From Limnohabitans sp. TEGF004 (GTDB lineage: Bacteria > Pseudomonadota > Gammaproteobacteria > Burkholderiales > Burkholderiaceae_C): a DNA stretch of 64,000 bases. The stretch spans positions 1-64,000 of the forward strand of contig NZ_AP027057.1 in NCBI RefSeq assembly GCF_027924965.1. The letters are read 5' to 3'. Position 1 is the first letter of the stretch. Every line of letters starts with the position of its first letter. The position numbers and the translations under genes were made by a program. Shown here one piece after another: positions 1-64,000 of this stretch. Below the pieces are notes generated by a model. That model searched no databases. It saw only the letters and a program-made list of their open reading frames with translations, and was not told the origin of the DNA.

Positions 1-1
1 C

Positions 2-1132
2 CCACTACCCGTCGAACGCATTGCCGCCCTCCCCCACCCCTTGGATGGACATAATGGGCGCAATAGAGCCAGTGTTTTTTGTTTTATCCAAGCCCGCAAC
101 GACCTTGAGGCCATTCGTGCTTACCTTGAGAAATTCAGAAATCAGCCCAACACCCAACGAGCCTACCAACGCGAACTTGAGCGGCTTTTGCTTTGGTGCG
201 TGATTGAGCGCAAAACTGCCCTCTCTTCGATGTTGGTTCACGATTGCGAAGCCTACAAGGACTTTTTGGAGTCACCCTCCCCTACCTTTTGCGGACCACG
301 CGATAAGCGCTTGTCGCCCCGCTGGAAGCCTTTCACTGGTCCCTTATCCCCCGCCAGTCAACACCAAGCCGTGCAGATCATCCGTGGGGCGTTTTCGTGG
401 CTTCAAGACGTTCGCTACCTTGGGGGAAATCCATGGACCGCCGTATCCGACCCTCGTCGAGAGAGACAGATCACCCCCTTAAGGCTAGACCGCGCCCTGC
501 CCTCCTCATTGTGGGGAAAAGCATGCGCTGCGCTCGACCATCATTGCAAACCGGATGATGCCAAACAAGTTCGAATTGGCCGTGCTGCGATTTTGATTCT
601 TGGCGACTCAGGACTTCGGATCAGCGAACTCTCCAGCGCACAAGTCAGCAACATAAGACAAAGCCCCGATGCAGATGTTCTGCTTTTGGACGTTCTTGGC
701 AAAGGACTTAAATGGAGAACGGTTCCAATCAGCCCTCGAGCTCACGCTGCACTTAAGGATCATTGGCTGGATCTACCAGACACTCCCGCAAACCTGCTCA
801 ACCCAATCTCACGGCCAAGCACAAAAGCTAGCACAGCCAAGACGGCATCTGGATATGCTTCACGCGCTCTTGCTCGCGTGATTGGAAAAACGCTCCACAC
901 GATCAGTGGTGACCCAGAATTCACCCCTGATGAAATGATCAAACTCCGAACAACAAGTGCCCACGCGTTTCGTCACACCTTCGGGATGCACGCAGTTCGG
1001 TCTATGAAACTGAACTCAGTTCGTGAGATTCTTGGACACGAAAGCATTGACACCACATCGATTTACAGCCGCGAGGAAGAGCGGGAGTTATCACTCGATG
1101 CCCATAAATTTTTCAACGAACCCAAGACCTAG
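2..1132 (+). CDS. Tyrosine recombinase (phage-integrase family), 5' end outside window
   Basis: This is a site-specific tyrosine recombinase that would cut and rejoin DNA through a covalent 3'-phosphotyrosine. The frame stays open to the first bases of the window, so the N-terminus lies outside. A TTG at 41 is the first start-like codon but need not be used. Counting from that TTG, the catalytic set is visible: Arg193 in GLRISEL, His308 and Arg311 in HAFRH, His333 in LGHES, and Tyr342 in SIYSR. The N-terminal part (TQRAYQRELERLLLW) is a SAM-like core-binding domain. It lies beside parB/parA/rep, which fits dimer resolution of the replicon, but integration of a mobile element is equally possible. 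The family is certain; the role is inferred. Confidence 0.9.
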   Translation, partial: PLPVERIAALPHPLDGHNGRNRASVFCFIQARNDLEAIRAYLEKFRNQPNTQRAYQRELERLLLWCVIERKTALSSMLVHDCEAYKDFLESPSPTFCGPRDKRLSPRWKPFTGPLSPASQHQAVQIIRGAFSWLQDVRYLGGNPWTAVSDPRRERQITPLRLDRALPSSLWGKACAALDHHCKPDDAKQVRIGRAAILILGDSGLRISELSSAQVSNIRQSPDADVLLLDVLGKGLKWRTVPISPRAHAALKDHWLDLPDTPANLLNPISRPSTKASTAKTASGYASRALARVIGKTLHTISGDPEFTPDEMIKLRTTSAHAFRHTFGMHAVRSMKLNSVREILGHESIDTTSIYSREEERELSLDAHKFFNEPKT

Positions 1133-1363
1133 ACCTAACATTTCCGAACCTTTACGAATTATTCGCAAGCCTTCGTAACCTCTAGACAACCCAACATGTC
1201 ATCGAGCAGGCCAACAGCTTGCGTTAAGTGTCCAGCTTTTACCACCCGTCCGGTACAGTACCGCACCAAAAACAAAAGGGCCTTACGGCCCATTTGTTTA
1301 TTCAATCTTCCTACTGAGCCAACTCGCTCAGGAAAGTCTGGAGCTTTGCAGGCTTTCCTTCAC
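1133..1363. other. Intergenic region between recombinase and parB relic
   Basis: I find no gene with a credible start or family signature here. A 74-codon plus-strand frame at 1196-1420 runs antisense to the parB relic and looks like chance. Confidence 0.4.
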
Positions 1364-1690
1364 TTAGGACATCTGGAAATTCGACGACAAGAGCGCCTGA
1401 TCTTGCTTCGGCAACCGTAGCAAAAGCCCCCTTTTCCCATGAACTTCAAAACCTGCAACGTTGCCATTCTCTGCCTTAGCATCAACAGCAACTAGGGCAT
1501 TGAATACCTTTGCAGCCGTAAGCCCCTTAGAAGACAGCGAGCTAGCACGATTCAGCCTGGCCTCTTGATCGGCTTTACATGCATCGCTAAGCGCCTTGCC
1601 CCATCAATACGTAATGGTGGTCGACGAAGGAAAAGCATCGACTACCTCATCTGAAAGGCTGGCCACACTCGATGCTTTTGTAAAACTGCA
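1364..1690 (-). pseudogene. Relic of a second ParB-like partition protein (C-terminal half)
   Basis: No intact gene lies here, but the minus strand reads as coding from about 1690 down to a TAA at 1364-1366, broken by one in-frame TGA near 1600. The translation lines up with the middle and C-terminal part of the intact ParB downstream. The relic reads LSDEVVDAFPSSTTITY, stop, WGKALSDA, where the intact protein reads LPEFVLSLFANPTEIQVRW and AKVLNEAL; both then have D-x-EA...RA and AK-(V/I)-F-x-x-LV. It therefore looks like the decayed end of another parB. It lies between the recombinase and the palindromic repeats. The homology is judged by eye. Confidence 0.6.
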
Positions 1691-1810
1691 ACGACTCAAA
1701 GAGCTAATTGGCATCAATTAACAAGAAAGCAGACTCGACGAAATCTTCATAGCCGCGGTTGGATGCCTAGTCACGCTGCTGAACTGATTGCTCAAAATCG
1801 TCTGAATACG

Positions 1811-1924
1811 CACCCCTACCCTGTAAGACCGTCTTACACCCCTACCCTGTAAGACCGTCTTACACCCCTACCCTGTAAGACCGTCTTACACCCCTACCCT
1901 GTAAGACCGTCTTACACCCCTACC
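1811..1924. repeat. Four tandem 26-bp repeats with palindromic core: candidate parS centromere
   Basis: Four exact head-to-tail copies of a 26-bp unit start at 1811, 1837, 1863 and 1889. A fifth, truncated copy of 10 bp ends at 1924. Each unit contains GTAAGAC-C-GTCTTAC, a perfect 7-bp inverted repeat around one central base. Palindromic repeats next to parAB are the usual form of a plasmid centromere bound by ParB. The array lies just past the 3' end of parB, beyond its terminator. Centromere function is inferred; the repeat structure is directly visible. An alternative is a second set of iterons or a site for the nearby recombinase. Confidence 0.75.
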
Positions 1925-1927
1925 AAT

Positions 1928-1957
1928 AAAAAAGGCGGAATAAATTCCGCCTTTTTT
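1928..1957 (-). terminator. Rho-independent terminator downstream of parB
   Basis: The stem GGCGGAAT/ATTCCGCC (1934-1941 with 1944-1951) is flanked by A and T runs on either side. It can therefore stop transcription in both directions, ending the parAB message and shielding the repeat array. Confidence 0.85.
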
Positions 1958-1974
1958 ATCGCCGTCCCGGCGAT

Positions 1975-2997
1975 CTATTTTCCAATAAGCCCGCTCAGAG
2001 ATTGTTGCAATTTAACAAAAGCATCTTCGCTCAAATATCCAGGTTTAACGACCAAGGAAACTTCTCCTTCAGAGCCCCTAGTAATCTTCCCGATGATCTT
2101 TCCATCATGCTTAATTGAAGTTGTAGCTGGTTTTTTTTCTGCATGCTCATCGCTAACCAACATTGCGAAAATCTTTGCCGATGGGAGGCTCTTTCTAAGA
2201 GCCCCGATCTTCAGTGCCCGGTCTTTGAGTGCTTCAGGGTCAGACTGGAGAGCTTCATTTAATACCTTGGCCCATCGGACTTGAATTTCCGTAGGATTGG
2301 CAAATAAGCTGAGAACAAACTCCGGCAAGCGAGCAACCGCTAGGCACTGCCCGACGTACATGTTGCTAACACCAACATGGCTGGCCAGCTGCCGGGCGGA
2401 ACTAAAGAGGCCTTCATCTATCGCCTTGCGCCACATTTCACCCTGCTCGTACGGAGTAAGGTCTACACGCTCGCGATTCTCTCGGTCCATGAGCGTGAAT
2501 AGCTCTTCATCAGACATTTCCATAATCATGGCCAACACAGGCAGTCCAAGTTGCTTGCAAGCAGTAAATCGGCGATGCCCGAATACAACTTCGTATCGGG
2601 CTCCAATCGGACGGACCAGAATAGGTTGTATGTTTCCACTTGCGTGTGCAATTTCGTCTTTAAATTTATCAAATGCCGCCGTATCAAAACTACTCGAATG
2701 ACGGTTAGCCCATTTAGATTCATCAATGAGAATGGGGCTTAGCTTGATAGTACGAACACCATCTGCAAACTGCGCTAGCCTTTCCTCAAGAGACTTCACA
2801 GTCGCCTCGTGTTGCTGTAGTTGACTTCTAAAAGCCAACATACCACCAGGCGCGGTCTGTGTGCCCATCTTCGGCAAAGTTGGTTTTAAAGGCTCAGCCG
2901 TTGCAATGGGCTCGAGGCCTTGTTTTTCTCCGCCAGTGCCAAGAATACCTTTCATCTTCGCCATGCGATCTTTGACTGACATGCGCTTCTCCTTCAT
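1975..2997 (-). CDS. parB: ParB-family plasmid partition protein
   Basis: This is the centromere-binding partner of ParA in replicon segregation; ParB proteins of this family load on parS and spread as CTP-dependent clamps. The 340-residue protein has a charged N-terminal linker and coiled coil (about 55-75). The ParB/Sulfiredoxin nucleotide-binding core follows, with ILVRPIG and GHRRFTAC near 145-152 and ENRERVDLTPYEQG near 173. Next comes a helix-turn-helix (SARQLASHVGVSNMYVGQCL, about 200-219) and a C-terminal dimerisation part. The ATG overlaps the parA stop by 4 bp, so the two are translationally coupled. A start six residues in (MSVKDR) has the RBS GAAGGAGAAGCGC directly in front and may be the true one. 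Confidence 0.95.
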   Translation of the reverse strand: MKEKRMSVKDRMAKMKGILGTGGEKQGLEPIATAEPLKPTLPKMGTQTAPGGMLAFRSQLQQHEATVKSLEERLAQFADGVRTIKLSPILIDESKWANRHSSSFDTAAFDKFKDEIAHASGNIQPILVRPIGARYEVVFGHRRFTACKQLGLPVLAMIMEMSDEELFTLMDRENRERVDLTPYEQGEMWRKAIDEGLFSSARQLASHVGVSNMYVGQCLAVARLPEFVLSLFANPTEIQVRWAKVLNEALQSDPEALKDRALKIGALRKSLPSAKIFAMLVSDEHAEKKPATTSIKHDGKIIGKITRGSEGEVSLVVKPGYLSEDAFVKLQQSLSGLIGK

Positions 2998-4193
2998 TCG
3001 GTTTCTGCGATCTGCTGGTGCCAGCTAACCACGACTGATTGTTCAACAAGGTCAACAACGCGGTCATATGCCTCACGAGCACGACGATAGGTTTTCATAC
3101 TCCCTTCGTAGCGTGTGATGTCATAAACGGTCCCAAACTCCGTAGATGCGGCAACCGTGACAGTAGTCTTTGGAACCTCTACAGGGAACACCTTGTCGCC
3201 ATAGGTTGCCTGAATCCACTCACGCACAACACTTGAGGAAACATCAGAAGCATCAACGCGAGACAAAAGAATATTCAGAAAATCAAACGTCTTGGTTAAG
3301 CCCGCGCTTTCCATCAAACTTGACGACAAGTCGCCAAAGAGATTCCAAAACTGGACGCTTGAGGCAAAGTCCAGATTATTCGGCGGCAGGGGAACAATGA
3401 GCCCGTCACTTGCCATAAACGCATTGATCGTCAAGTAGGAGAGGGCAGGGGGGGTGTCAATCAAGATCACATCATATTTTTCACGGAGAGACATCAACCC
3501 TTCGTTTAAAACGTTCCAAAACTGGAATGAACTATCTGTCATTTGACGAGCAGGCAGGCTAAATTCAGCTGCATATAAATTGGTGTTTGCAGCAATCAAG
3601 TCAATGCCATCCCAATATGTCTGCTGAACAGCTGCATCAAGTAATTCAGTGCTGTCGTTGTCGATAAGAATCCGACCAACCGTCATTTCATCATCGATCT
3701 CAGCATCGCTCAACATACCAAACAAAGCAGTAAGAGAGCCTTGCGGATCCATGTCGATACACAAAACTTTATGACCACGCAAGGATAAGCCTTGTGCAAG
3801 GCACATTGTTGTTGTGGTTTTGGAAACGCCCCCTTTAAAGTTGCCCACGCCAATGACAACACCTCTCGCGGCTTCGGGGCGTACAAAATCTTCCCTGACG
3901 AGCCTCGCCAACTGGCGAACTTCACCAAGAGAAAAAGCTCGGGTCTTCCCCTCGCTCCCTTCGCTTTGAACCCATCCCAGCTTTTTAATGCGATATTGAA
4001 GTTTGGGTTTATCTATCCCGCACAGTGCAGCCACTTGCCCGATTGTGAAAACAGGAGCCTTCTTCCTGCGGTCAGGGGCCAACATGTGACCACGAACACG
4101 TGAAAGCATCTCTCTTGCATCGATTGCAATTCGAGCAATGTCGGGAATTGAAATCTTAGCCCGCTGGATCAGAGCCTTTATGTTCAGCGCCAT
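2994..4193 (-). CDS. parA: ParA-family partition ATPase with N-terminal helix-turn-helix
   Basis: This Walker-type ATPase moves replicon copies apart with ParB. I chose the ATG at 4193 because AAGGAGG lies 6 bases in front of it; an upstream start at 4232 has no such site. The protein then has 399 residues. A MerR-like helix-turn-helix spans about 48-75 (FTIGQVAALCGIDKPKLQYR). The deviant Walker A motif KGGVSKTTTT is at about 120-129, with the signature lysine. DMDPQGS follows at about 148, and ILIDTPPAL is the Walker B region. An N-terminal DNA-binding domain marks a type Ia ParA, which usually represses its own operon. The promoter should lie in 4194-4440, next to the origin. Confidence 0.95.
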   Translation of the reverse strand: MALNIKALIQRAKISIPDIARIAIDAREMLSRVRGHMLAPDRRKKAPVFTIGQVAALCGIDKPKLQYRIKKLGWVQSEGSEGKTRAFSLGEVRQLARLVREDFVRPEAARGVVIGVGNFKGGVSKTTTTMCLAQGLSLRGHKVLCIDMDPQGSLTALFGMLSDAEIDDEMTVGRILIDNDSTELLDAAVQQTYWDGIDLIAANTNLYAAEFSLPARQMTDSSFQFWNVLNEGLMSLREKYDVILIDTPPALSYLTINAFMASDGLIVPLPPNNLDFASSVQFWNLFGDLSSSLMESAGLTKTFDFLNILLSRVDASDVSSSVVREWIQATYGDKVFPVEVPKTTVTVAASTEFGTVYDITRYEGSMKTYRRAREAYDRVVDLVEQSVVVSWHQQIAETE

Positions 4194-4233
4194 ACGCGAA
4201 CCTCCTTCGTTAGTTATTCGAACTTGAATCACA

Positions 4234-4828
4234 TCCTTCGCAATTATACGGTTTAACAGAAAAATTGCTAATCGTTAAATCTAACAGCAAAACGTCACAA
4301 GAAACAAATTGGTTTTTTTGATGATATGGCTGTTTTGTTTTCTTTTTTAACTTTCAAGCTTAAGAGCTCTTTCAATAAAATCTAACAATATCTTTAAATA
4401 ACTTAAGGCTCTAAAAAACCATTTAAATTCATATGGTTACGTCACTTTAGGTGTGTGGATATGTGGGTCAAAGTGAGTGTTTTTGTGGGTCTTGGTGAGT
4501 CTTTTTGTGCAATGAGGTGAGGACTTTTGTGCATCAAGGTGAGTGGATATGTGCGACAGCAATTTGTTCTAAGCAAGGTGAAACCAAAAATCAGACTTCT
4601 CAAGACATAAGAAATAAGGATGCATTTTTCATTAGTCATGGACAATGTGATGTATTTGGCAAGGTTCGATTGCAGTGCCAATGTGTTTAGTTCGGGGTTA
4701 AAAAGGTGAGTGAATTTGTGCAGCCGAACGATTCATCAGAGTCGAAAAGGTGAGTGAATTTGTGCGATGTATGGTATCCGGTTGGGAAAAGTGATGATAA
4801 GAGTGGTTTGCTCACCGTAGAATGAGCC
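4234..4828. other. Candidate vegetative replication origin (oriV)
   Basis: This is the divergent region between parA and rep. It has an AT-rich part (about 4240-4440) that could be the unwinding region and two groups of iterons (4451-4553 and 4706-4764), the last one 65 bp before the rep start. It also must hold the parA and rep promoters. I do not see an obvious perfect DnaA box. Origin function is inferred from the iterons and the neighbouring initiator gene. Confidence 0.8.
4451..4764 (+). repeat. Seven iterons on an exact 22-bp register
   Basis: Copies of a 15-bp core with consensus GTGAGTGNNTTTGTG start at 4451, 4473, 4495, 4517 and 4539, exactly 22 bp apart. Two more start at 4706 and 4750, which are 44 bp apart. 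Spacing of 22 bp is about two helical turns, so the initiator would bind one face of the DNA. The last two copies are nearly identical to each other and probably also autoregulate rep. Confidence 0.9.
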
Positions 4829-6226
4829 ATGCTTAAAACAAAAACCCCTGACCAAGAGGCACTCAACCTTGCAGAAGCGGAGGAGGAGGTCTTATCAGCT
4901 TCTACCCCGGCATCTTCTGGGAATGTTCTGAAAAAACCTGTCGACACTCTAGCGATGGCGCCTGCGGAGGGTGGCCGGATCACGGTAATTGAGCGCAGGT
5001 TGTATTTCACGTTGATTTGGTTTGCTCAACGTCAAGGATGGCAAATAGGCCAGGAAAGCTTTAGCGCGCCTCTTTCTGAAGTTCTCAAGAAGATGAACTA
5101 CAAGAGCCGTAACATGAAACTCATTCGCGATGCGCTCACGTCAATGACAACCACGCCTGTTGAATGGCAGTCTCCAACAGCAGGAGAGGGTTCGAATTGG
5201 GGCGTTAGCGGGATGATTTCACACGCAGAAATTATCAGCAACAGACTCGGCAGCACCCTCGAATGGTCTTATTCGCCAAAAGTAAGGCCAGAAATTTTGA
5301 ACCCCTTTCCATTTGCCCGTGGATCTCTGGAGGTGCAAGATCTTTTAAAAACACATGCTGGGCTTGCGCTTTACGACATTGTGACTCGTTACCTGAGTAG
5401 TGCAACTGGACTGACCCCGCGGCGCCACTGGTCTTGGTGGCGGCCAGTTCTTACTGGAAACGCCGACAGTATGGACAGTGCCATTGAGTTTAAGTCGTTT
5501 AACAGAGACTACGTGAAAAAAGCAATCAATGAGATTAACTCAAAGACCTCAGTCAATGTCGAGTTGATAACACACAAAGCTGGACCCAAAGTAGTTGATC
5601 TTCAGTTTAGAGCGACCCGCAAGAAGAACTACAAGCCCCCATTGCAAAATATCAATACCGAAAGTGGGCTCAAAGAAATTGGTCGTGCCATCGCACTTGG
5701 CATTACACAAAAACAGGCGGAGTTGTTCTTTGATGAACATGGAGAAAACACCCTTTCGAAGGGCCTTGATGTTCTGGCCGAGCGTATAGCTAAGCCTGGC
5801 TTACGCTCTGTTGAGAAGCCAAAACAATATTTAGAAAAAGTGCTGGAAAACCATCCGACTGACGCACAAACTGGAGCGCTTATAGATACACAGAAAGAAC
5901 AAGCGCGCGAAAAACAAAAGCGTATTGAACTTCTAGAACAGTACCGCGCTAATCGACTACAAGACGCTTGGGAGTTGTATCAAGAGAGCAACGATAGCGA
6001 CAAGACATTCTTGGTCGAGCAGTTTGTGATGCAAGTCCTTGACAAAGGCCCTGAATCAACAAAACGACTCTACGAGCAGAAGGGATTCCAAGCAACGTCA
6101 GTGAGAAGCCTAATGAAAACAAGCCTAGCAGAACACTATTTTGGAGAAGGGTGGAAGACACCGAATGATGACGTCTTGTTCCGGTTCGCTTTGAACTTCA
6201 TCAAGACCGAAGACAGTGGCAAATAA
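4829..6226 (+). CDS. rep: Replication initiator, Rep_3 superfamily
   Basis: This is the initiator that would bind the iterons upstream and open the origin. The 465-residue protein has the two-winged-helix layout of Rep_3 initiators. An N-terminal domain runs over about 45-160 (ERRLYFTLIWFAQRQGW, then FSAPLSEVLKKMNYKSRN). A second domain covers about 165-280 (LEVQDLLKTHAGLALYDIVTRYL, then FKSFNRDYVKKAINEINSKTSVNVELI). The remaining C-terminus is helical and charged, longer than in the smallest family members. The ATG at 4829 follows directly after the iterons. The length and the type Ia parAB beside it fit a low-copy large plasmid or chromid. Confidence 0.9.
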   Translation: MLKTKTPDQEALNLAEAEEEVLSASTPASSGNVLKKPVDTLAMAPAEGGRITVIERRLYFTLIWFAQRQGWQIGQESFSAPLSEVLKKMNYKSRNMKLIRDALTSMTTTPVEWQSPTAGEGSNWGVSGMISHAEIISNRLGSTLEWSYSPKVRPEILNPFPFARGSLEVQDLLKTHAGLALYDIVTRYLSSATGLTPRRHWSWWRPVLTGNADSMDSAIEFKSFNRDYVKKAINEINSKTSVNVELITHKAGPKVVDLQFRATRKKNYKPPLQNINTESGLKEIGRAIALGITQKQAELFFDEHGENTLSKGLDVLAERIAKPGLRSVEKPKQYLEKVLENHPTDAQTGALIDTQKEQAREKQKRIELLEQYRANRLQDAWELYQESNDSDKTFLVEQFVMQVLDKGPESTKRLYEQKGFQATSVRSLMKTSLAEHYFGEGWKTPNDDVLFRFALNFIKTEDSGK

Positions 6227-6251
6227 TAGAACCTCTATTGTAGATATGTAG

Positions 6252-6329
6252 CTTTTGCGTGGCTCATTTGAAGTTCAGGACTTGCTTAAAACGCACGACG
6301 CAGGATTGGCGCTTTATGAAATATTTAAG
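6252..6329 (+). pseudogene. Fragment of a second rep gene
   Basis: About 26 codons directly after rep translate to RGSFEVQDLLKTHDAGLALYEI. This matches residues around 170-190 of the intact initiator (RGSLEVQDLLKTHAGLALYDI), with one extra Asp and a few substitutions. No start or further domain remains. The fragment is a diverged remnant from another or a duplicated rep, not an exact repeat. It ends just before the RidA gene. Confidence 0.8.
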
Positions 6330-6337
6330 AAAAGTAA

Positions 6338-6691
6338 ATGAATAAACAAATAACTAGGTTAGAGCCTAACCTGAGAATGTCGGAAGCTGTGTGTTATCAG
6401 GGCGTAGCGTATCTTGCTGGGCAAGTGCCAACGGATACTACAAAGGACATTGTGGGACAAACCCAAGATGTGCTGAGTGAAATTGACAATGTACTAGGCA
6501 GGCTTGGTACAAATAAAACAAAACTTCTTCAAGTTCAGGTTTTCTTAAAAGATATCAATGAATTTGAGGGAATGAACCAGGCATGGGACGAGTGGGTTTC
6601 GCCATTGAGTCCCCCCGCAAGGGCAACAATTCAAGCAAACTTAGCTGACAAGAATTGGAAGGTTGAGATTCTTGTGACGGCGGCGCTCTAA
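6338..6691 (+). CDS. RidA/YjgF/YER057c-family protein
   Basis: This is a small trimeric-type protein of the Rid superfamily; RidA proper hydrolyses reactive enamine/imine intermediates released by PLP enzymes. The 117 residues include the family pattern YLAGQVPTDTTKDIVGQTQDVLSEID and the C-terminal part SPPARATIQANLADKNWKVEI, where the conserved Arg of RidA (here in PARAT) is present. It stands alone behind the rep fragment and in front of a decayed hipA. Its upstream region is poor in clear ribosome-binding sequence. It could be any Rid subfamily; the exact substrate is unknown. A second Rid gene sits in the aminobenzoate operon at 20 kb. Confidence 0.85.
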   Translation: MNKQITRLEPNLRMSEAVCYQGVAYLAGQVPTDTTKDIVGQTQDVLSEIDNVLGRLGTNKTKLLQVQVFLKDINEFEGMNQAWDEWVSPLSPPARATIQANLADKNWKVEILVTAAL

Positions 6692-6754
6692 AGAAATATT
6701 TCTACAGGCGAAAGTTGGTTGAATCGCCCCCTAACTTGATTAATAACAGAGCGC

Positions 6755-7368
6755 AGCCCATGACGACCTGCACATGCTGGCGTTGGTGGGGCGTAATGGC
6801 ATTGGGCGGCTGGGCTACAGCTTGCCAGACCACACCCCCGTACCCACGCCCCGAACGCTGAGCAAAAGCGAGTTGCTGGGAACGGCCTATACCAGCGCAT
6901 CGCAGAGTTGTTGCGTCAGCTGCAATTGCCCAGCGACAACCTGCATCGATTTTTTGAACAAGTGGCGTTTTTCATCATGGTGCGCAACGGTGACGCGCAT
7001 CTGAAAAATTCTGGCCTGCTCTACCGTTCACCAGAACAGCTTTGGTTGGCTCCTATATTCGATGTGGTGACCACAAGTATCTACACCTACACCCGATATG
7101 CAGGCGGTCTTGAGCTGGAGGATCGAACTCTGGCACTCAAGTTGTTTGCAGGTAAATACCACACCAAGGCCTATCCCACCAAAGAGGAATTGGAAAAATT
7201 TGGCTAACGCGTGTGCGACGTTACACAGCCAGCCCGCACCCTAGAGCGCATTGCCCAAGCTATGTATAGCACCATGGATAAAGCCAAAGGCGATCCGCGT
7301 GTGCCCCAAAGACGCTGCAGACGCAGATGGCTCAGGCTTGGGAGGCGGGGTATGGGTATGCGAGATAG
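6755..7368 (+). pseudogene. Decayed hipA-like kinase gene
   Basis: Pieces of a HipA-type toxin kinase appear in different frames. DDLHMLALVGRNGIGRLGY near 6755-6815 is the N-terminal domain. FFEQVAFFIMVRNGDAHLKNSGLLY (about 6950-7025) is the catalytic loop and Mg-binding region, followed by LWLAPIFDVVTTSIY. ARTLERIAQAMYSTMDKAKGD near 7230-7290 and MAQAWEAGYGYAR ending at the TAG at 7366-7368 are the C-terminus. The frame changes and the missing middle make an active kinase impossible. No hipB is seen beside it. Confidence 0.75.
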
Positions 7369-7518
7369 GTTGTGAATGCAGTTGCATGTTGTTTGAGAAT
7401 GTCATGACGGCTTCAGGCTGGCAGCGGTCGGTGTGCGTTTGCGTCCCACAGGCCACAACCGATCCAAAGCAGACTATTGCCATCGCGGTTTGAGTACCGC
7501 ATAGCCGACCTTTAGACC

Positions 7519-7985
7519 TTATGCCACGCCTCGCCTCCGAAAATACTCGGGTAACTTCGAATGCCGGCTATCTTGCGCAAGGTTTGGTGCAGCATGAGCG
7601 ATCTCGTCCAAGCATTGCCCCAACTCCTGAGGCGCCCACTGCCGGTCGGCAATCACTGCATTCAGCAGTAGCAGTGCTTCCTCTGGGAATCGTTTGCACA
7701 GACCAGATTCGTTGAGCAGATGCACAACGTAGTGGGGGTGTTCAATCGGTTGCAACCAATTCTGCACTGCAGCCAGGGCCGCCGGAAATTCACCTTGGGC
7801 GGCAATCACCAGGCGAGTCAAAGACTCGGCTATTCGAGGTGTAGCCAAATCGCGGGACTTTGGCCAGATCTTTTGCCAGAACGGCAGGGCTCGGTTCATC
7901 CAGTAGTCCTCACGTTGATCGACTGCGCCTTCAAGCGCCTGGGAGAGCGCCTGCGCGGATTCCTCGAGACCTTCTTGTGGAAGCG
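7519..7985 (-). pseudogene. C-terminal fragment of a large protein resembling DUF4020/SIR2-type proteins
   Basis: About 155 codons on the minus strand read as clean coding sequence (DYWMNRALPFWQKIWPKSRD, then FPAALAAVQNWLQPIEHPHYV, then LLLLNAVIADRQWAPQEL) and end with TAA or equivalent at 7519. There is no start: upstream of 7985 the frame only continues antisense through an IS5 transposase fragment. My recollection is that this pattern belongs to the DUF4020 C-terminal region of large SIR2-domain proteins, some of which are phage-defence proteins. I hold that assignment loosely. An insertion has removed the rest of the gene. Confidence 0.5.
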
Positions 7986-7986
7986 C

Positions 7987-8427
7987 ACCATGGACGGCGC
8001 CTATGACGGCGCCCCTACGTATGCGGCGGTGGCCAGCCACGGGGAGGCGGATATTGAAGTGGTCATCCCGCCTCCTGTGACGGCCGTGCTCAGCGCAGAT
8101 GCAGAGTGCAACCCAACGCAGAGAGACAAGCTCATTGCCGTGATTGCCGAGAGGGGGAGACTGGCTTGGCAAGCGGAAACGGGCTATGGACAGAGGGCGT
8201 TGGTGGAGACGGCGATGGGCCGCTACAAGGGGATCATTGGGCCCAAGTTGCGCGCACGCAGTGCTGGTGGTCAGCGCGCTGAAGCGATAGCTGGTGTAGC
8301 CGTTCTCAACAGGATGTTGAGTGCTGGGCGGCCAAACTCCGTGCGCAAATCGGCCATGGCCTCATAGCCTCGTTTGGGGCTGGGGCCACTTCGTCTTGAA
8401 GTATATCCATGCAACAACGCCGTTTTG
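7987..8427 (+). mobile_element. 3' remnant of an IS5-family element
   Basis: The plus strand encodes the C-terminal half of an IS5-type DDE transposase: TMDGAYDGAPTYAAVASHG (the third catalytic region), VLSADAECNPTQRDKLIAVIAERGRLAWQAETGYGQRALVE with the catalytic Glu, and VLNRMLSAGRPNSVR. It ends near 8366. Beyond this, around 8410-8427, the bases read inward as GGCGTTGTTGCATGG, which resembles an IS5-type terminal inverted repeat. The 5' part of the transposase is missing. The element interrupts the Tn3 tnpA relic on its right and the DUF4020-like fragment on its left. Confidence 0.8.
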
Positions 8428-9187
8428 CCGGGAGATTTCTAGGCGCTGCAGTAACTCTTTGGCGGTGTGGTGCAGCGGTGCCAGCATTTCGCGTTTGTCG
8501 CGCTCGCGGTTCATGTGCTGGTGGCCAAAGTTCTTGGCATCCTGCTTGAGGACAGCCAGCTCGGAGAGGGTGTCTTCATGCACCAGCAACTGCGCCAATG
8601 CCGCCTTGAGCGGGTTCGTCCAACAGGCCATCGAGCAAGCCGCCCAAGCGGCGGTGCTCGGCGGTCAATGCGCCACTGACAATCTCCTGCAGGGTGGTGT
8701 AGCCCGGCCGGATGATCTTGCGCTCGCCCAGCGCGGCGACCAATTCCATGGCCACGAAGCTGGGTGTCACATCACGGCGCACCAGTTGCTCGGCCAGCGA
8801 TGCGAGCCAGAGCAGACTGGCCGAAGACCAGGATTGGTACCCGGCCAGTGCTGTGATACCGTCACGCTGGGCATAGCGTTCGTGCTTGGAGATGGGCAGC
8901 AGCGCCACCGCCTGGTCTTGGAAATACCGGCTGGTGACGAAGGCGCAGTCCTCAGCCACCTCATCCCAGTCGAACGCGAAGAAGGCGCGCTTGGCTTTGA
9001 AGTAGCCAATTTGCAGAATGCAATGCACCTGGGCATGCAGGCTGGGGCGGCTATTGACCAACGCCAGCTCAGTCTCTGACAGAGCGAGGTATTCCAGTTG
9101 CTGGCCCTCGTCGAAGTTGGGTACACCGTACAGGGCCTCTTGCACGGCGTCCGACAAGACGCTCAAGCGCTCGCTCTTGGCGGTCAT
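8428..9187 (-). pseudogene. tnpA: N-terminal part of a Tn3-family transposase, truncated and frameshifted
   Basis: The ATG at 9187 opens a typical Tn3-family TnpA N-terminal domain (DUF4158): MTAKSERLSVLSDAVQEALYG, YLALSETELALVNSRPSLHAQ, CILQIGYFKAKRAFF and VRRDVTPSFVAMELVAALGE. Near 8600-8640 the frame shifts: the remainder (KAALAQLLVHEDTLSELAVLKQDAKNFG) continues in another frame. The gene is then cut at about 8427 by the IS5 end. The catalytic C-terminal two thirds, over 650 residues in intact members, is gone. The start overlaps the tnpR stop by 4 bp (ATGA), the usual tnpR-tnpA coupling. Confidence 0.85.
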
Positions 9188-9734
9188 TGCGGTGACGCCG
9201 CGTGGGCAGATTGCAGTGCGGTGTACAGCGCCGTTTTGCTCACCTTGAGCCGTGTAGCGGCTTCCCGAACGTTTAGCCCGTTGGCGATGTGTTTACGCGC
9301 CTGCTGCAATTTGTCAGCGGTAATACCGGCTTGCGCCCGCGAGCGGCAGCAGCTGTCAACCCAGCCTTGGTGCGCTCGCGGATCAGATCGCGCTCGAACT
9401 GGCCCAGCGCGCCAAAAACATGAAAAATGAGCCGCCCGCCTGGCGTGGTGGTGTCGATTGCTTCCGTGAGCGAACGGAAGCCGACGCCTCGCGTCGTCCA
9501 TCGCGCCTATCGTCTCGATCAGGTGCGGCATGGAGCGCCCGAGTCGATCCAGTCGCCAAGCACGTCGCCGTCGCGCATGTAGGCCAGCGCGTCAGCCAAG
9601 CCGGGCCGGTCAGCCTTGGCCCCGGAGGCCGTGTCCTCGAAAATGCGCTCGCAGTCCGCCTTGCGCAACGCATCCGTTTGCAAAGCGGTATCCTGATCCG
9701 CTGTCGATACCCGCGCATAGCCGATCAGTGCCAT
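9184..9734 (-). pseudogene. tnpR: Frameshifted serine resolvase of the Tn3 relic
   Basis: The start at 9734 gives MALIGYARVSTADQDTALQ with the catalytic serine in RVST, then DCERIFEDTASGAKADRPGLADALAYMRDGDVL. The reading frame then breaks near 9560 and again further on. MPHLIETIGA, GSNRHHH and finally the DNA-binding helix-turn-helix TADKLQQARKHIANGLNVREAATRLKVSKTALYTALQSA are found in other frames. At least two frameshifts disable it. Its stop overlaps the tnpA start. Confidence 0.8.
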
Positions 9735-9773
9735 TTGCCGCCTCTTGTCCACCATCTCGTCCGCTTATCTTAA

Positions 9774-9832
9774 TGTCCGAAAACCCGTTATGCAAGCAAT
9801 TTGCCGGACAGTGTCTGACATGGCCGAATAAC
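9774..9832. other. Probable res (resolution) site of the Tn3 relic
   Basis: TGTCCG at 9774-9779 and CGGACA at 9805-9810 form the ends of a 37-bp imperfect inverted repeat directly upstream of tnpR. A further TGTCTGACA follows. Paired resolvase half-sites in this position are the normal layout of a res site in Tn3-family transposons. It lies between tnpR and the divergent toxin-antitoxin genes. Confidence 0.5.
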
Positions 9833-9912
9833 GATCGTTTGTCGAACTCCAGGTGGCGCAGCAGCACCAAGTATGATAAGGTAATACCTTGAGTACTTTA
9901 CCGGAGGTTGCC

Positions 9913-10203
9913 ATGACCACTGCTGCCGTTCGCCCTGTGGCGATCAAGATCGACGAGGACATCAAGGTGCGAGTGAAGCGCCTGGCTGACGCACGTCACC
10001 GCACGTCGCACTGGTTGATGCGCGAGGCGATCACCCAGTACGTTTTTCGCGAGGAAAAGCGCGAGGCCTTCCGCCAGGACACGCTCAAGGCATGGGAAGA
10101 GTACCGCACCACCGGACTGCATGTGACCGTCGATGAGGCCGATGCTTGGCTTGCCCAGCTCGAACAGGGCAAGGATATAGAACCTCCGGCATGTCACGTC
10201 TGA
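9913..10203 (+). CDS. Ribbon-helix-helix antitoxin (ParD/CopG-like)
   Basis: This is the antitoxin half of a type II module. I chose the ATG at 9913 since GGAGGTTGCC precedes it; an upstream start at 9889 lacks a ribosome-binding site. The 96-residue protein starts with a ribbon-helix-helix (VAIKIDEDIKVRVKRLADARHRTSHWLMREAI, about 7-40). It ends in an acidic tail that would cover the toxin (WEEYRTTGLHVTVDEADAWLAQLEQG). It overlaps the toxin gene by 13 bp. Such proteins repress their own promoter, which must lie in the short space after the res site. The module appears to be cargo of the Tn3 relic. Confidence 0.88.
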   Translation: MTTAAVRPVAIKIDEDIKVRVKRLADARHRTSHWLMREAITQYVFREEKREAFRQDTLKAWEEYRTTGLHVTVDEADAWLAQLEQGKDIEPPACHV

Positions 10204-10481
10204 TCTGGTCACAACCGGCGCTGCTCAATGTGCAGCGCCTCTATCGATTCCTGGCGGCAAAGAACCTTGACGCTGCAAAGCGCGCGGTGAAGGCCATCCG
10301 CCACGGCGTGAAGGTGCTGGGGCAGCAGCCCGGCGTCGGCCGCCCCGTCGAGGACATGCCAGACGAGTTTCGGGAGTGGATCATTGACTTCGGCGATAGC
10401 GGCTACGTGGCCCGCTACCGCATCGACTCGGATGCCGTCACGATCCTCGCGGTTCGGCACCAGAAAGAGGTGGGCTACTGA
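10191..10481 (+). CDS. ParE/RelE-superfamily toxin
   Basis: This is the toxin partner of the ribbon-helix-helix antitoxin. It starts with the ATG at 10191 inside the antitoxin 3' end (13-bp overlap) and has 96 residues. The ParE-type pattern is visible: MSRLIWSQPALLNVQRLYRFLAAKN, then AAKRAVKAIRHGVKVLGQQPGVGRPV, then FREWIIDFGDSGYVARYRID and VTILAVRHQKEVGY at the end. ParE toxins poison DNA gyrase and RelE toxins cleave mRNA on the ribosome. The GRPVEDMPDEFREWII section favours ParE but does not prove it. The stop TGA overlaps the ATG of the following gene. Confidence 0.88.
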   Translation: MSRLIWSQPALLNVQRLYRFLAAKNLDAAKRAVKAIRHGVKVLGQQPGVGRPVEDMPDEFREWIIDFGDSGYVARYRIDSDAVTILAVRHQKEVGY

Positions 10482-11206
10482 TGAGCATGAACGAATTCCG
10501 ACGACTGGCCGCGAAGATCGACCAGCACATGCAGCAGCTTGACGCCCAGGGTGTCAGCGAGACCCATGCCATCATCAATCGCATGATCTGGTACGGGCCT
10601 GACCTGCACAGGATTTGGGTCGGGACATCCGACCAGCAGCTCATGGCATTGTCCCGTGAGTTCCCAGGGTTCTATAATTATGCCCGCATCATGGAAGAGG
10701 CATCCGAAGCCGAGCTCCGCAAGGCTTCGCGACCCTATGACGGCATGGCCGAGTTCCCCGAACAGCACAAGCAAATGGGCGCGCAACTACTGACCACGGC
10801 GGCCACGCTTGAGCGCGGCTACCAGGCGTTTCGTGCGAGCGGTGATTTGCAAGTGTTTCGGCCCCAGCTCGACGAACTGGGCCACCTGCATCGGCAATGG
10901 CTGTCCGACCTGGACGCATTCAAAGACTCGCTGCGCACGCAGGGAGCAGAACCCAAGGTGCTGGAATACGTGAAGAGGCTTTCGGCCGCCTGGTCGAGCG
11001 CATCAAACAGCTTGCTGGGTGATAGTCAAGGCAGCCGACGGAAATTTCGGCGGTTTGTGGTTCAACCCCCACTAAAAAGCAGTCATTCACCAATGACAGG
11101 GCTGTCCCAAAGGGTGCTTTGCATCTCCAAAACTGAGGGGCAGCAACCGCTGCAAACCAGCCGTTGGCCTATATTGAGCGACTACTCGCAGCGGATAGAA
11201 AACTAG
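10481..11206 (+). CDS. Uncharacterised third gene of the Tn3-borne parDE unit, 3' end probably replaced
   Basis: I do not recognise this family. The ATG at 10481 overlaps the toxin stop (TGATG), so it is co-translated with the toxin-antitoxin pair. Residues 1-180 look like a genuine, mainly helical soluble protein (EFRRLAAKIDQHMQQLDAQG, then GPDLHRIWVGTSDQQLMALSREFPGFYNYARIM). From about residue 183 (nucleotide 11030) the composition changes and the sequence reads like non-coding DNA. The original C-terminus was probably lost at a rearrangement point, perhaps the edge of the Tn3 relic. Its role in the module is unknown. Confidence 0.6.
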   Translation: MSMNEFRRLAAKIDQHMQQLDAQGVSETHAIINRMIWYGPDLHRIWVGTSDQQLMALSREFPGFYNYARIMEEASEAELRKASRPYDGMAEFPEQHKQMGAQLLTTAATLERGYQAFRASGDLQVFRPQLDELGHLHRQWLSDLDAFKDSLRTQGAEPKVLEYVKRLSAAWSSASNSLLGDSQGSRRKFRRFVVQPPLKSSHSPMTGLSQRVLCISKTEGQQPLQTSRWPILSDYSQRIEN

Positions 11207-11395
11207 AGATCCCGATAACAGATTTTTAGATCAAATAAATGAGGAAAAAGCCACTTTAAGTCGCAAAAACTCTAAGGATCTGGCGCTATAAGAGAATGAA
11301 GTTTTTTCCATCTATTGGATTTTGTCCGAAATGTGTATGTACTTTACGGACATAGAAGAGCTATGTTCAACTCGAAAACACCCCTTAACTCGTAG
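11207..11395. other. Short AT-rich spacer after the Tn3 relic
   Basis: No gene, terminator or terminal inverted repeat that I can identify. I looked for a 38-bp Tn3 end here and did not find one. Confidence 0.3.
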
Positions 11396-11748
11396 GTGAT
11401 GGATCGAATCATCCAAGCACCGGACACAAAAGTGTGGACTCCGGGGGGCTTCCTCGATCTAGGGAAACGGGATGCGTTAGACAAAGCTCTGCAAAGATTC
11501 GTGAGGAACGATGCTCTTCGCAGGTTTGATCGTGTTCTCTATGACAAACCAAGAATCAACTCGCTGACGTGTCGTCCCAATCCTCCAGACTATCGAAGTG
11601 TTATTCGCGAATGCTTCAAGACCCCCAGTCCAAAGCGATCAAAGACGATCTGACAACGGGTATGTACACCGTACCTGTCTGGATGCAAAAGTGGCTTAAA
11701 GATTTGCTAACTCAGTCTCAACATGACTCCACAAGAGTAGCCGCGTGA
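11396..11748 (+). pseudogene. Relic of an AbiEi/DUF6088-type antitoxin gene
   Basis: The first frame (11396 to about 11620) matches the winged-helix N-terminus of DUF6088/AbiEi-type proteins: IIQAPDTKVWTPGGFLDLGKRDALDKALQRF, NDALRRFDRVLYDKPRIN, then PNPPDYRSVI. A second frame (11611 to a TGA at 11746-11748) gives IKDDLTTGMYTVPVWMQKWLKDLL, which resembles the C-terminal end of the same family. The middle, about 100 residues in intact members, is deleted and the ends are out of frame. No AbiEii nucleotidyltransferase partner follows, so the module is dead. Confidence 0.6.
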
Positions 11749-12166
11749 AGCCCGATTTTCTGAAACGCCCAATCTCCCGCACCCATAAGGGCAGGCCCAT
11801 CTGACAACAGTGCTTTAAGTTGGAAAATACACTGCCTAAACTGGACTTTGCCTACCGAGGAATCCCCGTCTTGTTGCACAACTATCTGAACGCGAAGCTC
11901 GGCCGAACGATTCCTCATCTTTCAACGGTGCCTGCGGAGAATGATGTTGGCTAACTTGTTGTTCGAGACTATCGCCTGTGTAATACCCCAAAGCCCTTGC
12001 AGCGCGGCTAGCAGGGGCTTCATTTAAAGGCCGTTTAGAGCGATTCCAGATCTCGCAGTGCATAGCTTTGCAATGCCAATTTCAGGAACTCTGCGCCTTT
12101 AGAAAAAGTGTTTTGATCGGATAGATGGATTTGACTCCATATGTATTTAAAGACATAATTCAACTC
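11749..12166. other. Intergenic region without recognisable gene
   Basis: Both strands contain only short frames with stops. Nothing here matches a family I know. It separates the abiEi relic from the next toxin-antitoxin pair. Confidence 0.4.
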
Positions 12167-12559
12167 ATGACTTGGACCGTACTACTTCACGACGATTTTG
12201 CTGATGAGTTGATGGCCTTGGATGAAAAATTACAAGATGAATTGTTAGCGCATGCCAAGTTGCTAGTGGAGTTCGGACCCAATTTGGGCCGCCCCACAGT
12301 AGACACGCTTAAAGGTGCTTCGCACGCCAACATGAAGGAAATGCGATTTAACTGGATGGGGGATGTTTGGCGCGTTGCTTTCGCATTCGATCCACAGCGT
12401 CAGGCGGTTTTGCTTGTTGGTGGCGACAAAAGCGGTGCAGATCAGAAACGGTTTTACAAGCGTCTGATTTCTGTAGCGGATAACCGTTACAGCCAACATC
12501 TGGCAACATTAAATGACGCAATAGCAAAGGAGCCTAAAAATGGCAAGAAGACTCGATGA
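12167..12559 (+). CDS. higB: HigB-like (RelE-superfamily, Gp49-type) toxin
   Basis: This is the toxin of a toxin-first type II module. The ATG at 12167 gives a 130-residue protein: WTVLLHDDFADELMALDEKLQDELLAHAKLLVEFGP, then GRPTVDTLKGASHANMKEMRFNWMGDVWRVAFAFDPQRQAVLLVGGDKSG, then FYKRLI. The LKGxxxxNMKEMR and WRVAFAFDP blocks are typical of phage-derived Gp49-like/HigB toxins, which cleave mRNA at the ribosome. An upstream start at 12125 is possible but adds residues unlike the family. It overlaps the antitoxin by 20 bp. Toxin-before-antitoxin order fits the HigBA class. Confidence 0.88.
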   Translation: MTWTVLLHDDFADELMALDEKLQDELLAHAKLLVEFGPNLGRPTVDTLKGASHANMKEMRFNWMGDVWRVAFAFDPQRQAVLLVGGDKSGADQKRFYKRLISVADNRYSQHLATLNDAIAKEPKNGKKTR

Positions 12560-12911
12560 CATCATGGCAGCATTGCCCGCAAAGCGCCGCGCTCGGATTA
12601 ATGAGCGCGCGATGGAGTTGGCCACACTCAAAGATCTTCGAAATGCGGCCGAGCAAACGCAAGAAGATTTGGCGGCTGCACTTGGGGTAGGTCAAGACAC
12701 AATTTCACGCTTAGAAAAACGCAGTGATATGTTGCTATCTACGCTTCGTCATTATGTGGAGAGCATGGGCGGGAAGCTAGAGTTGGTCGCTCAATTTCCG
12801 AATCGCCCACCTGTAGTTATCGATCATCTTGGTGTTGAACGCTCTTCAATCCCCCCGAGTACTACTCAGCCGAGTCGTGTTCGCTCCCGTTCTGTTCGGG
12901 CCTCTGCATAA
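12540..12911 (+). CDS. higA: HigA-like XRE-family antitoxin
   Basis: This is the DNA-binding antitoxin of the module. The ATG at 12540 lies inside the toxin gene. The 123-residue protein carries an XRE-type helix-turn-helix at about 38-80 (AEQTQEDLAAALGVGQDTISRLEKRSDMLLSTLRHYVESMGG), followed by the short beta part LELVAQFPNRPPVVI that is common in these antitoxins. The last 30 residues are rich in Ser and Arg and probably disordered. Autoregulation of the pair is expected. Confidence 0.9.
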   Translation: MARRLDDIMAALPAKRRARINERAMELATLKDLRNAAEQTQEDLAAALGVGQDTISRLEKRSDMLLSTLRHYVESMGGKLELVAQFPNRPPVVIDHLGVERSSIPPSTTQPSRVRSRSVRASA

Positions 12912-13345
12912 TTTTCGAGTGATTTTTTGTCGATCAATAGCCTATTGCTAGGCCTACTTTGGATTGATACCCGAGTTTGCCATTAAGCTCTTGGGTAATT
13001 TAGATTCGCTGATTTAAACCACAGCCTGCAAAGCTGTACTATGACCACCAATGCTGAGCAGGGGTTTTAGGTTAGCTACATCAAAAGCTGGAACTGTCTA
13101 CCAATCGGGTTACACAACGTCGTCTGCTTCAGGCTGCAGCCGCCGTTGTCTGCAGCACACCACAGTGACGGCTTCCGCTCCCATCTCAGTCATTGGCTAA
13201 TGGCTGAGATGGGGGCGCGAATTGCTCCTACGCTGGAGCTCATATAGCTTGTGCCGTGGCGGAACCGAAATCTTTGTAAACCGCCCAATTGACTACTGCG
13301 GAGATGCTTTATACAATTGCTATATACATTCCTTGGGAGGTCATC
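12912..13345. other. Intergenic region with one strong inverted repeat
   Basis: No gene is evident. An inverted repeat at 13180-13213 pairs CCCATCTCAG with CTGAGATGGG around a short loop. It lacks a T run, so it is not a clear terminator and may be the end of a lost element. The promoter for vapBC should lie in the last 60 bp. Confidence 0.4.
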
Positions 13346-13579
13346 ATGTCCATCGGCACTGTTTTCGTCAATAACCGTACCCAGGCCGTTCGTCTGCCTT
13401 TGGACGTGCGTCTACCCGAGGGTGTCCAAAAGGTAGAGATACGCGTCAAAGGTAACGAGCGCATCATCTCCCCCCTAGGCCAAACTTGGGACAGCTTCTT
13501 TCTGGGCGGGGCCACAGTTAGCGACGACTTCCTGCCGGAGCGCGCTACCCAGCACCAGCCGGAGCGGGAGGCGCTTTGA
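13346..13579 (+). CDS. vapB: VapB-type antitoxin (AbrB-fold)
   Basis: This is the antitoxin to the PIN-domain toxin that follows. The ATG at 13346 has GGGAGG 6 bases before it; the longer frame from 13289 has no such site. The 77 residues start with an AbrB/SpoVT-type swapped-hairpin domain: GTVFVNNRTQAVRLPLDVRLPEGVQKVEIRVKGNERIISP. The C-terminal part (WDSFFLGGATVSDDFLPERATQHQPERE) would wrap the toxin. Its TGA overlaps the toxin ATG by one base. Confidence 0.92.
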   Translation: MSIGTVFVNNRTQAVRLPLDVRLPEGVQKVEIRVKGNERIISPLGQTWDSFFLGGATVSDDFLPERATQHQPEREAL

Positions 13580-13989
13580 TGCTGCGTTACTTGCTGGACA
13601 CCAACATCGTCATCTACGTGTTGAAGCGACGACCTGTCGAGGTACTTTTCACTTTCAACGCCAACGCCAGCCGCATGGCAATTTCCTCCATTACCCTCGC
13701 GGAACTCTTGCACGGTGCTGAGAAAAGCAGCTGCGTGAGCGATAACCTGGCCGCTATCGAGGATTTTTGCAGCCGTCTAGAAGTTCTGCCCTATGGCCCC
13801 AAGGCCGCGCAGCATTACGGCGTCATTCGCGCCGCCTTGGAAAAACTCGGCCAGCCTATCGGTGTGAACGACATGCACATTGCAGCGCATGCTCGCAGCG
13901 AAGGCCTGGTGCTGGTGACGAACAATATGGGGGAGTTCGCACGAGTGCCTGCTCTGGAGGCAGAGAACTGGGTCCACACAGCGCAGTAA
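13579..13989 (+). CDS. vapC: VapC-type PIN-domain ribonuclease toxin
   Basis: This is an Mg-dependent endoribonuclease; VapC proteins usually cleave initiator tRNA or 23S rRNA. The ATG at 13579 (rather than a TTG one codon earlier) gives 136 residues. PIN-domain acidic residues are visible: Asp7 in LLDTN, Glu in ISSITLAELLHGAE (about 42), Asp in GVNDMHIAAHA (about 97), and the final acidic region VTNNMGEF (about 115), where the family normally has an Asp or Asn. It is translationally coupled to vapB. It looks intact. Confidence 0.93.
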   Translation: MLRYLLDTNIVIYVLKRRPVEVLFTFNANASRMAISSITLAELLHGAEKSSCVSDNLAAIEDFCSRLEVLPYGPKAAQHYGVIRAALEKLGQPIGVNDMHIAAHARSEGLVLVTNNMGEFARVPALEAENWVHTAQ

Positions 13990-14426
13990 TTTACGAGTTG
14001 TCGTGCATCAGTCGCGTAAAAGTGCGTCGACTGCCACGCCAAGTTTGCCGCGATAGCTGCGGCGGGGCAGCAGCTGACCTTTGAAGTGATTACCACGCCG
14101 ACAGCGCTAGGCTGAACTGAGCCACTCGTGGTGAGCGGTCGTTATGGCCGTCACGATCACTACCCTTCATACAACAGGTAGTGCCTCCAAATACTGCTGT
14201 ACTGCCAATACCGGGCACTCGACATGCTGTGCAGGTGATTAGCGCTTTAGCGAACATGAACGACCGGTCTAGCGCTAGCTGTAGAGACACTCCCGTCGGA
14301 CATTGAGCCTCACGAACTCGCTGTCGACAAGCGGGCTTTCAGCATTCGAATTTAGCGAGGAAGAAACAACTCTAGCTATGGAGGTTCTCGACGCATATGG
14401 TGGGTTTAGCTACCCGCTGTCTGGTG
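13990..14426. other. Intergenic region without recognisable gene
   Basis: Short frames only, none with a credible start or family signal. It separates vapBC from the convergent two-gene unit. Confidence 0.35.
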
Positions 14427-14846
14427 TTACGCCGCCAAGTCGGGGGGCGGGTGCAGCCTTCCTCGCGCCTTTGCCTTGGCATAGGCGAGCTTGCCCACTG
14501 TCTGCTGCTTTTTGGCATCACCGGCGGAAGTAAAGTCAACCAGCGTATGCGCGGAATTGTCGGAAATTGGGTCAGCGTAGGAGGCAAGACCGAGATTCGC
14601 GAATTCTTGTATTGAAACGCCCCATGTTCCACCCGCCTCTTTGAGTTGCTTTCGCTGGAGATATCTTTCGTAAGCCTCACGGGGGGACAGAAGGCTCTCT
14701 CGGTCTGCAGATAAGTGACCCGCATCCTTCTCGGTGGGCGTAAATGACCGCGCCGAAGGGCGACCCTCGGTGATTTGGCTCGGATGAACCTGTCGTGTCA
14801 GAAGTTCAACGCTTGCGGGAAGAAGGGATGCGTCGTTAATTGGCAT
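14427..14846 (-). CDS. Uncharacterised 139-residue protein, second gene of a coupled pair
   Basis: I do not recognise this protein. It is small, polar and partly disordered at both ends (SFTPTEKDAGHLSADRESLLSPREAYERYLQRKQ, ending ARGRLHPPPDLAA). A predicted helical region is around 58-75. Its ATG lies 11 bp inside the preceding gene, in another frame, so the two are made together. Such a small partner downstream of a larger one recalls accessory or toxin-antitoxin-like pairs, but no catalytic or binding motif supports that. Confidence 0.65.
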   Translation of the reverse strand: MPINDASLLPASVELLTRQVHPSQITEGRPSARSFTPTEKDAGHLSADRESLLSPREAYERYLQRKQLKEAGGTWGVSIQEFANLGLASYADPISDNSAHTLVDFTSAGDAKKQQTVGKLAYAKAKARGRLHPPPDLAA

Positions 14847-16041
14847 CTGGCATTTCTTCGTCCGACGACATCGCGTTGATGAACGTCATGAACTGAGACA
14901 TGAGTTCAGTGCTCTGCAAGTCAATCACCATGTTGATGTCGTCGGCAGTGTCTGTATTCACAGCATTTAGGTTCACTTGCGAGCCTGTCTCGTTAACTTC
15001 GGCACTCGCCTCCCATGCACCAATCGACCACTCGGCTGCAATTCCTCCGCTCGGAAGCGGATAGAGGTGTGGGAGTGGAACGGGCTGCATGGATACATCT
15101 ACCAAGAGGCACCGCATTGCTTCGATTGCTGCCGTCGATGGGGCCGGGTTCTCGTTGTCGTACCAGCCTGCTGGAGTTGCTCGTATCTCTTCCAGCCGTG
15201 ACTCAAACGGCTGTGTCGCGCCACCTTCGCTGTAGATGACGTTCACTGAAAGAAGGCGGCGCAGGCGCTCGTTCTTGTCGTACAGACCTGTGCCGACCAG
15301 TCGCACGTTCTCGGAAGCGCGGTTGTAAGCTTTCCTGAACTCGAACTCCGTTGATGGTTGGAAATCGAAACTCCCACCGTTTACGTCGAGTACATGAATT
15401 GCGCCTTGCGCAACCACGCCGCCGTTCAGCACGAACAGCGCATCGACCGCGTTCTCATACGTGGTCTCTCGCGAAAGGACAATCTTCTTCCGAATGAAGG
15501 TGTCATAGCGAACAGCCTTGGCACCATTAAATCCCAATTCGATGAACTCGTCTTCATGCAGGCTTTGACCGAACGAATTGAAGAGCCCAGCGAGTTCGAC
15601 CGGAAACTCTTGAGGTACGCTACCAGTCGATCCCACTGAGTCGATTAGATTGTCAATGTAGTCTCGCGCATCATCAAAGTCTGGATAAGGAGACTGATCT
15701 AATGATGACTGATTGGCTGCAAACTTCAACGGTTGCTGCGAAGACTGCGAGGCCACAGGGCACAAGCGCGGCATGTACGCGACTGCACTGCTGCCGCCTT
15801 CAATATGTGCCAGCCCAATCTGAAACGAATCTTCAAATCCTTTCGGGACTCGAACGCGCTCGCCCATTCTTCTCCTGAAGAGCATTTTCGCCACTTCCAC
15901 CACCAGCTTGCGATACGCTGCGAGGTCAGGTAAGACCTCCAGCGGAATCGTATGATAGTCGAAGCGGCCTCCGGCGAACCGAAAGCGAGCAAACGAATCT
16001 TCGGCGGCGGCAGCTTCAGAGTTGATGGAAGTGTTGGGCAC
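14836..16041 (-). CDS. Uncharacterised 401-residue protein, first gene of a coupled pair
   Basis: Family unknown to me. It starts with GTG at 16041. The N-terminal half has FRFAGGRFDYHTIPLEVLPDLAAYRKLVVEVAKMLFRRR and the phrase RVPKGFEDSFQIGLAHIEGGSSAVAYMPRL. The centre has SFGQSLHEDEFIELGF, then ALFVLNGGVVAQGAIHVLDVNGGSFDF. A late block, LPHLYPLPSGGIAAEWSIGAWEASAEVNE at about 323-350, resembles a short GG...EW motif that I have seen in other uncharacterised proteins. No signal peptide or membrane segment. It overlaps the next gene by 11 bp and lies among toxin-antitoxin modules. Confidence 0.7.
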   Translation of the reverse strand: MPNTSINSEAAAAEDSFARFRFAGGRFDYHTIPLEVLPDLAAYRKLVVEVAKMLFRRRMGERVRVPKGFEDSFQIGLAHIEGGSSAVAYMPRLCPVASQSSQQPLKFAANQSSLDQSPYPDFDDARDYIDNLIDSVGSTGSVPQEFPVELAGLFNSFGQSLHEDEFIELGFNGAKAVRYDTFIRKKIVLSRETTYENAVDALFVLNGGVVAQGAIHVLDVNGGSFDFQPSTEFEFRKAYNRASENVRLVGTGLYDKNERLRRLLSVNVIYSEGGATQPFESRLEEIRATPAGWYDNENPAPSTAAIEAMRCLLVDVSMQPVPLPHLYPLPSGGIAAEWSIGAWEASAEVNETGSQVNLNAVNTDTADDINMVIDLQSTELMSQFMTFINAMSSDEEMPDAN

Positions 16042-16440
16042 GCTGAAATGTACTTTGGGAAAAATGTCTCGGAATTAATCTACACTTAGCTGTAGTTTAC
16101 TCCCCAACGGGGAGAACGATACCGTGAATCGAAGCTTTCCTTTCGAGGTAGACCTGAGCTACACGTATCGAAAACCAACACCGTTGGTTTTGAACTAGGA
16201 CCTTGGAGACCCGTAATGTGGAGCGGGCCGGATGGTGCGCGTCGCGGGGCTATGTAGATGATATTGAAGCACTTGCAGACGGACTCAACGTTTATTAGCG
16301 ACGTCTCGGTTGACTTTCTACAGAGCCGCCAGACCCGGTTCTGCTTCTGGCCGAAAGCAACACTCCTGAATGCACCCACATAGCTGCCATTGAAGGCGGT
16401 CGACCCGGTGTCGGAACAAAGGCCGCCTCCAATGACCGTG
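16042..16440. other. Intergenic region, nothing identified
   Basis: It should contain the promoter of the two-gene unit (minus strand, near 16050-16110). I see no gene, repeat or mobile-element end that I can support. Confidence 0.35.
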
Positions 16441-16720
16441 TCAGATTTCCGTCTGCTCGGAGATTTCAAGAGCGTCGGCGACCTCGATACCCAGGTACCT
16501 CACGGTCGATTCCAGCTTGGAGTGGCCGAGCAGCAGTTGCACGGCTCGGAGGTTTTTAGTGCGTCGATAGATCACGTAGCTTTGGTCCTTCGCATCGAAT
16601 GGGTCCCATACTCGGAACGATCCAGACCAAGCTCATCCACCCAGTGCCCGAGAGTCCGAGCGTACTGCCGGGTTCCGAGGTGGGGGGAATCGTGGAGCCT
16701 GATCGCCATGGGTCACGTCG
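16441..16720 (-). pseudogene. C-terminal relic of a tyrosine recombinase with one frameshift
   Basis: On the minus strand YGTHSMRRTKAT is followed, after a shift of one base near 16575, by LIYRRTKNLRAVQLLLGHSKLESTVRYLGIEVADALEISEQTEI and a TGA at 16441-16443. The first part carries the H-x-x-R pair and the second the GH of the catalytic set plus the tyrosine in VRYLGIEV. One missing base breaks the frame. The N-terminal domains are absent. Confidence 0.75.
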
Positions 16721-16779
16721 CGAACTTTGAGGGCGGATTCAAATCTGAAGTGCAACATCTGATCCGTTAAGGTCAGCCG

Positions 16780-16947
16780 ATGCACATAAGCCCCAGAAGT
16801 TACAAGCAACTGCAACCAGAAGATCGAATGACGATCGCCAGTCTCAAACAGCAGAACTACAGCATCCGGCAAATCGCCAGCATGCTTCACCGCTCTGCCT
16901 CGACGGTCAGTCGGGAGATCTCGCGCAACAGCGAACAAGGCGTGTAG
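16780..16947 (+). pseudogene. N-terminal fragment of an IS30-family transposase
   Basis: The 55-residue frame MHISPRSYKQLQPEDRMTIA, then QQNYSIRQIASMLHRSASTVSREISRNS, is the helix-turn-helix start of IS30-type transposases. A TAG stops it at 16945-16947 and no DDE domain follows. It is a dead stub. Confidence 0.75.
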
Positions 16948-17231
16948 CTTCACAGAAGACTGCTTCGGGTCGAGAGCGTGAATTCACCGTTTCGAGCAGC
17001 GGCTGTGAATCTTTCATGAAACCCTCATGAATGCTGGGCTTCGAGATATGTGTTGAATGGCCCCAAGGGAAGTGATTTTCCTGAGAGGTCAGTTTATGAA
17101 GATGCGATTGAGTTCATCTATCGAGTTCGTTGTGCATGGTGGCGTCTTGTCGAGCTTGCTGATAATCCATAGAGGTTGTAAAATGCAACCTTAGTAGTTT
17201 CAAGATCTCTGAATCGCCTAAGGAAAAGCCT
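16948..17231. other. Spacer containing the promoter of the next toxin-antitoxin pair
   Basis: No gene is apparent. The 3' part (TTGTAAAATGCAACC at about 17176) is AT-rich with a small inverted repeat and probably holds the autoregulated promoter of the module that follows. Confidence 0.35.
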
Positions 17232-17450
17232 ATGCCATCCGTTGTCAAACTTTCAGACGAGCTTATTAATGATGCTCGTCCGTATGCGAATGCGATGCAT
17301 CGCTCTGTACCTAAGCAAATTGAGCACTGGGCTCGATTGGGAAAGGCCGCTGAAGAAAATCCAGATATGCCGATTTCAATGATTCAAGACGTATTTGTTA
17401 GCTTAGAAGAGGCCAAAGCGGGCAAGTTCAGCGAGTATCAGTTCGGATAA
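17232..17450 (+). CDS. ParD-like antitoxin
   Basis: This is a 72-residue antitoxin of the ParD-like family: VVKLSDELINDARPYANAMHRSVPKQIEHWARLGKAAEENPDMPI is the DNA-binding N-terminal part, and the rest (VFVSLEEAKAGKFSEYQFG) would bind the toxin. AAGGAAAAGCCT precedes the ATG. The toxin gene follows after a 7-bp gap. This layout and the QIEHWARLGK motif are typical of the family. Confidence 0.88.
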   Translation: MPSVVKLSDELINDARPYANAMHRSVPKQIEHWARLGKAAEENPDMPISMIQDVFVSLEEAKAGKFSEYQFG

Positions 17451-17457
17451 GTGTTGA

Positions 17458-17730
17458 ATGCGAATTCTCACGACTCCTCGCTTTGATCGTTCGTTCAAGA
17501 AACTCCACAAAGATGAAAAGCAAGCATTAGATGCTGCTGTTCGCTCGGTTATCTCTGATAGTGAGATTGGTGAGTTGAAGAAGGGCGATCTTGCGGGGGT
17601 TCGAGTTTACAAGTTCAGGTTCAACAGAGAGCAGATGCTCTTGGCTTATGCCGCAAATACAAATCAGCAAGTAATCATCTTGATGGGCTACGGGACGCAT
17701 GAAAACTTTTATCGTGATCTCAAACACTGA
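17458..17730 (+). CDS. RelE-family toxin
   Basis: This is a 90-residue toxin of the RelE/ParE superfamily: TTPRFDRSFKKLHKDEKQALDAAVRSV, then GELKKGDLAGVRVYKFRFNREQMLLAYAANTNQQVIILMGYGTHENFYRDLKH. The KKGDLAG.RVYKFRF segment and the terminal GTHENFYRDL are characteristic of the type that pairs with ParD-like antitoxins. It probably acts as a ribosome-dependent mRNA nuclease, which is inferred from the family. It looks intact. Confidence 0.9.
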   Translation: MRILTTPRFDRSFKKLHKDEKQALDAAVRSVISDSEIGELKKGDLAGVRVYKFRFNREQMLLAYAANTNQQVIILMGYGTHENFYRDLKH

Positions 17731-18093
17731 AATTTAGGGTTACAGATGGTGCTTGAGCACAATGCGATGGTGCAGCATGATTGCTGCAGAACGTGTAGGT
17801 ATGTGATGGGAGGGGACAGCTCGCATAGGCAGTTGCATTGCGGCCTTTCTTACTATCAAACGCCAGCAGCCGAGCGTAGGGTTAACAAGCTCGAAAGTTA
17901 TCCACTCGTGTCCCCAGAAAATGTTTGTACACATTGGGATAGCAAGTAATTTTGAGCTGCGGCATCATTTACACTGCCATGTTCTCGATTCTTTTTGTCA
18001 AAAAGTGTGCCCATCCCAACCTGGGTTTGACGGTGCTCTTGCGAACCGTCATTGCATTAGGCGTTCGGTCCTGTCGTCGCTGCACTTTGTCCA
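17731..18093. other. Intergenic region, nothing identified
   Basis: Short frames only. The right part may include degraded sequence of the IS3 relic that follows, but I cannot align it. Confidence 0.3.
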
Positions 18094-18309
18094 TTATCTT
18101 CTCGTGCTCCCAGCGTCTGATGTGCCTGTATGAACCCATTCATGAAGGGGTTTAGGGGGCATGATTGCAATTGATTCAATGGCAGTCCATGTGGACGAGT
18201 ATTCGCCACGGTGGTCTTGCAACATGCTAACAGCGCGCTTGCGAACTTCGGGGAAAAACGATTTGAATTGCTCATAGCTCCATCTTCTCAAAGGTTGGAG
18301 CCTGTTCAA
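18094..18309 (-). pseudogene. Relic of an IS3-family OrfA
   Basis: The minus strand encodes FPEVRKRAVSMLQDHRGEYSSTWTAIESIA, then PLHEWVHTG. This is the helix-turn-helix start of an IS3-group OrfA (compare the family pattern of PEVRERAVRMV, then HEWV). The remainder is frameshifted and ends within 20 codons. No OrfB is next to it. Confidence 0.7.
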
Positions 18310-18381
18310 AACACGGGGCGATTCAATGCAGCGTGCACGGGAGCGGTATTGTCGATAAATGGTAAGCTCGAAACGGAAGGC

Positions 18382-18972
18382 TCACAACAAGCCGTTGAGT
18401 CGAGCGTAGTGCAATGTTTGAGTACGGCTTTTTACATCTAATCGGCGGAATAAGCGCCAGAGGTGGACTTTTACCGTGTGTTCGCTGATGTCCAACTCAG
18501 TTGCGATGGCGCGATTGCTTAGACCACGATCCAGCATGCCGATGAGTTGCTTTTGACGTTTAGAGAGCTTTACTTCTTCAGAAGAACGGCTAGTTCCCTC
18601 ATCTTGTTTGCTCGTAAACAAGTTAAGAATGGCAGCCGAGATCTCATTAACAGATGTGGATTTTTCGATATAGAGATCAGCACCGGCCGATATGCACGAC
18701 TCTTGGGCGTCACCTGCGGCCATTGAGGACATTACTGCCAGTGGCACATCGGGAAACATCGTCTTGATTTCTCTTACTGCGTTTGTATCTTTGACTCCTG
18801 GTAGTAACAAATCTAATACAAAAAGTTTCGGTTCGCCATGTTTGATCACGGCGGCGGCTAGCTCGCTGAGTTTTCCGAGCTCAACAACTGTTGTTGCCGA
18901 AAATACGCGACGCAACAACATAGCAATGGCTTGACGCATCATGGGATGGTCGTCGATAACATAAAAACTCAT
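18382..18972 (-). CDS. NarL/FixJ-type response regulator
   Basis: This is a two-component response regulator of 196 residues. The receiver domain (1-120) has the acidic pair Asp7-Asp8 (VIDDHP), the phosphoacceptor Asp54 (FVLDLLLPGV) and the conserved Lys in YIEKSTS at about 104. A LuxR-type helix-turn-helix follows at about 133-196 (LSKRQKQLIGMLDRGLSNRAIATELDISEHTVKVHLWRLFRRL). The cognate kinase is not adjacent. It sits alone, 89 bp from the convergent-side end of the aminobenzoate operon's transporter gene, and reads in the same direction as that operon. A role in its control is possible but not shown. Confidence 0.92.
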   Translation of the reverse strand: MSFYVIDDHPMMRQAIAMLLRRVFSATTVVELGKLSELAAAVIKHGEPKLFVLDLLLPGVKDTNAVREIKTMFPDVPLAVMSSMAAGDAQESCISAGADLYIEKSTSVNEISAAILNLFTSKQDEGTSRSSEEVKLSKRQKQLIGMLDRGLSNRAIATELDISEHTVKVHLWRLFRRLDVKSRTQTLHYARLNGLL

Positions 18973-19061
18973 TTCTACTCCAATCTCAAAATTGTATCTA
19001 TTGTGGCATCTATGACAGACGGACGCAGGAGAGAAGTAATAGAAAGTATTGCTCGGAATTG

Positions 19062-19958
19062 CTAGGTGGTTGGGAGGCGCGGAGTTTCAAAAAGAGTCTT
19101 AATGGAGAAGTTGGTGACTAGAGCAGTACCGATGAGGATCACAGCACCACCCATAACGGTATGCAGGCCGATATTTTCCCCGAGAAACAACCAACCCCAC
19201 AGAATACCAAATACAGGGATTAGAAATGTGACGGTGAGAGCAGATGTTGCTCCGACATCGGATATCAGACGGAAATAAAGAAGGTAGGCAATGCCACTAC
19301 AGACAATGCCCAGAATTGCGACAGAAAGGACAATGCGTAGAGGGGGGAGATCCATCACAGGTGCAGACAGCCACGTGAGGGGGGCTAGAAGTAGTGTGGC
19401 GCCCCACATGCTGCCATGTGCGTTTGCAAATGGGGCAACTGATTTCGCTGTTTTTGCGTAAGTTGTGGCAATCCCGTATGACATTGCTGCAGCCAATCCT
19501 GCGGCGATTGCAATAGTCCCGTTTTCTTGCAAGGTGAGCGCTTCAACACCCGCAAGTACGCCAACACCAATGAGCCCTAAGGTCATTCCTAAGGTGGCTT
19601 TAATGGTAAGCGGCGATCTGAACCAGAGCGCACTGATGACTGCGGCCCAAATGGGGGCTGTTGCATTAAGGATGGATAGAAGCGACGCGCTAACTGTTTT
19701 AGCAGCGTAGGCGAAAAGAAGGAAGGGGATGGCTGAATTGAACAAGCCAAGGATCAAATAGTGTTTCCAGTGCAAAGAAACAAATAAGTTTTGTTTGCTG
19801 TAAGTACTGATTGCAAATAGAAAAAGAGCGGCAAGGCCGACACGACAAAATATCAACAGAGTGGGGCCCAGAACAGGGGCGCCGATGCGCATGAATAAAA
19901 AAGATGCTCCCCAAATAGCGGACAAAAGCAACAAACGAAAAAGACTTGAAGAGTTCAT
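19062..19958 (-). CDS. EamA/DMT-family transporter
   Basis: This is an inner-membrane transporter of the drug/metabolite superfamily with 298 residues. It has ten hydrophobic segments in two EamA repeats (1-140 and 150-290); the first starts LFRLLLLSAIWGASFLFMRIG and the second with AAGLAAAMSYGIATTYAK. Family members move amino acids, nucleobases or aromatic compounds. It is the last gene, 72 bp behind the Rid gene of the 2-aminobenzoate operon, so it may carry the substrate or a side product. That link rests on position alone. Confidence 0.9.
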   Translation of the reverse strand: MNSSSLFRLLLLSAIWGASFLFMRIGAPVLGPTLLIFCRVGLAALFLFAISTYSKQNLFVSLHWKHYLILGLFNSAIPFLLFAYAAKTVSASLLSILNATAPIWAAVISALWFRSPLTIKATLGMTLGLIGVGVLAGVEALTLQENGTIAIAAGLAAAMSYGIATTYAKTAKSVAPFANAHGSMWGATLLLAPLTWLSAPVMDLPPLRIVLSVAILGIVCSGIAYLLYFRLISDVGATSALTVTFLIPVFGILWGWLFLGENIGLHTVMGGAVILIGTALVTNFSIKTLFETPRLPTT

Positions 19959-20030
19959 TGACGAAGGTGCTCATGTAAGGTGCTAAAGGGGAGCATCAAG
20001 CTCCTATGGCGGGGAGTAGTGGAGACAACT

Positions 20031-20426
20031 TTACTCAGGCACGACGGCTGTGGCTTCAATTTCAATCTTGGCCCGATCTTCAAGTAGGTCGGCGACTTGA
20101 ACGAGAGTCATCACAGGGAAATGACGTCCAATGACGTCCTGATAAGCTTTTCCGAGCGCACGTGAGTGCTGGAGATATTCGGCTTTATCTTTGACATACC
20201 AAGTCATTCGTACTAAGTGCTGTGGTCCTGCATTGGCGCAAGCTAGGGTCTGGACGATGTTTCGCAGGGCTTGGCGACATTGCTCTACGAAATCGTCGGT
20301 TTCGAATTGGCAGTCACCATTCCATCCAATCATGCCCGCGACAAATATTTGTTGTCCTCGAGTCTGGATGCCGTTGACGTAACCTTTAGGGGGTAGCCAT
20401 CCATCGGGTTGAAGTACGTTCCACAT
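20031..20426 (-). CDS. Rid-family protein of the 2-aminobenzoate operon
   Basis: This is a 131-residue Rid protein: LQPDGWLPPKGYVNGIQTRGQQIFVAGMIGWNGDCQFETDDFVEQCRQALRNI, then VVGxHFPVMTLVQVADLLEDRAKIEIEATAVVP in outline. The pathway it belongs to forms a cyclic enamine/imine-type intermediate from 2-aminobenzoyl-CoA, so hydrolysis of an imine to a ketone with loss of ammonia is a sensible job for it. This is inferred from the Rid family and the operon. It starts at 20426, 10 bp after the ligase gene. Confidence 0.88.
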   Translation of the reverse strand: MWNVLQPDGWLPPKGYVNGIQTRGQQIFVAGMIGWNGDCQFETDDFVEQCRQALRNIVQTLACANAGPQHLVRMTWYVKDKAEYLQHSRALGKAYQDVIGRHFPVMTLVQVADLLEDRAKIEIEATAVVPE

Positions 20427-20436
20427 GTGTTACTCC

Positions 20437-22095
20437 TTAAGCAAGTTGTTGTAATTTGAAGCGTTGAACCTTACCTGTTTCGGTACGGGGAAGTTGGTCA
20501 ACGAAGATGATTTTTCGGGGGTATTTATATGGTGCAAAGTTATCTTTGACGAATTGCTGCAAAGCCATTTCCATTTGTGTAGAGCCAACGTATCCCTCTT
20601 TTAGTACAACAAAGGCGGTGACAATTTGGCCGCGATCTTCGTCGGGCGTTCCAATCACGCCACACTCAGCGATGGCAGGGTGCTCTAGGAGTGCATTCTC
20701 GACTTCAGGACTTGCAATGTTGTAGCCGGCGGAGACGATCATGTCGTCGTTGCGCGCTAGATAGCGAAAGTAGCCTTGTTCATCCATGATGAAGGTGTCA
20801 CCAGGTAGATTCCAGCCATTTTTTACGTAATCCCGTTGCCTAGTGTCATCGAGGTACCGACACCCTGTAGGTCCACGAACAGCTAACCGACCAGGGACAC
20901 CAGGAGGTAAAGGGTTCATTTGGTCATCAACAATTTGCGTTCGATAACCTGGGACTGTGTAGCCGAGACAACCTGGCTTGACGTGTTTCCCTGCAGATGC
21001 GATGTAGATGTGAATCATTTCTGTGCCGCCAATACCGTCAGTGATTTCTTGGCCTGTACTTTTCTTCCACAGCTCTCTTGTTGCATCTGGTAGTGCCTCT
21101 CCGGCAGAGATTGGGTGGCGCAAGCAGCTTAAGTCAAATTGCGGAGCAATTTGTGCCATCTGACGGTAGAAAGTAGGAGCTGTGTAGCACTGAGTTGCGC
21201 GGTATTGCGAGATCGTCTCTAGAAGTGACAGAGGTGTGTATTTTTCTATCAAGATAGAAGAGGCGCCATAGCGTAGGGGAAATGTTAAGAGTCCACCTAG
21301 ACCGAACGTGAAAGCCAATGGAGGTGTACCGCACACTATGTCTCGGGACGTCATTTCTAAGAAGTGACGTGGAAACAGATCGCACATTGCCAAGATATCG
21401 CGATGAAAGTGCATCGTGCCTTTGGGAACACCCGTGGTTCCGCTTGTAAAAGCGATCAAGCAAACATCATCACGGCTGGTTGTGCATGCTTGGAAATCCG
21501 CATTGTGGCGAAACATTTTTTCTTCTAAACATGTACTTGAGGACGTGCCACCAAAATGCAAGATTTTTTGCAATGACGGAGTGTTGTGCGGGTGGAGAGG
21601 ATCTAAGCAATGATCTAGCTCATCTGCCAATGAGGCGGCACAAAGTGCGGCAGTGATTTGTGCTTTGTCTATGATTTTCTGCAGTTCTGCAGAACGTAAC
21701 AAAGGCATGGTGGGAACCAAAACCAATCCAGCCTTAATGCCGGCGAGCCAACAAGCGGCGGTCATGGGGGAGTTTGCGCCACGCAGCAACAGACGGTTGC
21801 CGCTTACTAAACCCATGTCGGAGACTAACACATGGGCGATGCGATCTACTTGTTGTTGCAGTTGTTCGTAAGTCCACGTGAATGGGCCGAGGGGACTTTG
21901 TCCGTGAAGTGCGGGCAATTTTCCGTTTCCGGCAATAACATGACGATCAACGAGTTCGTTGGCGACATTGAGCTGTTCGGCGTATTGAATCTCTGGACGA
22001 TCAAAGATAAATAGAGGCCATTGTTCCTTGGGGGGGAGTCGATCGCGGGCAAATGTGTCTACATGCGAGGAGGGGAGAAGGTTGTTGATGCACAT
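20437..22095 (-). CDS. abmG: 2-aminobenzoate-CoA ligase (benzoate-CoA ligase family)
   Basis: This AMP-forming ligase would activate 2-aminobenzoate with ATP and CoA, the first step of the pathway. The 552 residues carry the P-loop-like motif AFTSGTTGVPKGT (about 214-226), the block GGTEMIH (about 340), the hinge motif and RNDDMIVSAGYNIASPEVE, and the C-terminal catalytic lysine in PRTETGKVQRFKLQ. The N-terminus (ARDRLPPKEQWPLF) is typical of benzoate/2-aminobenzoate-CoA ligases. Substrate is inferred from its operon with the fused monooxygenase. Spacing to its neighbours is 6 to 10 bp. Confidence 0.88.
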   Translation of the reverse strand: MCINNLLPSSHVDTFARDRLPPKEQWPLFIFDRPEIQYAEQLNVANELVDRHVIAGNGKLPALHGQSPLGPFTWTYEQLQQQVDRIAHVLVSDMGLVSGNRLLLRGANSPMTAACWLAGIKAGLVLVPTMPLLRSAELQKIIDKAQITAALCAASLADELDHCLDPLHPHNTPSLQKILHFGGTSSSTCLEEKMFRHNADFQACTTSRDDVCLIAFTSGTTGVPKGTMHFHRDILAMCDLFPRHFLEMTSRDIVCGTPPLAFTFGLGGLLTFPLRYGASSILIEKYTPLSLLETISQYRATQCYTAPTFYRQMAQIAPQFDLSCLRHPISAGEALPDATRELWKKSTGQEITDGIGGTEMIHIYIASAGKHVKPGCLGYTVPGYRTQIVDDQMNPLPPGVPGRLAVRGPTGCRYLDDTRQRDYVKNGWNLPGDTFIMDEQGYFRYLARNDDMIVSAGYNIASPEVENALLEHPAIAECGVIGTPDEDRGQIVTAFVVLKEGYVGSTQMEMALQQFVKDNFAPYKYPRKIIFVDQLPRTETGKVQRFKLQQLA

Positions 22096-22101
22096 GGTGG
22101 T

Positions 22102-23298
22102 TCAATCGCTTTCTTTGAGCAATTCGCGCGCGATGATGAGTTGTTGCACTTCGCTCGCACCTTCGTAGATGCGCAGGGCACGAATTTCCCGATAGAGGGA
22201 TTCAACGATGCAGCCTTTTTTTACCCCCATGCCCCCATGTAATTGGACGGCCATGTCAATGACGTGTTGGGCGTTTTCGGTGGCCGTGAATTTAGCCATG
22301 GCGGCTTCTTTAGTGATGCGCTGACCTTGATCGCGCATCCACGCTGCGCGATATGTCATGAGGCGAGCCGCGTCAATTTGCATGGCCATATCTGCTAGCT
22401 TGGCTTGGCTTAGTTGGAACGAGGCCAAGTTAGTTCCGAACATTTGTCGGTTTTGCGCCCATTGCAGGGACTCATCAAGAGCCCGCTGAGCAAAGCCAAG
22501 CGCAGCGGCGGCAACAGAGGTGCGAAAGACATCCAAAGTCGCCATGGCCACTTTGAAGCCTTGACCAGATTCACCTAAGCGTTGCGAGATTGGGATGCAG
22601 ACGTTGTCTAACTTCAAATGAGCTAAAGGATGTGGGGCTATGACATCTATGCGTTCGGCGATAGAAAAGCCTGGCGTATGAGCATCAATAATGAATGCAC
22701 TAATACCGCGAGAGCCCGGGGCCTCATTAGTGCGCGCAAACAGCACATAGAAATCGGCTATGCCGCCATTAGATATCCAAGTTTTTTCGCCATTGAGAAC
22801 GTAGTGATCGGCTTGGATGTGTGCCTGACATTGCATGGCGGCTACGTCGGAACCTGCTAGAGGTTCGCTTAGGGCAAATGCAGCGATGGCGTTGCCATTC
22901 GTGACGCGAGGTAAGTAACGTTCTTTTTGTTCATCTGTGCCAAATAAGCTAATTGCGCCAGAGCCTAGACCTTGCATGGCAAAAGCGAAGTCTGCCAATC
23001 CTTGGTGCCACGCAAGAATTTCGCGTGTCAAACAAACGCTGCGTGTATCTATTGAATTGGCAATGCCGCCATATTGAGTACCTGCGACAGCATGACGTAG
23101 CCAACCATCTTGTCCAAGTACTTGAACCAGCTGCTTACAAGCGTTGTCAACGGTAGTATCTTCATGCGACACATTGCGCAAATGTTTATGTCCCCAGGCA
23201 TGCAACTGCGAGTGCAATGTTCTATGTGTGTGATCAAAAAATGGCCACTGCAACGCTTGTTGCCATGAAGCGGAGGTTGTATGTGTTACAGCACTCAC
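22102..23298 (-). CDS. Acyl-CoA dehydrogenase
   Basis: This is an FAD enzyme of 398 residues that oxidises an acyl-CoA to its enoyl-CoA. Visible landmarks are [17 protein letters not shown] (substrate/FAD binding, about 142), [19 protein letters not shown] (about 170), [20 protein letters not shown], and [42 protein letters not shown] at the end, with the catalytic Glu in YEGASE. It acts in the beta-oxidation-like part of 2-aminobenzoate breakdown. It is 2-6 bp from its neighbours in the operon. Confidence 0.93.
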
Positions 23299-23300
23299 AA

Positions 23301-24155
23301 TCAGTCTCCCTTGAAGACGGGTGTGCTTTTGGCGACGAAGGCGTTGTACGCGCGGTGAAAGTCATTGGTCATCATGCAGATGGCCTGAGCCTGGGCTTCG
23401 GCCTCGATAGCCTCATCGAGGCCCATGTTCCACTCTTGCTTAAGCATTTTCTTTGTCATGCCGTTTGCAAAAGTGGGGCCACTGGTGAGCTCGATTGCGA
23501 ATTGCTGTGCCTGTTCAAGCAAGACATCTGGTTCGCACAATCGATTAAAGAATCCCCATTGCTGGGCTTCATAGCCTTTTAAGGCGCGACCAGTGAATAG
23601 GAGCTCACTGGCTCGCCCTTGCCCGATGGTTCGAGGAAGAAGGGTGCATGCCCCCATATCGCAGCCTGCGAGGCCGACGCGATTGAAGAGAAAGAATGTT
23701 TTGCTGCGTGCTGTGCCGAACCGCAGATCAGAACCTAACGCAAGCATGGCGCCTGCGCCTGCACTGACGCCATCAACTGCTGCGATGATGGGTTGTGGAC
23801 ATGCGCGCATGGCTTTGATCACATCACCGGTCATGCGAGTGAACGCAAGTAGGCCCGGCATATCGAACTTGGTGAGTGGGCCGATGATTTCATGTACATC
23901 ACCGCCGGAACTGAAGTTCTCTCCAGCTCCGCTCAAGACGATGGCATCAACATCATCTGCGAGGCACATGGAGTTAAATAAGTCGCGAAGTTCTGCGTAC
24001 GAGTCAAACGAGATGGGGTTCTTACGCTCTGGGCGATTCAGAGTGATGGTGGCGACACGATCTAGCCAAGAAAAATCAAAGTGTTGTGCTTTGTAGTCAA
24101 AGAGGGAAAGTCGATGACGTGGCAAAGAGTGAGGTTGTCCAGGTAGGTGCTTCAT
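23301..24155 (-). CDS. Enoyl-CoA hydratase/isomerase family protein
   Basis: This is a 284-residue crotonase-fold enzyme. The oxyanion-hole parts are visible: [18 protein letters not shown] (about 77-95) and [21 protein letters not shown] (about 125-145). It probably hydrates an unsaturated CoA ester or opens the reduced ring in the 2-aminobenzoyl-CoA pathway. Two such activities are needed and only one gene of this family is in the operon. The start at 24155 follows the SDR gene by 27 bp. Confidence 0.9.
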
Positions 24156-24182
24156 GAAGTGTCTTTGGTGAACGATGCGTGT

Positions 24183-24980
24183 TTAACCAGCAGACTCGCC
24201 GCCATCAACGGCAATGGCTTGTCCGTTAATGCTTCGAGACTCGGCTTGGCAGAGCCAGAGAACACATGAAGCCACTTCTTCAGGGCGAATCATGCGTTGT
24301 TGTGGATTGCGACGCGTGAGTAAGCTAAATGCTTGTTGAGCCGTTTTGTCCGTATTTCGAACGATGTCCTCAATGGCCTGTGCGGCGATCGCTGTTTCTG
24401 TATAGCCTGGACAAACAGCATTTACGGTGATGTGATTTCTTGCCAGTTCAAGTGCGAGAGATCGTGTCAATCCGACGACGCCATGTTTTGCGGCGGTGTA
24501 GGCGCTGACGTGTGCGTAGCCTTGCAATCCAGAAGTGCTGGCGATATTAATGATTCGGGAGGGATTGAGAGCTGATCCGGTTGTTCGAAGAGATGGAATT
24601 GCAGCGTGTATGCAATTGAAAGTTCCCGTGAGATTCACGGCTAGCATTTGGTTCCATAAATCAGGACTGGTTTGGTCAATGGAGCTGCTTTTTGCTTGAC
24701 CTGCGTTGTTAACAAGAACATGAATGGGGCCAATGGCTTGGATTGCTTCTGAAAATCCTTTTTTCACTTGTTGCAAATCGGCGATATCTACCGACTGAAC
24801 AAACTTGCGACCATGTCCCGGTAGGTCGCTTGCCATTGCATGGAGTGCTTCTTTGTTCCTGCCCACTAAGGTCAAATTTGCATCAGCTGTTGCAAGTAGT
24901 TGCGCAATAGCGGCACCGATGCCGCGGGCGGCACCGGTGATGACGATGTGCTGATGGGATAAGTCAATAGATATCGTCAT
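24183..24980 (-). CDS. Short-chain dehydrogenase/reductase (3-hydroxyacyl-CoA dehydrogenase-like)
   Basis: This is a 265-residue SDR. It has the cofactor motif [10 protein letters not shown] (about 16-25), the structural motif NNAGQAKSS (about 90), and the catalytic Ser-Tyr-Lys: Ser in [11 protein letters not shown], and YTAAKHG with Tyr and Lys at about 161 and 165. It ends with the family signature [16 protein letters not shown]. In this operon an NAD-dependent 3-hydroxyacyl-CoA oxidation is the likely step. Its ATG overlaps the stop of the monooxygenase gene by 4 bp. Confidence 0.92.
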
Positions 24981-27304
24981 TTCTTTTGAGCGTTAGATTG
25001 AGTTGCTGCACGTTCAAAGTTAGCTTCGAGTTGACGCTTCGCGGAAAGGTAAGGCTTATGCCAAGCTATGTTGGTGTAACCAACGCGAGCGGCTTCAGAT
25101 AGCGTCCATGCAGGATTGGCCAAATGCGGGCGGGCAATGGCGCAGAGATCGGCACGTCCTGCGGCGATGATGCTGTTGACGTGATCAGCTTCGCTGATGG
25201 CACCTACAGCGATGGTGGCGATTCCCGCTTCTTGGCGGATTTGATCTGCAAAGGGAGTTTGGAACATGCGACCATAGATAGGCTTTTCTTGCACGCTCAC
25301 TTGTCCAGATGAGCAGTCAATCATGTCTGCGCCTGCTGCCTTAAAAGCTTTAGCGATTTCGACGGCATCAGTAGGTGTGATGCCTCCATCAACCCAATCG
25401 TGAGCGGAAATGCGAATGCTCATAGGAAGGTGCTTAGGCCAAACTGCGCGCATGGCCTTGAAAATTTCAAGAGGCCAACGCAAACGATTTTCTAGACTAC
25501 CCCCGTACTCATCGGTGCGTTTATTTGTGAGTGGGGAAATGAATGCAGAAAGAAGGTATCCGTGCGCACAATGCAACTCAAGCCAGTCAAAACCTGCGTT
25601 AGCTGCTCGACATGTTGCTTGTACAAACTCATTCTTGATTTCTTCTAGACCTGCATGCGTGAGTGCGACGGGTGCAGTGCCGCTGGGCATATAGGGCTCA
25701 GTAGAAGCAGAGCACAAAGGCCAGTTGTGGTCTTCGAGTGGATGGTTAGCGCCTTTGCCTTCCCAAGGGCGGTTGGTGCTGCCCTTTGGTCCTGCATGCC
25801 CGAGTTGAATGCCAATCTTGGCATCGCTGTTCTGATGTATCCAAGATACGATGCGGGTAAAGGCCTGTTGTTGGACGCCATTCCAAAGTCCGGGGCAATA
25901 GGGCGTGATGCGCCCTTCTGGACATGGGGCCGTCATCTCAACCATTACCAGACCCGCACCGCCTAGTGCACGCGAGCCGAGGTGGACGAGGTGATAGTCA
26001 CCAGGTATGCCATCAACCGCGGAATACTGCGCCATTGGAGAAACAACAACGCGATTCTTCAACGCTACGGAACGCACCTGGTATGGTGTGAACATTGGAG
26101 GGATTGGAACATCGGTTTGTACATTTGCTTTTTTTGCAAACCATTTCTCATAGTTCTCAAGCCATGTCTTGTCCCGTAGACGTAGATTTTCATGACTAAT
26201 GCGTTGGCTTCGCGTGAGCATTGAGTACATGAATTGTTCGGGTTCGAATTGTTCGCAGTAACGAGCATCACAAACTTCGAACCATTCCATGGCGTTCCAT
26301 GCGGCATTTTGTAGGCGCAGAGTTTCAATTCGACGTGCCTCTTGATATGAGTTAAGCACGTTGGTGATTTGCGAGGCGTCGTGGCCGTGCTGATCAAATT
26401 GGCGGGTTAGCTCTATGGCATCTTCGAAGGCAAGTTTGGTTCCTGAACCAATGGCAAAGTGGGCTGTATGAACGGCATCCCCCATTAAGACAACGTGGCT
26501 ACCGTTTTGGTTTTTCAACCACCACTGTTCGCAGACAACACGCTGGAAACTTAACCAAGCTGAGCCGCGAAGATGGCGAGCATTGGTCATCAAAGGGGCA
26601 CCTTGCAATGATTCTGCGAAGAGCTTTTCGCAAAATGCGATGGACTCCGTTGAGTCTGCCTTGTCTAAACCGTGAGCGAGCCATACATGTTCGGGACATT
26701 CCACAATGAATGTGGTGGTGTCGTTGTCGAACTTGTAGATGTGCGCTTGAAACCAGCCGTGTTCAGTTTTCTGGAAGTCGAAAGTGAATGCGTCAAAGAG
26801 GCGATTAGTGCCGAGCCAGATATAGCGATTGGGGCGCGTGACGATGTCGGGCTTGAAGACATCAACGTGTAGATCACGGATTCTCGAATTGATGCCATCA
26901 CTTGCAATGATTAGATCTGCGTCGGGGTAATCGTTATCCGAGTTGGCTTCGGTTTCGAAAACCAATTTAACGCCTAGTTGTTCGCAACGTTTCTGCAAGA
27001 TGTTGAGCAACTTCTTGCGACCAATGCCGACGAAGCCATGTCCGCTGGAGCGTAGGGTTTGGCCTTTGAATCGTAGTTCGATGTCATCCCAATGATTGAA
27101 CGCGTGCTGAATTTCAGCCGCAGTTGTTGTGTCCCAGACACGCATGTTTTCCATCGTCGCATCTGAGAAAACAACACCCCAGCCGAAGGTGTCGTACGGG
27201 TGATTTCTTTCGACCACGGTAATGTCGTGCTGCGGATGACGAAGCTTCATCAACAAACCGAAATACAAACCAGCAGGCCCGCCACCAAGACAGACAATAT
27301 TCAT
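24977..27304 (-). CDS. abmA: 2-aminobenzoyl-CoA monooxygenase/reductase (fused)
   Basis: This bifunctional flavoprotein, 775 residues long, would hydroxylate 2-aminobenzoyl-CoA at C5 and reduce the ring in one step. Residues 1-380 are an FAD monooxygenase of the salicylyl-CoA 5-hydroxylase kind: [14 protein letters not shown] at 5-18, [19 protein letters not shown], and [26 protein letters not shown] at about 280-305. Residues 400-765 are an Old-Yellow-Enzyme-type reductase: [54 protein letters not shown], and [13 protein letters not shown]. The fusion is the hallmark enzyme of the Azoarcus-type pathway. It heads the operon; GAGGTAA precedes its ATG. Confidence 0.92.
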
Positions 27305-27446
27305 AACATTTACCTCATAAGACTTTAGAAGTAAATTATTAAATACTACAAGCTATGGAGTGTTTATGGAAAACCCCCGAAATTTGATTGCCAAAAGATT
27401 ACATATCGGCGCACGGTTGTTTCGTCACTCGTAAATACCTAGAAAG

Positions 27447-27490
27447 TCGTATCGATAACGAATTGCGTATTTAAAAGCATTCGTTATGCT
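27447..27490 (+). promoter_or_regulatory. Candidate operator and promoter of the porin gene
   Basis: TTGCGT at 27463-27468 and TATGCT at 27485-27490, 16 bp apart, resemble a sigma-70 promoter about 95 bp before the porin ATG. Directly upstream, 27447-27461 (TCGTATCGATAACGA) is a near-perfect palindrome and could bind a regulator shared with the divergent 2-aminobenzoate operon. No regulator gene is adjacent. Confidence 0.4.
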
Positions 27491-27585
27491 CTCTTTGGCT
27501 GTCTTTTTTGAACTCGTATTTGTTAATGAACATGCTGAGTCGTAAGAGAAAGCATTTTTAATTCACTTTTTAGGAGAAGCGTGAC

Positions 27586-28746
27586 ATGAAGAAATTTTGT
27601 TCAGCCTTAGTGGCAACAGGGTTGGTGTTTCCGTTGGTTGCATATGCAAATGAAGCGGGGGCAGTGCAGAGTGAGAACAACATTAAGTTCTATGGGTTTG
27701 TTCGCTTTGATGGAACTCACGATTTAGGATCCAACAACACAGCGAATGGTGATTGGGCAAGTTTTTTGCAAAGTCAACCAATTGAAGGATCAATCGACTC
27801 GAAGAAACGTGGTGGTACCTACTTAACGGCGCGGACCTCAAGATTCGGGTTTGATGGCAAATTGGCAGGGGGTACTGTAGGCTTCAAATTAGAAGGTGAT
27901 TTCAACGGTACAACAGCAGAGGGTGGCCAAACAGGGCGAGCGGCTAACAACGGGACAGGTTTGCGAATTCGTCACGCATACGTGGAGATTCAGAATTGGT
28001 TGGTCGGACAAACATGGTCAAACTATGAAGACTTTGCTGGCTTGCCTGAGACGGTTCAGTTCAATCCCTCTTTAACTGCCGCCGCACCGAGGCAAGCACA
28101 GGTCAGATACACGGTCAATCTTCCGACCTCGCAGTTGAGCTTCGCCGTCGAAAACGGGGGAAGTTATACGAGCGGAGCTTCGGGTGCAGATTTTGATAAG
28201 GGGGTCGATGTCACTGCGCGCTGGAACAAGGCTGGTGATTGGGGGCATGTCTCTGCACGTATGGCCTCTGTCGGTTACAACACCACGGATAACAGTGGCG
28301 TGACACATAGTGCGCGTGGTTACCAAGCTGGGTTGAGCGGATCCACGGTTGTTCCTACTGGCAAGTTTGTGTATGGGGCATTTACAGGTAATGGTGGGGG
28401 GCGTTACGCGTGGGGCTCATTGTTCCAAGGGGCTGTGTTGACCAATAGCGGAATCAGTCTTTTCAAGTCGCACGGATCCCACGTTGGGTACACGCATAAC
28501 TGGTCAGGAACGCAACGCTCTAATTTGGCTTATTCGGTTGTGAACTTCGCAAATAACCCTAACGCAATTGCAAATGAGAGTAACAAGAAAATTTCTCAAA
28601 TGCATCTCAACTTAATTTCTAATGTGGCTAAAAATACAGAGCTTGGTGTTGAGTATGCTTACGGGAAACGCACGTTGATGAATCCAACTGGTGACAACTA
28701 CGGAGTAGAGAAGAGATTGAATGTTGCACTAACAACAATGTTCTGA
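27586..28746 (+). CDS. DcaP-like outer-membrane porin
   Basis: This is a trimeric-type porin with 386 residues. A signal peptide is clear (MKKFCSALVATGLVFPLVAYA, cleavage after about residue 21). The mature part starts with strands such as NNIKFYGFVRFDGTHDLGSN and has TARTSRFGFDGKLAGGTVGFKLEGDFNG, HAYVEIQNWLVGQTWSNYEDF and APRQAQVRYTVNL, all characteristic of the DcaP family. It ends with Phe (LTTMF) as outer-membrane barrels do. DcaP porins take up dicarboxylic and aromatic acids. It stands divergent to the 2-aminobenzoate operon, 281 bp apart, and is a likely uptake channel for that substrate. Confidence 0.85.
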   Translation: MKKFCSALVATGLVFPLVAYANEAGAVQSENNIKFYGFVRFDGTHDLGSNNTANGDWASFLQSQPIEGSIDSKKRGGTYLTARTSRFGFDGKLAGGTVGFKLEGDFNGTTAEGGQTGRAANNGTGLRIRHAYVEIQNWLVGQTWSNYEDFAGLPETVQFNPSLTAAAPRQAQVRYTVNLPTSQLSFAVENGGSYTSGASGADFDKGVDVTARWNKAGDWGHVSARMASVGYNTTDNSGVTHSARGYQAGLSGSTVVPTGKFVYGAFTGNGGGRYAWGSLFQGAVLTNSGISLFKSHGSHVGYTHNWSGTQRSNLAYSVVNFANNPNAIANESNKKISQMHLNLISNVAKNTELGVEYAYGKRTLMNPTGDNYGVEKRLNVALTTMF

Positions 28747-28748
28747 AA

Positions 28749-28784
28749 GAACAGGCCTTCGGTTCGAAGGAGTCGTGGGCCTGT
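28749..28784 (+). terminator. Nested hairpin behind the porin gene
   Basis: An outer stem ACAGGCC/GGCCTGT (28751-28757 with 28778-28784) overlaps an alternative inner hairpin CCTTCG-GTT-CGAAGG (28756-28770). No T run follows, so it may work as a weak or Rho-assisted terminator or as an mRNA-stabilising structure. Confidence 0.45.
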
Positions 28785-29253
28785 CGGTTCTATCATTACC
28801 AATAGTGGCACTCACCCAAATCTTTAGACATATCCCTGATGTCCACCCAAATTTCCACACCTGAAGTGATCGGGGGCAGGGTCTCAACGCCGACACCTGT
28901 GGGCAGGACGCATGTTCTGGCTTTCCCCGTAGGAAGGCCAAGGGGAGAATGTCTTGAAACCCAACTAACGCGCCACCGTCATCACGCTGCTGTAGCGCGA
29001 CACCCCATAGCGTGAGATTGCCCGCATCACCGGAATCACCGCTAAACCACTCGCAGCTATCGCACCGCTGGCTGCTTGATCCTTCAAACTACTAGCCATA
29101 TCACTGAATTAGAAGTTAGCCCAAGGTGTTAAGATTATTGCAAAACATGATGGTTTATATTTGCGGTAACAGTTGAATTACTCAAATGCTGTTGCGCGAA
29201 CTGAGCAGGCTCGGAATCGGCAATGCGTAAGTTACGCCGAGCATCTTCTATTT
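28785..29253. other. Intergenic region between porin and fimbrial operon
   Basis: No full gene is visible. The minus strand from about 29100 to 28967 is open (SLKDQAASGAIAASGLAVIPVMRAISRYG) and may be a decayed coding remnant of unknown origin. A phrase CACCCAAAT occurs twice at 28813 and 28844. I could not identify an element. Confidence 0.35.
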
Positions 29254-29805
29254 CTAATACTGAAGTAAGAACTGGGCACGACCATTAAAATACCCATTAG
29301 ATCTTGCACCACTACCTTGGAGATGAACTTGTACTGGTTCGAATTCAATTCGAACGTAGTTAATTACCCCTGAGACAGCTCTCCCAGAATAAGAGCCACC
29401 AACCATATCTCTGAAATTCCTATCGACAACTCCACCATTGACGGTTTTAATTTTTGGATGAACTAGTATTTTATCTGTGCCAAACCCAGATAATATCAAT
29501 GCGTTAGTAATAGGGTCGGAATCTTGCAGGGCGATAACTAATTGGTAATTCGTGTCAGTATCGCATTTAAAAGAAATGTTTGTAGACATCGGTGTGTTCT
29601 TCAACTCAAATTTATCATTTCTTCCCTTAATTAGGGATGCATTAGCTCGAACTTGACTTACAGGAGCGTCTATCACACACAGTGCTGAAGCTGTGCTTGG
29701 AAGTATTATTGTATCTATGATTAGGAGAAAGAGACAATTTCTAGCATGTTTCAATTGTGCCAAAATGGCACTCTTAATGTAGACAATTTGAGCCAAGTTA
29801 TTCAT
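29254..29805 (-). CDS. Fimbrial minor subunit (last gene of chaperone-usher operon)
   Basis: This is a secreted fimbrial subunit of 183 residues. An N-terminal hydrophobic segment (CLFLLIIDTIILPSTASA, about 25-42) looks like a signal peptide on a longer leader. The mature part, CVIDAPVSQVRANASLI, then TNISFKCDTDTNYQLVIALQDSDP, then NGRAQFLLQY, has the cysteine pair and the final alternating strand typical of donor-strand-exchanged pilins. It overlaps the chaperone stop by 4 bp. It is shorter than the usual two-domain tip adhesin, so it may be a minor pilin; no separate adhesin gene follows. Confidence 0.75.
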   Translation of the reverse strand: MNNLAQIVYIKSAILAQLKHARNCLFLLIIDTIILPSTASALCVIDAPVSQVRANASLIKGRNDKFELKNTPMSTNISFKCDTDTNYQLVIALQDSDPITNALILSGFGTDKILVHPKIKTVNGGVVDRNFRDMVGGSYSGRAVSGVINYVRIEFEPVQVHLQGSGARSNGYFNGRAQFLLQY

Positions 29806-30557
29806 TCCCTTATGACGATGATGTTCTCTATTTTGTCATGATGGACTACTTGGAGAACAAGGCTGGAGATGGCCTCTGTCGTATCGATGTTGAATAACCG
29901 CTCGTGGCGAGCTAGGACAGTCCCTAATCCGTTTATTTTAGTACCATTCAAGATATACTGACGGATATTAATACGGGAGTCACCCATATTCTTCACAAAC
30001 AAGCTCAGCTTTCTCCCATTTTGTTTATATGATGCAACGACTTTCACAAGTTCCTTTTCTTTCTTCGAGAAGTCCGAAACATAGACTGGGACTGTAATCG
30101 CCATACCAACTCCAACATTCGGGGTCACAGTTTTAATATCAGCGAGTTTTTCATTTTCTTTTTCAGGAGTTGGAATCAAAATCTCATTAAACATAACTCG
30201 ATATAAACCTTCTCCTTCTATCGAGTCGCCAACATATCTGACTTTGAAGACAGCACTATCACCCGGATTCACCCTATGAACTGGTGGAAATATTTCTAGA
30301 TCATTACTAGGGACGGTTGACAAATTTCCTAGTTTGTCCATGTCCCAAGCAAGCCCTTTGCTTGTGATGAAGATAGTATCGTCGCGGTCGTTAAATAGAG
30401 TGAATGTGATTACTTTATTAAACCCTTTGGTAACATTGAGCTCGCCAACTAATTTATCCACACCTAAGGCCGAACATACAGAATATGAAATGTACAATGC
30501 TAGACCAAAAATTCGAAATTTCCAAGACATTTTGAATCTCCAAGAAGAAATATTCAT
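29802..30557 (-). CDS. Periplasmic fimbrial chaperone
   Basis: This is a PapD-like or alternate-class chaperone of 251 residues that caps fimbrial subunits in the periplasm. The signal segment is FRIFGLALYISYSVCSALG (about 13-31). The mature part starts with ELNVTKGFNKVITFTLFNDRDDTIFITSKG (the first immunoglobulin-like domain). PPVHRVNPGDSAVFKVRYVGDS at about 103 is the region of the subunit-binding strands. The length and absence of the classical PapD signature fit the alternate (CFA/I-like, alpha) chaperone class. It lies between usher and minor subunit. Confidence 0.82.
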   Translation of the reverse strand: MNISSWRFKMSWKFRIFGLALYISYSVCSALGVDKLVGELNVTKGFNKVITFTLFNDRDDTIFITSKGLAWDMDKLGNLSTVPSNDLEIFPPVHRVNPGDSAVFKVRYVGDSIEGEGLYRVMFNEILIPTPEKENEKLADIKTVTPNVGVGMAITVPVYVSDFSKKEKELVKVVASYKQNGRKLSLFVKNMGDSRINIRQYILNGTKINGLGTVLARHERLFNIDTTEAISSLVLQVVHHDKIENIIVIRE

Positions 30558-30570
30558 TTGAACTCTGTAA

Positions 30571-32901
30571 TTAATTGCACTGTAATGTCGACATCGTTGC
30601 GTTGTGTTGATGCCTCAATTCTAGGTCCGCTGGTAGTTGAACGATACATCTTTCCCTACTTCTAGGTATCGTTACAAGAATGGACGTAATATCGTTAGGT
30701 AAATCCTCTAGGAAGACTTCGCCATTTTCTAGAACGTACACATGTTCACCAAGATTGAGGACAGAACCAGTTGGGACAACATTACCCGCCTTAAAAATCA
30801 ATCTTATCCACCCTTGTCTCACATTCTTGACCTCTGGCTCCCAGTATGTCGCAGTCCATGGGTCTGGATTTCTTCCTACCAATACATTGGGTAATTTAAT
30901 GTTGTTCGGAACTTCTTCTGCCGCGACTCTTAATGAAGGGGTGATATTTGTTCCATACATTGGGATAACTGCATAACCATCCTGATTAGTTACAGATTTT
31001 ACGATTCCGTTATTATCTTCTACAGTTCTATTGCTTAGCCCTTTCAAGCGAAGAACGGCCAAGCCATTCTCGACCGTGCGAGTCGTAATAATATTTTCAT
31101 CAAAAAAGATCAGACCACCAGACTCATTGAGGCCTAGGGAGTAACTTCCATCATTTTTAATTCGTACATTGGCCTGATACGCCCCATGCCATGGATAATA
31201 ATTAACGGAGCTATTGATATTAGTCGTAGATTGGCCATACGGTTGCTTCGTTATATCCGCACCCATTGAGTACTGCGTTTCATTGTTAGCCGTATTCGTA
31301 TATGAGGTTGAATAAGATCTCATTGCATCGTGATTGTCAGAGCTATTTAGACTAATACTATTCATTAGATGAGCCTTATCTAGCGCAATCGTTGCTATTA
31401 AACCTAAAACAAATGATCGGTTGTTGTCTGTGCGCTGTTCAGTTCCATATAAAGAGATTCCCCATCCTTTTGTGACTGGGACACTCCAATTAAATCCGAA
31501 GCTCGAAGATATAGGGCGAGAGTCGATTGATGATGATCTCAAGAACGAGAGTCGACCGGCTCTTCCCGCTGGGACTTGCAGACTATGTCGGATGTTTTTG
31601 CATATGCTTTCTTCCCCTATTGAAAAATTTGACGCAGGACAACTCTGCTGTGTAAGGCCGGAATACCAACTCGCATGCTCGGAATGTAAGTTGATTCCCC
31701 AATATCCATTTTTCTTGGGATTAACAAAATTTTTCTCAATGGAACGATTCTGACCAGCGCCAATTGATAGCCAAGTCTTTGGAATAAGATCGAAGGAAAC
31801 ACCCCTCGCATGTGAATACTTCCCAAGTGTTGCTGATAGTTCGCCTGTTAGATATTTGTTGATTCCATATCGATAAAGGAATCCTGTTCCAATATCATTT
31901 ATCTCAGTTAAACGGATATTGTTGGATCTTGTGCTGTTTTTAATTTGCCCGAAAAACAACTTCCAGTTCGCCTCGCCAGTTGGTAGCAATTGGGGTGTTA
32001 CTGGTATAAATTCATTCCATGTCCGAACCTCACGTCCTGAGTCGTCGACCAATGTTAGGGCGTATTGGCCATTATCAGAAGCGTTGGAAGTAAGATGGGA
32101 GAGAGGCAAGCTGTAATAACCTGCTGAAATTGGGATTTCCTTTATTAAAACGCCCCTTGCTCGAATCTGAATTCTGCCAGGAACATCAGCAAACCCTTGT
32201 ATCGATCTTATTTCATCTCTAGGGCGACGATGCTCTTCTGATTCTAATACCAGTCCATACAAAGTAGTCGCGGCCCCCGTATTATTCACTACGTTCAATC
32301 CGAACTTGGCCGTGAACCTTTTCTCAGGGAAACTGCGTTTCCAACTTGCATCACGTAGAAATCCGAAAGATCGTCCATTTGCATTGGATGCGTATCCATC
32401 TAGTGTGAATAGGCCAAAGGGGGAATATTTTTTCCCACTTATTCCTAATGTTATATTTGTCATTTTAGTCTGCTCGAACCAAAAGCCAGTTTCATGCTGT
32501 AGGGCATACACGTTTATGGGCGATCCAAGAGGAGTCTGGCGCAACTCGCTAGATATGGGTGTTTCCCTAGCAGCAGCCTGTGGCTCATAATCGGAAGGGC
32601 TCACGTGAGCCCTTCCTATGTTTTTACCGTCCAATCTCTCTATTTTCACCTTTGTTTTCCAAAATGGGCGTCCTTCGCAAATTAGTCCATCTGGAATTTT
32701 CTGGAGTTTCACGCGCTCGAAGAACAATCCTTCTAAGTAAAGGGAGTCATCTCCATGACGAACACATGTTGCATATGCACCCATAAGAGATTCATTGAGA
32801 TAAATTAGCCTGTCACTAACTTGTATATCTGTTTCTGAGACCGCACTTTGAGCGATCATTAAGAAAGCAAGCGCTAATCCCTCACTTCGTGAGCTTCCCA
32901 A
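30571..32901 (-). CDS. Outer-membrane fimbrial usher, TcfC/CfaC-like
   Basis: This usher exports and assembles the fimbrial subunits; 776 residues. I read a TTG start at 32901 with AAAGGTGATG about 10 bases before. A signal-like segment is EGLALAFLMIAQSAVS (about 7-22). The barrel contains the usher pattern, e.g. PGRIQIRARGVLIKEIPISAGYYSLPLSHL, then QYALTLVDDSGREVRTWNEFIPVTPQLLPTGEANW near 255-320, which is the plug region. Size and the C-terminal carboxypeptidase-like domain (LRLKGLSNRTVEDNNGIVKS...) place it in the alternate chaperone-usher class. It follows the major pilin by 16 bp. Confidence 0.85.
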   Translation of the reverse strand: MGSSRSEGLALAFLMIAQSAVSETDIQVSDRLIYLNESLMGAYATCVRHGDDSLYLEGLFFERVKLQKIPDGLICEGRPFWKTKVKIERLDGKNIGRAHVSPSDYEPQAAARETPISSELRQTPLGSPINVYALQHETGFWFEQTKMTNITLGISGKKYSPFGLFTLDGYASNANGRSFGFLRDASWKRSFPEKRFTAKFGLNVVNNTGAATTLYGLVLESEEHRRPRDEIRSIQGFADVPGRIQIRARGVLIKEIPISAGYYSLPLSHLTSNASDNGQYALTLVDDSGREVRTWNEFIPVTPQLLPTGEANWKLFFGQIKNSTRSNNIRLTEINDIGTGFLYRYGINKYLTGELSATLGKYSHARGVSFDLIPKTWLSIGAGQNRSIEKNFVNPKKNGYWGINLHSEHASWYSGLTQQSCPASNFSIGEESICKNIRHSLQVPAGRAGRLSFLRSSSIDSRPISSSFGFNWSVPVTKGWGISLYGTEQRTDNNRSFVLGLIATIALDKAHLMNSISLNSSDNHDAMRSYSTSYTNTANNETQYSMGADITKQPYGQSTTNINSSVNYYPWHGAYQANVRIKNDGSYSLGLNESGGLIFFDENIITTRTVENGLAVLRLKGLSNRTVEDNNGIVKSVTNQDGYAVIPMYGTNITPSLRVAAEEVPNNIKLPNVLVGRNPDPWTATYWEPEVKNVRQGWIRLIFKAGNVVPTGSVLNLGEHVYVLENGEVFLEDLPNDITSILVTIPRSRERCIVQLPADLELRHQHNATMSTLQCN

Positions 32902-32917
32902 ATCTTTACATCACCTT

Positions 32918-33586
32918 TTAGTAGTCCACAGTAACCCTTGCTGCTCCCGTAAATACATCTCCAGTTGGCTTTCCCACTTTTGCTGCGGAATTTGAATTGT
33001 AAAAAGTGGGTCGCCATGTCACCTCTGAGATAAATTCACTTGCACTTGCCGTTTTGGCCAAGAAAGCTGTTGAATACGGTCTCGTCAATCCTGAATAATT
33101 GGTATAACTCCACCCAGCGGGGACCTTGTCAATTGATACCTGCTCATATTCGAGCATCGCAGCACCACCGAAAAATGCGACGGGTGGAGTGGATGAATCC
33201 ACTAAGAATTGTGTCGCCACCCACCCTGCTGCCCAAGGAACCGAGCCAGGTGCTGGGGCGACTAGAAATCCGGTTATCACGGTGGGCTCACTACAAGTAA
33301 TTGTTGTTGTGATCTCTAGAGCTGGGCTCGTAACTCTATTGGACATGCCAACTCCAGGAGTGGTAATGCCATGTGCTGTCAAATAATTCCCTAGTGACAA
33401 TGTTGAATTTGTTGCAGTGGGCAATTGGAGGGCACCTTTCGAATTAGTCACTTTGCAGGATGGTGAACTAACGGCTAACGAGATACCAATGTCAGCAGTT
33501 GCGGTGGCAGCCACTGCGCTGTTCGCAAGGCATACGCCTACCAACCAAATCGCAGCCGCGGGTACTTTCATTCTCAAGAAATGCAT
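32918..33586 (-). CDS. Fimbrial major subunit (CFA/I-like pilin)
   Basis: This is a secreted pilin of 222 residues. The signal peptide is VPAAAIWLVGVCLANSAVAA, with cleavage after about Ala27. The mature N-terminus (TATADIGISLAVSSPSCKV) has the alternating residues of a donor strand. The Cys in SSPSCKV and the later Cys in TTTITCSEPT could form the disulphide. It ends in AARVTVDY. It heads the four-gene operon (pilin, usher, chaperone, minor subunit). A Gly/Thr-rich, low-charge composition fits a structural subunit. Confidence 0.8.
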   Translation of the reverse strand: MHFLRMKVPAAAIWLVGVCLANSAVAATATADIGISLAVSSPSCKVTNSKGALQLPTATNSTLSLGNYLTAHGITTPGVGMSNRVTSPALEITTTITCSEPTVITGFLVAPAPGSVPWAAGWVATQFLVDSSTPPVAFFGGAAMLEYEQVSIDKVPAGWSYTNYSGLTRPYSTAFLAKTASASEFISEVTWRPTFYNSNSAAKVGKPTGDVFTGAARVTVDY

Positions 33587-33766
33587 GATGATTACTCCTG
33601 TTAAGACATGTCTATTTTATTACAACCAGAAAGAAAAACAATACTAAAGAATCTTTAATTTTGCGCATGGAAGGTTGCAACTAACCGGGCGCGGTGTGCC
33701 GTTCCAAAGTAGTTTCTTTAGCGCCATGGGGTTGAGAGGCAGAGTCAAGCTGTGCTGTGAAATTGT

Positions 33767-35176
33767 TTACATGTGTTGGGGAATGTCCGTTTTTTTCGCA
33801 TACCAGACAAAATACACAACGCTAAGGAAAATCAAAGCAGGGATGCCAAAGACCAATGTCATTTGGAATTCCTTTGTGAATGCGGTGGTGATCATGATGG
33901 CCAGCATGAGAGCTCCACCCAAAAATGTCAGGTATGGAAAACCAGGCATGCGAAAGGGCAAGGCTTGTGAGTTTTCATTGCCCCACTTCTTCCGGAAGAA
34001 GAAATGAGTGACAAAGATCATGAACCATGTGAACAGGGCACCAAACATTGAAACGGCCATCATGAGGGTGAAAGATTGCTCTGGAGCAACGATACTTAGA
34101 ACGGTTGCCAGTGCAATGCCGCCAGTGGAGAGCAGCAATCCCAGCATTGGAATGCCACGTTTGTTAAGACGGCCGAACTGTTTAGGTGCATAGCCTGCGC
34201 AAGACAAACTAAACATCATTCGTGTTGTGATGTAGAGCTGGCTATTCATTGCGGAGAGTGCTGCGATAAGAACAACGAAATTCACCACGCCTGAGGCGCC
34301 AGAAATGTTGACCGCAGTCATAACTTTGACAAATGGACTTTCTTCATGGCCGGCTTGGGTCCATGGGACGATGGCAAGCATGAGACCCATTGTGAGTAGG
34401 TAAAAGAGTGCTAAGCGGATGAGTGTTGTACGAACTGCACTCTTGATGGCTTTTTCTGGCTCGTGTGCTTCGCCAGCAGCTACCGCAATCATCTCGATTC
34501 CAAGGTAACCGAATATCGAGACGATGACTGCAATCCACATTCCCCATAACCCTTGCGGGAAAAAGCCCCCATGTTCGGTGTAATGATGAAACCCGGGAAT
34601 TACGTCACCAACTCTTGTGGCGGGACCAAAGACGACATATGAACCAATCATGATGAATGCAAGGATGGCAACGATCTTGATTACCGAGAACCAGTATTCA
34701 ACGAGGCCAAAAATATTGACACTGAACGCATTGATCAGGACTAGGGCAAGAGAGAAAGATGAAATCCAGAACCAACTCGGTATGTCTGGGTACCAGAACT
34801 TCATGTAAATGCCGATGGCCGTTACTTCAGTTCCAACGGCTAAGACATTGCATGCCCAGTAAGCATAGCGAACCATGAACCCTGCCCACGGTCCCATGTA
34901 GTGTTCTGCGTACGCACCAAAAGATCCTGAGGTGGGGTGAACAATGGTCATCTCTGCGAGGCAACCCATCAGGATCAGGGCGATGAGCGCGCCAACAGCG
35001 TAACTGAGGATCACGCTTGGACCGGCAAAACCAATCGCCAATCCACTTCCTAAGAACAAACCGGTGCCGATTGCGCCTCCAATTGCAATCATGCCCATTT
35101 GTCCTGCGCTCAGGACCTTCTTGAGCCCTTGCTCTTGCTCGACGATTTGCTGGAAGCTATCCATAGATTTGCTCAT
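33767..35176 (-). CDS. APC-family amino-acid permease (CycA/GabP-like)
   Basis: This is an inner-membrane symporter with 469 residues and about twelve membrane spans. The start of span 1 (MGMIAIGGAIGTGLFLGSG, about 28-46) is the signature of the amino-acid transporter subgroup with CycA, GabP and AnsP. Other conserved stretches are HPTSGSFGAYAEHYMGPWAGF and FSFGYLGIEMIAVAAGEAHEPEKAI in outline. It is divergent to dadA-alr (234 bp apart), so D-alanine, glycine or L-alanine is the likely substrate. This is inferred from the neighbours. Confidence 0.9.
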   Translation of the reverse strand: MSKSMDSFQQIVEQEQGLKKVLSAGQMGMIAIGGAIGTGLFLGSGLAIGFAGPSVILSYAVGALIALILMGCLAEMTIVHPTSGSFGAYAEHYMGPWAGFMVRYAYWACNVLAVGTEVTAIGIYMKFWYPDIPSWFWISSFSLALVLINAFSVNIFGLVEYWFSVIKIVAILAFIMIGSYVVFGPATRVGDVIPGFHHYTEHGGFFPQGLWGMWIAVIVSIFGYLGIEMIAVAAGEAHEPEKAIKSAVRTTLIRLALFYLLTMGLMLAIVPWTQAGHEESPFVKVMTAVNISGASGVVNFVVLIAALSAMNSQLYITTRMMFSLSCAGYAPKQFGRLNKRGIPMLGLLLSTGGIALATVLSIVAPEQSFTLMMAVSMFGALFTWFMIFVTHFFFRKKWGNENSQALPFRMPGFPYLTFLGGALMLAIMITTAFTKEFQMTLVFGIPALIFLSVVYFVWYAKKTDIPQHM

Positions 35177-35410
35177 GCAGTCTCACTCCTTGAGGTTTTA
35201 TTGTTAAACGATGGCGACAGCTCGATCCTGTGGACCGGTGCGCGTCGCAGTAGGCACTTGTTGTGCAGAAGAACTCCGAACGGGTATTACCGAAGGCTAA
35301 CTCGATAAATAACCCATTAGACTCATTATTGTTTCGTTTAGTAAATAATACAAACTAATAAGCGGGGGTGTTTACCCTAGTCTTTGAATAAACTTTGAAT
35401 GGGGAAAGTA

Positions 35411-36685
35411 ATGCAAGTTGTTGTTTTGGGTGGAGGAGTCATAGGTGTATGTACTGCGTATTACCTTGCAAAAGAAGGTGTTGATGTCATCGTGCTGGAG
35501 GCGGGTTCAGACGTCGCTACGGCGACGAGTTACGCCAATGCAGGGCAGATCTCCCCTGGATATTCCACGCCATGGGCAGCGCCAGGCATGTCTTTGAAGG
35601 CGTTGAAGTGGATGTTTCAAAAGCATGCGCCGTTGAGTGTTGGGTGGGATGGAAGTTTGTTTCAATTGCGTTGGATGTTGCAATGGTTTTCAAATTGCAA
35701 CGAGTCGAGTTACACGCGTAACAAAGAACGGATGATGCGCATTTCGGAGTACAGCAGGGATTGTTTGCAACAACTCAGAGCAGAAACGGGGATCTCATAT
35801 GAACACAGATGCGCGGGGACATTGCAACTTTTCCGTGAGCAGGCTCAGGTTGATGCTGCACAAAAAGATATCCGTGTTTTGCATGAGTGTGGAGTTCCAT
35901 TCGAGCTTTTGGATCGAGATGGAGTGATTCGGGCTGAACCAGGGCTTGAAGGAGCGAGCGCACTGATTGCTGGTGGGTTGAGATTGCCCAAAGATGAAAC
36001 AGGAGATTGCCGTTTGTTTACGCAAGAACTTTCTCGGATGGCGCGAGCGTTGGGAGTCCGTTTTCAGTTTGGTATGAGGGTCGAGAAGTTGTTGAATGTG
36101 GGAGACAAGATTACAGGGGTTCAGTATGAAAAAGGCGGAAAGCGAGGTGTGCTGTCTGCAGATGGTTATGTAATGGCAATGGGAGTTGGCTCTCGACAAG
36201 CTCTCTTGGATGTTGGAGTAGGTGTGCCGGTTTACCCCGTGAAGGGATATTCACTGACGATGCCGGTGTTAGATCCTTCTCGTTCACCGATATCTACAGT
36301 TTTAGACGAGACGTACAAGATTGCGATTACACGTTTTGATCGGCGGATTCGTGTGGGTGGGATGGCCGAGTTGAAAGGTGTAGACCGTACGTTGCCGAGT
36401 CAACGCCGCGAAACGTTAGAGATGGTGGTCAAGCAGTTATTTCCTGGTGGGGATTTGTCGAAAGCGGAATTTTGGACGGGGTTGCGTCCGATGACTCCGG
36501 ATGGTCCTCCGATTGTGGGTGAAACGTTTTTTCAGAACCTCTATTTGAATCTCGGGCATGGAACGCTGGGCTGGACGATGGCCTGTGGTTCAGGTCGATA
36601 TGTGAGGGATTTGCTTCTGGGAAGAGAGACGCAAATCAGACAAGAGGGATTGTCGATGCGACGTTATAGCCGCAATGTGATTTAA
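35411..36685 (+). CDS. dadA: D-amino-acid dehydrogenase, small subunit type
   Basis: This is an FAD enzyme of the inner membrane face that deaminates D-alanine and other D-amino acids to 2-oxo acids, passing electrons to quinones. From the ATG at 35411 (GGGGAAAGT just before) it has 424 residues; an ATG four codons upstream is less likely. FAD motif [30 protein letters not shown] is at 3-32. Conserved phrases are [19 protein letters not shown] and [19 protein letters not shown], then [17 protein letters not shown] near the C-terminus. It forms an operon with alr (19-bp gap). Confidence 0.94.
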
Positions 36686-36704
36686 ATCTAAGAGGAGACA
36701 AGAA

Positions 36705-37766
36705 ATGACGCGACCAAGCCAAGCATTGATAGACCTAAATGCGCTCTTGAGCAATTACAAGAAATTGCGTACGTTTCATGGCGGAAAGGCATTTGCTGTT
36801 TTGAAAGCGAATGCATATGGCCATGGGGCTGTGCGATGCGCGAGAAAGTTAGAAATAGATGCAGATGCATTTGCTGTTGCATTTCTGGAGGAAGGGCTTG
36901 AGTTGAGAGAAGTAGGTATCCAAAAGCCCATACTTTTGTTGGAGGGCGTTTTTGACGTTAAGGAGTTGCGCAAAGCGGCCAATCATGGTTTTTGGGTTGT
37001 TGTAAGTCGACATGAACAATTGGAGATGATTGAGCAATGCTCTAGTGCAATGCGTGGACTTAATGTGTGGCTCAAGTTTGAAACGGGGATGAATCGCTTG
37101 GGGCTGGATGGTTCTTTGGCGTGTGAATATATATCGCGACTGTGCGCGACCAAGGCGGTATCAAAAGTGAGTTCTATGACACATCTTGCTTGTGCAGATG
37201 TTGAAGGGGATGACTTCTCAACCAAGCAAATTGAAAAATTAATGAATGCGACGAGGGGGCTTGATTGTGAATTGAGCTTTTGCAATTCTGCGGGGGTCTT
37301 AAGCTCAAAAGGCCCACCCTCAGACTGGGCCCGATTAGGAATTGCAATGTATGGGGTTAATCCTGTGCCGGGTAGTTCGTTTTCCCTAGAGCCAGTAATG
37401 GAGTTAAAAAGCCAAATATTTGATGTGAAAAATGTCAAAGAAGGAGAAGGGGTCGGATATGGTTGCGCCGTACGAGTTAGTCGAGACTCTAGAGTAGGTA
37501 TTGTGGCGTTGGGTTATGCAGATGGCTATCCGAGGAATGCGATGGGTTGTTCGGTGTTGGTTGATGGCCAGCTCACGAAAACATTGGGTGTCATATCAAT
37601 GGACATGCTCGCTGTTGACATTACTGATCTCGGAAATTCAGGTCAGGGTAGCCAAGTTGAGTTGTGGGGGAAACACATTCGTGTTGCAGAAGTTGCGCAA
37701 TACGCTCGAACAATTCCGTACGAGCTGCTTTGCAACGTTAAGAGGGTGAGCTTCTCGTCGGTATAA
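36705..37766 (+). CDS. alr: Alanine racemase
   Basis: This PLP enzyme interconverts L- and D-alanine; 353 residues. Lys34 in AVLKANAYGHG is the PLP lysine. Other features are LKFETGMNRLGL, SSMTHLACAD (with the conserved His), GVGYGCAVRVSRDSRVGIVALGYADGYPR (with the catalytic Tyr of the second half) and VISMDMLAVDIT. AGGAGAC precedes the ATG. Together with dadA it allows growth on L-alanine, so it may be the catabolic (DadX-type) racemase rather than the wall-building one. The gene seems intact. Confidence 0.93.
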   Translation: MTRPSQALIDLNALLSNYKKLRTFHGGKAFAVLKANAYGHGAVRCARKLEIDADAFAVAFLEEGLELREVGIQKPILLLEGVFDVKELRKAANHGFWVVVSRHEQLEMIEQCSSAMRGLNVWLKFETGMNRLGLDGSLACEYISRLCATKAVSKVSSMTHLACADVEGDDFSTKQIEKLMNATRGLDCELSFCNSAGVLSSKGPPSDWARLGIAMYGVNPVPGSSFSLEPVMELKSQIFDVKNVKEGEGVGYGCAVRVSRDSRVGIVALGYADGYPRNAMGCSVLVDGQLTKTLGVISMDMLAVDITDLGNSGQGSQVELWGKHIRVAEVAQYARTIPYELLCNVKRVSFSSV

Positions 37767-37964
37767 ACATAGCATCCGGCATGCCAGCTTTCGCAAAATG
37801 CAGAAGGCTACTTTTTATAAGTTAGAGTCCAGCGACTGCTTGTTGCTTGTGAGATCAATGCCCAGCGCCAAGTACATCGCCCTAGCTTTGAATTGGATGT
37901 AATCCAAGTAAACAATGGAGTACAGCACGAGGAGACCGCCAACACCTAGACAAGTTTGTGTTTT
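37767..37964. other. Spacer after alr
   Basis: No clear terminator or gene. A short stem may form around 37775-37800. Confidence 0.3.
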
Positions 37965-38092
37965 CACTGATTGAAAATCGGCAACATTGCGCGCCACGAC
38001 CGACATGCCATTCACGATAGCGGTCGCTTCAATGAACGCATCGCGCTAGCCGCGTGAATTGGGATCATGAAGTCGTGCGCAACGGCCGTATC
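37965..38092 (-). pseudogene. Relic of a VapC-type PIN-domain toxin (C-terminal end)
   Basis: The minus strand reads DTAVAHDFMIPIHAA, then after a frame change FIEATAIVNGMSVVARNVADFQSV. This is the C-terminal part of PIN-domain toxins: the family pattern is FIAATAL.HGM.VVTRNVADF, including the last acidic residue. The rest and the antitoxin are gone. Confidence 0.6.
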
Positions 38093-38297
38093 AATAAAGA
38101 CGTTCGTCCGGAAAGATAGGCAAGCACTCCTGAAGCTAACTTGGCAGGGTCCGCGGCGACAAAGTCACGCATGTACGTGTGCGTCTATCTCAATTTGTCG
38201 CCACAACAGTGGGGCGGAGCAACGCGGCGCATCCACTTAACATGGACACGTAATGAAAGCGCTGTCATGCAGTTTCTAACAAGGAAGAAGCTTTGAT
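38093..38297. other. Spacer upstream of the vapC relic and downstream of the outer-membrane protein gene
   Basis: I see nothing that I can support here besides possible further decayed vapC sequence. Confidence 0.3.
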
Positions 38298-38807
38298 TTA
38301 GAAACGAACTCCAAGAGCAAGACTTAAACCTCGCGTTGACTCAGAGTTTGGGCCTCTTCCATACATCATGTAATCAATTTGCCCGTAGTAATTCTTTGTG
38401 AATTGCATTTGCATGCCAAAACCGTACGCTACGTTTGAGACAGTCCCGCCTGCCGAGCCTCCAAGCAGAGCGCGATTGAACCCTATGCGACCGAAGAGTT
38501 CAACATCTTCTGCTACGGAGGTATGAGGCTTCAAGAATACGCCGCCCATGGTGGCTGTTACTTCTTCGTCCTTGTTGACTGTTGTGGCTGCCATGCCTTC
38601 CAGTGCCCAGTTTTCATTGATATCCATGCCAATGGTGATGCGAGACAGCTTTGGCCTGACCTTTGATGCGTCAGGGAATTTGACGATTAAAGGCAAGTGT
38701 GCAATCTCTCCATAAAAGACGGGAGAAGTTTCTTGCGGTTCGTCTTGGGCGAAAACGCTGTGGGTCGAAAGCGTAGAAATAATCAAAAAATAGAACTTCA
38801 ATTTCAT
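38298..38807 (-). CDS. Small outer-membrane beta-barrel protein
   Basis: I do not recognise a specific family. The ATG at 38807 has GGGGGC 5 bases in front; an upstream frame to 38873 lacks a ribosome-binding site. The 169 residues start with a signal peptide (MKLKFYFLIISTLSTHSVFA, cleavage after about 20). The rest shows alternating strand patterns: SRITIGMDINENWALEGMAATTV, VELFGRIGFNRALLGG, NVAYGFGMQMQFTKNYYGQIDYMMYG, and a last strand GLSLALGVRF ending in Phe. This resembles the eight-stranded OmpA/OprG-type porin-like barrels. Confidence 0.8.
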   Translation of the reverse strand: MKLKFYFLIISTLSTHSVFAQDEPQETSPVFYGEIAHLPLIVKFPDASKVRPKLSRITIGMDINENWALEGMAATTVNKDEEVTATMGGVFLKPHTSVAEDVELFGRIGFNRALLGGSAGGTVSNVAYGFGMQMQFTKNYYGQIDYMMYGRGPNSESTRGLSLALGVRF

Positions 38808-38975
38808 GAGCGCCCCCTGCCTTGTGTCGTATGTCCGATAAATCTTTTCTAGATTGTCAAAATTGTACAACAAATTAATACAAATTGTTTTATAAGTAGT
38901 AATAGAATACTCTATATTTGTTGCACACCTTGTTTGTGAGAACTATTAGGTGCGTTTCTATGAAGGAGGTTCCTT

Positions 38976-41045
38976 ATGTTTTCTTGTGGTTCTTGTTTCC
39001 ATCCTCGTAAAGATCGAGGGTTTCTTAGTTTGCTTCTTGCATTTTTGATGTTGGCAATGCTTAGCGCATGCGGAGGCGGGGGAGGGGCTAGTGGCGGGTT
39101 TGAGAATAGAACTTATCCTGTTGGTGGGAGCATCTCTGGTTTGGACGCGGGCGACCAAGTTGTTTTGTTGCTCAACGGAAAGGATCCGTTGACTGTTGCA
39201 GCTGATGGCAGCATCACATTCCCAAGTCATATTGCGTATAACGAGCGTTTTAACGTGACTGTTGGGACGCAACCAAGGGGAAAAATCTGCTCTGTGGCCG
39301 ACAACTCAGGCAGTGGAGTAGTTGTGACAGCAGCCGTAAAGAACTTACGAATTGTTTGTTCGGTAGCAAAATTCACCGTTGGGGGTAACGTGTCTGGTTT
39401 AGCCAGTGGTCAGACGGTGGTGTTGGAAAACAACGGGGCAGATTCTTTGTCTGTTCAAGGGAATGGTGATTTTGTTTTTGACACACCAATTGCGTTCAAC
39501 AGTAGTTACAACGTTACAGTTACTGGTCAACCCACTGGGCAGATGTGTTCAGTCGCAAACAATTCAGGTTTTGGCGCTGGTGTGACGGCTAATGTGCGTG
39601 GCGTCAATATTGTTTGCTCCACTAACAACTACACCGTAGGTGGCAGTGTGTCTGGTTTGGCTAGCGCCCAGTCGGTGATCTTGCAAAATAACGGGGCAGA
39701 TTTTCTGATTGTTCCGGCGAATGGTGATTTTGTTTTTGATACACCGATTGCGTTCAACGGTAGTTATAACGTCATTGTTGCCGCCCAACCTACTGGGCAG
39801 GTGTGTTCGGTCGCAAACAACTCTGGTAGTGGTGCCGGTGTAACGGCCAATGTGACCAGTGTGAGTATCGTTTGTGCAAATGCTCCGGCAAGTACCTACA
39901 CTATTAGTGGAAGCATTATTGGACTTCAAGCCGGAGCGCAGGTCACGCTGAATAACAACGGCACAGACCCGCTTACCGTTTTAGGTAGCGGCAACGGTAG
40001 TGCAGCAGTGAGTTTCACATTTTCTACAAGTGTTGCCAGTGGTGCAAGCTACGCCGTGACTGTTGGGACGCAACCAAAGGGCTTCAAATGGTGCTCTGTT
40101 ACAGCTAACCCTAGCAGTGGTTCGGTGACAAGTAATGTCACGAATGTGGCTGTCTCTTGTGTTGAATCAGCAGCAAGGGCAAGTACGCTTTCCAGCACGG
40201 CATCTGCCAACCCAGCCCCAACAGGTGTTGCCGTGGATACGCAAGGTAATGTGTATGTTGCCCAATGGAGAGATGATTCCAATAGCGACCCTAATGTCAT
40301 TGCGCTTAGTTCTAGCGTGTGGGGCACGGTATCTAAGATCAATACAAGCAATCAACAAACAACGTTTGTGCCAGGGCTTAATGATCCTGTTGGATTGACA
40401 TTTGATGCAAGCGGAAATCTGTATGTGATTGAGACAAGCTCTACAGTGATCAAGAAAGTCACAAGTGCTGGGGTTGTATCTACGTTTATTGATATAAACG
40501 CGATTGATTCGAACATCACTACGCCTGCAGCGATTTACTTTGACAGTCAAACCGACAAGTTTTATGTATCAGACCAGTACGGCTACATCTCCGTCATCAC
40601 GTCGGCAGGTGCATTGAGTAGATCTATTGCGTTACCTAACTCCCCATCTGTATTAGGTGTCGTAGTTGACGCGAGCGGCAACATTTATGCCAGTGATTAC
40701 ACGAACAGTCTGATCCTGAAGATAGACACCTCAAACAACGTGACGACATTCGTGGGCTCATCGCAGGGCTTTGCAGATGGCACGACAACAAACGCGAAAT
40801 TTAGTGGACCATATGGCATTACCAAAGACACCAGCGGTAATTTGTATGTGGCGGATCAAGGAAATAACAAGATCCGTAAGATCACAGCGGCAGGAGTTGT
40901 TACTACGCTGGCTCCTACACTGAGTTCTGGTGCTGTAGCAACTTTCAACGCGCCCACAGGAATCACAACAGATGCGAATGGGGTGTTGTATGTGACCGAG
41001 TATTACGGCCGTAAAGTTAGCAAGATTGTTTCTGTTCAGCCTTAG
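38976..41045 (+). CDS. NHL-repeat lipoprotein with four tandem N-terminal modules
   Basis: This is a large lipoprotein with 689 residues. The lipobox is LSAC with the lipid cysteine at Cys32. Four modules of about 80-90 residues follow (about 46-125, 130-208, 212-300 and 308-394), each starting with Y(P/T)VGGS(I/V)SGL and ending with CSVA.NSG.G..VTA.V....IVC; modules two and three are nearly identical at the DNA level. From about 405 to the end are six or more NHL-type propeller repeats (PTGVAVDTQGNVYVAQW, PVGLTFDASGNLYVIE, YGITKDTSGNLYVADQGNNKIRKI). Such propellers bind proteins or ligands at the cell surface. AAGGAGG precedes the ATG. A shorter paralogue lies at 55.2-56.3 kb. Confidence 0.88.
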   Translation: MFSCGSCFHPRKDRGFLSLLLAFLMLAMLSACGGGGGASGGFENRTYPVGGSISGLDAGDQVVLLLNGKDPLTVAADGSITFPSHIAYNERFNVTVGTQPRGKICSVADNSGSGVVVTAAVKNLRIVCSVAKFTVGGNVSGLASGQTVVLENNGADSLSVQGNGDFVFDTPIAFNSSYNVTVTGQPTGQMCSVANNSGFGAGVTANVRGVNIVCSTNNYTVGGSVSGLASAQSVILQNNGADFLIVPANGDFVFDTPIAFNGSYNVIVAAQPTGQVCSVANNSGSGAGVTANVTSVSIVCANAPASTYTISGSIIGLQAGAQVTLNNNGTDPLTVLGSGNGSAAVSFTFSTSVASGASYAVTVGTQPKGFKWCSVTANPSSGSVTSNVTNVAVSCVESAARASTLSSTASANPAPTGVAVDTQGNVYVAQWRDDSNSDPNVIALSSSVWGTVSKINTSNQQTTFVPGLNDPVGLTFDASGNLYVIETSSTVIKKVTSAGVVSTFIDINAIDSNITTPAAIYFDSQTDKFYVSDQYGYISVITSAGALSRSIALPNSPSVLGVVVDASGNIYASDYTNSLILKIDTSNNVTTFVGSSQGFADGTTTNAKFSGPYGITKDTSGNLYVADQGNNKIRKITAAGVVTTLAPTLSSGAVATFNAPTGITTDANGVLYVTEYYGRKVSKIVSVQP

Positions 41046-41309
41046 GAATTGAAGATGTGTGCTGGATAGAGGAATTGATATGAGCGCTAAGGGCGAGGGC
41101 TGAGAAGCCTGAACCCTTAGTGGCCTGATTGTGAGGGCACACAGATCGTAAGAATATTGTTCGATTAGGGGGACTGGCAAGGCCCGGTTGCGGCTGGGTT
41201 TCGGGTTTCTTTGTTGCTCAAGGAGCCAAGCTGTTGCTTTTTGATTTAGTTAAATTCTTTCAAATACTCAATAAGTTTACTATACTGGCCGTCTATTGGG
41301 TGGCTTCTT
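41046..41309. other. Intergenic region upstream of xdhA
   Basis: It must contain the promoter of the purine operon. The stretch GGGCGAGGGCTGAGAAGCCTGAACCC contains weak stems but no clear terminator for the lipoprotein gene. Confidence 0.3.
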
Positions 41310-42797
41310 ATGAAAATCGCGAGGCAAAGCATGTCACAAACCACAAATCGTGAAGGTGTTCTACGGTTCTGGAAGCGAGGGCAAATCATCGAGTTAAACA
41401 ATGTTCCGCCAGACAGGATGTTGCTAGATCTCTTGAGAGAGGATTTGCGCGTATGCGATGCTAAAGAGGGCTGTGCGGCGGGTGATTGTGGCGCCTGTAC
41501 GGTGGTCATTGCGGATACGGTGGATGGTGAGCATTTAGATTTTCGATCGATCAACAGCTGTATTCGTCCTGCACATGCTATTCATGGAATGGCCTTATGG
41601 ACGGCAGCCGATCTGGCTCAAGAGGGAATGCTTCATCCAGCACAGGCTGCGATTGTTCAGCGACATGGGACACAGTGTGGATTTTGTACGCCTGGCGTAG
41701 TAATGAGTTTATTTTCGCTGTATCAACGTACATGTGCACAGAGTGAGGAGCTTCAGAAATCTCATGTGATCGATGCCTTGTCCGGAAATTTGTGCCGTTG
41801 TACGGGCTATCGATCTATCGTTGATGCTGCATTTTCTATGCGTGACTATCCAAAGGTACTTGAGAATGAGAAAGAAATTGCTCATCAGTTAATAACGATT
41901 CGGTCTTGTGCGCAAAGTGTTATGAATTATGAGATGCCGACGGAGTTGTCGACATTATTAGAGCTGAGAGCCCAGCATCAGAAGGCTCAGTTGATTGCCG
42001 GCGCTACGGATGTTGGCATATGGGTAAAGCAGGGTATGAAACATCTGCCCCACATTATTGATGTGCATCGTGTCAAAGAGTTGCGTGCGATAAAAGTTAC
42101 TGCCAATCATTTGTGTATAGGTGCGGCCGTGTCGTTGCAAAAGGCCTTTGATGTACTCGCGAAAGAGCGCCCTGTCGTTAAAGCGTTCGCAGCACGTTTT
42201 GCTGGGTGGCCTGTACGGCAATCGGGCACGCTAGGCGGCAATATTGCAAATGGCTCACCGATTGGCGACAGCATGCCTCTGCTGTTGTCTTTAGATGCCA
42301 CAGTGGTGTTGAAAGCGTGGCGCAACTCTAAGGTAATGTCTAGAGAGTTGCCTTTGTCCGAGTTCTATCTGGGCTACAAGAAGACGGTGATGTGGCCTGA
42401 TGAGGTATTGGTTTGTATCAAGGTTCCTCGGCCATCTGAAGGCGAGTGGTTGGGCTTGTACAAGGTATCGAAGCGACACGAAGACGATATTTCCGCAGTG
42501 TGTATGGCCATTCGTATAGAGGGGCATAAGCAAGGACTAGATGTCGTAAGGATTGGTCTTGGCGGCGTGGCGGCAACCCCTGTTCGTGCAATGAGAACGG
42601 AGTGCATTTTGCAAGGCCGAGAAGACGAGTATGCGGTTTGGAAAGAAGCGCAAATTGAAATTGCGAATGAATTCGTGCCAATTTCAGATTTACGAGCGAG
42701 TGGTGAGTATCGACAAATAGTCTTGGGTAATTTGCTCGAGCGGGCATACCTAGAGCGCACGAAACAAGGCGCGGTACGTTTGGAGGACTTGTCATGA
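41310..42797 (+). CDS. xdhA: Xanthine dehydrogenase, iron-sulphur/FAD subunit
   Basis: This is the small subunit of xanthine dehydrogenase, carrying two [2Fe-2S] clusters and FAD; with XdhB it oxidises hypoxanthine and xanthine to urate. The 495 residues have the plant-type cluster motif C-x4-C-x2-C (CDAKEGCAAGDCGAC) near 50-64 and the second cluster CGFCTPG then CRCTGYR near 120-160. The FAD domain begins about 200 (LIAGATDVGIWVKQGMK) and includes TLGGNIANGSPIGDSMP. Start at 41310 is uncertain; an ATG seven codons later (41331) is equally good. Its stop overlaps xdhB (ATGA). Confidence 0.93.
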   Translation: MKIARQSMSQTTNREGVLRFWKRGQIIELNNVPPDRMLLDLLREDLRVCDAKEGCAAGDCGACTVVIADTVDGEHLDFRSINSCIRPAHAIHGMALWTAADLAQEGMLHPAQAAIVQRHGTQCGFCTPGVVMSLFSLYQRTCAQSEELQKSHVIDALSGNLCRCTGYRSIVDAAFSMRDYPKVLENEKEIAHQLITIRSCAQSVMNYEMPTELSTLLELRAQHQKAQLIAGATDVGIWVKQGMKHLPHIIDVHRVKELRAIKVTANHLCIGAAVSLQKAFDVLAKERPVVKAFAARFAGWPVRQSGTLGGNIANGSPIGDSMPLLLSLDATVVLKAWRNSKVMSRELPLSEFYLGYKKTVMWPDEVLVCIKVPRPSEGEWLGLYKVSKRHEDDISAVCMAIRIEGHKQGLDVVRIGLGGVAATPVRAMRTECILQGREDEYAVWKEAQIEIANEFVPISDLRASGEYRQIVLGNLLERAYLERTKQGAVRLEDLS

Positions 42798-45094
42798 ACA
42801 GCATAGATACTTTGTTAAAGAGTAGTGACTTTCACGAGAGTGCTGTAGGACATGTCCAAGGGACGGCTCCTTATGTTGATGACATGCCATTAATAGAGGG
42901 CACATTGCACGGAGTTGTTGTTTTGAGTTCACGCGCCGCAGGAGCTCTTTCTCATGTGGATTGGGTATGGGCTCAGTCGCAAGAAGGGGTCTCGGGAGTT
43001 GTGACTGGGAGCGACATACCAGGGAGCAGCAAATTAGCCACTTATGTGGCGGATGAAAATATCTTTGCAGAGAGCGAAATTGCCTACCACGGTCAAGTGC
43101 TAGGACTGGTGGTGGCAAAAAGGCGAGAGGTTGCGGCGCGAGTGGCTAATTCAGTACCGATGCAAATCGATGCCAAGGCCCCCACCTTGGACGCAAGACA
43201 AGCATGTGCACAGTCAAGCTTCGTACTGCCAAGTGTTCATTTAGAAAGAGGGGCGCTTGATGCTGGGTGGCAAGAGAGTGTTTATCAGCTATCTGGCAAA
43301 TTAGAGGTGGGAGGACAAGAGCATTTCTATCTTGAGGGTCAGGTGGCATACGCCATAGCTCAAGCAGACGGACGGTGGGAGATTTATTCCAGCACCCAGC
43401 ACCCAGGGGAGGTGCAACATTGGGTTGCACATGCGCTGGATATTCCGATGCATCAGGTGCGTGTAATTTGTCGTCGCATGGGTGGGGGGTTTGGGGGAAA
43501 AGAGACCCAAGCTGGACACTTGGCTGTATGGGCAGCATTGGCCGCAAACAAGTTCAAAGTGCCCGTGAAAGTACGCTTAGACCGTAAAGATGACATGTTG
43601 GTGACAGGAAAACGTCATCCATTCAGTCACGAATGGCATGTGGGTTTTGATGCCGATGGTCGAGTTAAGGCATTCGAATCATTGCAGATGGCGCATTGTG
43701 GGCATAGCGCAGATCTGAGTGGCCCAGTTGCAGATCGGGCAATCTTCCATACAGATAACGCATATTGGTTACCTGCAGTCAAGGTGACATCACATCGTTG
43801 CAAGATGAATACACAGAGCCATACGGCATTTCGAGGCTTTGGGGGCCCGCAGGGGGTGATTCTGATTGAGACGGTGATGGGAGATGTCGCACGGTGTCTG
43901 AAGAAGGACGCCTTAGATGTTCGCTTGCAAAATCTTTATGGAATTCAAGAGCGCAATATTACGCCCTATGGAATGGAGATTGAAGACAACGTCTTAGAAG
44001 CACTAATCACGCAACTCGCGACTGATTGCCAGTACCGGGTAAGGCGTGAGGAGATCAAACAATGGAATGCTCAATCGGAAAGTCTTAAGAAAGGATTGGC
44101 GTTAACGCCAGTCAAGTTTGGAATCAGTTTCACTGCGACGCAATTTAATCAAGCGGGTGCCTTGGTGAGTGTGTTTACAGATGGCAGCGTTTTGGTGAAT
44201 CACGGTGGAACCGAAATGGGACAAGGTCTTCATACGAAGGTCTGTCTGGTGGTGGCTCGAACGTTAGGGATCTCCGAGCAGCGTGTTCGTATCAGTGCAA
44301 GTGATACTGACAAAGTAGCCAATGCAAGTGCAACGGCTGCTTCTAGTGGAACAGATATGAATGGGAGAGCCGCAGAGTATGCCGCGCTTCGGATTAAAAA
44401 GAACATTGCAGATTGCCTTGCCAAAAACGATGGATGTTTTGCGGATGAGGTCACCTTTATTGATGACTCGGTCGTAACGCCACGGCACAAGCGCAGCTTC
44501 GAAGAGGCTGTGCAATTTGCTTATAAGCAACGGGTGCAACTGTGGAGTGATGGTTTCTATGCGACGCCGAAGATCAACTACGATCCGAAAACATTGACGG
44601 GGCGGCCTTTCTACTATTTCTCTTACGGAGCAGCATGCAGTGAGGTGGCAATTGATCTTCTAACGGGGGAATACAAGCTTCTTAGAACAGACATATTGCA
44701 TGATGTTGGGAGATCAATACATCCAGAGATTGATATCGGGCAAATCGAGGGAGGGTTTTTGCAAGGCGTTGGATGGTTAACGACCGAAGAGTTGGTGTGG
44801 GATCAGGACGGCAAGCTTTTAACGCAAGGAGCGAGTACCTACAAGATTCCGACAGCAGCAGATGTACCAGAGGAATTGACAGTTAGTTTGTGGATGGAAG
44901 AGAACCGTGAGGCAAACGTCGGTGGTAGCAAGGCTGTTGGGGAGCCGCCCTTTATGCTTGGGATAAGTGTTTTTGAAGCGTTAAGAGATGCTGTGGGGTC
45001 GGTTAGGGATTCGACAACGCCCGTTGAGTTAGATGCTCCCGCAACGCCAGAGCGAGTTCTCAAGGCGGTTACACGTGTTAGAGAAGTGGACTAA
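42794..45094 (+). CDS. xdhB: Xanthine dehydrogenase, molybdopterin-binding subunit
   Basis: This is the molybdenum subunit of 766 residues. Landmarks are GTAPYVDDMP at the start (about 23-32), MGGGFGGKETQAGHLAVWAALAA (about 230-255), TAFRGFGGPQGVILIE with the active-site Arg region (about 346-361), GGTEMGQGLHTKV (about 473), and GEPPFMLGISVFEALRDA with the catalytic Glu (about 716). It is coupled to xdhA by a 4-bp overlap. The chaperone gene xdhC, normally next in such operons, is missing here. The guanine deaminase gene takes its place. Confidence 0.94.
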   Translation: MNSIDTLLKSSDFHESAVGHVQGTAPYVDDMPLIEGTLHGVVVLSSRAAGALSHVDWVWAQSQEGVSGVVTGSDIPGSSKLATYVADENIFAESEIAYHGQVLGLVVAKRREVAARVANSVPMQIDAKAPTLDARQACAQSSFVLPSVHLERGALDAGWQESVYQLSGKLEVGGQEHFYLEGQVAYAIAQADGRWEIYSSTQHPGEVQHWVAHALDIPMHQVRVICRRMGGGFGGKETQAGHLAVWAALAANKFKVPVKVRLDRKDDMLVTGKRHPFSHEWHVGFDADGRVKAFESLQMAHCGHSADLSGPVADRAIFHTDNAYWLPAVKVTSHRCKMNTQSHTAFRGFGGPQGVILIETVMGDVARCLKKDALDVRLQNLYGIQERNITPYGMEIEDNVLEALITQLATDCQYRVRREEIKQWNAQSESLKKGLALTPVKFGISFTATQFNQAGALVSVFTDGSVLVNHGGTEMGQGLHTKVCLVVARTLGISEQRVRISASDTDKVANASATAASSGTDMNGRAAEYAALRIKKNIADCLAKNDGCFADEVTFIDDSVVTPRHKRSFEEAVQFAYKQRVQLWSDGFYATPKINYDPKTLTGRPFYYFSYGAACSEVAIDLLTGEYKLLRTDILHDVGRSIHPEIDIGQIEGGFLQGVGWLTTEELVWDQDGKLLTQGASTYKIPTAADVPEELTVSLWMEENREANVGGSKAVGEPPFMLGISVFEALRDAVGSVRDSTTPVELDAPATPERVLKAVTRVREVD

Positions 45095-45097
45095 CTG

Positions 45098-46447
45098 ATG
45101 AATATTGAGCGCAAAAAGAAAAGAGGGTGGCGCGCAAATTTGTTGTGGTTTGCAGATGCAGCTAAGAAAGAGCTTTCGTACTTACAAGATGGGCTATTGA
45201 TAACAGCTGAAGGTGCCGATGGGGTTGTCCGTATTGAAGCGTTGGGCGCCTATCAAGAGGTTCGACAAAAGTATTGCGATGTGAGTGTGACGCATTGGCC
45301 AGATCGTTGCATAGCCCCTGGCTTTATTGATTTACATGTTCATTATTCTCAAACGGACGTGATTGCATCGCCTGCACAAGGGCTTCTTCCCTGGTTGGAG
45401 CAGTACACATTTCCGCATGAGAAGAGGTTCTCTGAGATTGATTACGCGAGTTCGGTTGCTCGATATTTCTTAGATGAATTGCAAAGAAACGGAGTAACAA
45501 CAGCGCTTTGTTTTGCGACTTCACATGTTGAGTCGGTTGACGCATTGATGCAAGAAGCTCAAGCGAGAAGACTTCGAATGATTACGGGGAAGGTTTTGCA
45601 AAACCGATTCAGTCCGGATGGGTTACGAGATGTAGATACTGCTCAGAGCTTGCAACAAACCCAAAGCTTGATTGATAAGTGGCATAAGAAAGACCGGCTT
45701 GGATATGCCATCACCCCTCGATTTGCGCCGACTAGTTCAGAACGACAACTACGCGGGTGCGGGGAGTTGGCGCAACAATATCCGGATGTGTGGGTACAGT
45801 CCCACGCGGCTGAAAACAAAGACGAGATTCGATGGGTAAAGGAGCTCTATCCAAAAGCGCGCAGTTACATAGATGTCTACGATCAAGCTGGTTTGTTGAG
45901 ACAACGAGCTATTTATGCGCACTGTGTGCACATAGATGGGGAAGATCGTGTCCGATTGGCTGACGTTGGGGCGTCAATTGCCTGTAGTCCTACCAGTAAC
46001 TTATTTCTTGGTAGTGGTTTTTTCGATTTCGCGGGTGCAGACGAGGCGGGTGTGAAGTATGGTCTAGCGAGCGATGTCGGTGGGGGAACAAGCTTCTCGC
46101 CATTTGTCACCATGCATGCGGCTTATACCGTAGCTCTCCAAGATTCTGGGCGAAGAAGTCATAGTTTGTCCCCTCATGACTTGTGGTGGATGCACACAGC
46201 AGGAGCAGCCCAATGCTTAGGATTGGAGGGCATTGTTGGGAATTTATTGCCAGGGTGTGAAGCGGATTTCGTTGTTATAAATCCATCGGCAACGGAGTTG
46301 CTGAAACGGCGGACCACTCAAGCCGAGTCTTTAGAGGAATGGTTGTTCGCGATGATTGTTTTAGGTGATGATCGACTGATCTGTCGCACGGTTATCCAAG
46401 GCGATGATTGCGCAGAGGTGGGGCAGGCCTATTGGCCAGAGATATAG
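45098..46447 (+). CDS. guaD: Guanine deaminase
   Basis: This zinc amidohydrolase converts guanine to xanthine, the substrate of the two genes before. It has 449 residues. Zinc-binding motifs: FIDLHVHYSQTDVIAS (about 76-91), VQSHAAENKDEI (about 230), YAHCVHIDGED (about 268) and LASDVGGGTSFS (about 319). The phrase LPWLEQYTFPHEKRF is diagnostic of GuaD within the amidohydrolases. It starts 3 bp after xdhB. The operon therefore turns guanine into urate. Confidence 0.94.
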   Translation: MNIERKKKRGWRANLLWFADAAKKELSYLQDGLLITAEGADGVVRIEALGAYQEVRQKYCDVSVTHWPDRCIAPGFIDLHVHYSQTDVIASPAQGLLPWLEQYTFPHEKRFSEIDYASSVARYFLDELQRNGVTTALCFATSHVESVDALMQEAQARRLRMITGKVLQNRFSPDGLRDVDTAQSLQQTQSLIDKWHKKDRLGYAITPRFAPTSSERQLRGCGELAQQYPDVWVQSHAAENKDEIRWVKELYPKARSYIDVYDQAGLLRQRAIYAHCVHIDGEDRVRLADVGASIACSPTSNLFLGSGFFDFAGADEAGVKYGLASDVGGGTSFSPFVTMHAAYTVALQDSGRRSHSLSPHDLWWMHTAGAAQCLGLEGIVGNLLPGCEADFVVINPSATELLKRRTTQAESLEEWLFAMIVLGDDRLICRTVIQGDDCAEVGQAYWPEI

Positions 46448-46524
46448 AGATGATCTCTGAAGAATATGTCATGGATTTTGTGTAGAACGGAGCTGCACTT
46501 TGAGAGACCATTGTTCCTGCTAGA
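46448..46524. other. Short spacer after guaD
   Basis: Nothing recognisable besides a probable end of the purine transcript. Confidence 0.3.
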
Positions 46525-46738
46525 GCCCAACTACTTTATTACGACATGCAACAGAGTCAATCTCCGTGTCCTCACACCTAGTAGATGCAACTTCCCATTG
46601 AAGCTCTCGATGTAGCCGTTTTGCATGGGGCGTCCTGGTTGAATCAAGATATGCCTCACACCATGCGCCGTTGCCCAAGCCATAAAAGCTCGGCTCGTGA
46701 ACTCAGGGCCGTTGTCTGTTCGTACTGCTAGCGGTTAA
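46525..46738 (-). pseudogene. Relic of an IS3-family OrfB (integrase core)
   Basis: The minus strand reads PLAVRTDNGPEFTSRAFMAW, then AHGVRHILIQPGRPMQNGYIESFNGKL. It contains the second and third catalytic regions (DNGPEF and the Glu in NGYIESFNGK) of an IS3-type DDE transposase. A stop precedes the first motif and the sequence loses similarity after NGKL. Left over between guaD and the CRISPR locus. Confidence 0.8.
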
Positions 46739-46987
46739 GCAAGATCTGCTTCATCACAACTAACATCTGCGGTATCGAGACCATCCTGGTCGCCAGGATT
46801 AATAAAGATAGGTGACTCTTGGATTGCTCATCGGCAAATTGTGTGGTCTTCATATCCGTAATACGCCAGAATTAACGGACTTACTGCCTTGGTATGTATG
46901 GCTGGGACGTCTCGCCACCTTTTAAATTGCGCAACCAGGCTGCACTACGCACTCTAAAAGTGTGAATGCCGCTAATTTTGATCGCCT
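46739..46987. other. Spacer between the IS3 relic and the tracrRNA
   Basis: Probably further decayed transposase sequence; I can align none of it with confidence. Confidence 0.3.
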
Positions 46988-47087
46988 AAGACAAAAGGCC
47001 GCATATAGCGGCCTTTTCATTTGATGCATCTGGAAGAAATCTTCAGCTTGTTAGCGCCCAGAGCACATATCCCAATCTACTTCTACG
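46988..47087 (-). ncRNA. Predicted tracrRNA of the type II-C CRISPR system
   Basis: The minus strand between the IS3 relic and cas9 carries an anti-repeat: ATTGGGATATGTGCTCT at about 47056-47077 is identical to the plus-strand CRISPR repeat core and thus complementary to a crRNA read from the minus strand. Flanks match only partly (AGTCT, later GGGCGC for AGCCGG), as normal for tracrRNAs. After it come a short stem GAAGA-TTT-CTTC and a strong terminator. An extended -10 box (TGC-TATATT, 47093-47098 and upstream) would start the RNA near 47087. The RNA pairs with crRNA, is cut by RNase III and loads Cas9. Ends are predictions. Confidence 0.85.
46993..47017 (-). terminator. Terminator of the predicted tracrRNA
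   Basis: AAAAGGCCGC-ATATA-GCGGCCTTTT is a perfect 10-bp stem with T run in either direction. In the minus direction it ends the tracrRNA about 90-100 nt after its start. Confidence 0.85.
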
Positions 47088-47136
47088 AGACTAATATAGC
47101 ACAATAGAAAACATTAATTAATACAAGGACAAGAAT

Positions 47137-50100
47137 ATGAATGAAATGCACTACAGGCTAGCTCTGGACCTCGGTTCCACATCTCTTGGCTGGGCCATGG
47201 TCAGGCTCAATGCAGAAAACCAACCCTGCGCCATCATCAAAGCTGGTGTTCGCATTTTTAGCGACGGACGCAACCCAAAAGACGGTTCGTCACTTGCCGT
47301 GACACGGCGCGAAGCTCGTGCCATGCGCCGCCGCCGCGATAGATTGCTCAAGCGCAAAGCGCGCATGATGAAGACACTCATCACTCACGGTTTCTTTCCG
47401 CAAGACGAAGAAGATCGCAAACTATTGGAACGATCTGACCCATTCGCACTACGCGCCAAGGGTCTAGACCAGGCGCTCAGAGCTGACGAGTTCGCGCGAG
47501 CGCTCTTTCACATCAACCAAAGACGTGGCTTTAAAAGCAACCGCAAAATAGACAAAGAAGAAAACGACAGCGGCGCATTAAAAACTGCCATCAGCCAATT
47601 ACGGCAGGCAATGGAAGCAACACAATGCCGCACCGTGGGCGAATGGCTCAATATGCGTCATCAGTCAGGTCTATCGGTACGCGCACGCTATCGCCAACAC
47701 ATGGTGCACCGCGAAGACGGCAAAACCAAAACAGAAATGCGTTACGACCTCTACATTGATCGAGCCATGATTGAAAACGAGTTTGATGCACTATGGCAGA
47801 AGCAATCCGAACTCAACCCAAAGCTATTTAACGAAATTGCACGCGCTGAACTCAAAGACTGCTTGCTACATCAACGCCCACTCAAACCTGTCAAGCCTGG
47901 CCGATGCACGCTCATGTCCGAAGAGGAGCGTGCGCCGTTAGCTTTGCCTAGTCAACAACGTTTTCGGATTTACCAAGAAGTCAATAACCTGCGCTTGTTG
48001 AAAGAAGGGCTGAGTGAGCAAGCCCTCACGCTAGAGCAACGCAACCAAATCATTCAAGCACTTGAAGGCAATACGAAGCGAACATTCACACAGATCAAAA
48101 AACTCATTGGGTTTTCGGGTGGCTTTAACCTTGAAGATGAAGAACGCACAGAGCTCAAAGGCAACAGCACGAGTGCAATGCTAAGCAAGAAAGATTTGTT
48201 TGGTCCTGCATGGTTTGAGCTGAGTGAAGATCAACAAGACCGCATCGTGATGCAGCTTGTCAAAGAAGAAAACGAAGCCACTCTGGTGCGTTGGTTGCAA
48301 GAAAACACGGGCATCGACGAGGCCACAGCAGAACGCGTGGCAAACACCAACTTAGCAGAAGGCTACGGCAGCCTTTGCGCCAATGCACTGCAAAAAATAT
48401 TGCCTGCACTCAAAGCCGAGGTCATCACCTATGATAAAGCTGTGCTGGCTGCAGGCTTTGACCACCATAGCAACATCAGCCATGCCCGCACAGGCGAAAT
48501 ACTACCGAGCCTGCCCTACTACGGCGAATACTTGCAGCGCCATGTTGGCTTTGGAACAGGCAAGCCCGAAGACACGCCAGAGAAGCGTTACGGCAAGATT
48601 GCCAACCCCACCGTACACATTGGGCTGAATCAAATTCGCACGGTGGTGAACGCCTTGCTCAAACGCTACGGCCACCCTAGTGAAGTCATCATTGAGCTGG
48701 CCCGTGATTTGAAGCAAAGCCAAGAGCAACGCAAAAAAGAACAACAGCGCCAAGCAGCTAACCAAAAGCGCAACCAACGTATGCGCGAAGACATTACAGC
48801 ACTGCTACACATCAGCGCTGAACGTGTCAAAACTGCTGACCTTCAAAAAATGATTTTGTGGGAAGAGTTGAGTTTCAACGTGGCCGACCGACGCTGCCCC
48901 TACAGCGGTGTGCAAATTAGCGCGCAAATGCTGTTTAGCGACCAAGTGGAAATTGAGCACATCTTGCCTTTCTCAGCAACCTTGGATGACAGCCTAAGCA
49001 ACAAGACAGTGGCCATGCGTCAAGCCAACCGCATCAAAGGCAACCGCAACCCTTGGCAAGCCAAAGATGACTTTGCTAAACAAGGCTGGGCTACAGAAGA
49101 CATGCTGGCACGCGCAGAACTGATGCCAACAAACAAACGCTATCGCTTTAGCGAAACCGGCTACGCACAGTGGCTGCGTGATGACAAAGGCTTTTTAGCG
49201 CGCGCACTGAACGATACGCGCCACCTTAGCCGCGTGGCCAAGGAATACATGAGCCTTATCTGCCCTCAAGACACGCGTGCTGTGCCTGGCCAGTTGACCG
49301 CCATGCTGCGTGGCAAGTTTGGGCTGAACAACATACTTGGCCTAGATGGTGAGAAAAACCGCAATGACCACAGACACCACGCGGTAGATGCATGCGTCAT
49401 TGCCGTGACCGACCAAGGCATGCTGCAACGCTTTGCACAAGCAAGCGCCTGCGCACGCCAACAACAACTCGGCAAACTGGTAGACAACATGCCGATGCCT
49501 TGGCCTACCTACCGAGAGCATGTACAACGTGCCATCGAGCACATTTGGGTCAGTCATAAGCCTGATCATGGCCACGAGGGGGCCATGCACAACGACACAG
49601 CCTATGGTTTAGGTGCAAATGGCAAAGTACGCGTACACAAAATGGTGGATGGCGTTCGCACTTTGGAGGAAAGCTCACTCAAAGTCATTGCATTTAGTGA
49701 ACCCAAAGCATCAGCACGTCATGGCGTCTTACCCACTGGCGAAGCCAAACCCTACAAAGGCTACAAAGGCGACAGCAATTACTGCATTGAAATTGTGCGC
49801 AACGAAAAAGGTAAGTGGGAAGGAGAGGTTGTTTCTACCTTCGAGGCATATCAAATAGTTCGACAGCACGGCTTATCGAAACTACGTCATCCAACCCTAA
49901 GCATCAGAAATAAACCACTCGTCATGCGTTTATTGATTGATGACGTTGTGAAATTAAGCACACCAGACAAAAGCAACTATGTTGGACGCATCGCAACGAT
50001 CAGCGGAAATGGTCAAATATTTATGGCCCCACACAATGAGGCTAATGTAGATGCGCGAAATCGAAGCAAAGAGGATGTGTTTTCTTACATTTCGAAAATG

Positions 50101-50184
50101 GCCGGATCACTACAAAAAGCAACCGGCCGCCGCGTCAGCATCTCACCCATCGGCGAACTCAAAGACCCAGGCTTTCAAGGCTAA
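47137..50184 (+). CDS. cas9: Cas9 endonuclease, compact type II-C
   Basis: This is the RNA-guided double-strand DNA nuclease of the locus. Its 1015 residues place it with the short II-C group. RuvC-I has Asp11 in LALDLGSTSLGWAM. The Arg-rich bridge helix is TRREARAMRRRRDRLLKRKARM (about 55-76). RuvC-II has Glu520 in VIIELARDL. HNH has VEIEHILPFSATLDDSLSNK with His608. RuvC-III is DHRHHAVDACVIAV with His747/748 and Asp751. All catalytic positions are present, so it should be active. AAGGAC precedes the ATG. The C-terminal part holds the PAM-interacting domain; its PAM cannot be read off. cas1 follows after 2 bp. Confidence 0.97.
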   Translation: MNEMHYRLALDLGSTSLGWAMVRLNAENQPCAIIKAGVRIFSDGRNPKDGSSLAVTRREARAMRRRRDRLLKRKARMMKTLITHGFFPQDEEDRKLLERSDPFALRAKGLDQALRADEFARALFHINQRRGFKSNRKIDKEENDSGALKTAISQLRQAMEATQCRTVGEWLNMRHQSGLSVRARYRQHMVHREDGKTKTEMRYDLYIDRAMIENEFDALWQKQSELNPKLFNEIARAELKDCLLHQRPLKPVKPGRCTLMSEEERAPLALPSQQRFRIYQEVNNLRLLKEGLSEQALTLEQRNQIIQALEGNTKRTFTQIKKLIGFSGGFNLEDEERTELKGNSTSAMLSKKDLFGPAWFELSEDQQDRIVMQLVKEENEATLVRWLQENTGIDEATAERVANTNLAEGYGSLCANALQKILPALKAEVITYDKAVLAAGFDHHSNISHARTGEILPSLPYYGEYLQRHVGFGTGKPEDTPEKRYGKIANPTVHIGLNQIRTVVNALLKRYGHPSEVIIELARDLKQSQEQRKKEQQRQAANQKRNQRMREDITALLHISAERVKTADLQKMILWEELSFNVADRRCPYSGVQISAQMLFSDQVEIEHILPFSATLDDSLSNKTVAMRQANRIKGNRNPWQAKDDFAKQGWATEDMLARAELMPTNKRYRFSETGYAQWLRDDKGFLARALNDTRHLSRVAKEYMSLICPQDTRAVPGQLTAMLRGKFGLNNILGLDGEKNRNDHRHHAVDACVIAVTDQGMLQRFAQASACARQQQLGKLVDNMPMPWPTYREHVQRAIEHIWVSHKPDHGHEGAMHNDTAYGLGANGKVRVHKMVDGVRTLEESSLKVIAFSEPKASARHGVLPTGEAKPYKGYKGDSNYCIEIVRNEKGKWEGEVVSTFEAYQIVRQHGLSKLRHPTLSIRNKPLVMRLLIDDVVKLSTPDKSNYVGRIATISGNGQIFMAPHNEANVDARNRSKEDVFSYISKMAGSLQKATGRRVSISPIGELKDPGFQG

Positions 50185-50186
50185 GC

Positions 50187-51113
50187 ATGCAAGGCCGCAT
50201 CGTTGAAGTTGCCGATGACCGCAGACACCTGTCGGTCTATCGCGGCTTCATGCTGGTGCACAGCACAGGTGATGACCGCCAAGAGATAGGCCGCGTAGCA
50301 CTGGACGACATGGCAGCGCTGATAGCCAGCGCGCACGGCATCAGCTACACCAACAACTTGCTGGTAGCACTGGCCGAACGAGGTGTGCCTTTTGTACTGT
50401 GCGCGGCTAATCACAAACCTGTTGGCATGTTGTGGCCTTTAGATGGCCACCACCTTCAAGCCCACCGGTTTGATGGACAAATTGCCTGCACATTGCCTAC
50501 TAAAAAGCGTTTGTGGGCTAGCCTTGTCAAGGCCAAACTGTTGCAACAAGCAGCGTTACTAGAAGCCACGGGCGTAGCTGCTGCGCCTTTAAAAAAATTG
50601 GCAAAAAACGTACGCAGTGGTGATCCTGAAAACTTTGAGGCCCAAGGCGCACGCAAATATTGGGGTCTACTATTTGGTACTTTGTTTAGGCGCGATCAAG
50701 AAGCTGACGGGCTCAATGCCCTGCTGAACTATGGCTACACCGTGCTGCGCGCCGCTACGGCCCGTGCAGTAGTGGCCGCAGGTTTGCACCCAAGCATTGG
50801 GCTGCACCATAGCCATGACAACAATGCCATGCGATTGGTGGATGACTTGATGGAGCCATTTAGGCCTGTAGTCGATTGGACCGTTTGGCAACTGCAACAT
50901 AACCAACCATGTCACATCAACCCAGAGACTAAACGTGCCTTGATCAAAAGCCTATACCTTGACCTTGCCACGCCTACGGGCAATACACCTGTACTGGTGG
51001 CTATACAAAAACTGGCTACATCTTTTGCGCAAGTGCTGACCAACGAGCGCACGGTACTTGACCTGCCACACCCATGTGTGCCCGCAGCACATGTGCAGGA
51101 CATGCGCGATTAA
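50187..51113 (+). CDS. cas1: Cas1 integrase, type II
   Basis: This is the catalytic subunit of the spacer-integration complex, 308 residues, type II branch. It starts VEVADDRRHLSVYRGFMLVHS and contains the ALDDMAALIASAHGISYTNNLLVALAERG fold core. The metal site residues appear as Glu in DPENFEAQGARKYW (about 148), His in GLHPSIGLHHSHDNNAMRLVDDLMEPFRP (about 207) and Asp in the same block (about 219). It lies 2 bp after cas9 and 8 bp before cas2, in one operon. Adaptation of II-C systems also uses Cas9. Confidence 0.96.
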   Translation: MQGRIVEVADDRRHLSVYRGFMLVHSTGDDRQEIGRVALDDMAALIASAHGISYTNNLLVALAERGVPFVLCAANHKPVGMLWPLDGHHLQAHRFDGQIACTLPTKKRLWASLVKAKLLQQAALLEATGVAAAPLKKLAKNVRSGDPENFEAQGARKYWGLLFGTLFRRDQEADGLNALLNYGYTVLRAATARAVVAAGLHPSIGLHHSHDNNAMRLVDDLMEPFRPVVDWTVWQLQHNQPCHINPETKRALIKSLYLDLATPTGNTPVLVAIQKLATSFAQVLTNERTVLDLPHPCVPAAHVQDMRD

Positions 51114-51121
51114 TTCACAAC

Positions 51122-51448
51122 ATGCTGAGCGGATATCGACTGATGTGGATGCTGGTGATGTTTGATTTACCCGTGATGACCAAGCCTGAACGCAAAGCAG
51201 CCAATGAATTCCGACTCAATTTGTTAGACATGGGTTTTCTGCGCAGCCAGCTGAGTGTTTACATGCGCTTTTGCACTAGCCACACGCAAGTGCAAACCTA
51301 TTGCCAACGTGTAGAACAAGCGCTGCCGCTAGGAGGACAAGTGAACATCTTGCAAATGACCGATAAACAGTACGAACGAATCATTAGCTTTCAAGGTCGC
51401 AAAGCCATGCCCGCGAAAAAGACGCCAGATCAGTTTGATTTGTTTTGA
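51122..51448 (+). CDS. cas2: Cas2 protein
   Basis: This is the structural partner of Cas1 in spacer acquisition, 108 residues. The ATG at 51122 starts MLSGYRLMWMLVMFDLPVMTKPERKAANEFRLNLLDMGF, where the first strand with the conserved Asp (MFDLP) is typical. QLSVYMRFCTSHTQV and VNILQMTDKQYERIISFQG follow. A longer frame from 51074 overlaps cas1 and lacks support. No csn2 or cas4 follows, which confirms subtype II-C. Confidence 0.95.
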   Translation: MLSGYRLMWMLVMFDLPVMTKPERKAANEFRLNLLDMGFLRSQLSVYMRFCTSHTQVQTYCQRVEQALPLGGQVNILQMTDKQYERIISFQGRKAMPAKKTPDQFDLF

Positions 51449-51470
51449 ATCAGCTGGTTTTCTTGAACGC

Positions 51471-51510
51471 CAAAAAGCAAATAACCCTTGTAAAACAAGA
51501 GGTTATTTGC
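51471..51510 (-). terminator. Terminator at the end of the CRISPR array, minus strand
   Basis: GCAAATAACC...GGTTATTTGC at 51477-51510 is a 15-bp stem with one bulge and a three-base loop. On the minus strand it is followed by TTTTTGG. It stands 6 bp from the last repeat in the crRNA direction, so it ends the pre-crRNA and stops antisense transcription into cas2. It confirms the array orientation given by the tracrRNA. Confidence 0.85.
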
Positions 51511-51516
51511 TGGAAC

Positions 51517-53401
51517 AGTCTAGACGATTGGGATATGTGCTCTAGCCGGAACTTGCGAATCATCGCTAGTGTGAGTGGCCGTAGTCTAGACGATTGGGAT
51601 ATGTGCTCTAGCCGGAACAGAATGCGTTGATGACCACGCCGCGTTTTTAGTCTAGACGATTGGGATATGTGCTCTAGCCGGAACCAGCTCGACATGTTCT
51701 ATGACATGTTCACCAGTCTAGACGATTGGGATATGTGCTCTAGCCGGAACCTGATAAAGCTACTAAACGAAAAAGTTGTGAGTCTAGACGATTGGGATAT
51801 GTGCTCTAGCCGGAACCTTAGCGGTCGTCAAAACAACACTGTGGTGAGTCTAGACGATTGGGATATGTGCTCTAGCCGGAACTCACTGGAGTTTCTTAAA
51901 TGAAAGGCCGCGAGTCTAGACGATTGGGATATGTGCTCTAGCCGGAACTAGCCATGTCCGCAGGGATTTTGGGCTTCGAGTCTAGACGATTGGGATATGT
52001 GCTCTAGCCGGAACTCAATTGCTGGGTTAACACAGGCGTTGGCCAGTCTAGACGATTGGGATATGTGCTCTAGCCGGAACTACGTCAAAGAACTCATTCA
52101 GGACATGAGTAGTCTAGACGATTGGGATATGTGCTCTAGCCGGAACCTGTCTGACGTGCCTCACAAATCCACGCGCAGTCTAGACGATTGGGATATGTGC
52201 TCTAGCCGGAACTTGAACGAGTTGTACTCGCGCGTACCAACGAGTCTAGACGATTGGGATATGTGCTCTAGCCGGAACTGCCAATCAAATTCGCGCATGG
52301 CCTCATCGAGTCTAGACGATTGGGATATGTGCTCTAGCCGGAACGAAAGCTCATAGACTCCCCCGGCTACTGCGAGTCTAGACGATTGGGATATGTGCTC
52401 TAGCCGGAACTGCAAATTATTCGTCCTAAAAAGAGGGATGAGTCTAGACGATTGGGATATGTGCTCTAGCCGGAACTAGTCGCGGCGGATTTCATTGCTT
52501 AGGTCAAGTCTAGACGATTGGGATATGTGCTCTAGCCGGAACAGGAGGAAGAGCGAGCATCAATTGTCGATGAGTCTAGACGATTGGGATATGTGCTCTA
52601 GCCGGAACTCCAAGAGCGCATTGCTGTGATGGTTAAAGAAGTCTAGACGATTGGGATATGTGCTCTAGCCGGAACCTTGGCCTCAAGTTGGTCATTGACT
52701 ACGACAGTCTAGACGATTGGGATATGTGCTCTAGCCGGAACGCCAGCTTCTTAGCAGTCAATTGCACACCGAGTCTAGACGATTGGGATATGTGCTCTAG
52801 CCGGAACTCGGTCTACGGCTGCATGCTTGCGTGAATTAGTCTAGACGATTGGGATATGTGCTCTAGCCGGAACGCGCAATCCAGGCGATAAGAAGCGCGA
52901 GGGAGTCTAGACGATTGGGATATGTGCTCTAGCCGGAACTCAGTCTCCACACATCCGAGAAGCTGCTTCAGTCTAGACGATTGGGATATGTGCTCTAGCC
53001 GGAACAGGGGCTCCGCGTTTACCTGAGCCAAAAGCAGTCTAGACGATTGGGATATGTGCTCTAGCCGGAACAATTGACTTGGTCGGCGTTTTTCCAATGT
53101 AAGTCTAGACGATTGGGATATGTGCTCTAGCCGGAACTTGGTATATGTCGCCCATGCTCTCCACGCTAGTCTAGACGATTGGGATATGTGCTCTAGCCGG
53201 AACAGAGGCCCCGCGTTTACCTGAGCCAAAAGCAGTCTAGACGATTGGGATATGTGCTCTAGCCGGAACTGGTACTTGCTTGGGTTGTCATGCCAGAGAA
53301 GTCTAGACGATTGGGATATGTGCTCTAGCCGGAACTTGACAGTCGCACAAGAGCGTCAGGCTATTAGTCTAGACGATTGGGATATGTGCTCTAGCCGGAA
53401 C
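51517..53401 (-). CRISPR. CRISPR array, 29 repeats of 36 bp, 28 spacers plus one open-ended spacer
   Basis: Twenty-nine repeats of 36 bp start every 66 bp from 51517 (one spacer, before 52640, is 31 bp, all others 30). The repeat reads AGTCTAGACGATTGGGAT at its plus-strand left end and CTCTAGCCGGAAC at its right end. I saw no variation among the 29 copies. The crRNA is the minus strand, starting GTTCCGGC, since the tracrRNA anti-repeat is complementary to it. The unit after the last repeat (53402-53431) is a normal 30-bp spacer but has no repeat behind it. Spacers 53006-53035 and 53204-53233 are nearly identical. Repeat 3' ends (TAGACT) only loosely resemble the repeat-internal promoters known from Neisseria. 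Confidence 0.97.
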
Positions 53402-53438
53402 CGCCAAGCGAAAACCTACGAAGATTTCAGCCGATCTA

Positions 53439-53464
53439 CCTAAGATAATCTGAATTATCTTAGG
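53439..53464. repeat. Perfect 11-bp hairpin at the array/mazEF junction
   Basis: CCTAAGATAAT-CTGA-ATTATCTTAGG begins 8 bp after the last spacer. There is no T run on either side. It could be a weak terminator for mazF or the end of an inserted segment. Confidence 0.6.
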
Positions 53465-53517
53465 CTCAAATTTCAGCACCAATTCGGCTCTTCGCCGCTA
53501 ATCTTGAGGCCTCCTTT

Positions 53518-53844
53518 TTATCTCGGCAAGCCGAGATGCACCTTGATTGCGTCTTCGACGGCCAGCAGATCGGCCTTTACCAGGCTTCCCAATTGGTTTT
53601 TTAGCCTGGCTTTGTCTGCTGCCATGATTTGGTCCGCCATGGCTTTGCTGGCTTGCCCTGCAATGGCCACAACAGCTTCGCCTGGGTAGGTCTTGCCTGT
53701 GTTGCTTGTCAGTGGCACCACCACCACTCTGGCCAGGTTTCGATTTGCGGCATCGTTGCTGACGATGACCGCTGGGCGGGTCTTCTTGATTTCCGTGCCC
53801 ACCGATGGATCAAACTCAACCCACCAGACTTCACCGCGCTTCAT
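53518..53844 (-). CDS. mazF: MazF/PemK-type endoribonuclease toxin
   Basis: This is a sequence-specific mRNA interferase of 108 residues. I start it at the ATG at 53844, giving MKRGEVWWVEFDPSVGTEIKKTRPAVIVSND, the diagnostic MazF beginning. The active-site Arg is in KKTRPAV. VVVVPLTSNTGKTYPGEAVV and then ADQIMAADKARLKNQLGSL include the conserved Thr and the dimer parts. It overlaps the antitoxin by 14 bp. The pair lies between the array and a stray repeat and reads in the same direction as the crRNAs. Confidence 0.93.
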   Translation of the reverse strand: MKRGEVWWVEFDPSVGTEIKKTRPAVIVSNDAANRNLARVVVVPLTSNTGKTYPGEAVVAIAGQASKAMADQIMAADKARLKNQLGSLVKADLLAVEDAIKVHLGLPR

Positions 53845-54061
53845 TGGCCATGTCCTTAGCGAGCGCGTTGGTCCATTCCATAGCTTCGGCTTCACGGGCC
53901 TGGTCTTGGGCCATGGCCTTGTATCCGTCATCCAGTGACTTGCCCAGGACGTGAGGGCGCAACAAGTCTTCGATGAATTGGCTCATCTTCCGCTTGCCAA
54001 TGGTGCGCCACAGCCCTTCGTAGACCGCCTCATCCAGCGTGATCGTCATCTTCTTGTGCAT
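53831..54061 (-). CDS. MazF-partner antitoxin
   Basis: This is a 76-residue antitoxin: MTITLDEAVYEGLWRTIGKRKMSQFIEDLLRPHVL is a ribbon-helix-helix-like DNA-binding part, and the acidic tail (AMAQDQAREAEAMEWTNALAKDMANEA) would cover the toxin. GGAGCAAT precedes its ATG. It belongs to the non-AbrB antitoxins found with PemK/MazF toxins. The pair is probably self-repressing through the palindrome upstream. Confidence 0.85.
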   Translation of the reverse strand: MHKKMTITLDEAVYEGLWRTIGKRKMSQFIEDLLRPHVLGKSLDDGYKAMAQDQAREAEAMEWTNALAKDMANEAR

Positions 54062-54078
54062 TATTGCTCCTTGAATAC

Positions 54079-54091
54079 GTTATACGTATAC
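54079..54091. promoter_or_regulatory. Near-palindromic operator upstream of the mazEF-like pair
   Basis: GTTATACGTATAC differs from its reverse complement at two of 13 positions. It sits 18 bp before the antitoxin start, where an autoregulated promoter is expected. Confidence 0.5.
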
Positions 54092-54203
54092 ATTGTAGGC
54101 TCAGATGCCCAAAAAAAGCAAGCCTATATCACTGCGCTCGCTTCCAAGAGCCTCAGCGGGTTAGACGTGCTTTAAATTCCGTTATCTACAGCGATCCCTA
54201 ATT

Positions 54204-54239
54204 AGTCTAGAAGATTGGGATATGTGCTCTAGCCGGAAC
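54204..54239 (-). CRISPR. Isolated degenerate CRISPR repeat
   Basis: This single copy of the 36-bp repeat matches the array repeat except for one C-to-A change at its ninth plus-strand base. It stands 802 bp from the end of the main array, with the mazEF-like pair between. Its right end lies inside the 3' end of the response-regulator gene and provides that gene's codons CGT TCC GGC TAG (the CG comes partly from outside). It marks the former edge of the array. Confidence 0.95.
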
Positions 54240-54870
54240 GTAGGGGGCAAAGTGGACGCTGATTGATTTTCTGAAGGATTAGGACCGCGTCAAGAAAACC
54301 ACGTAGCCATTCCATGTCGACAGGTTTTCTCATATATTGAACACCGTCAGGGAGACCACCTTCTGCGATAACTTCATCGTGGCTTAAGCCGCTCATTGCG
54401 ACAACCGCTATGTCTCGATAAAGTCCGTGCTTACTCAGTGACTTCAGAAATTCGAAGCCATTCATATGAGGCATCCGTAAATCTGTGAGTATGACGTGCG
54501 GCTTCCAGCTTGTTAAATCTAGCAATGCATCTACGGCTGACTCGTAAAGAAGTGCATCGACTACCATACCCCATTGTTCAAATGAGGCCTTAAGCATCAA
54601 CCGAGTTGTTTCGTCGTCATCAATGATGAGTATGCGCATCATGCCGCGATGGGGATTCATAGATGACGTTGAGGGTAAGTTGTGTTGGAGTTGGTATTTA
54701 CGAATTGATGCTAGGGAGATTCGTCGATGACCGCCTTGTGTTTTCCAAGCGACCAGCTCATTCTTCTCTACGAGTGCCTGAACAGTCCCGACGGACAAGT
54801 CGAGTAGATTAGAAGCATAACTTGTACCGCAATAGTCGTCATGTGATTCACTTAGCGAATGTTCTTTCAT
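54229..54870 (-). CDS. Response regulator with N-terminal excisionase-type DNA-binding domain
   Basis: This is a 213-residue regulator with an uncommon order: a MerR/excisionase-type helix-turn-helix first (about 15-62: YASNLLDLSVGTVQALVEKNELVAWKTQGGHRRISLASIRKY), then a receiver domain (about 78-200). In the receiver the acidic cluster is IIDDDETTR (84-86), the phosphoacceptor is Asp130 in VILTDLRMPHMNG, and the conserved Lys is in YMRKPVDMEW. The C-terminal end LCPLRSG and the TAG stop come from the stray CRISPR repeat, so the original C-terminus has changed. The hybrid kinase at 56.5 kb is a possible partner. Confidence 0.9.
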   Translation of the reverse strand: MKEHSLSESHDDYCGTSYASNLLDLSVGTVQALVEKNELVAWKTQGGHRRISLASIRKYQLQHNLPSTSSMNPHRGMMRILIIDDDETTRLMLKASFEQWGMVVDALLYESAVDALLDLTSWKPHVILTDLRMPHMNGFEFLKSLSKHGLYRDIAVVAMSGLSHDEVIAEGGLPDGVQYMRKPVDMEWLRGFLDAVLILQKINQRPLCPLRSG

Positions 54871-54941
54871 ATGCTTTCTTTGAAGTATGGACTGCCAATA
54901 TTGTATTCTTAACCCATAGATTTATGAGTCATTTATGGCTA

Positions 54942-55232
54942 TTTTTTGACATTTCCAACACAAGCGCGAGAATTGCCTTTGCAATGTTGGCATTCACGTG
55001 AGCAAACCCAATTTCGTTATGTGATCTGAAAATGCCTAATAGCGTTGATACCGAGCTGTGTGCTAGCAGCAACGTGTCGTCGTTCTGCCTCAGACGAATG
55101 CCTAACTTATTGAAGAAGTCGCAATGTGGTGGAGCTCAACAATGCTCATGATTCAGATGCTGAAAGCTGAGTAGGTGTTTATATAGATCATATCTTCTGG
55201 CTTGAGCGGTAACTCGGCCATCATCGCGCTTG
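54942..55232 (-). pseudogene. Decayed coding sequence of unknown family
   Basis: Directly after the NHL lipoprotein gene, the minus strand reads LASAMMAELPLKPEDMIYINTYSAFSI, a stop, then (other frames) MSIVELHHIATSS and FNKLGIRLRQNDDTLLLAHSSVSTLLGIFRSHNEIGFAHVNANIAKAILALVLEMSKNSHK to a TGA near 54942. The composition and length of the open stretches suggest a real gene that has suffered at least two frameshifts. I cannot name the family. Confidence 0.45.
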
Positions 55233-56258
55233 CTAATTCAGGGGTGCGGAAACGAGGACTTTGCGAACCTTATGACTGCCGTAATCTGATACATACAAAT
55301 AGCCAAAAGAGTCAATTGCTAAACCTGATGGGAGGTTGAAGCGCGCACTACTGCCATCGCCATCAGACGTTCCAGGTGCGCCAATGACACCGGCCAATGT
55401 AGATATATTGCCAGTTGGGGTGATTTTGCGAATGACATGGTTTCCCTGGTCAGCTACAAAAATATTGTCATTCTTGTCTGTGATGATTCCGAAAGGTTGG
55501 TTCAGATTTGCTTGCCCATTCAGTGAAATTGTGAGACTAGTAACAAGGAAATTGGAACCAGACTTGGTGATCTTCCAAATTTTGTTTAAGTTGTAATCTG
55601 TGACAAGAATATTGCCATGGCTATCAAGAGCAATACCTTGCGGACGGCTGTCGCTTGGGAAGGCAATTGTTTGAGTTACACCACCAGAGATGATGTACAG
55701 AGATCCAAAGAAATCGGCGACATAAAGTGCGCCGGTGTTCCCATCGAAATAGATGGCATTTGGGGTCGCATTTGGAATGTCGACGAGGGGAGATTTGATT
55801 TTGGTACTAAGTGGAATTCTATAAACTACGGTGTCATCAGTTGAAGCAACGTACAAATTTGAATTCTTATCAAGTGCAAGGCCTACTGGTGCGGAGAACC
55901 CAGCCGCAAATGCGGTTTCTTGATTATTAGTATCAATTCTCCGGATAGTATCGTAGTAATTAGAAACTACATGATTGTCCGCATCTGGCTGATCATCGCG
56001 CCATTGCGCAACGTACAGATTTCCCGAATTGTCTGTTGCCAATCCGATTGGGTTTGGATTCTCAGATTCAGCGCCGCCAACAAGAGTGGTTACTTGAGCT
56101 AGTCTAGTGGGTGAGATTAGTGCGGAAACGGCTCCTACTTGCAGTGCTGATATGGCATTGATTCCAGTAGCCTCGGCACTCGTCTGGCCGCCCCCGCCAC
56201 AGCCGATAAGGAATGCTATTGACGTAGCTATGACTGTCAATTGCGCAATATTTTTCAT
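55233..56258 (-). CDS. NHL-repeat lipoprotein
   Basis: This is a 341-residue lipoprotein with signal and lipobox MKNIAQLTVIATSIAFLIGC (lipid Cys20), then GGGG. From about 68 to the end it is a propeller of NHL-type repeats: PIGLATDNSGNLYVAQWRDD, PVGLALDKNSNLYVASTDD, GIALDSHGNILVTDYNLNKIWKI, FGIITDKNDNIFVADQGNHVIRKI, GLAIDSFGYLYVSDYGSHKVRKV. It is clearly paralogous to the C-terminal part of the 689-residue protein at 39-41 kb (shared YVAQWRDD and RKI blocks) but lacks the tandem N-terminal modules. Probably surface-exposed or periplasmic; function unknown. Confidence 0.85.
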   Translation of the reverse strand: MKNIAQLTVIATSIAFLIGCGGGGQTSAEATGINAISALQVGAVSALISPTRLAQVTTLVGGAESENPNPIGLATDNSGNLYVAQWRDDQPDADNHVVSNYYDTIRRIDTNNQETAFAAGFSAPVGLALDKNSNLYVASTDDTVVYRIPLSTKIKSPLVDIPNATPNAIYFDGNTGALYVADFFGSLYIISGGVTQTIAFPSDSRPQGIALDSHGNILVTDYNLNKIWKITKSGSNFLVTSLTISLNGQANLNQPFGIITDKNDNIFVADQGNHVIRKITPTGNISTLAGVIGAPGTSDGDGSSARFNLPSGLAIDSFGYLYVSDYGSHKVRKVLVSAPLN

Positions 56259-56537
56259 GAGGAGCCTTGTGGAGATAGACGGAAGTGATGGTGCTCAACC
56301 ACACATGCAGAGAAAGGGGAGTACATCACTTGATGTAGCTCACCTAATATTAACACAAAAACATCATAAAAGGGTTTTCAAAAAATATATTAGAATTACT
56401 TTAGGGCCCATGGAGTTGCTCATTAAAGTGCCTTGACACGGTGTCTGATCTGTTTGATGCCATTCAGCAGAAGTCAAATCGAACAACTGATAGTGTCTGG
56501 TAGGCATAGAATCGATGACTAAAGGGGTGTCTTGGAT

Positions 56538-58382
56538 ATGAAATTCTCTGCTACCGAAGAAACAAACTACCCTAGTCGGTTGTTGAAATTACAAAGAACT
56601 TTCTTGTATTTGTTTTATACGTCGGTCCCTCGGAAACTGAGGACGAAGGAGAATATTTTTTTCCTTTGTTTTTCGAGTTCGGCATTATTCTTTTTGTTGT
56701 TTTTCATTGGCCCTGTTCTTTGGGTGATTAACCAAGAGCGTTCATCAATTTCCGCCTTTATATGTTCCTTTTTCATCTTCATTAGTATGATTATGTGGAA
56801 GCGTGGCAGTTCGCTTGTTCTGGTGCATCTTATTTATCAAGGTTCGTTATTAGGAGTTATTCTCTATAATGCCTATTATCTGGGCGGTGTTACATCATCA
56901 GTCATGGTATGGATGGGGCTAGTTCCAATTCTCCCTATTTTTCTTATGTCTAGGGAGTGGGGTTATGGGTGGCTAGTAGGCTCTATTGCAATTGTCTTGG
57001 GTATGTTGCAATTGCAGACAAACGGCCATATCCCGATGAGGTTGGGAGATACGATTGATGATTTATATTTGAGCACATTAATGATAGGAATGCTGAGTCT
57101 TACTCAAATGATCTTAGTAAGTACGTATGACACGGCAAGCTGGACGATGTTTCAGCAAATCACAAAGAAAAATGAGGCTCTACAAGCGCTCTCTAGAAAA
57201 TTGGAAATAGCAAGTTCCCATAAAGATACATTTCTTGCGACTGTTAGTCATGAGATGCGTACACCGTTGAACGCAGTATTCGGGTTTCTCAATATTATTG
57301 AGAGAACAGATCATTTGCCATCTGAGGTCTACGGATTTGTCAAACACGCGAAGAACTCCTCATCACATTTACTAACTGTTATTAATGACCTATTAGATTT
57401 CTCCCAAATGCAGCAAGGCCGATTGGTACTTGCTCCTCAGGTGGTCCATCTAAAGCAAACCGTGTATCAAATACATGCGGCTTTACAAAGCCGAGCAGCC
57501 GAGAAAGATCTGAAGTACAGCCTTGAATTCATAGGCGAGATCCCTCAATATGTTAAGTTGGATCCTCATCGGTTAACTCAAATTCTCCTTAATTTGCTTG
57601 GGAATGCGGTGAAGTTCACGAATCAGGGTGGTGTGAGAACGGAGATTCGTGTCTTTTCGGCTGTTGATGTGAAGCACAGCAATGACGTTACGTTTGAGAT
57701 CGTGGTCTCGGATACTGGAATCGGGATCTCTGAGCATCAGATCGGAAAAGTATTTGAACCATTTGTTCAAATCAAAGAACAGGACCATATTGAGTCCGAT
57801 TATTCATTAAGGGGTAACGGACTTGGTCTCTCGATTACAAGAAGTCTTGTTCTATTGCAAGGTGGGGTGATAGACGTCCAAAGTAAGAAGGGAGAGGGTT
57901 CGGCGTTTCGTGTGTGTTTGCCGGTTCATGTTGAGCAGGCGCCAAACTCTCTGCGTGATAAGTCTGAGCCCAGCGCGAATCCAATTGAAATAAATCTTCT
58001 GGTTGTGGATGATCACCAAATGAACCGAATGGTAGTAAGCAACCTAGTTAAAAAGTTCTTCCCTAATGCAACTATTACAGAAGCAAAAAATGGAACAGAA
58101 GCGTTGACGAAGATGCGCTCAGAACTCTTCGATTTAGTACTAATGGACCTGATCATGCCTGATTTAACAGGGACGGAAGTTGTTGAGATCATTCGTAAGG
58201 AGGCCGCTCCTTATTCAGATGTCAATGTCGTTGCTTTAACTGCTAATTTGGCTAATGAAGCGTTGCATGAGTGTAATCGTGTTCACATGCAAGGCGTCTT
58301 GCCTAAGCCTATAGATCTTGGTTTACTTGTGCAGACGATTACACAGTTTGGAATGCCCAAAGATCTGAAAGAAATTCACTGA
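56538..58382 (+). CDS. Hybrid sensor histidine kinase with C-terminal receiver
   Basis: This is an inner-membrane sensor kinase of 614 residues. The ATG at 56538 is preceded by AAAGGGGTG. Six hydrophobic segments span about 36-195 (e.g. FFLCFSSSALFFLLFFIGPVLWVI). The dimerisation helix holds His238 in FLATVSHEMRTPLNAVFGF. The ATPase domain has the N-box ILLNLLGNAVKFTNQGG, DTGIGISEHQIGKVFEPF and GNGLGLSITRSLVLLQGG. The receiver (about 487-605) has the acidic pair VVDDHQ and Asp537 in LVLMDLIMPDLTG, with Lys in LPKPIDL. No extracytoplasmic sensor domain is obvious, so the membrane part itself is the probable sensor. Confidence 0.95.
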   Translation: MKFSATEETNYPSRLLKLQRTFLYLFYTSVPRKLRTKENIFFLCFSSSALFFLLFFIGPVLWVINQERSSISAFICSFFIFISMIMWKRGSSLVLVHLIYQGSLLGVILYNAYYLGGVTSSVMVWMGLVPILPIFLMSREWGYGWLVGSIAIVLGMLQLQTNGHIPMRLGDTIDDLYLSTLMIGMLSLTQMILVSTYDTASWTMFQQITKKNEALQALSRKLEIASSHKDTFLATVSHEMRTPLNAVFGFLNIIERTDHLPSEVYGFVKHAKNSSSHLLTVINDLLDFSQMQQGRLVLAPQVVHLKQTVYQIHAALQSRAAEKDLKYSLEFIGEIPQYVKLDPHRLTQILLNLLGNAVKFTNQGGVRTEIRVFSAVDVKHSNDVTFEIVVSDTGIGISEHQIGKVFEPFVQIKEQDHIESDYSLRGNGLGLSITRSLVLLQGGVIDVQSKKGEGSAFRVCLPVHVEQAPNSLRDKSEPSANPIEINLLVVDDHQMNRMVVSNLVKKFFPNATITEAKNGTEALTKMRSELFDLVLMDLIMPDLTGTEVVEIIRKEAAPYSDVNVVALTANLANEALHECNRVHMQGVLPKPIDLGLLVQTITQFGMPKDLKEIH

Positions 58383-58389
58383 TGTAGTT

Positions 58390-58728
58390 CTAATGATGTG
58401 GACTCTTGCATGTGAAGTCTTGGTTGAAGTGTTCCAAGATTTCTTCCCAGCAATCGACGGTGATTATGTGGCCGTCTTCTGCGACCACTCCCTGGGCAAT
58501 CATAAATAAAGACTTTAGCCTTTTCTGTGCTTTTTTTGCAGTCATCTTAGCTTCAGAAAATGATTTGCAGCCTTGTACTCTTAGCCAAGCTTGGGAGGCT
58601 TTGAAAAAGGAATAGCGAATTTCTTCTGCTTCTGCAGAAGATTGGGCGGCGGGCATTAATTCAATAGCCTTCTTGCGCATTTCATTCGTAATAATGACAG
58701 CATTAGTCATGGCGGATTGTTTAGGCAT
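58390..58728 (-). CDS. Uncharacterised 112-residue protein, third gene of the ribbon-helix-helix operon
   Basis: I do not recognise it. It is a small soluble helical protein: AVIITNEMRKKAIELMPAAQSSAEAEEIRYSFFKASQAWLRVQG, then AKMTAKKAQKRLKSLFMIAQGVVAEDGHIITVDCWEEILEHFNQDF. It is charged throughout and has no signal or membrane segment. It follows the preceding gene after 13 bp. Confidence 0.65.
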   Translation of the reverse strand: MPKQSAMTNAVIITNEMRKKAIELMPAAQSSAEAEEIRYSFFKASQAWLRVQGCKSFSEAKMTAKKAQKRLKSLFMIAQGVVAEDGHIITVDCWEEILEHFNQDFTCKSPHH

Positions 58729-58741
58729 GTTTCGCGCGGGC

Positions 58742-59119
58742 CTAATGAAGGTAGGCTGATTTCTGAGGATGGATTGGTGTGCCGATCAATTGTGGAATGA
58801 GCTTCATGTTCTTAAAAACACGGAAATTCTCTATGTCCTCTGGTAGGAAGTCGGACAGCTCTTGATTAATCTCGCCATGGTTATTACGCCAATAGCCATT
58901 GGTAAGTCTGACGAAGTTCCGATACTCAATATCGCCCACGCTGTTGTAAAGGATGAGCTCGACAGCGCAAATGGAACGCTCACTTGATGCTCGGTATTCG
59001 GCCATGAGCACAGTGCGATTTGAAGATTCATCCGCATAGAGGGCGGCACATCCTTGATACAAACCGGGTGCGAGAGCTGCTTTCTGAGCGGCAACTGACG
59101 GATGGTTATAAATAAACAT
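58742..59119 (-). CDS. Uncharacterised 125-residue protein, second gene of the ribbon-helix-helix operon
   Basis: Family unknown. The ATG follows the TAA of the upstream gene with no gap. The sequence looks like a compact alpha/beta protein: GLYQGCAALYADESSNRTVLMAEYRASSERSICAVELILYNSVGDIEYRNFVRLTNGYWRNNHGEIN. Two Cys residues may be buried or bind metal; no known motif is seen. Confidence 0.65.
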   Translation of the reverse strand: MFIYNHPSVAAQKAALAPGLYQGCAALYADESSNRTVLMAEYRASSERSICAVELILYNSVGDIEYRNFVRLTNGYWRNNHGEINQELSDFLPEDIENFRVFKNMKLIPQLIGTPIHPQKSAYLH

Positions 59120-59476
59120 TTACTTAACTCCTTGACAATTAATGCGTTGTCTTTGGGCAAAGAGGCCCGTTGCTACAAGTGAAATTCCTTGTTCTAGATT
59201 GAAAGAGATCACTTTTGTTTCGACACTGCGCTTGTGATCAAGAGCCGCAACCATGGCAGCAGTGACTTCAGCAAGCTCATTTGAGTGGAAAACAGTTTTT
59301 TCTAGTGAGTTGATTCGGTCTACGACTTCTTCATGCCTACGGTCGTAGCCAGCTAAACCTTGATTTAAAAAGGTTCGCAGCATTTCTGCGCGCGAAATGC
59401 CAAGCTGTTTTGCTACCTGGCTTAGGGCGGCATGGGTTCGTTCATCTAGTCTGATCAGAACTGCTCTGGTTTTCAT
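59120..59476 (-). CDS. Ribbon-helix-helix (CopG-like) DNA-binding protein
   Basis: The first gene of a three-gene operon encodes 118 residues with an N-terminal ribbon-helix-helix: TRAVLIRLDERTHAALSQVAKQLGISRAEMLRTFLNQGLAGYDRR (about 3-50). A coiled-coil-like helix follows (EEVVDRINSLEKTVFHSNELAEVTAAMVAALDHKR). Such proteins regulate plasmid genes or act as relaxase accessory proteins (MobC-like). No relaxase is in the window. The operon's function is unknown. Confidence 0.75.
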   Translation of the reverse strand: MKTRAVLIRLDERTHAALSQVAKQLGISRAEMLRTFLNQGLAGYDRRHEEVVDRINSLEKTVFHSNELAEVTAAMVAALDHKRSVETKVISFNLEQGISLVATGLFAQRQRINCQGVK

Positions 59477-59556
59477 CTATAAATTGTAACACCTGAGTAC
59501 ACAAAATCATAACATAATGATTCTAAAGTAGGCATAAAACTAATTTCGGATTAACT

Positions 59557-59576
59557 ATACGTACATTGGTATGTAT
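59557..59576. promoter_or_regulatory. TetR-type operator-like palindrome in front of the OYE gene
   Basis: TACGTAC and GTATGTA at 59558-59574, separated by ATTG, form half-sites like those of TetR-family repressors. The palindrome ends 15 bp before the ATG of the oxidoreductase gene, so it would block transcription or translation start. No TetR gene is in the neighbourhood. Confidence 0.45.
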
Positions 59577-59591
59577 TTAAAGGAGTGAGAA

Positions 59592-61079
59592 ATGTGGAAG
59601 CCAGTGCAACGCATCAGGTGGAAGACAGAGCCGGGGGGGTGGCCAAATGAGGCGCAAGCGAAGGCCGCAATGCTTTTCGAGCCCATGCGTGTTGGTCCAT
59701 TACATCTGGACTCAAGAGTCTGGGTGCCTGCCATGGTTCCATGGCGAGCGGCATTAGACGGTTCAGTTACTTCCGCGAACATCGACTGGTATCGAAGATT
59801 TGCGCAAGGAGCCCCGGGCGTAATCGTGGTGGAGGCAACGGGGATACGTGATGTTCCGTCTGGTGCTTTATTGCGTATCAGCGATGACAAATTCGTGCAA
59901 GGGCTGGGTGAAATCGCTCGTGTGATACATGAGGCCAGTGGGGGACGAACGCGGGCAATTATTCAACTCATTGATTTTCTGGCGATGAAGCGTCGCCCGG
60001 ATCCCAAAGATTTCTTCTTCCGATATTTAGCGATTACTGAACGACATCGGGAGAAGTTGAATCTACCTGGGACAGATGATTTACAGGTGAGAACTGCGCT
60101 TTCAAAGCTAACAGAAGATCAGTTGACGCAGGTGTTAGAAGCGCGCGAGTTGGAAAATTTGAAGATGGGATTTAGGGAGCGTGTCACGGACGTGCATCTT
60201 CAACACATTCGAGAATTACCAGAGCAGTTGCCATCGCTTTTTGCTCAAGCAGCGAAGAGGGCCCAAGACGCTGGGTTTGATGGTGTCGAATTGCATTACG
60301 CGCATGCGTACACCATGGCATCTTTCCTATCGACCTTGAATACTCGGCAAGATAAGTGGGGCGGATCACGGGAGGACAGAGTCAGATTGCCGTTGGATGT
60401 ATTTCGTGCGGTAAGAGCGTGTGTTGAACCGAGCTTTGCGGTCGGGTGTCGTCTGTTGACGGAAGAAATCATTGCTGGTGGTGCAGGGCAAGAAGATGCA
60501 GAGTTTTATGCACTTGAATTGTCGCGAGCTGGAATGGATTTTTTGTCTTTTTCCCGAGGTGGAAAATTCGAAGACGCACAGCAGCCGAAAGTTAAGCATG
60601 CCGCTTACCCGTATACAGGACCATCTGGATACGAGTGCATGCCTCAGTACATCTCGGACGAACAAGGCCCTTTTGGCAGGAACGTTGCGCCGACAAAAAG
60701 AATCAGGCAACGGTTGCGTGCAGAGAATCTGCAAGTGCCAGTGGTGGTTGCAGGTGGGATTTACGATTTTTCCGTTGCCGAGGAGCTACTTCGCAATGGC
60801 AGCGCAGATCTTATTGGCATGGCGAGACAAAGCCTTGCAGATCCAGATTGGCCGGAAAAAGTACGAATGGGTAGGGGTGAGCAGGTCCGTTTGTGCCGTT
60901 ATTCAAATTACTGCGAAGCATTAGATGCTAGGCATGAAATGGTGACATGTGAGCTGTGGGACCGTGAAGATTTGCATTTGCCAGGGGTTGCGAAAACTCC
61001 GGACGGGAGACGTCGCCTAGTGCCAGAAAGCGAAGCGTGCAACAAGTCTGAAGATAATGGTAAACACTTAATGAAATAG
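59592..61079 (+). CDS. NADH:flavin oxidoreductase, Old Yellow Enzyme family
   Basis: This is an FMN-dependent reductase with a TIM-barrel, 495 residues, longer than typical members (about 360). AAAGGAGTGAG precedes the ATG. Landmarks are LFEPMRVGPLHLDSRVWVPAMVPWRA (about 29-53), FDGVELHYAHAYTMASFLSTLNTRQDKWGGSREDR (about 228-262) with the catalytic-site His-Tyr region, VVVAGGIYDFSVAEELLRNGSADLIGMARQSLADPDWP (about 380-418), and a Cys-containing tail (LCRYSNYCEALDARHEMVTC). An insertion at about 115-205 (MKRRPDPKDFFFRYLAITER) is unusual. Substrate unknown; not fused to an FAD domain. It lies upstream of a purine permease. Confidence 0.88.
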   Translation: MWKPVQRIRWKTEPGGWPNEAQAKAAMLFEPMRVGPLHLDSRVWVPAMVPWRAALDGSVTSANIDWYRRFAQGAPGVIVVEATGIRDVPSGALLRISDDKFVQGLGEIARVIHEASGGRTRAIIQLIDFLAMKRRPDPKDFFFRYLAITERHREKLNLPGTDDLQVRTALSKLTEDQLTQVLEARELENLKMGFRERVTDVHLQHIRELPEQLPSLFAQAAKRAQDAGFDGVELHYAHAYTMASFLSTLNTRQDKWGGSREDRVRLPLDVFRAVRACVEPSFAVGCRLLTEEIIAGGAGQEDAEFYALELSRAGMDFLSFSRGGKFEDAQQPKVKHAAYPYTGPSGYECMPQYISDEQGPFGRNVAPTKRIRQRLRAENLQVPVVVAGGIYDFSVAEELLRNGSADLIGMARQSLADPDWPEKVRMGRGEQVRLCRYSNYCEALDARHEMVTCELWDREDLHLPGVAKTPDGRRRLVPESEACNKSEDNGKHLMK

Positions 61080-61216
61080 ATATTTGTAATCTATAACGTC
61101 TATATAAAATCCTAAGGTGGTAGATTTTATTTGCGGCTGTCTCGGATCTGCTTTTGTATGTAGTGCGGGGCCGCCAAAAACGTTCTTCTATTTTTTTAAA
61201 CTTACCAAGGCTCAAG

Positions 61217-62512
61217 ATGTTTCAAAAACTCTTCTCATTGAGGGAGCACAACACAACCGTACAAACGGAGGTAGTTGCGGGGTTAACAACGTTTCTGGCG
61301 ATGGCGTACATAGTGTTCGTCAATCCAAACATTCTGAGTACGACGGGGATGGATAAAGGGGCCGTGATTGTCAGTACATGTTTAGCAGCGGCTTTTGGCT
61401 GTTTCGTAATGGCCTTTTGGGCGAATTGGCCTGTTGGGATGGCGCCAGGAATGGGACTTAATGCCTTTTTCGCGTTCACCGTGGTGCAGGGGATGGGCTG
61501 GACTTGGCAGGCAGCTTTAGGCGCAGTCTTTATATCTGGTTGTATTTTTGTCTTGCTAACGTTGACGGGGGTACGGCGTTGGATTGTCGAGGCGATTCCG
61601 GAATCTTTACAGGTTGCAATTCCAGCGGGCATTGGCTTATTTCTCGGACTGATTGCACTCAAAAGCGCAGGTGTTGTTGTCAAAAATGACGCAACGTTCG
61701 TGGCGATGGGTGATTTGCACGATAAGTCTGTACTATTTGCCGTGATTGGATTTTTTACGATCGTTTCTTTGGATTACTTCAAGATTCGGGGCTCGATCTT
61801 GCTTGGCATTCTGGCGGTAACTGCTTTAGGTGTGGGTTTCGATCCTAATGTGCAGATGCCTTACGAGTTCACCTCGCTGCCGCCAAGTATTGCTCCTACC
61901 TTTATGCAATTGGATGTCGCCCAAGCATGGAGTAAAGGTATCTTCAATGTGGTTTTGGTGTTCGTTCTGGTAGAGATATTTGATGCCACTGGTGTTTTAA
62001 CTGGGGTGGCCAGACGCGCTGGGCTTCTAAGTAGAACCAATGGTATTAACAGGGCCTTGAGTGCAGATAGTGTCGCTATTTTGGGTGGTTCTGCATTGGG
62101 GACAAGCAGCACAACTGCATACATAGAGAGTCTCGCAGGCATTCAAGCGGGTGGAAGAACAGGATTGACTGCGTTAACGATTGGTGTTCTTTTCTTGTGT
62201 GCTTTGTTCTTCGCCCCGGTGATTACGGTAGTGCCCGCGTATGCAACGGCGCCCGCATTGGTCTATGTTGCTGGGTTGATGTTGTCTGAGTTATCTCATG
62301 TGAAATGGGAGGACGTTACTGAGGCGATACCTGCCGCTTTGACCGTATTTGCGATGCCTTTTACGTTTTCGATCGCGAATGGTTTGGCCTTCGGGTTTAT
62401 TTCTTACACAACATTGAAGCTATTTACAGGGCAATGGAGAGATGTTCATCCGGCAGCATGGTTGATAGCAATCTTGTTTATGACACGATTCATTTTCTTG
62501 GGCGGTCATTGA
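61217..62512 (+). CDS. NCS2/AzgA-family purine permease
   Basis: This is an inner-membrane permease for guanine, hypoxanthine or adenine, 431 residues from the ATG at 61217 (AAGG 11 bases before). A longer frame to 61154 is unsupported. The N-terminus LREHNTTVQTEVVAGLTTFLAMAYIVFVNPNIL is diagnostic of the AzgA/PbuG branch. Other signatures: VGMAPGMGLNAFFAF, IPAGIGLFLGLIALKSAGVV, and FDATGVLTGVARRAGLL then LGGSALGTSSTTAYIESLAGIQAGGRTGLTALT. It fits the xdhAB-guaD operon 15 kb away in the same window, since it would supply the purine substrate. Confidence 0.93.
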   Translation: MFQKLFSLREHNTTVQTEVVAGLTTFLAMAYIVFVNPNILSTTGMDKGAVIVSTCLAAAFGCFVMAFWANWPVGMAPGMGLNAFFAFTVVQGMGWTWQAALGAVFISGCIFVLLTLTGVRRWIVEAIPESLQVAIPAGIGLFLGLIALKSAGVVVKNDATFVAMGDLHDKSVLFAVIGFFTIVSLDYFKIRGSILLGILAVTALGVGFDPNVQMPYEFTSLPPSIAPTFMQLDVAQAWSKGIFNVVLVFVLVEIFDATGVLTGVARRAGLLSRTNGINRALSADSVAILGGSALGTSSTTAYIESLAGIQAGGRTGLTALTIGVLFLCALFFAPVITVVPAYATAPALVYVAGLMLSELSHVKWEDVTEAIPAALTVFAMPFTFSIANGLAFGFISYTTLKLFTGQWRDVHPAAWLIAILFMTRFIFLGGH

Positions 62513-62639
62513 AGCGACCCTGTCAGAAAAGGTTGCCTGATGCAGCAGAACCCGTTGTCGCAGGTTTGTTTACCAAAGAAGGTCTGGACGCTGCAACTGT
62601 GCATTTGCGCTCGGCGATGGGGAAGATGTTTTGCTAATT

Positions 62640-62923
62640 CAAAGGCCACATTGCGCGAGCTGTTCTCTCGTATGGTCCTCAACGTACTGTGTGGCAATAC
62701 CGATGATCATGCACGAAATCACGCAGCGTTTCGGGATGGCAATCAGTTGACTTTGACGCCCGCCTATGACATATGCCGGCAATTACGCGCAGGTCAGCAG
62801 GCTTCGCAAGCCATGCTCATACACAAGCGTGATCGCAGCAGTCAGTTAGCTACTTGCATTGCCGCAGCACCCTCGTTTTTGATCGAAAAAGAGGATGCGA
62901 TTCGTATCGTTAAGCCTTGCTGA
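62640..62923 (+). pseudogene. C-terminal relic of a hipA-like kinase gene
   Basis: The translation LRELFSRMVLNVLCGNTDDHARNHAAFRDGNQLTLTPAYDICRQLRAGQQASQAMLIHKRDRSSQLATCIAAAPSFLIEKEDAIRIV is the C-terminal kinase part of a HipA protein, with the catalytic NTDDHARNHA loop. The upstream part is missing or out of frame and the end (VKPC, TGA at 62921) comes from foreign sequence. A different hipA relic lies at 6.8 kb. Confidence 0.8.
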
Positions 62924-63064
62924 TACTTCAGCGACTGAATAGCCTCGTTCGGTGATTTGACGAACTGCTTCGTCTTTAAATTCAGGGGTAAAGCGTGGTG
63001 GTGACATGGTCTGCTCCTATGAAGAAATCATAGGTCCGAGCTGTCTACTGCACCGTGGGAAGTC
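62919..63064 (-). mobile_element. Left-end fragment of an IS3-family element
   Basis: From an ATG at 63007, the minus strand reads MSPPRFTPEFKDEAVRQITERGYSVAEVSARLN, the OrfA start of an IS3-family transposase, and then runs into the hipA relic. The bases at about 63039-63064 read as a TGGACTTCCCACGGTGCAGT terminal repeat on the minus strand, which fits an IS3-type end. Only this end is left. Confidence 0.7.
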
Positions 63065-63257
63065 CAAAGGGGCGCATAAGCTGACACGAGTACGGCCCAA
63101 GTTGGAACGTAGGCACGTTCGGGCTCAATGTGGAATGGGCTCGTGGGCTGTCAGAACTGGTGAATGCAGAATTTTTAACCAATAGCCGATCCACATAAGG
63201 TAGGGTGCGAATTTTCAGTTATCTCATTAACGGTTAAAATAAATACAAAAGTCCCTA
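63065..63257. other. Spacer upstream of the tryptophanase-like gene
   Basis: No gene or element is identified between the IS3 end and the operator-like palindrome. Confidence 0.3.
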
Positions 63258-63286
63258 TTATAAGTAAATAAATAGTTACTTATAAT
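63258..63286 (+). promoter_or_regulatory. Perfect 10-bp inverted repeat overlapping a consensus -10 box
   Basis: TTATAAGTAA (63258-63267) and TTACTTATAA (63276-63285) form a perfect palindrome with an 8-bp centre. The right arm overlaps TATAAT at 63281-63286, an ideal -10 hexamer for the gene at 63397. It is a strong candidate operator for a dimeric regulator. Confidence 0.6.
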
Positions 63287-63292
63287 TGTAAT

Positions 63293-63360
63293 GCAACGAA
63301 TGTGCGTCGGGCGCGGTCTTTTGGGCAACCGCGACGCTGGCCTCCTTCGCATTACGTTGC
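63293..63360 (+). promoter_or_regulatory. Structured 5' leader upstream of the tryptophanase-like gene
   Basis: Outer arms GCAACGAATGTGCG (63293-63306) and CGCATTACGTTGC (63348-63360) pair imperfectly. An inner stem pairs GCGTCGGGCGCGGT with ACCGCGACGC. A short frame from 63291 (42 codons) runs through and past the gene start. The whole could be an attenuator or mRNA-stability element. E. coli tnaA also has a regulatory leader, but this one does not encode a recognisable TnaC. Confidence 0.4.
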
Positions 63361-63396
63361 TGCGATCAGATGGGGGGCTTGAGAGGAGTTATTCCC

Positions 63397-64000
63397 ATGA
63401 AAACGATTATTGAGCCATTTCGTATCAAGTCTATTGAGCCCATTCGCATGTTGTCGCGCCAAGAGCGTAAAGAGAAGCTGGCTTGCGCGCATTACAACTT
63501 GTTCGGCTTGCATTCAGAAGATGTATTGATAGATTTGTTGACGGATAGTGGTACTGGTGCTATGAGTGCTGCGCAGTGGGCGGCTGTCATGAGGGGGGAT
63601 GAAAGTTATGCTGGGTCACCGTCTTTTTATCGCTTCGAGAAAGCGGTTAAAAATCTAATGCCTTTTAAACATGTAATCCCCACGCATCAAGGTCGAGCAG
63701 CGGAGGCAATTCTGTTTTCGATTTTTGGTGGCTCAGGAAAAAATATTCCTAACAACACTCACTTTGACACGACTAGGGGCAATATAGAGGCTTCGGGTGC
63801 GGTAGGTCATGATCTAGTGATTGCAGAGGGATTAGATCCATCGAACGAGCATCCATTCAAAGGCAATATGGACCTGTATCGCCTAGACAAGTACTTGGAG
63901 CAGTACGGAAAAACTGTGCCGTGTGTGATGATCACAATCACAAACAATGCTGGAGGTGGACAGCCCGTTAGCTTGGCCAACATCCGAGGAACGGCGGCCC
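63397..64000 (+). CDS. Tryptophanase/tyrosine phenol-lyase family enzyme, 3' end outside window
   Basis: This is a PLP-dependent beta-eliminating lyase that splits tryptophan or tyrosine to indole or phenol, pyruvate and ammonia. The ATG at 63397 follows GAGAGGAG. The visible 201 residues read IEPFRIKSIEPIRMLSRQERKE, then SEDVLIDLLTDSGTGAMSAAQWAAVMRGDESYAGSPSFY, then HVIPTHQGRAAEAILFS, then AFKGNMDLYRLDKY in outline, then NAGGGQPVSLANIRG, all signatures of the family. The phrases EPFRIKS and AMSAAQWA are closer to tyrosine phenol-lyase, but the substrate-defining residues lie further on. The PLP lysine is outside the window. Confidence 0.88.
   Translation, partial: MKTIIEPFRIKSIEPIRMLSRQERKEKLACAHYNLFGLHSEDVLIDLLTDSGTGAMSAAQWAAVMRGDESYAGSPSFYRFEKAVKNLMPFKHVIPTHQGRAAEAILFSIFGGSGKNIPNNTHFDTTRGNIEASGAVGHDLVIAEGLDPSNEHPFKGNMDLYRLDKYLEQYGKTVPCVMITITNNAGGGQPVSLANIRGTAA

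Follow-up and report, generated by a model that had tools for sequence, protein, structure and literature searches.

A probable Tn3-derived mazEF element at the trailer end of a type II-C CRISPR array in Limnohabitans sp. TEGF004

The window analyzed in this report is a stretch of 64,000 nucleotides from Limnohabitans sp. TEGF004 (positions 1 to 64,000 of contig NZ_AP027057.1; genome G000 in our comparisons). Its replicon has parA, parB, and a gene with a Rep3_C domain, and the locus likely lies on a plasmid. The features discussed here are listed in Table 1. The cas9, cas1, and cas2 genes and a tracrRNA candidate make up the type II-C gene set, in an operon with no additional cas gene, and cas2 is separated from the array by 68 bases and nothing else. 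As in other Burkholderiales type II-C loci, including that of Limnohabitans sp. Jir61, cas9 is followed by an array that is read back towards it. The array consists of perfect copies of a 36-bp repeat, none of which would be expected from 100 shuffles, separated by spacers of 30 bp in 27 of 28 cases and 31 bp in one. The core of the tracrRNA candidate has 18 bases that are the same as the repeat when read on the plus strand, and the duplex predicted between the anti-repeat and the array repeat has an energy of -41.3 kcal/mol, compared to a mean of -16.5 and a lowest value of -28.3 for 500 shuffled repeats. An Rfam scan of 46000-56000 returned a single chance match, under its gathering score. 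Searches with the whole array gave weak matches only among phages (8 records, best E value 0.2, with a limit of 10) and one weak record among plasmids (E value 0.01, with a limit of 1), and a twin-spacer pattern had no exact match among viral contigs; because the spacer searches yielded weak matches or none, a PAM is not derivable.

Table 1. Features of the CRISPR-mazEF locus, in window coordinates
Feature	Position	Strand	Basis or remark
tracrRNA candidate	46985..47090	-	anti-repeat core 47060-47077; terminator-like hairpin at about 46993-47018
cas9, 1015 aa	47137..50184	+	NCBIfam cas_Csn1 4.8e-188
cas1	50187..51113	+	NCBIfam cas1_NMENI 2.8e-70
cas2	51074..51448	+	Pfam CRISPR_Cas2 1.5e-14; NCBIfam cas2 3.3e-16
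Conserved palindromic flank between cas2 and array	51457..51516	.	candidate leader on the spacer-acquisition side; resembles a terminator for array transcripts of the minus strand
Type II-C CRISPR array	51517..53401	-	29 identical repeats, 28 spacers
Putative truncated Tn3-derived miniature element with mazEF	53402..54198	-	copy in G088 starts at 53402; layout alike in G061
Remnant of second Tn3-type inverted repeat	53402..53408	+	inner 7 bp, CGCCAAG; same in G088
MazF/PemK-family toxin	53518..53844	-	Pfam PemK_toxin 3.5e-26, residues 31-132 of longer ORF
MazE-like antitoxin, 76 aa	53831..54061	-	NCBIfam TA_MazE_antitoxin 1.6e-5, under cut-off
Terminator-like imperfect hairpin, regulator/mazE interval	54111..54173	-	runs into T7, last four unpaired
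Tn3-family terminal inverted repeat, 38 bp	54161..54198	-	outer end at 54198
TAATT, candidate 5-bp target duplication	54199..54203	.	AT-rich; between inverted repeat and stray repeat
Stray repeat, trailer-end repeat of the array	54204..54239	-	repeat search; one change
Response regulator, 213 aa, HTH_17 and receiver domains	54229..54870	-	Pfam Response_reg 2.7e-17, HTH_17 7.2e-8

Across a gap of 802 bp from the array stands one more copy of the repeat, with one change, and a toxin-antitoxin pair lies between the two. The repeat search, the Pfam match of the toxin, and the antitoxin ORF upstream of it agree here with the first-pass annotation, which had described a mazEF-like pair with a single altered repeat beyond it. 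The ORFs likewise bear out its placing of the regulator, stray repeat, mazEF, and array all on the minus strand, and of the regulator's last codons and stop in the stray repeat: the regulator ORF (54870-54229) ends in CPLRSG, with its TAG at 54229-54231.

The toxin-antitoxin pair has the MazEF/PemIK layout, with the antitoxin gene upstream of, and overlapping, the toxin gene. The MazF start is likely the ATG at 53844-53842, because the start of the longer ORF, at 53931, falls within the antitoxin gene. A Pfam search with the MazE-like antitoxin gave no match. Relatives of it occur in 12 of 84 genomes of the genus, G000 among them; in 10 other mazE genomes, the matches in L103 and L108 end at a contig end. 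Plasmid records with similar toxin-antitoxin pairs number 11 (60-80% identity at the DNA level), and 234 carry relatives of the toxin protein. The predicted pair most likely serves as a plasmid addiction module of the usual sort, transcribed from a promoter of its own. A promoter scan found 2 promoters, with 2.4 expected.

On its regulator side the pair is bounded by a 38-bp Tn3-family terminal inverted repeat, which differs at 6 of 38 positions from each end of a Tn3 transposon that is present in complete form on two plasmids of Sulfuriferula nivalis. A 33-base pattern of this inverted repeat was found at 6 places in 4 of 399 sampled genomes of the family, including G000, and the reversed control was found at none. 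Genome G291 has two copies facing each other, 4.8 kb apart, that flank a Tn3 transposase domain. An integron cassette had also been considered, with an attC site suspected by eye from the GTTAGAC at 54160, and was dropped upon the match to Tn3 ends. At the array side, CGCCAAG is identical to the inner 7 bp of a 38-bp repeat in G088 (L112, 4319-4356). The recognized genes between the two ends are mazE and mazF only, with no transposase, and a DDE_Tnp_Tn3 search of G000 gave no match, the sole trace being a fragment (8576-9187) of an N-terminal transposase domain.

The first-pass annotation had read 53402-53431 as a full 30-bp spacer at the end of the array, with no closing repeat. This proved mistaken, since these bases are part of the mazEF stretch: a copy in G088, outside any array, matches 53402-54162 at 92.7% and leads into an intact 38-bp inverted repeat. 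No CRISPR repeat was found in G088 with up to 3 mismatches allowed, and only one inverted repeat is visible on the G088 contig. In the window one 38-bp inverted repeat is full-length and the other is cut down to 7 bp, and G088 has the opposite end in full; two genomes with one end each would point to a two-ended element. Outside the inverted repeat, 8 letters (AATTAGTC) are common to G088 and the window and are unexplained. Genome G061 is collinear with the window at 96.8% over 53366-59074 (to the end of the stretch compared), and because the junction is common to both, the insertion would predate the split of the G000 and G061 lineages. Neither a two-ended copy of the mazEF element nor an empty site was found.

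Several features of the segment recall known non-autonomous elements. The available portion of PMC4133298 describes non-autonomous elements of Tn3 type whose repeats measure 38 bp and whose duplications are AT-rich and 5 or 6 bp long, and the element here resembles these and Tn3-derived miniature elements (TIME elements) in having no transposase, a Tn3-type 38-bp inverted repeat, an AT-rich 5-bp flank, and a likely plasmid location. Unlike them, so far as that portion describes them, it carries mazEF, has one truncated end, lies at a CRISPR array, and is known from sequence. A partner for TAATT is absent at the other end (the 53402 side), whereas TIME elements have the duplication on both sides; with one side lost, the candidate target duplication is a remnant at best. 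Toxin-antitoxin pairs within Tn3 transposons are treated in PMC7157771, where, in the text available, PemK and MazF do not occur in the main body; the window shares with those transposons a pair bounded by a Tn3-type end but differs from them in having no visible transposase or resolvase ORF. Among the titles and abstract openings listed in searches of open papers, we found no description of a Tn3-type mazEF element inside a CRISPR array.

The polarity of the array was assessed from relatives. There were 49 Cas9 loci; arrays were sought in 46 (the contigs of L032, L052, and L058 end at cas9) and found in 38. One array comparison covered 35 of the 38 loci plus the window, leaving out L019, L037, and L038 (2 to 3 copies). 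Terminal repeats were counted in 34 arrays (L051, with its array masked, was left out), of which 7 run up to the edge of their contig and 27 remained, and flanks were compared for those 27 plus the window, with the last repeat before a gap used for L054 and the 60 bases beyond the stray repeat used for the window. Of these 27 complete arrays from relatives, none has a changed terminal repeat at the cas2-proximal end versus 16 at the cas2-distal end, and the flanks are alike in 216 of 378 pairs at the proximal end versus 9 of 378 at the distal end. The window follows this Burkholderiales type II-C pattern, in which the cas2-distal repeat is often degenerate and the cas2-proximal palindrome is conserved, except that its terminal repeat appears to be split off by an insertion and the locus is on a likely plasmid. 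The hairpin in the cas2-proximal flank has an energy of -19.2 kcal/mol (z = -5.8; 0 of 200 shuffles). A leader at the distal end was rejected on the terminal-repeat decay and the flank conservation. The distal end is the trailer, and therefore no leader is missing there; the earlier remark that this end has lost any ordinary leader was misleading, as the flank that is conserved lies next to cas2. Spacer acquisition probably takes place at the cas2 end. The part of PMC12638026 available to us reports acquisition at the 3' end for II-C arrays and allows that II-C may comprise subgroups differing in their acquisition end.

We conclude that a non-autonomous Tn3-family mazEF element was very probably inserted at the trailer end of this type II-C array and later truncated. 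The first-pass annotation had proposed an insertion of the toxin-antitoxin pair into the array, and this finds support in that the Tn3-family inverted repeat and the candidate 5-bp duplication abut the stray repeat. The element, with mazEF between its two inverted repeats, would have entered the last spacer 5 bases from the trailer-end repeat, displacing that repeat by about 800 bases. Later the far inverted repeat would have been truncated and the remainder of the last spacer deleted, so that the mazF side now adjoins the next repeat. We infer this order of events, the target duplication, and the deletion. An insertion into the last spacer would mean that the array normally ended, on its old side, at the stray repeat, and the regulator would be the array's original neighbor; judged by the altered distal repeats of the relatives, the stray repeat is a trailer repeat of the ordinary kind. 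As a counterpoint, the 53401/53402 junction falls exactly at the repeat border, which would seldom be expected from random deletion. The spacer adjoining the last array repeat would be expected to be old, yet it differs between G000 and G061, for which internal deletions could account.

The repeats on either side of the segment, one exactly at its border, might also suggest that Cas1-Cas2 integrated an 802-bp mazEF fragment between two repeats as an oversized spacer. Such an origin is extremely unlikely: the fragment has a transposon inverted repeat with 5 bases beyond it, its other end lies inside a second inverted repeat, and the spacers of the array are all 30 or 31 bp. Nor is it at all probable that the stray repeat, at its distance from the array, is an off-target repeat that arose by the regulator and was never part of the array. 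The inverted repeat with its 5 bases and the truncated inverted repeat suggest that the repeats were adjacent before the insertion, and a degenerate distal repeat is common among the relatives.

The position of the stray repeat invites a functional reading, in which the regulator mRNA runs through the repeat, is cut there by tracrRNA and RNase III, and reads on towards the array. Regulator to array are on one strand, the predicted anti-repeat pairing is about as strong for the stray repeat (-43.7 kcal/mol in the window and -39.4 in G061) as for the array repeat, far from the shuffled mean, and a simple scan of 53360-54960 found no terminator, with 1.3 expected. That scan did not flag the hairpin between the regulator and mazE, which has an energy of -24 kcal/mol (z = -2.8; among 200 shuffles, 2 reach an equally stable fold) and leads into T7. 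In G061 the locus is arranged alike, yet the regulator ends 6 codons sooner, ahead of the repeat; the two stops are one substitution apart, and the tail comparison drew on 9 tails from 16 homologues. The stop codon in the repeat is thus a weak link. The stray repeat of G061 also has a single change, but a different one, so that the two genomes differ at 2 of 36 bases in the stray repeat, 5 of 142 in 54062-54203, and 36 of 621 in the regulator body. On these small numbers the repeat is not less divergent than its surroundings and gives no hint of being under selection. We consider such run-through processing unlikely.

A lone, slightly degenerate repeat adjoining a toxin-antitoxin pair is also the layout of the CreTA and scaRNA ectopic repeats described in the accessible part of PMC9458426, and by analogy a guide from the stray repeat might direct Cas9 to repress mazEF or the regulator. 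The likeness ends there as far as that part goes: in the window neither the toxin nor the promoter of the toxin was found to match the guide, the toxin itself is a protein that has the plasmid-borne relatives noted above, and the repeat is hardly degenerate. The guide would be the regulator tail, whose last 7-12 bases have no other match in 53400-55100; with up to 5 mismatches, its last 20 bases match themselves, the G061 copy, and, across the six sources covered, only two further places, which are scattered. An exapted repeat of this type is therefore scarcely credible.

Under the preferred history of insertion and truncation, the truncation joined the element end to a repeat and placed the end of the mazEF transcript unit in the guide position. 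It is conceivable, though very unlikely, that mazEF mRNA reads into the array repeat and is cut in a tracrRNA-dependent manner to give a crRNA from the transposon end that directs Cas9 against further copies of the element. The only copy known here from outside, in G088, has mismatches at 5 positions within the final 20 bases of the guide, and therefore the target would need to be a closer copy. If true, this would be a transposon turned spacer against its own kind.

The locus appears to record a rearrangement that is clear but of a fairly common sort, and nothing seen so far points to a new regulatory circuit. A lone repeat by a toxin-antitoxin pair has the look of a regulatory circuit, yet it can be no more than what a transposon left behind on inserting at the trailer end. 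A spacer-sized stretch that ends an array is not necessarily a spacer. In Burkholderiales type II-C systems, array polarity can be read from repeat decay together with flank conservation.

The first-pass annotation had the mazEF-like pair (mazE antitoxin, mazF/PemK toxin) inserted into, or trapped by, the CRISPR array, and insertion proves right in outline: an element bearing the pair has a Tn3-type inverted repeat at one side and the remnant CGCCAAG at the other, and five bases, TAATT, stand between that inverted repeat's outer end and a single stray CRISPR repeat. The vehicle was most likely a Tn3-derived element. The bases directly after the last array repeat (53402-53431), formerly read as a spacer, are part of a stretch, 53402-54162, that another genome of the genus, G088, has outside any array. 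The G088 copy (92.7%) lies on a 5.3-kb contig, and no match to the CRISPR repeat was found in that genome at up to three mismatches. It terminates in GGGGCTGCTGTAGAAAACGGAATTCAAAGCACGCCAAG, read from the outside in; the window has the matching inverted repeat on the opposite side, and at 53402-53408 has just the inner CGCCAAG, the rest of that inverted repeat being absent.

Features of the window around the array and at the replicon's partition genes
Feature	Position	Strand	Remark
parB, parA, Rep3_C-domain gene	1975-6226		
DUF4158-domain ORF	8576-9187		on C2
tracrRNA candidate			upstream of cas9
cas9-cas1-cas2	47137-51448		type II-C
Palindrome	51457-51516		adjoins cas2
CRISPR array	51517-53401	-	29 identical repeats, 28 spacers
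mazEF element	53402-54198		
Hairpin	54173-54115		-24 kcal/mol
T7 stretch	54117-54111		last four unpaired
Inverted repeat	54161-54198		
Stray repeat	54204-54239		one change from consensus
Regulator gene	54229-54870	-	TAG stop within stray repeat

On two Sulfuriferula nivalis plasmids, a transposon encoding a Tn3 family transposase and a recombinase matches the inverted repeat at each of its ends (6 of 38 bases mismatched), and in G291, from the family sample, a facing pair of such repeats, separated by 4.8 kb, has a Tn3 transposase domain between them. Judged by sequence, the element's inverted repeats are Tn3-family repeats; we take them to resemble Tn21-type ends. Their 26-base pattern occurs in 3 of the 84 genus genomes (this one, G061, and G088). 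Other mazEF relatives have the coding core alone in common: mazE is present in ten genus genomes besides this one and G061, two with matches cut by contig ends, and only G088's match extends to the element ends. In the family sample, with two candidates scored per genome, 28 of 399 genomes, this one counted, match the 802-base query. This genome aside, all long matches lie within query positions 107-687, and short matches at positions 4-47 (G291 and G463) are the inverted repeat.

Non-autonomous elements of Tn3 type, with repeats of 38 bp and AT-rich duplications 5 or 6 bp long, are described in PMC4133298, and Tn3 transposons carrying toxin-antitoxin pairs in PMC7157771. The element would have inserted into the array's last spacer, and the far inverted repeat would then have lost its outer 31 bases along with the remaining part of that spacer. 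Counting against this are the missing second end and second duplication, the spacers beside the last repeat, which are not common to this genome and G061, the eight outer letters in common with G088, and the break exactly at the repeat border, which may be chance or may hide the true place within up to seven shared bases. Those letters, AATTAGTC, stand just beyond the inverted repeat in G088 (stretch L112, 4357-4364) and in the window (54200-54207), one base further out in the latter; the surroundings differ.

G061, of the same genus, is collinear with window 53366-59074 at 96.8%, and its copy of the stray repeat also has a single change, but a different one, so the common ancestor of both copies was probably a repeat without changes at this site. 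In the 27 relatives whose arrays are complete, the terminal repeat is altered in none at the cas2-proximal end versus 16 at the distal end. With the window included, the 60-base flank by cas2 is alike in 216 of 378 pairs and the distal flank in 9 (about 4 expected), pairs being counted as alike above the 99% level of shuffled controls. According to PMC12638026, acquisition at the 3' end has been demonstrated for II-C arrays, but II-C may also include subgroups that differ in acquisition end. Together with the intact proximal repeats and conserved proximal flank, this leads us to read the distal end as the trailer, where a slightly decayed last repeat is ordinary, and not as an end that has lost its leader. 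A lone repeat with three changes in G015 (L111, 5356-5391), a genome without a Cas9 match, may be what is left of an array since lost.

The stop-codon part of the first-pass finding falls away too. The G061 regulator ends ...NQRPL and then TGA; this genome has TGC at that position and six more codons to the TAG inside the stray repeat. The ends thus lie 2 and 8 residues past NQR, the counterpart of the NRR motif beyond which homologue tails (9 read of 16 tried) end by 2 to 8 residues. Both are within the usual range, so the array has not cut the regulator short. Large contig C1 carries a paralogue (58% identity).

Between the regulator and mazE, the hairpin leads into the T7 stretch; it starts inside the inverted repeat and therefore arrived with the element. 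A C interrupts its T tail in G061, and a simple terminator scan did not flag it. Predicted tracrRNA pairing is slightly better for the stray repeat than for an array repeat (-43.7 versus -41.3 kcal/mol), so cutting there would be possible if a transcript passes.

The array reads back towards cas2. Judged by Cas9 (94% identity), the named organism nearest to this genome is Limnohabitans sp. Jir61. Spacers 53006-53035 and 53204-53233 differ at only two of their 30 bases, as though they had come from two versions of a single target, or one had been copied and had since drifted; neither had an exact match in viral contigs. The palindrome recurs in related II-C arrays and may be both acquisition leader and array-transcript terminator. 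G061 has the same locus, broken (its C2, ~127844-146290; L109 2845-12817, L110 3240-8290): the first half of cas9 runs in frame into the end of cas2, the fetched stretch shows no cas1, and two II-C repeats enclose the array and cas operon of a type I-E system together with Tn3 transposases, a block bounded by 52-bp perfect inverted repeats.

The window lies on contig C2 (148,919 bp) of this genome. DUF4158, the domain in its ORF at 8576-9187, makes up the N-terminal part of Tn3-family transposases; the catalytic domain PF01526 had no match in the genome. Because parA, parB, and a Rep3_C-domain gene are present, C2 is most likely a plasmid, and its Cas9 system would therefore be plasmid-borne.
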